A DNA stretch of 16,977 bases from Hyphomonas sp. (GTDB lineage Bacteria > Pseudomonadota > Alphaproteobacteria > Caulobacterales > Hyphomonadaceae): positions 1 through 16,977 of the forward strand of contig JANSXJ010000036.1 in assembly GCA_024743015.1 (NCBI GenBank), written 5' to 3'. The notes beneath the pieces are model-generated. The model did no database searches and had not been told where the DNA came from. It saw only the letters and a program-made list of their open reading frames with translations. Shown in pieces: positions 1 to 16,977 of the stretch. Each line of letters starts with the position of its first letter. Position 1 is the stretch's first letter. A program made the position numbers and the translations under genes.

Positions 1-260
1 TCAGCGCCGGTCGGCGCCGCCAGTATTCCCGTGCGCGGGATCGACGCCGAATGGCCGGGACCCGGGTTTGCCGGGGCCTGGTTCACGAGAGCCCGTTTCC
101 GGTGTCAGCCGGACGCGCCAATCATGCCTTGAAACAAGAGAACATATTCATCGGGCAACAGTTGTGTGTGATGGAATATCAGGTCTCACGAGAAACCTCT
201 CCGAGAATCATTTTCCCACCCAGGAGAGCCCAGTTTTTGAAGTCCAGCGGTCCCGCAGTC
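1..260. other. Left-edge stretch without a convincing gene
   Basis: All three forward frames and one reverse frame are partly open here, as expected for GC-rich DNA, but none gives a recognisable protein. Forward frame 1 is open from the window edge to a TGA at 130-132 and could be the last 43 codons of a gene entering from the left; its sequence suggests no family. An imperfect inverted repeat lies at 182-197 (GGTCTC, 4-base loop, GAAACC, one G-T pair), just past the end of the minus-strand gene. It has no following T run in the minus direction, so it is not a clear terminator. Confidence 0.4.
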
Positions 261-1055
261 TTAATCTCCCGAACGAGGCTTATCATCGAACGGGGTCCCG
301 CGTGGCCCGCGCAAGAATTCCTCGAACGACGCAATTTCCTCATCAGAAGGCACAGAATCACTTGTCAAAAGTGCCCGGATGCCCTCAGCAATATCCCGGC
401 GGTTCACGGACCCCATGCTGTACTGCCCGTTCTCCAACTCGTAATCGAGCGCACCGCACCACATGTTAATCCGGCCATAACCCGGCCGCAGGGCGACAGA
501 ATTCCCCTTCTTCCAAACCTCATGCTTGGCCAGCGAGATTCGGATCGCTTCGAGCTGCACGAAGAGAATGTGTGTGCGTTTCAGGTCCCGGCGGATGGCA
601 TCGGTAATTCCCGGATCATCTAGCACTTCCTTGATCTGACCGGCCCGAAATTGCCGCCCGAAATGCTGGTAGCCATCGTCTTTCTCAAGTGCCTCACGCT
701 TTTGTTCGAGACCGCCGTTTTCAGCCCATTTGATCATCTCGCCGGCACGCTGCCGCCAGGTTCGCAGGAGTTCGTAGACGGCAAACAGCCACATCTGCGA
801 CTGGGCTGACAGGAAAGCTGCCTCCGGCACGGGCGTGCGTTCCTCGGCGACAAGCTTTTCCAGCACCTGGGCTTCTAGATTGGTCAAAAACGGATCGACG
901 ATCGCAAGATTAAAAGCCTGCATGCGCAGGAACGGATCGCCCCCAAGCAGGCGCAAGCCGCATAGCGCTGTGTTCAGCGCCGAAACATCAATGGCCTCCG
1001 CCCGTCCATAGGGAGGCCCGTCATCGTGCTGATCCAGGTCGTCCTGTTCGTCCAT
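261..1055 (-). CDS. Hypothetical helical protein, unknown function
   Basis: I do not recognise this 264-residue protein. It looks cytoplasmic, with no signal peptide or membrane segment. The N-terminus is acidic (many D and E in the first 15 residues), the middle is predicted mainly alpha-helical with W/Y/F-rich helices around residues 85-105, and the C-terminal 25 residues are charged. An R-x5-H pattern lies in a helix near residues 172-178. It superficially recalls the R-x4-6-H motif of HEPN ribonucleases but lacks the usual polar residue after R, so a HEPN call is only speculation. The ATG is well placed: GGAGGG on the minus strand (1062-1067) sits 6 bases upstream. It is transcribed divergently from the STAS-like operon and shares its 141-base control region, so it may be functionally linked to it. 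The stop is TAA. Confidence 0.75.
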   Translation of the reverse strand: MDEQDDLDQHDDGPPYGRAEAIDVSALNTALCGLRLLGGDPFLRMQAFNLAIVDPFLTNLEAQVLEKLVAEERTPVPEAAFLSAQSQMWLFAVYELLRTWRQRAGEMIKWAENGGLEQKREALEKDDGYQHFGRQFRAGQIKEVLDDPGITDAIRRDLKRTHILFVQLEAIRISLAKHEVWKKGNSVALRPGYGRINMWCGALDYELENGQYSMGSVNRRDIAEGIRALLTSDSVPSDEEIASFEEFLRGPRGTPFDDKPRSGD

Positions 1056-1135
1056 AGCGCGCCCTCCAAAGCGACAAAGTGCTCCCGCCAGCCGGAAACG
1101 CTGCGATGCCCGATATACAGTAGATCATCTCGCCC

Positions 1136-1164
1136 TTGACACAGGATCGGCCAAGGATTATCTA
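1136..1164 (+). promoter_or_regulatory. Sigma70-type promoter of the STAS-like operon
   Basis: A perfect -35 box TTGACA (1136-1141) is followed after exactly 17 bases by TATCTA (1159-1164), four of six matches to TATAAT. It lies 32 bases upstream of the ATG at 1197, so transcription would start near 1171 and give a leader of about 25 bases. It is the clearest promoter in the window and reads into the four-gene cassette. Confidence 0.65.
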
Positions 1165-1165
1165 T

Positions 1166-1184
1166 CTCACGTTCACCACGTGAG
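1166..1184 (+). promoter_or_regulatory. Inverted repeat (operator or RBS-masking hairpin)
   Basis: CTCACGT (1166-1172) and ACGTGAG (1178-1184) form a perfect 7-bp inverted repeat around a 5-base centre. It starts 1 base after the -10 box, covering the expected transcription start, as expected for a repressor operator. Its right arm overlaps the Shine-Dalgarno GTGAGGA (1180-1186), so in RNA the same repeat could mask the ribosome site if transcription starts at or before 1166. Which role applies cannot be told from sequence. The winged-helix protein encoded next is a natural candidate for autoregulation. Confidence 0.5.
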
Positions 1185-1196
1185 GACTGTGACATC

Positions 1197-1757
1197 ATGA
1201 AGATCGACCTGCAAGACCTCTGCGGCAGCGCTGTCCTGGCAGGCGCCCTGAGCGGCAGGACGGCGCTGAACCGGCTGCTGACACACACAGCGCAGGAACC
1301 GGTCGGCCCCGAACCCGTCTTCCTTGATTTTTCAGGAATTGAGGTCGCAACGGCAAGCTTCCTGCGAGAAAGTGTGCTCGCCTTCCGAGACATCATCCGG
1401 GGCCGGCGCTCCGCCTTTTATCCGGTAGTGGCGAATGCAGGCGAAGTTGTTCGCGATGAACTAATGGAGCTCCTACGGCCGCGCGGTGATGTGCTGATGA
1501 CCTGCACCCTCACAGATGACGGCGCCGTCCGGAACGCGGTTCCGCTCGGCGAGCTCGACCCGAAACAGGGCCTGACTTTCGACCTCGTGCGTCAGCTCGG
1601 CGAAACCGACGCGGGCGCGCTGATGCGAGGCTACGGCGAAAGCGAGGGACTAAAGCACACAACGGCCTGGAACAACCGGCTCGCGGCGCTGGCAGCGCGC
1701 GGCCTGATTATCGAACAGAGCCACGGACGGGCGAAGCGTTACCGCCCGATATTCTAA
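1197..1757 (+). CDS. STAS-like domain protein with C-terminal winged helix
   Basis: This 186-residue protein has two parts. Residues about 38-115 resemble the STAS-like (DUF4325-type) fold: a strand ending in LDFSGIEVA (43-51), a helix with S54 and FLRES, then a second strand YPVVAN (75-80). SpoIIAA-type STAS proteins carry their phosphorylatable serine at a similar strand-helix junction, so S54 or S59 are candidates, unproven. Residues about 124-184 look like a winged helix-turn-helix, with TTAWNNRLAALAARGLI as recognition region and a basic wing (GRAKRYR). The likely role is a regulatory partner of the GHKL ATPase three genes downstream, possibly with DNA binding. It is the first gene of the cassette, 12 bases from the next. 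The ATG at 1197 has GAGGA (1182-1186) 10 bases upstream. The domain assignment is by motif recognition only. Confidence 0.7.
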   Translation: MKIDLQDLCGSAVLAGALSGRTALNRLLTHTAQEPVGPEPVFLDFSGIEVATASFLRESVLAFRDIIRGRRSAFYPVVANAGEVVRDELMELLRPRGDVLMTCTLTDDGAVRNAVPLGELDPKQGLTFDLVRQLGETDAGALMRGYGESEGLKHTTAWNNRLAALAARGLIIEQSHGRAKRYRPIF

Positions 1758-1769
1758 AGGACACTGACC

Positions 1770-2117
1770 ATGGGCGCGGAGTTCATTGAAAAAGCCACGC
1801 CAGGCTTCAGGAAGAGTTGGGACAGGGCGCGCACTGCCCTTGCTACAGCGGACCTTTTCACGCGCGCGCCGGATTGTGCCGCCCGCACGGCCGCAGCAGA
1901 TATCATCGGCAACACCCGGCTTTCAGTGGGCGATCAGCTAACCGTCGAAGCGCAGGGCGGAACCTTGATCGCAAGGCGCGGCCATAGCGATGTCGCACGG
2001 TTCACGAGCCCGTCCCCCGATCTTGTTAGAGCGGTAGAATCCTCCTGCGGGATCGCCAAGGGCACTGTCGCGCAAATCCATTCCCTCGCCGGTGTTGCGG
2101 AGATTTCCTTATGTTGA
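1770..2117 (+). CDS. Small beta-rich protein of unknown function
   Basis: This is an unrecognised 115-residue soluble protein. The first 45 residues are mixed and mostly helical. Residues about 50-115 alternate hydrophobic and polar residues in short strands with glycine turns (GDQLTVEAQGGTLIARRG, then a helix, then GIAKGTVAQIHSLAGVAEI), suggesting a small beta-barrel or SH3/HIRAN-like fold; no family can be named with confidence. AAAGGA sits 7 bases before the ATG. Its 3' end overlaps the next gene by 7 bases (ATGTTGA), so the two are translationally coupled and probably made in fixed ratio. Its position between the STAS-like and cysteine-rich genes suggests an accessory or adaptor subunit. 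Confidence 0.7.
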   Translation: MGAEFIEKATPGFRKSWDRARTALATADLFTRAPDCAARTAAADIIGNTRLSVGDQLTVEAQGGTLIARRGHSDVARFTSPSPDLVRAVESSCGIAKGTVAQIHSLAGVAEISLC

Positions 2118-3301
2118 CAGAAGGTAAGCAGAGCCCGGCGGAGGGGCAGAAAACAGTCCCCGTCATCAATTCGGACCGCCGCCCGGACCGCAATCCCCGC
2201 CGTGAACGCCGACTTTGGCATGAGTCCGAACGAAAAATGGAGCCCCTCGGCTGCCGTGTCTGTCCCGACCGGCCTGTCTGCGGCGGCCTGAAACTCCGGG
2301 CCGCGTTCTTCGACTGTCTCCAGTTCTGTTGCGGCAACCCGGAAACCTGCGACCGGGTGTGTCGCAATCATCCGGAATTTGCGAACAGGGTGCGGGAAGT
2401 GGGCACGTTTAGCCTCGGCAATGTACCGCGCGCGTCGGCACTCACAGCACCGACACTGCCGCCGATGGTTCCGGTTATCTACCACCGGACGGCACGACAG
2501 AAGGCTGCTATCTGCGGCACAGCCGCGCTGCCCCTTTACAGAATGTTCGACCGCCGCACCGGAAGCCCGCGATTCACGATGCAGAACGCGCTCTGCGAAA
2601 ACTTCGGTATCCAGCCCGGTACGACGCTCCTGCTCACCGGCACTGACCGCGATCCGCCGCTCGAACGCTGGTGGGGGCTCGGCGAAGCCAAGCGAATTGA
2701 CATCATTCGGGCCATGAAATCTGCCGGGATCAGCCTGGTGACCACGCCCAATTACAGCCTGTTTATCGACCGACCGCGTCAGGATGATCTGCATGCGATC
2801 AAGCGGATTGCCATCGTGCACGAGGAATTTCTGCGGGAAGGCATGCCGGCAGCGCTCCATACAAATGGCCGTACCGAAGCCGATTTCGCACGCTGGGCGG
2901 AATATATCGCTGCGCGGCCGGAGATCACCCATATTGCCTATGAGTTCACCACCGGCACCGGCTGGGCAGGACGGCGGGAACAGCATGCGGCATGGCTTTC
3001 GGCCATGGCAGAGGCGGCGGCGCGGCCGCTTCATCTGGTGGTGCGCGGCGGCGCGGATGTCCTTCCGGTCCTTGCAACGGCGTTTGCCGGCGTGACCGTG
3101 CTGGACACCTCGATCTTCATGAAGACGATGATGCGCCGCCGCGCCTATCCGAAGTCCAATGCCTCGCTGGGCTGGCGCGATGCGCCAACGGCACCGGGCG
3201 CGCCCGTGGATGAGTTGTTCGCCGAGAACAGCCGCACAGTTGAAACGTGGGTGCGCGATCTTGCCGCCCCGCCGGATGATGGGGCGCGCATACGGGAATG
3301 A
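2111..3301 (+). CDS. Cysteine-rich, probable TIM-barrel-like protein (possibly DUF4417-like)
   Basis: This 396-residue protein appears to be the central unknown of the cassette. After a basic, low-complexity N-terminus (1-42) comes a dense cysteine cluster: C48-x2-C51-x5-C57-x11-C69-x3-C73-C74-x5-C80-x3-C84, suited to bind an iron-sulfur cluster or zinc. The rest (about 120-385) alternates strands and helices like a TIM barrel, with blocks such as LLLTGTDRDPP (173-183), GISLVTTPNYSLF (206-218), PAALHTNGRTEADFARW (246-262) and IAYEFTTGTG (275-284). This resembles DUF4417-type or tRNA-guanine-transglycosylase-like barrels in general layout, but I cannot assign a reaction. R254, E256, E278 and the D179-R180-D181 segment are candidate active-site residues by appearance only. 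GGAG lies 8 bases before the ATG, and the 3' end overlaps the GHKL gene by 4 bases (ATGA). Confidence 0.7.
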   Translation: MLTEGKQSPAEGQKTVPVINSDRRPDRNPRRERRLWHESERKMEPLGCRVCPDRPVCGGLKLRAAFFDCLQFCCGNPETCDRVCRNHPEFANRVREVGTFSLGNVPRASALTAPTLPPMVPVIYHRTARQKAAICGTAALPLYRMFDRRTGSPRFTMQNALCENFGIQPGTTLLLTGTDRDPPLERWWGLGEAKRIDIIRAMKSAGISLVTTPNYSLFIDRPRQDDLHAIKRIAIVHEEFLREGMPAALHTNGRTEADFARWAEYIAARPEITHIAYEFTTGTGWAGRREQHAAWLSAMAEAAARPLHLVVRGGADVLPVLATAFAGVTVLDTSIFMKTMMRRRAYPKSNASLGWRDAPTAPGAPVDELFAENSRTVETWVRDLAAPPDDGARIRE

Positions 3302-4131
3302 CGGAAGGGGCGCCGGATGCACTCGATTTCGCCGCCCTTGACGGGCTGGCATTTGCTGCCGAACGCGAGCGGCTGAACGGCCAGGCGATTCCGACGTTCA
3401 CGGCACGGGAGATAGGCCCGCTCTTCGAGTTCTCGCAACTGTCCGCGCGCGGTCTTCTGCCCGCCCCGCAATCAGCCTCTTTCCTGGCGCTGGACGGCCT
3501 CGCCCCCCTCATTGAAGCCATGGAAAACGGCACCGGCCAGTGGGTTGCCCCCGGCGCGGCCAATATGGGGTTCCTCAGAACACGAACGACACCGCCTGCC
3601 GATCCCGTCTGGACAGGATTTGGACTGGCGGCACAAAAGGCGGCTACAGCCTCCGGCTTCCCGCGTGCGATTGCGGCCCAGCTCGCCGCTGCGCTGGGTG
3701 AGCTGCACAGCAATATCTATGAACATGCACAGGCGCCGGATACCGGCGTGATCGCCTTTCGCGCTGAGCCGGGGCGGTTTGAGTTTGTCGTTGCCGATCA
3801 CGGCATCGGTGTGCTGGAGAGCCTGCGCAGCGCGGCCGCCTACACACAGCTTGATGACCATGGAGAAGCGCTCAGGCTCACTCTGACGGACGGTGTGTCG
3901 CGCTATGGCGCCGATACAGGGCGCGGACACGGGTTCCGACCACTATTTGTCGGGCTTGCCAACCTCAATGGCGCACTGCGATTTCGCTCCGGGGATCATG
4001 CGCTTCTCATCGACGGGCGGAACCCAAGCCTCATGACCGCACGGACGGCACAGAAACCTGCTATGCAGGGCTTTCTGATCGCGGTTAGCTGCACAACCGG
4101 TCGCGCCCGGCCCAACAAGCGGACATCATAG
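3298..4131 (+). CDS. GHKL-fold (HATPase_c) ATP-binding protein
   Basis: This 277-residue protein carries the Bergerat ATP-binding fold of histidine kinases, Hsp90, MutL and anti-sigma kinases. Visible motifs are the N box E135-LHS-N139-IYE-H143, the G1 box D167-HGIG-V172, and the G2-type loop GRGHGF (208-213). No phosphoacceptor dimerisation (HisKA) domain or membrane segment is seen. Residues 1-110 are a separate region of unknown fold. The closest analogy is a SpoIIAB/RsbW-like serine kinase or anti-sigma factor, fitting the STAS-like protein in the same operon as its partner; this pairing is inference. Its start overlaps the previous stop (ATGA). The gene ends 49 bases before the Fic gene. 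Confidence 0.82.
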   Translation: MTEGAPDALDFAALDGLAFAAERERLNGQAIPTFTAREIGPLFEFSQLSARGLLPAPQSASFLALDGLAPLIEAMENGTGQWVAPGAANMGFLRTRTTPPADPVWTGFGLAAQKAATASGFPRAIAAQLAAALGELHSNIYEHAQAPDTGVIAFRAEPGRFEFVVADHGIGVLESLRSAAAYTQLDDHGEALRLTLTDGVSRYGADTGRGHGFRPLFVGLANLNGALRFRSGDHALLIDGRNPSLMTARTAQKPAMQGFLIAVSCTTGRARPNKRTS

Positions 4132-4180
4132 CGACAGAAAGGGAATGGAAAAGTTCCTATCATCGTGATATTATTTAATA
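4132..4180. other. AT-rich gap before the Fic gene
   Basis: The last 40 bases (4141-4180) are only 12/40 G+C, and the ten bases before the Fic ATG are all A or T. A small ATCA-TCG-TGAT repeat lies within it. No good -35/-10 pair and no Shine-Dalgarno at normal spacing are visible. The Fic gene may use its own weak promoter, a leaderless start, or read-through from the cassette. Confidence 0.4.
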
Positions 4181-5419
4181 ATGTCAGAGGATGAACCGGA
4201 CATAGAAGTGGACATGAAAGCGGACGCGGAGGACCGGGGAGAGAGCCTCGGGCTGATGGAGCCGCTTCTCATCGGCGAAAGCGCAAAGCATCGCGCGCAG
4301 CTCAGCGACCTTGCGGTGGATCTTGCCGCAAAGTCCGCCGGCCTGCGCCGCAGCCTGCCGCCGGGTGTTGTAACGGCCCTGGCCGATCTCGTCCGGGCGA
4401 TGAACTGCTACTACAGCAACCTGATCGAAGGGCACGACACGCATCCGGTAGATATCGAGCGCGCTTTGAAAGGCGACTACAGCACCGACCCGGAAAAACG
4501 CAACCTCCAGCTTGAAGCCAAGGCGCATATCGCCGTGCAGCGCTGGATTGATGACGGCGGACTCGATGGCCGTACATTTACGGCAAAAGGGCTGCGCGAA
4601 ACTCACAGGCGATTCTGCGATCTGTTGCCCGGTGAACTGCTGTCGATCACACAGCCGCAGACAAAAGAGCGTATCCTGGTATTCCCTGGTGCCGTGCGCG
4701 CCCGTGACGTCCAGGTCGGACGCCATATACCGGTCAGTCCGGGTGCCGTCCCGCGCTTTCTTGCGCGTCTCGAAACCGCCTATGGCAAGCTCGGGAAAAC
4801 CGACGCCATTCTGGCGGCGGCAACGGGCCATCACCGCCTGCTATGGATTCACCCTTTCCTGGATGGGAACGGTCGCGTTGCCCGGCTTATATCCTATGCG
4901 GCTTTGAGAGAGACGCTGGATACGGGCGGTATCTGGTCTGTCGCGCGCGGACTTGCTCGCAACGAAAGTGCCTACAAGGCTCACCTCGCTGCCTGCGATC
5001 AGCCAAGACGCAACGATCTCGACGGGCGTGGCCATCTGAGTGAAGAGGCCCTGGCCGAATTTGCGGCCTTCTTCCTGAAGACCTGCATTGACCAGGTGGA
5101 ATTTATGGAAGGGCTCGTCCAGCCGGACCGGCTGCGCGACCGTATCCTGATCTGGGCGGAAGAAGAAATCCGCGGCGACCGGCTGCCGCCCCACGCTGGC
5201 ACGGTCATAGAAGCGGTACTCTATCGCGGCGAGCTGCCGCGCGGCGATGTCGCAAAAATAACCGGCACGGGCGACCGGCAAGCCCGCCGGATCACCTCGG
5301 CTCTGATTGAGCGAGAGGTCTTGACCGCAGAATCCACGAGGGCGCCGCTGCATCTTGCCTTTCCGGCCGCCCTCGCCCCCCGCTGGATGCCGGGGCTGTT
5401 TCCAGACAAGCCGTCATGA
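4181..5419 (+). CDS. Fic-family protein, class II autoinhibited (putative AMPylase)
   Basis: This 412-residue protein has the Fic active-site motif HPFLDGNGR (H224-R232). Fic enzymes use this motif to transfer AMP or another phosphate-containing group onto a target hydroxyl; all canonical residues are present. The inhibitory (S/T)xxxE(G/N) motif appears at S79-NLI-E83-G84, N-terminal to the Fic core, which defines class II Fic proteins and suggests an intact self-inhibited enzyme. Residues about 335-395 look like a C-terminal winged helix (ELPRGDVAKITGTGDRQARRITSALIE), a common partner domain in this subfamily. The ATG at 4181 lacks a clear ribosome site; an alternative ATG is at 4214 (residue 12), and both are upstream of all domains. 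It lies 49 bases after the GHKL gene on the same strand. The target cannot be inferred from sequence. It could be a free-standing stress or toxin-like gene rather than a cassette member. Confidence 0.9.
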   Translation: MSEDEPDIEVDMKADAEDRGESLGLMEPLLIGESAKHRAQLSDLAVDLAAKSAGLRRSLPPGVVTALADLVRAMNCYYSNLIEGHDTHPVDIERALKGDYSTDPEKRNLQLEAKAHIAVQRWIDDGGLDGRTFTAKGLRETHRRFCDLLPGELLSITQPQTKERILVFPGAVRARDVQVGRHIPVSPGAVPRFLARLETAYGKLGKTDAILAAATGHHRLLWIHPFLDGNGRVARLISYAALRETLDTGGIWSVARGLARNESAYKAHLAACDQPRRNDLDGRGHLSEEALAEFAAFFLKTCIDQVEFMEGLVQPDRLRDRILIWAEEEIRGDRLPPHAGTVIEAVLYRGELPRGDVAKITGTGDRQARRITSALIEREVLTAESTRAPLHLAFPAALAPRWMPGLFPDKPS

Positions 5420-5500
5420 TGGTATTTTGATCGTAGGCGGCGCCGCAGCCATTCGCCTTCCGAAGGGCCGACGCACCCAAACAGGCAGCGCATGCTGCCC
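5420..5500. other. Convergent intergenic region with short inverted repeats
   Basis: The Fic gene and the RloC-like gene end tail to tail here. The region holds the palindrome CGGCGCCG, the repeat CCTT-CCG-AAGG (near 5457-5467), and the stronger hairpin GGCAGC-GCAT-GCTGCC (5484-5499). No good T run follows any of them on either strand. Confidence 0.45.
5484..5499 (-). terminator. Possible weak terminator hairpin after the RloC-like gene
   Basis: A perfect 6-bp stem (GGCAGC/GCTGCC) with a 4-base loop begins 1 base after the TAA at 5501-5503. On the minus strand it is followed by TGTTTGGG, a short T-rich stretch. It could terminate the minus-strand cluster or protect its 3' end, but the U tract is too poor for a confident call. 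Confidence 0.3.
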
Positions 5501-8197
5501 TTAAAGGAGTACCGGTTCCAAGCCTTCCTCATAGGGCCGCGCTCTTCTCAGCTTTTTCCGGCGCTCATTTGCAGCGTCGAAAAACCTCTTCAGTTCGTTA
5601 AAGTCACGACGGAGATGTTCTGGCTCGGGTAGTTCAGGCGGCAGGTCTTCCGCCGGGTCATGGCCCGAATAGTGAGAACAGCGCTTCATGCCCTCAAAGA
5701 TTGCCGGATAGTCGTTTTCGGGATCGATGCAGGCTTCTTCGAGGCGCTGCGTCATGATCTCCGGGCGAAAGCGCTGAACAACCCGATTGAACAGGATATC
5801 TTCAACGACGCGCTCCCATGTGTCCCGCATTTGCGTATAGAGGGCGACCACAGGCGAACGAAAATTTTCGTCGGTATGGTCGTATCCGGCATTGATCAAT
5901 GCCTGAAGGTCCTGGTCGATCTCCTGTAGCCGCTCAGGAACGCTTTTCATCTGACGCGGTTTGCGTGAGTCGTCAATAATACCAAACTGGTCATTGCCCA
6001 AACTGCTCATCCATTCGGTGTGACAGGCAATACGGGCGCGCCGAGTTTCCGTCCGCAGCATGTGGTGAAAAAGAATGTTGTGCGTGAACACAATGACCTG
6101 CCGCCCCTTCGCTGCCTCTTCGGCCAGCCGTTCGGCAACAGCCTGCATGCGCGTATGGTCCAGGGAAGAAACGGGATCATCGACAATGATCCCGTGATCG
6201 CGGCCGAGTTCCCCTAACTCGGCCAGAAAACAGGCGAGCGCCAAGGCACGCTGCTCCCCTTCGCTCAGCACGTCGCTGTTATTGGCAATGCGCTGCTGCG
6301 CGGTCAGGGCGACCTCGACGACGCTTTCGGCGGCATCGCCGCGATCCGCCAGATTGAGCGGAATATGTGTGAGCCGCAGCGTCTTCAACTCGTCATTTAA
6401 TGCGGTTTTGAGTGCGGGGGTGAGGATTTCGCGTCGCCGGTCGGTGATACGGCGGGTGATTGCCGTAAGCCGGCATTCACTGCGACATGTAACCAAGCGA
6501 TGGCGCTCTTCAAGCTTGTTCCGCCGTTCAGCAATGATTTCGATCTCTTCGCTCAGGCGCTTCTGGTCGGACAGTTCGGCGTGCCGTACCCTGAGCGCGG
6601 CGATCGCATTCTCGTCCCGCTCGACGTCTTTCAGTTCGGCTATTTCCTGCTCAAGGCGGACGATTTCATCATCAATAAGCTGCGTCGGGGAAGCGGGCAA
6701 AGGCTCCAGAGCGTCTAGCCCGTCATAGGTGTTGTCCCTTAGGATACGTTTGACCGTTTCCAGCCTTTCCCCGGCCTTTTCGATAAAGGCTGAGATAACG
6801 GTCGCGTTTTGCTTTGTGGCATCGCTCAAGGCCGCGTATCCGGCGAGCAGCGTGTCTACCTCACGTTTCCCTCTTAGGGCGAGTGCTAAAACCGTCCCTC
6901 GAAGATCCTCGAAGATGCGTGTGGCGGCGGCGCTTTCTTCTGCTGCGCGTCCTGCAATGTAGCCATCGAACGCTGTCATACGCTGAACGGCTTGCTCATC
7001 CAAATCCTGCTGGCACAGTACGCAAATACCACCGGTGGCAAGCTGTGGCGGCTCCTTATCGGCAAAGACGGACGTTGCGAAATCGCGCGCATATAACAGC
7101 ATCTGCCGCCAGACTTCCGATCCCAGTTCGGGAATCGGCTGATCGCGAAACATGTCTCTTGCCGCCGCTTCGGCAGCCGTCGCTTTCGTTTGCGCGTCCT
7201 GCTGTTTATTGCGGGTATCTAGAATGGCGAGATCGCCAATATTATTGGCGGCTTTTGAGACTTCTTCTTTGATCGTTTCAAGGGCTTGTTTCGCGGTAGT
7301 CCGCAGCCGCATCAAGGCCGCCGGATCATTGGTAAGCGTTTCGGCTACGCGCTCGAGTCCAGCCTGTTTTTCTTCCGTCCATGTCCCGAGCGTACGCAAC
7401 TCCTGTTCGCTTGGAAGCTGGTCGAGAGCGGTCGCTGTAACGAGCTTGGCAATAGCCGCGTAAACGGTCGTTCCTTCGGTATATCCGGTTGGCAAAGGCG
7501 TGTTGACAGCGGCATTTACCGCCGCCTCCCGCTCTCTGAATCCTTGATCGAGGGCGCGGCACCCAAGCCCGAGCTTGTTCAACAGGTCGAGTTCATATGG
7601 CAGAAACTCGATCTTCCGTTCCTTGTCTACATAGACTCTGGCGCTCGCCGTGTCGAAAACAGAAATACGGGCCAGTTCTGCCGGGGCCTCCGCATCACCC
7701 GCCCAAATCCTGTCCTGCCTTGGCTGATCATCATCTCCGATGCGGAATGCCACTGCGATCTCAGGCGGTTCGCCCTGGTTCTCGTCATAAACATTGCCGC
7801 GGAGTTCGCCGGGACTCAGTGAACGGCACAACTGTTTCGTGATACGGCAGTACCCGCTCTTTCCGGAAGCATTGGCGCCGTAGATAAGTGTGACGCCGTT
7901 AACGGCGAAACGCAGCGGGGGCTGGTCGCCGGCAAGACGATCAACACGTTGAATAGGGCCGAGTGAGGCGAGTACGGTTTTTGGCTGATTGCTCGCCGCC
8001 TCGCTTAAATGTTCTGCTGCAAGGGGGATCGGCGCCGGCACGTTGTCAACAGGCAACCCGGCAGAATTCTCGATCTGAAGCCGCAATCCCGAGAGGTCAT
8101 CTTCTGTTAGTTCGCCGGATTGGGCGAGCCGGCGCAAGGCATCCTGCTGCCATTCGGGCCGGTTGGCCGTCCATTGAAGCAATTGTTCAAATGCCAT
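5501..8197 (-). CDS. RloC/PrrC-like AAA ATPase with zinc-hook candidate
   Basis: This 898-residue ATPase is of the AAA_13/RloC-PrrC type. Counting from the ATG at 8197: Walker A GANASGKS (107-114), an interrupted coiled coil, a CVLC zinc-hook candidate (392-395) mid-coil, more coiled coil (about 505-600), ABC signature LSEGEQ (644-649), Walker B with D-loop VDDPVSSLDH (672-681) and switch histidine in VFTHN (H706). RloC proteins couple such a Rad50-like core to a C-terminal anticodon nuclease with an Arg-Glu-His triad. Here an R-x3-E pattern (R809, E813) is followed 29 residues later by H842, similar in spacing to PrrC, but I cannot confirm homology of this end. The start is set by GGGGAG (8205-8210), 7 bases before the ATG; an in-frame TTG at 8236 lacks such support. 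It follows the SbcC-like gene after 98 bases. Confidence 0.8.
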   Translation of the reverse strand: MAFEQLLQWTANRPEWQQDALRRLAQSGELTEDDLSGLRLQIENSAGLPVDNVPAPIPLAAEHLSEAASNQPKTVLASLGPIQRVDRLAGDQPPLRFAVNGVTLIYGANASGKSGYCRITKQLCRSLSPGELRGNVYDENQGEPPEIAVAFRIGDDDQPRQDRIWAGDAEAPAELARISVFDTASARVYVDKERKIEFLPYELDLLNKLGLGCRALDQGFREREAAVNAAVNTPLPTGYTEGTTVYAAIAKLVTATALDQLPSEQELRTLGTWTEEKQAGLERVAETLTNDPAALMRLRTTAKQALETIKEEVSKAANNIGDLAILDTRNKQQDAQTKATAAEAAARDMFRDQPIPELGSEVWRQMLLYARDFATSVFADKEPPQLATGGICVLCQQDLDEQAVQRMTAFDGYIAGRAAEESAAATRIFEDLRGTVLALALRGKREVDTLLAGYAALSDATKQNATVISAFIEKAGERLETVKRILRDNTYDGLDALEPLPASPTQLIDDEIVRLEQEIAELKDVERDENAIAALRVRHAELSDQKRLSEEIEIIAERRNKLEERHRLVTCRSECRLTAITRRITDRRREILTPALKTALNDELKTLRLTHIPLNLADRGDAAESVVEVALTAQQRIANNSDVLSEGEQRALALACFLAELGELGRDHGIIVDDPVSSLDHTRMQAVAERLAEEAAKGRQVIVFTHNILFHHMLRTETRRARIACHTEWMSSLGNDQFGIIDDSRKPRQMKSVPERLQEIDQDLQALINAGYDHTDENFRSPVVALYTQMRDTWERVVEDILFNRVVQRFRPEIMTQRLEEACIDPENDYPAIFEGMKRCSHYSGHDPAEDLPPELPEPEHLRRDFNELKRFFDAANERRKKLRRARPYEEGLEPVLL

Positions 8198-8295
8198 CGG
8201 TTCGCTCCCCATGTGCGGTGCATAATTCGACGACAAAAATCAGGCCTGGGGCAATGGCTGAAGTAGTCTTCATGACTCAATACCCCCCTTTATGA
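8198..8295. other. Gap between the SbcC-like and RloC-like genes
   Basis: This is the only sizeable gap in the minus-strand cluster. It holds small palindromes: ATGATCAT (8292-8299, overlapping the upstream stop), TGAAG-TAGT-CTTCA (8259-8272) and CAGGCCTG (8241-8248). No convincing minus-strand promoter or U-tract terminator is seen, so partial read-through from the operon is possible, with the repeats perhaps tuning it. Confidence 0.4.
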
Positions 8296-11004
8296 TCATG
8301 CCGATACCAGTTCTTCGCTGCTTCCGGGCTGCAACGACAACTGGCGGCCACCAAGCTCTTCGAACAGTTGCTCCCTGCACGTAAAAATAACTACCTGGAC
8401 GTTCCGGGCCGCCATATTGAGGATGTCGAACATGCGGCTCATCCGCCGGTCGTCCGAAAACACAAGCGCATCATCGAGTATCACTGTCGCCGGATGACCC
8501 TGTTCGACCAGCATTTCCGCAAAGGCGAGCCGGATCAGAACGGCGATCTGTTCCTGGGTTCCCATGCTGAGATGATGAAAGGCTTCCTCGTAGCCCGCCT
8601 CCCTGACCACGCCGACGATGTGCAGGTTTTCGTCGATCGTGATTTCCGCGCCCGGAAACAGGAGCTGCAAATACGGCCGGACGCGCTTGAGTACCGGCGA
8701 TAGATACCGTTCCTTGGCGTCCTGCTCGGCAGCACGCAACGTTGACAGCAAGAGGCTGAGAACTTGCACCTCGCGCGCTGAGCGGCGACGTTCTTCCTCG
8801 CTGAATTCCAGCTCACGCGCTTTTTGCTGAATGGCCTCATCAAGGCCGGCGCCTTCCAGCGCTTCCACATGCGACCGGAGCCCGGCTATCTTCTCCTTGA
8901 GATTACCGCGCTTTTCGCGCCTGTCCTGTATGGCCTTGTCAAGACGGGCGATGCGGGCCTCCAGTTGCGGGATTGTCTCGTCCGTGCGCTGCACCTCCAG
9001 ATTGGCGACGGCCGATCCCTGCTCAGACAATTCGGCCTGCGCGGCATCTATCCTTGCCTGAAGCTCATCGTCAGAAAATGCCTTTTCGGCGTCCGCAAGC
9101 TGACTCCGGCGCTTTTCCAACCCCTCCTTGCCGTCGTCATACCGCGCCTTGACGGTGCCAAGTTCGGTTTGGAGCCGGCTTAAAAGGGTCTCCGGACCGC
9201 CAAGCGCAGCCCGCGCGCTATTTACAGCGCTGCGCGCCTCGTCGGCATGCTCTACCGTGTCCCGCAATGCGGTTTCGGCTGCGGCCTGCGCCGGCAGCTT
9301 CTCAATGCCGAGTTCGACCATCTCCCGCGTCAGGAGTTGCCGCAGGCCATCGGTATAGTCGGAAAGCGCCTGCGCGCCGGCGCCATGATCGTCCGTGGCC
9401 GGGGCATGCAGTTCTGCCTCCTGACGGGCAAGCTCCGCCGTCTGCAAGAGCTTCAAGCGCCGGGTGTACTGATCCTCGGCATCATTGACGGTCTTGATGC
9501 CGCCCGCCTGCAACGCCTCCCTCAGCGCGGCCCTTGCGTCCCGCTGCTGATCGAGCAATTTGTCCCGGTCCTTGATAGCTGGCTCGACCGTGATCCGGCC
9601 GCGGTCGGGAATCGCAATCGTCACCGGCTCAACGGCCTGAACCGAAGGCTGCTCGGCCGTCAGCGCCTGACCGTCAATTTCGATGCCCGACAGACCTTCC
9701 GGGGCCATATCGAAAACGATGCGGGTAGCGGCAGCGCTCAGGCGGCTTTCGATAGTCTCCAGCCCCTTCGCGGCGCTGCGTATCGCTCCAACAACTTCGT
9801 CTGTAGCCAGGATGGCAGCAGCACCCTGCTGGGCCTCGCGCTGACGCTTCTCGGCGGCCTGTGCTTTGGCGCTGCGGCTCTCCAACTCTCGAATCCGGGT
9901 CTGCCGCTTTACTGCGTCCAGTAAGCGACGTTGCCGCGAAACGACTTCATCCGCCTCAGTGACCGCCACCTCGGCTTCGCGCGCACCGGCGCGCAACGCA
10001 TCAAGTTGCGACCGGGCGTCCTTTTCCTGCTGGCGTACCTCCGCCAGCCGTTGCCCGGCCTGTTCAACGGCTTTTTTTTCCACAGCAATGGTTTCTTTGA
10101 GGCCGGCACGTTCCGTTTGCGCTTTCTCGACTTGATCAAGATTGCGTTTTTTCAGTTCCAGGTCACTGGCGGCGGCCGCGATGCGCGCTTCCAGCTCGGC
10201 CAGTTGTCCGCGCCTTTTGCGCGCTTCCGTCAGTTCCGCCTGGTCGGCATGATCGCGGTCACCGGTAGACAAGCGCACCAGCGTATCCTGCGCTTCTTCA
10301 AGGTCATCAAGCGTGTTGGCAAGCTCCTGCCGCCGCGTGCGCAGGCCCTCAAGCTCGCTTTGCAAAGCGTCCGTTTTCTCAATGAGGTCTTTGTATGCGC
10401 CCCGCGGCTTGCCGTTGCTTGTGACCAGCTCGCCAAGCTGTTTGTCGATCGCCTGCGGCAAAGCTCGCCCACGGCGGCCACCGAGAACAGTGCCGACTTC
10501 GGATTCCAGGGCGCTGTGCAGGTTTGATCGGGCACTTTCGGGAAGATCGAGCGCGCCGAAGGACTGCCCTTGCTGTACCCAGAGGACATTCCACATGCCG
10601 AGCGTTTCAGCTTTAGCACCGGTCTTGCCGGGCTCGTCAAAGCCGAGCAGGCCGCGCAGCATGTCCTCGGCGGCATCGCCTTCAAGCGTGCGCCCGTCTG
10701 GACATGACAGGCGGGCATAGGGCTTTTTTACAAACCGCTTGGTCACCCGGTAGACGCCGTCATCAAGCTCGAACGCCAGTTCGACAACCGGCCCGGCCTG
10801 GTTGCGGTCATTCTGCAAGGCGACGATGGGCTGCGCCTTTGAGCTGTACTTTTCGAACAGGGCCGCGCGCAGGGCATCGAGAAGGGTTGATTTGCCCATC
10901 TCATTGGGACCGACGACGACATTCAGGCCGTCCTCAATGCCGTCGAGCCGCGTCGGCGCCGTAAATTTCTTGAACTGGTTGACGGCAAGGGATCGCAGTT
11001 TCAT
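8296..11004 (-). CDS. SbcC/Rad50-like (YhaN-type) SMC ATPase without zinc hook
   Basis: This is a 902-residue SMC-family ATPase. The N-terminus has Walker A GPNEMGKST (32-40) and a Q-loop region WVQQGQSF (142-149). Long charged coiled coils cover roughly residues 190-420 and 485-770. The C-terminal lobe has the signature-like LSMGTQEQ (812-819, in place of LSGGQ), Walker B VILDD (841-845) and a SDD D-loop (850-852). Between the coils, where SbcC and Rad50 carry a CxxC zinc hook, no CxxC exists; instead a beta-rich segment (about 426-478) rich in V, I, P and G is found, which fits YhaN-like relatives better than classical SbcC. It presumably partners the SbcD-like phosphoesterase just upstream, whose stop overlaps its start by 4 bases (ATGA); AGGCGG precedes the ATG. 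The expected role is ATP-controlled DNA-end or structure-specific nuclease action on invading DNA. Confidence 0.88.
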   Translation of the reverse strand: MKLRSLAVNQFKKFTAPTRLDGIEDGLNVVVGPNEMGKSTLLDALRAALFEKYSSKAQPIVALQNDRNQAGPVVELAFELDDGVYRVTKRFVKKPYARLSCPDGRTLEGDAAEDMLRGLLGFDEPGKTGAKAETLGMWNVLWVQQGQSFGALDLPESARSNLHSALESEVGTVLGGRRGRALPQAIDKQLGELVTSNGKPRGAYKDLIEKTDALQSELEGLRTRRQELANTLDDLEEAQDTLVRLSTGDRDHADQAELTEARKRRGQLAELEARIAAAASDLELKKRNLDQVEKAQTERAGLKETIAVEKKAVEQAGQRLAEVRQQEKDARSQLDALRAGAREAEVAVTEADEVVSRQRRLLDAVKRQTRIRELESRSAKAQAAEKRQREAQQGAAAILATDEVVGAIRSAAKGLETIESRLSAAATRIVFDMAPEGLSGIEIDGQALTAEQPSVQAVEPVTIAIPDRGRITVEPAIKDRDKLLDQQRDARAALREALQAGGIKTVNDAEDQYTRRLKLLQTAELARQEAELHAPATDDHGAGAQALSDYTDGLRQLLTREMVELGIEKLPAQAAAETALRDTVEHADEARSAVNSARAALGGPETLLSRLQTELGTVKARYDDGKEGLEKRRSQLADAEKAFSDDELQARIDAAQAELSEQGSAVANLEVQRTDETIPQLEARIARLDKAIQDRREKRGNLKEKIAGLRSHVEALEGAGLDEAIQQKARELEFSEEERRRSAREVQVLSLLLSTLRAAEQDAKERYLSPVLKRVRPYLQLLFPGAEITIDENLHIVGVVREAGYEEAFHHLSMGTQEQIAVLIRLAFAEMLVEQGHPATVILDDALVFSDDRRMSRMFDILNMAARNVQVVIFTCREQLFEELGGRQLSLQPGSSEELVSA

Positions 11005-12152
11005 CGCTGCACCGCCTGTAGCTTCATGTGTTCGATATAAAGCCGTTGCAGGGCTTCGGCGGCGATGCCGCGCTCGGCATCACCGCCCTGCTCGGTCAAT
11101 CTTTTGAGTTCGTCGGCGGCAGTGCGGACAAACCCGCCGCGATCAATCTGATCAAGGTCTTCTGGCGTGGGGCGCGGGAACAGGCGCCGGTCGTCAACGC
11201 GCATAAAACAGAACGCCGCTGAAACGCCGTCAACGATCTGCTCCTGGAAATACTGGCGATCCTCCAGGGACAGCGCGCCCTCGACGGCTAGATGAATCAG
11301 CACGCGGTCAAGGTCGGCAGCGGTGCCCCGCAGCTTTTCAGCGAGATGATCGATATCAGCCCGGCTGCCGATCTGCTCTTGATGGCGCTCCCAAGTGTAG
11401 TGTCCGGTTGGCAGCGGCATGACCGCAGGCGCCGCTCCCGGCCCCTCGATTTCAACGAGAAGGGCCTGACCGCCGTCGATCACATCAAAGGCGTCTGTTT
11501 CCGGCGTGCCGCTATACCAGCAGCGGTCATTGATTTTTTTCTGCCCGTGCCAGTCGCCAAGGGCGAGATAGGACAGGCCGGCCCGCGCGGGGCGGTCCGG
11601 AGCGATATAGTTGGGGACATCCTTGTCGTCGGAGCCGAAGCCGGTGATGGTGCCGTGGGCAAGCCCTACGCGCATCAGACCGTCAGGCAGGTCTGCGTCA
11701 TCCATATAAGCGGTCGGGTCTTCCAGCATACGGCGATGGTGCAGCGGCGCCGGCAACAGCGCGAATGAATCGTCCTCAAAGATCGCCGGCTCCGGCGCCG
11801 TATGAATACGCACGTTAGCGGGCAGCCCCTTGCGCCGAAGCTGATCCCAAAGTCCGTTCGGCCGGAAGTGATCGTGATTGCCTGGCATCAGGTGCCAGTG
11901 CACGCCGACAAAATTGCGCATCCGCTCAAGGGGCTGATTGAGGGAGCGCGGCGACAGGGCTTCCATGTCATAGACATCGCCGGCGACCAGTATGTGCCGG
12001 GCACCCTTCTCCCCGGCAAGCTCGCCAAGACGGGTTAATGCCCGCAGACGCGCGTCCTGAAGAAGCCCCATTGTCGCATCATCGACAAAGCGGAAGACCT
12101 TCCCGATCTGCCAGTCCGACGTATGTATCAGGCGCAGCGTCATCCCGTTCAT
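11001..12152 (-). CDS. SbcD/Mre11-like metallophosphoesterase (DNA nuclease)
   Basis: This 383-residue calcineurin-like phosphoesterase is of the SbcD/Mre11/YhaO type. Motifs in order: motif I D13-W-Q15 (SDWQIG), motif II GDVYD (58-62), motif III GNHDH (91-95), motif IV AHG (H166), motif V GDWH (199-202). These ligands bind two metal ions, usually Mn, for DNA phosphodiester cleavage. The first motif is normally D-x-H; here H is Q. The rest of the set is intact, so the enzyme is probably active, perhaps with altered metal use. The C-terminal third (about 250-383) is helical, likely the interface to the SbcC-like ATPase next in the operon. The ATG at 12152 overlaps the Res stop (ATGA), with AAGGA 5 bases upstream; a second ATG at 12143 is possible. 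Confidence 0.88.
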   Translation of the reverse strand: MNGMTLRLIHTSDWQIGKVFRFVDDATMGLLQDARLRALTRLGELAGEKGARHILVAGDVYDMEALSPRSLNQPLERMRNFVGVHWHLMPGNHDHFRPNGLWDQLRRKGLPANVRIHTAPEPAIFEDDSFALLPAPLHHRRMLEDPTAYMDDADLPDGLMRVGLAHGTITGFGSDDKDVPNYIAPDRPARAGLSYLALGDWHGQKKINDRCWYSGTPETDAFDVIDGGQALLVEIEGPGAAPAVMPLPTGHYTWERHQEQIGSRADIDHLAEKLRGTAADLDRVLIHLAVEGALSLEDRQYFQEQIVDGVSAAFCFMRVDDRRLFPRPTPEDLDQIDRGGFVRTAADELKRLTEQGGDAERGIAAEALQRLYIEHMKLQAVQR

Positions 12153-14833
12153 CCATCCTTGTACTGCCGAAAATTCGCCGCAAGGTCGGCAAAGGATTTG
12201 GGGCTGTAGCTGCCAAAGCTTTCTTCGTCCACGAACACGAAGTCATAGGTCACATCGGACTGCACCCGGTTGATGTCCTCGCACCACTGTTTGAGGCGCG
12301 CAGTCTTCAGGGGAACATCCAGGTCTTCCTGCCCCTTGGTCTCGACGATGACAATATACTTGTCATCCAGCTTGACGAGGAAATCAGGGTAGTAGTTCGA
12401 GATGTTACCGTCGGCGTTGACGTAGTCGAGCTTGAAATGGACCGCGAGGTAGTTCTTCGCGTAGGACACCACATCCGGGCAACTTTCCAGGAAGCTGGCG
12501 AACTGAAGCTCAAGATGGCTGTCGCCGATGACACGGTTGAACACGCTTTTTTTCGGGATGAGATAGCCCTGGTCCTTCACAACGAAAGGCCGCGTCTGGC
12601 GCAGCTTGATCGTGTCACGGATTTCAGCATTGCCCTTGTCGCGCACGGTCAGGGCGTTGATCGCCTTCTTGAAGGTCTCGATCAGGGTCTTGGTGGCCGC
12701 CAGTTCCGATAGGTTGCGCAGCGTGTTGGGATGTTCAAGATCGACGGCCTTGTCGAACAGCTCCGACTGAACGAATGACTTGATCTTGCCGAAGAGCACA
12801 TCATAGCCGCTGACCAGCCGCAGTTCCTTCATCACGGTCTGGGCAAAATAGCCGAGGACACTCCGGTAGTCGGCTGCGCCCGCCGTATCGAGGATCGTCG
12901 TGTGCGTCACCTCGCCGGTGGTAATGTCCTTGAAGACGATTTCGCGCTGCTCTTCCTCACTGAATTGCCGGCAGGGCACGCGCTGATGCTCCATGGCGCT
13001 GATGTCCAGATCGGCAAGGTTCTTGTACTCACGGTAGATGCGCGGGGTAAGCACCGGTATCTCAATATCCAGCGCCTCGATGTCCTTCTTGTCGTTCTCA
13101 TTGTCGATCTCGACGACAAGCGGCGTCTTCGGCTTGGTGCCTTCGCCCATGGCGGCGCGTTCAAGCTCCACGCCCTCGGCCTGGATCGATTCCACAAAAT
13201 CCATGAACGCATCCGTGCCGACGACGCTGACATATTCCTCCAGGCCGCCGGGATACATCTTGCGCAGGCCGCGCCCCAGCGTCTGTTCGGGGAGGATATT
13301 GCTCTTGGCTGAATAAGCGCGCAGGCCGACAATGGTGGTGACATTGCGCACGTCCCAGCCTTCCTTGAGCATCAGCACCGAAACGATCGCCTTGTAGGGG
13401 CTGTCCGGTTCATCGATCCTGTTGGACAGCTCGCGCAGCTTGTCCAGCTCTTCCTTCGCCTTGCCGGTCTGCGCCTCGGAAATTTCACCATTATTCTTGG
13501 TGTGGATGACCAAAACCGCGTCTTTCAGGTCCGGGTATCGTCCCTCCAGATATTCGGCCACGTCGTCGCAATTCTTGGTGTCGTCGGTCATGACGAACAA
13601 GATGGATTTCTTGCCGAGCTTTTCATGCTCGGCATACGCCTTGCGCCACTCGATTACGCCGAGATCGATATAGTCGGCATATTTCTCCGTGTATTTGGCG
13701 CTCTGGCGTTCGGACAGTTTGGCCCGGCTGGCGGCATCGGGCAGGACCGGGTGTTTGACAACATTCTGCGAAATCGCCTCAACCAGCGGATAGTCGGACA
13801 CGGTCTGTACAAAAATGGAGCCGTTGTTGTGCTTCGGCGTGGCCGTCACATCTACCTGTAGCGCAAGCTCACCGCCCTTTTGCAAAAGCCGGTTGTGGAT
13901 GTCCTCGATAGATTTGAACCAGGCCAGCTTGGAATCATGGATGTGGTGGGCTTCGTCGTTGAGCACCATCAGCTCGTCGATGTCGCGCACGATCATGCCG
14001 AGGTCCACGCTCGAATCCGTGGTAGCCCCTGTCGGACGCCTGCCGAAGAAGTAGTCCATCGTGTTCTCGTCATCGGGCGACGGCGGAATATCGTCGCCCG
14101 AATAGACACGGTGGATGTTGGTCAGAAAGATGTTGCCTGTGGGATGCGTGACGCGCACGTCGTCCTGCTTGTGTAGCGTGAGTTGAAAATCGTCCCGCCA
14201 GTTCCGCCCGTCGAATCCGTTGTCAGGGAGGACGGGATCGTCGAAGAAGATGCGCAGCCCCTGGAAGTCGTGATAGATGCGATCCAGCACGATGATGTTC
14301 GGGGCAATTACGAGGAAGTTGCGCGAAAGCGCGGAGTCCGGCTCGTAGAGCTTGTGAAAGAAGCTCCACGTCAGCGCGAGACTCATCACCTTGGTCTTGC
14401 CGGTGCCGGTCGCCATCTTGAGGACGAAACGCCGCCAGGTTTCGTCGAACATGCCGGCGGACACAGCGCCCGAGCTGTCAAAGCGCATCAGGTCGAACTT
14501 GTCCTTCACCCCGACGACATCATAGAGGTACATGATCGTCTCCAGCGCCTCACGCTGGGCGAAGAAATACTGAAATTCCGCCATCGTGCCGTCGGCCTGC
14601 GGCAGCAGGTGCGGCTGCTTGAACCACCAGTTCAGCAGGCTCTTGCTGGTATCGCACACGCCGACATAGCCGCCGTCGCGAAACTCCTTGACCTTCTTGC
14701 GGAGCTGGGCCACCAGCGGCGGCATGAGCTTGTCCATGCCGGTTTCGCGCAGCGCCTCGTCCGCCGGGAACCAGCGTATCGCAGGATCGAGGATCGCGTG
14801 CGGTGAATCGGGAAAGTCCGGGTGCAGCGCCAT
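12149..14833 (-). CDS. res: Type III restriction enzyme Res subunit (helicase-nuclease)
   Basis: This 894-residue protein has the type III Res architecture. An SF2 helicase core shows Walker A ATGTGKT (141-147), DEAH box D293-H296 (LNDEAHHIHD), motif III TAT (330-332, VTATPKH) and motif VI QTLGRGLRK (517-525). The C-terminal nuclease domain shows PD-(D/E)xK residues D817 (YYPDFLV), E831 and K833 (VETKG), with E775 as a possible upstream helix glutamate. In complex with Mod it would translocate or diffuse along unmodified DNA and cut near recognition sites. EcoP15I Res is about 970 residues, so the length is normal. The start is firm: the Mod stop and this ATG share a base (TGATG), with GGAGGGA upstream. 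It ends overlapping the SbcD-like gene by 4 bases. All catalytic motifs are intact. Confidence 0.93.
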   Translation of the reverse strand: MALHPDFPDSPHAILDPAIRWFPADEALRETGMDKLMPPLVAQLRKKVKEFRDGGYVGVCDTSKSLLNWWFKQPHLLPQADGTMAEFQYFFAQREALETIMYLYDVVGVKDKFDLMRFDSSGAVSAGMFDETWRRFVLKMATGTGKTKVMSLALTWSFFHKLYEPDSALSRNFLVIAPNIIVLDRIYHDFQGLRIFFDDPVLPDNGFDGRNWRDDFQLTLHKQDDVRVTHPTGNIFLTNIHRVYSGDDIPPSPDDENTMDYFFGRRPTGATTDSSVDLGMIVRDIDELMVLNDEAHHIHDSKLAWFKSIEDIHNRLLQKGGELALQVDVTATPKHNNGSIFVQTVSDYPLVEAISQNVVKHPVLPDAASRAKLSERQSAKYTEKYADYIDLGVIEWRKAYAEHEKLGKKSILFVMTDDTKNCDDVAEYLEGRYPDLKDAVLVIHTKNNGEISEAQTGKAKEELDKLRELSNRIDEPDSPYKAIVSVLMLKEGWDVRNVTTIVGLRAYSAKSNILPEQTLGRGLRKMYPGGLEEYVSVVGTDAFMDFVESIQAEGVELERAAMGEGTKPKTPLVVEIDNENDKKDIEALDIEIPVLTPRIYREYKNLADLDISAMEHQRVPCRQFSEEEQREIVFKDITTGEVTHTTILDTAGAADYRSVLGYFAQTVMKELRLVSGYDVLFGKIKSFVQSELFDKAVDLEHPNTLRNLSELAATKTLIETFKKAINALTVRDKGNAEIRDTIKLRQTRPFVVKDQGYLIPKKSVFNRVIGDSHLELQFASFLESCPDVVSYAKNYLAVHFKLDYVNADGNISNYYPDFLVKLDDKYIVIVETKGQEDLDVPLKTARLKQWCEDINRVQSDVTYDFVFVDEESFGSYSPKSFADLAANFRQYKDG

Positions 14834-16977
14834 CAGCCTTTCCCTCCGACATTCACCTCGACAATGGTCATTGTGTCATTGCCGAAGATGTCCACGACCT
14901 TGACCGCGACCTTGCGCCGTCCGGGCGCGCATTCATGGGCGACGCTGGTCAGCTCCAGCGAGCGATCCTTCTTTGTGCGGAAGCTCTGCCATTCATTTTC
15001 AAAGATGTATTCGCCCGTCCACTGCTCTTCCCATTCGCCGGTCTCGGCGTTCTGGACGCGGATGATTTCGCGCTTGTTTTCGAAATCGAAATCCACCGAC
15101 CAGTAGTCGATCCAGTCCGTCCAGTTCTCGGTCAGCAATTCGCGGGTCAGGATGCCGTCCTTGTTCTTGGCGACCTTCACGATCTGGCCTTTTTCGACCA
15201 CGATCCGGCTCGCCTTGTTCTTCAAACTGGCTTCGGCGTTGGCGATGGAATCCTGCGAGTAGAAGACCGAAAAATCGGTCAACTCCACCGCCACGGTCGA
15301 ACCTTTCACATGCGGCCTGACCTCGATGAAGGCCACGTCATGGAACACGACCTGATTGCGTTCGACGGCGCGCTTGTCGAACACGTCCGCCGGGATGTAC
15401 TTAGGCGCAATGTCGATGCCCTTGGCCCGCGCCTCGTCCAGCACGTTGGGAAAAAGCCCCATTTCGAACTCAAAGCCGAGAATATCGACCTTGGTGATGT
15501 GCTTCTTGCGGCTCTCCAAGATGATCTCTTCGACGAACAGGCGCGTTACCGGCAGGTTGACAGGGCCGATCGCGACCAGCCGCCCGGCCCGCTTGCCGTG
15601 GAATGTGGCAAAGCCATCGGTCTTCTCGGCCCGGTAGGCTCGCAGGATCAGGTCGAGAAATGCCGCTTCTTTCGCCGCGATTTGCTGTTGCTTCTGCTCT
15701 TCGCGCAAATCGGGATTTACGCCAATGAAATGCTGGCGTTCGTACTTGCCGAGATTGAGGATTTCAAACGCACGGTAGTCCTTATCCTCAGCCTTAAGCT
15801 CGCGCTGCACGCCGATCATGCGTTTGCGGGTGGTATGGATCGCAAATTTACCGAGGTCGCTGACGATCCATTTGCGGCCCAGCTTCTCCGCTACTGCGGC
15901 GGTGGTGCCTGACCCGGAGAAAAAGTCGGCGACAAGATCGCCTTCGTTGCTGGACGCATTTATGATGCGAGTGAGCAGTGCGACGGGTTTCTGCGTTGGA
16001 TAATCCAGGCGTTCTTCAGCTTGGGAGTTTATTTCATAGACATCGGCCCAGAGGTTCTGAACCGGCATTCCCTTTACTTCGTCAGCGAAGCTTTTTCGTC
16101 TAATTCGGCCCTCCGGGTTATCAGGAAAATGCAGTCGGCCCTCCTTGTCCCATTGCTCCATCTTCTCCTTGGTTATCATCCAGCCGTTCGGGGGCGATTT
16201 ATAGCCTTTATAGTCATAAATCAGATTTGGCCTGTATGCCGGATTAACGAGACTGGTGGGCTGGTATCGACGCCCATTTTCATCAACATTCGTAAATCTG
16301 GTTCTTATGTATTCTTGGTATTCTGGAGAATCCTTATTGTATTGAGAGTAAAATGGCGTGCGCTCGGATTTCGAGTAGTAGAATATTGTATCTGTACAAA
16401 CACCAAACTGATTGGACTCGTGAACCGCACTGCTCATACCTACGCGGCGCTTCCAGATGATCTCATTACGAAAATTGGATTTATCGAATACCTCGTCGAT
16501 AACGTTTCGCAAATAGCCGCTTACCCGCCAATCGCAATGTACGTAGATACTTCCGTCTTCAGAAAGCAAATCCCGCATCAGCAACAGCCGCTCAAAGATC
16601 ATGGCGATGAAAGAGTCAGCGCCCTTACCCCAGGTATCGCGGTAGGCGATCTCTTCGAGAATGTTTGGCTTTTTGGTGAAGGTGTCGCCGCCTATCTCGA
16701 TGTCCATGGAAAAGTCGGCACCGACATCGAAGGGCGGATCGATATAGATCAGCTTCAGGCCGCCCTGCTGCTCGATCTCTTCGCGCAATGGGCCGTTCTT
16801 CAGAGAAGACAGGATGAGCTTGTTGTCACCCCAGATCAGCTGGACACCCGCAACAACCGGGTAATTTTGGCGCGATGGTTCGGGTATGATGGCAAAGCGG
16901 CGAGTGCTCTCGTCATACGACGCCAATTTTGGCTGCTCGGATGTCTGATTGATGCGGTTTTCGGGCTTTTCAGCCGA
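14833..16977 (-). CDS. mod: Type III Mod DNA methyltransferase (5' end beyond window)
   Basis: This is a beta-class adenine-N6 methyltransferase of the type III Mod family: the catalytic motif IV DPPF precedes the SAM-binding motif I. Counting from an in-frame TTG at 16926: DPPF 63-66, YPTQKP 309-314, FFSGSGTT 335-342. The segment between them (about 140-300) is the expected target recognition domain. A C-terminal region of about 330 residues with strand-rich stretches probably contacts Res. It methylates one strand of an asymmetric site, protecting host DNA and giving Res its specificity. The TTG is not a safe start: the frame stays open for another 17 codons to the window edge, so the protein is longer than the 697 residues counted from the TTG. 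The stop overlaps the Res start (TGATG). The central part is markedly AT-richer than the rest. Confidence 0.92.
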   Translation of the reverse strand, partial: SAEKPENRINQTSEQPKLASYDESTRRFAIIPEPSRQNYPVVAGVQLIWGDNKLILSSLKNGPLREEIEQQGGLKLIYIDPPFDVGADFSMDIEIGGDTFTKKPNILEEIAYRDTWGKGADSFIAMIFERLLLMRDLLSEDGSIYVHCDWRVSGYLRNVIDEVFDKSNFRNEIIWKRRVGMSSAVHESNQFGVCTDTIFYYSKSERTPFYSQYNKDSPEYQEYIRTRFTNVDENGRRYQPTSLVNPAYRPNLIYDYKGYKSPPNGWMITKEKMEQWDKEGRLHFPDNPEGRIRRKSFADEVKGMPVQNLWADVYEINSQAEERLDYPTQKPVALLTRIINASSNEGDLVADFFSGSGTTAAVAEKLGRKWIVSDLGKFAIHTTRKRMIGVQRELKAEDKDYRAFEILNLGKYERQHFIGVNPDLREEQKQQQIAAKEAAFLDLILRAYRAEKTDGFATFHGKRAGRLVAIGPVNLPVTRLFVEEIILESRKKHITKVDILGFEFEMGLFPNVLDEARAKGIDIAPKYIPADVFDKRAVERNQVVFHDVAFIEVRPHVKGSTVAVELTDFSVFYSQDSIANAEASLKNKASRIVVEKGQIVKVAKNKDGILTRELLTENWTDWIDYWSVDFDFENKREIIRVQNAETGEWEEQWTGEYIFENEWQSFRTKKDRSLELTSVAHECAPGRRKVAVKVVDIFGNDTMTIVEVNVGGKG

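Follow-up and report, generated by a model that had tools for sequence, protein, structure and literature searches.

What could hold a STAS-like protein, a small β protein, a cysteine-rich barrel protein and a GHKL ATPase together in one string of genes? We addressed this question for a stretch of 16,977 nucleotides (the window) from Hyphomonas sp. (GenBank assembly GCA_024743015.1, contig JANSXJ010000036.1, positions 1–16,977), where the four genes occupy positions 1197–4131. All of them lie on the forward strand: the STAS-wHTH gene (1197–1757, 186 aa), the β gene (1770–2117, 115 aa), the barrel gene (2111–3301, 396 aa) and the GHKL kinase gene (3298–4131, 277 aa). The junctions are close, a 12-base gap followed by 7- and 4-base overlaps, just as an earlier sequence-only reading of this DNA had described them. 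The neighbours in the window are a restriction-modification (R-M) cluster and a Fic gene.

A recurring four-gene cassette

By iterative HMM searches we collected 55 loci (the window and L003–L056), and the STAS, β, barrel and kinase genes were found together in 51 of them, L034 counted among these although a contig end cuts its kinase gene. Because all four co-occur at this frequency, the cassette is not a chance string of genes. Among the remaining loci, L011 and L052 run out where their contigs stop, the barrel gene of L049 is 5′-truncated and adjoins a resolvase-like ORF, and L017 keeps the β, barrel and kinase genes with no recognisable STAS gene. The 51 complete loci showed three layouts: the kinase gene follows the barrel gene in 26, is convergent behind it, on the opposite strand, in 23, and comes first in 2. 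After 14 near-duplicate or cut loci were left out, the pairwise distances of the four proteins correlated at 0.899–0.935 across the 37 loci kept.

The cassette was absent from all 60 relatives searched, and among 385 genomes of the class only two, the window's own included, had the barrel protein, and the STAS protein turned up in exactly these two. The family is spread over several bacterial phyla and is also carried on plasmids and on a viral contig; this contig, L057 from a viral collection, has the whole cassette with its palindrome (see below). In phage records, the barrel proteins of the window and of Planctomyces retrieved no relative. The flanking ORFs, listed here with no control set, include Gabija GajA, type III and type IIG R-M, DarG, ShosT, PglZ, AbiEii, BrxL and a KwaB-like protein. 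The four genes recur jointly in distantly related taxa and have various defence genes close by, which the sequence-only reading had set as a check on its idea of a distinct system.

Models of the 2023 PADLOC library gave no match at E 0.01 for the STAS, β and barrel proteins; the sole match in the cassette was DrmA, on the GHKL domain (E 5e-4). In PHROGs, the GHKL protein alone matched, to a family of unknown function. A literature search of open-licence PMC papers found no description of the four-gene set; relatives may be listed in the supplementary datasets of PMC13373217.

A predicted repressor and a kinase related to CapS and CapK

The sequence-only reading could match the cassette to no named system. 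We observed that its regulatory half does match one, CapK+CapS (Controller of associated/adjacent pathways), whose GHKL kinase has a repressor of STAS-wHTH architecture as its phosphorylation target (PMC13373217, EMBO J, June 2026). The STAS protein aligned to CapS over 171 columns, collinear through STAS and wHTH (hhalign 95.8%, E 7.3e-9); taken by halves, the STAS half alone reached 95.2% and the wHTH half alone only 18.2%. The only profile matches covering both domains were PDB 9z71 and 9z72 (E 0.025 and 0.09), and Pfam DUF4325 fell below its cut-off (E 0.0012). Ser54, which aligns with Ser54 of CapS, is invariant (37/37), as are T156 and W158–L162 in the wHTH-like C-terminus (TxWNNRL; 37/37). 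Judged by these alignments, the STAS-wHTH protein is a CapS homologue, and we predict that it is an autorepressor with Ser54 as the phospho-acceptor.

The GHKL protein matched HATPase_c_2 (E 6.6e-7), and its kinase domain aligned to CapK over 109 columns (hhalign 97.3%, E 2.3e-11). In all 35 kinases compared, E135, N139, H143, D167/G169/G171 and G210/G212 are invariant; N139 corresponds to the GHKL catalytic Asn (N218 in CapK), and the E/N/H active-site residues are identical to those of CapK. By profile and active site, the kinase domain is CapK-like. Residues 1–126 showed no profile match to the N-terminal part of CapK or to the STAS domain of CapS, so that the 277-aa cassette kinase has no HTH-STAS region recognisable by profile; the N-terminal HTH-STAS part of CapK holds a ssDNA sensor.

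The two systems also share a palindrome at the repressor gene and defence genes nearby. They differ in gene order, capK lying immediately upstream of capS while the cassette kinase is mostly downstream or convergent, and in cargo: CapKS has a varied immune operon downstream of capS, whereas the β and barrel pair is a fixed part of the cassette. Since CapK phosphorylates a STAS-wHTH repressor, transcriptional de-repression of the CapS/CapK type is most likely how the cassette is switched. By this analogy we hold it to be highly probable, and it takes the place of the sigma-factor partner switching that had been named for STAS plus GHKL pairs.

Predicted promoter and operator

A promoter is predicted on the forward strand at 1136–1164, with TTGACA (1136–1141), a 17-base spacer and TATCTA (1159–1164). 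The "one strong promoter" of the sequence-only reading stood in its −35 element, which is perfect; its −10 element matches the consensus at just three of six positions, and a strict consensus scan omits the site. Among 30 representative loci (three clusters without the palindrome excluded), TTGAC was present in 24, and in 26 the best −35 began 26–31 bases ahead of the palindrome. This conserved layout argues that the promoter is probably real.

The palindrome at 1166–1184, which the sequence-only reading had left unmentioned, is a predicted operator, CTCACGT-tcacc-ACGTGAG, a 7-base inverted repeat around a 5-base centre. Its family form is CTCAC-N8/9-GTGAG, whereas the CapS operator is built from TTAA half-sites with a spacing of one or ten bases. 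CTCACGTN5ACGTGAG has one perfect match in the 3.88-Mb genome, the window site itself, and a scan of the 55 loci (936,379 bases) that allowed up to one mismatch found just 25 sites elsewhere. A conserved palindrome at the STAS gene of the cassette and rare elsewhere lends weight to the earlier description of the cassette as self-contained.

In 21 of the 23 convergent loci the sequence reaches far enough upstream of the kinase for a search (L034 and L046 stop at contig ends); neither there nor in the two kinase-first loci was an operator found with at most one mismatch. In both layouts, therefore, the kinase probably escapes the control of the repressor.

Predicted folds of the barrel and β proteins

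The suggestion of a cysteine-rich barrel agreed with the predicted structure: by model, the protein has an 8-Cys N-terminal region, probably a metal-binding module, followed by a (β/α)8 TIM barrel whose nearest fold is that of tRNA-guanine transglycosylases (TGT). In TGT the Cys cluster is C-terminal, not N-terminal as in the barrel protein, and the superfamily has two catalytic Asp residues. Among 60 barrel sequences, D181 is present in all, and position 332 is D in 38, E in 21 and S in 1. We sought proof of the TGT link in the sequence, and hhalign against 30 TGTs gave a probability of 0.4%. The barrel protein shows no sequence-profile similarity to TGT, which sets it apart from the tRNA-guanine transglycosylases, DpdA of the Dpd systems and Cap10 of type IV CBASS, as does the lack of queuosine or preQ0 genes among the four of the cassette. 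Its profile found only low-confidence matches in the PDB (best E 0.013). DUF4417 (PF14386) was matched weakly by 4 of the 60 family members (best 4.3e-6, two below Pfam's cut-off), and NCBI names several relatives DUF4417; these matches point to a distant relationship, with the 8-Cys region as an addition to DUF4417. A DUF4417 family search of 299 genomes was uninformative, with no match even in 14 controls.

The β protein is modelled as N-terminal helices and a HIRAN-like β-barrel (about residues 33–115), a predicted fold that probably resembles that of the HIRAN domains of Rad5 and HLTF and of the C-terminal part of HamB of Hachiman. Unlike HIRAN domains, it is small and stand-alone and lacks the NxxD loop, which is present in 13 of 14 HIRAN sequences compared and falls in a gap of the β protein in the hhalign alignment. 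The HIRAN profile matched it weakly, and in the PDB its own profile gave low-confidence matches only (best E 0.059).

No VapC-like PIN nuclease was recognised in the cassette: neither protein of the window matched Pfam at E 0.1 (for the barrel, DUF4417 included), and the models are HIRAN-like and TGT-like.

Proposed mechanism and alternative explanations

From the computed gene set, palindrome, CapS/CapK homology, kinase and acceptor residues, predicted folds and nearby defence genes, we infer how repression, induction signal, substrate, chemistry and phage protection might fit together. At rest, by inference from CapS, a STAS-wHTH dimer would sit on CTCAC-N8/9-GTGAG beside the −10 of its own promoter and keep the operon nearly off. 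A stress signal would lead the GHKL protein to phosphorylate Ser54, and the analogy with CapK makes damaged DNA or replicating phage its likeliest source; the dimer would then fall apart and the operon would be expressed. The payload would be the HIRAN-like protein, for which we expect a part in recruitment to the ends or structures of DNA (or RNA), and the TGT-fold enzyme with its 8-Cys module, for which we expect base exchange or base removal, either on DNA or RNA of the phage or on host tRNA; the likely benefit would be anti-phage defence. We give about an even chance to this explanation as a whole, a mobile, self-contained inducible operon with a CapS/CapK-type switch and a HIRAN-like plus TGT-fold payload, likely anti-phage. 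A role in defence, taken by itself, is rather probable, and base-exchange or glycosylase-type chemistry of the barrel is a tentative assignment, somewhat less likely than not.

These results extend the freshly described CapK/CapS immune switch to a family that occurs in several bacterial phyla and has a putative operator code different from that of CapS, and they link an uncharacterised Cys-rich family, to which NCBI gives the name DUF4417, to the TGT fold by model. In phages, DUF4417 appears fused to ParB-type CTPase folds (PMC12704722). Since a TGT (DpdA) is likewise paired with a ParB-like ATPase in Dpd systems (PMC12839542), this yields a concrete hypothesis for DUF4417, nucleic-acid base exchange. 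If this hypothesis holds, inducible bacterial immunity would gain a new effector chemistry. A bolder version, unlikely in its full form, would be a new anti-phage system: damage to DNA would lift the repression of a HIRAN-guided enzyme of transglycosylase fold, which would swap or cut out a base at the ends or replication intermediates of invader DNA. Such an enzyme would be an inducible "offensive" relative of DNA-tagging DpdA, placed under a CapS/CapK switch that has an operator code of its own.

Classical anti-sigma partner switching on a distant sigma factor would account for a HATPase_c_2 kinase beside a STAS protein. Yet this STAS protein has a DNA-binding-type domain of its own, a conserved palindrome precedes its gene, and no sigma factor gene is among the four, as had been noted before, which makes such switching extremely improbable. 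The same palindrome and the wHTH-like C-terminus with its invariant motif also weaken a toxin-antitoxin reading modelled on VapKSC (PMC13373217), where the STAS protein would bind the barrel or β protein and keep it inactive until phosphorylation frees it. VapKSC does set a precedent in VapS/VapC, likewise bundling a STAS and GHKL pair with its own payload and in some cases having immune genes nearby, and the cassette genes are tightly linked and overlapping. However, VapS has a short C-terminal region with no wHTH, its payload is the VapC PIN nuclease, and L017 keeps β, barrel and kinase without STAS, which is hard to reconcile with the barrel as a STAS-dependent toxin; we regard this reading as quite improbable.

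More weight, if still a minor share, goes to an inducible DNA-repair or damage-tolerance operon, in which the HIRAN-like protein would find ends or damage and the TGT-fold enzyme would remove or swap damaged bases. In its favour, CapK/CapS are responsive to DNA damage (PMC13373217), Rad5/HLTF contain HIRAN folds, and the promoter–palindrome layout is compatible with an SOS-like response; the sporadic distribution, the carriage on plasmids and a viral contig and the defence genes among the neighbours (no control set) fit defence better. A further reading makes the cassette a CapKS-type regulator of an adjacent defence operon (in the window, the R-M cluster or Fic) and gives the β and barrel proteins an accessory role, since published CapKS controls adjacent, varied immune operons (PMC13373217) and the neighbours here are varied, defence genes included. 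We consider this quite improbable too, as the palindrome belongs to the STAS gene and is rare elsewhere in the loci, 51 of 55 loci keep the β and barrel genes in the cassette beside neighbours that vary, and the Fic gene has its own promoter-like site at 4146–4174.

Composition and recurrence of the four-gene set

The four genes lie on the forward strand as a compact string. The STAS gene (1197–1757) gave a sub-threshold match to the STAS-like Pfam family DUF4325, the beta (1770–2117) and barrel (2111–3301) genes were without a Pfam match, and the GHKL kinase gene (3298–4131) matched HATPase_c_2. These coordinates bore out the 12-base gap followed by 7- and 4-base overlaps described in the sequence-only reading. 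No PADLOC model matched the STAS, beta or barrel protein, and the GHKL protein gave a weak DrmA match and nothing else. NCBIfam matched only the STAS and GHKL proteins, both far below the cut-off.

A protein search with the barrel (7,999 candidates scored) returned 696 relatives, and an alignment of 38 of them, used as query, yielded 51 loci from species-representative genomes. These were mainly from Alphaproteobacteria, the others being from Gammaproteobacteria, Burkholderiales, Nitrospinota, Acidobacteria, Actinobacteria, Polyangia and Phycisphaerae; taxonomy was taken from record titles, many of them of metagenome assemblies, and any one assignment could be in error. The barrel also matched eight plasmid records, and loci from three were taken in (Aminobacter, Sinorhizobium and, at 29% identity, Planctomyces). 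Iterative HMM searches of the window and 54 other loci found the complete set in 51 of 55, so the expectation that the four genes would recur together held across distant taxa. As all loci were found via the barrel, the frequency of solitary STAS or GHKL relatives is not readable from this set. Among the incomplete loci, two (L011, L052) stop at contig ends and one (L049) has a truncated barrel; the fourth, L017 (8600–9960), keeps beta, barrel and kinase, and no STAS gene was found within it.

The kinase is last on the same strand in 26 of the 51 complete loci, convergent behind the barrel in 23 and first in two. In L055 and other convergent loci, the kinase gene and the 3′ end of the barrel gene share as many as 183 bases; the L055 kinase (11066–11965, reverse strand) is missed in its record, where the opposite-strand ORF WP_151613991.1 is annotated instead. 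Relatives of all four proteins also occur on an IMG/VR viral-collection contig (L057, 7055–9964), which carries an exact CTCAC-N9-GTGAG site.

The genes are rare: barrel and STAS each turned up in the same two of 385 genomes sampled evenly across the class, one being the window's own genome, and the barrel was in none of 60 relatives. After removal of near-duplicates and of one cut locus, 37 of the complete loci were compared; over these, pairwise distances of the four proteins correlated at 0.899–0.935, values to which common species history can add; none of 999 permutations reached the observed correlation for any protein pair.

The STAS and GHKL proteins resemble CapS and CapK

In profile–profile comparison, the STAS family matched five CapS proteins at 95.8% (E 7.3e-9, 171 columns). 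The STAS half gave most of this signal (95.2%), the wHTH half alone being weak (18.2%). The match is collinear over STAS and wHTH, and Ser54 of the family, invariant in 37 of 37 proteins, aligns with CapS Ser54. T156 and W158–L162 of the TxWNNRL stretch are likewise invariant (37/37). The sole STAS-profile matches covering both domains were PDB 9z71 and 9z72, with weak E values of 0.025 and 0.09. A fragment of 9z71 led to the plasmid-borne protein WP_001567865.1, which PMC13373217 gives as the E. roggenkampii CapS accession; a CapK-sized gene lies upstream of its gene.

The fourth protein matched CapK at 97.3% (E 2.3e-11), a likeness confined to the kinase domain; residues 1–126 gave no match to the CapK or STAS profiles. 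No variation was seen among 35 proteins at E135, N139 or H143, or in the DxGxG and GxG boxes.

A palindrome marks the predicted STAS promoter

A palindrome search located CTCACGT-N5-ACGTGAG at 1166–1184, upstream of the STAS gene, and related palindromes at the same place in other loci. CTCAC-N8/9-GTGAG was exact in 17 of 52 upstream stretches and had one mismatch in 19, whereas among random stretches of the same loci (n = 9,766) one mismatch was reached in 0.26% and an exact match in none. Since the motif was derived from the same data, all 5-base inverted repeats at its spacing offer a fairer control: in the same upstream stretches, CTCAC occurred in 17 and the runner-up in three. Clustered at 80% STAS identity, with the best member of each cluster and a slightly longer upstream stretch, 33 clusters gave 14 exact matches, 13 with one mismatch, three with two and three with three.

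The three-mismatch clusters comprise L013, L056 and a group made up of L036, L039 and L055; none of these five loci has a CTCAC palindrome at two or fewer mismatches upstream of STAS; L055 and L056, for example, have other palindromes there. This suggests an altered recognition code. Among 30 representatives, one for each remaining cluster, the best −35 element started 26–31 bases ahead of the palindrome in 26 cases and with TTGAC in 24; the −10 element mostly adjoined or overlapped the palindrome.

Elsewhere the site is rare: across the 55 loci (936,379 bases in all) there are 25 further occurrences at one mismatch or fewer. The longer form, CTCACGTN5ACGTGAG, is perfect in the window's genome at the cassette alone, with four more sites at two mismatches, and a reversed control pattern gave an equal overall number of matches. 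The convergent kinases examined were without the palindrome. On these results, the predicted repressor most probably acts on its own cassette and on little besides.

A predicted switch with a fixed payload

The best account of these data is a CapS/CapK-type operon, self-repressed and kinase-derepressed, with a fixed payload that probably acts on nucleic acids. The STAS repressor would hold its own promoter off, and the kinase would lift this repression so that the payload is expressed. A search of the main text of PMC13373217 found no mention of transglycosylase, HIRAN or DUF4417. Published work describes phage DUF4417 domains fused to ParB-CTPase folds (PMC12704722), Dpd systems pairing TGT with a ParB-like ATPase (PMC12839542) and Cap10, a TGT relative recruited to immunity (PMC11996544). 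The DUF4417–ParB fusions and the Dpd pairing, together with the modelled TGT-like fold, make base exchange a testable guess for the putative chemistry of the barrel. The putative HIRAN fold of the beta protein leaves the odds of the best account unchanged, as these rest on the switch and the TGT-like fold.

Neighbouring genes

Flanks were sampled mechanically as 205 ORFs of at least 200 aa within 6 kb, from 34 representative loci excluding the window; 106 were scanned in random order up to a residue limit, ORFs above 1,400 aa being excluded. At E 1e-15, among the matches listed (25 of 222 PADLOC models), GajA, AriA and Old had up to three ORFs each, probably the same ORFs; type III R-M, DarG and ShosT had two each, and PglZ and IIG R-M one each. 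Pfam matches included AbiEii (2), resolvase (2), BrxL ATPase (1) and Tn3 transposase (1). All are raw counts. The varied defence genes proposed to accompany recurring sets are present among the scanned ORFs, and ordinary enzymes are there too.

Beside the window's cassette, a 264-aa ORF (261–1055, reverse strand) diverges from the cassette promoter and had no match in Pfam, PADLOC or NCBIfam. Downstream, a Fic-domain gene (4181–5419, forward strand) begins 49 bases after the kinase stop and has its own promoter-like site (4146–4174). It is followed on the reverse strand (5501–16926) by the type III R-M genes, encoding a type III-like methyltransferase, a BPTD_3080-like restriction subunit, an SbcD-like phosphoesterase, an SbcC/Rad50-like ATPase and an AAA_13/PDC-S06 ATPase. 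The first four overlap by 1 to 4 bases and the last lies 59 bases on; the set looks like a single composite restriction operon.
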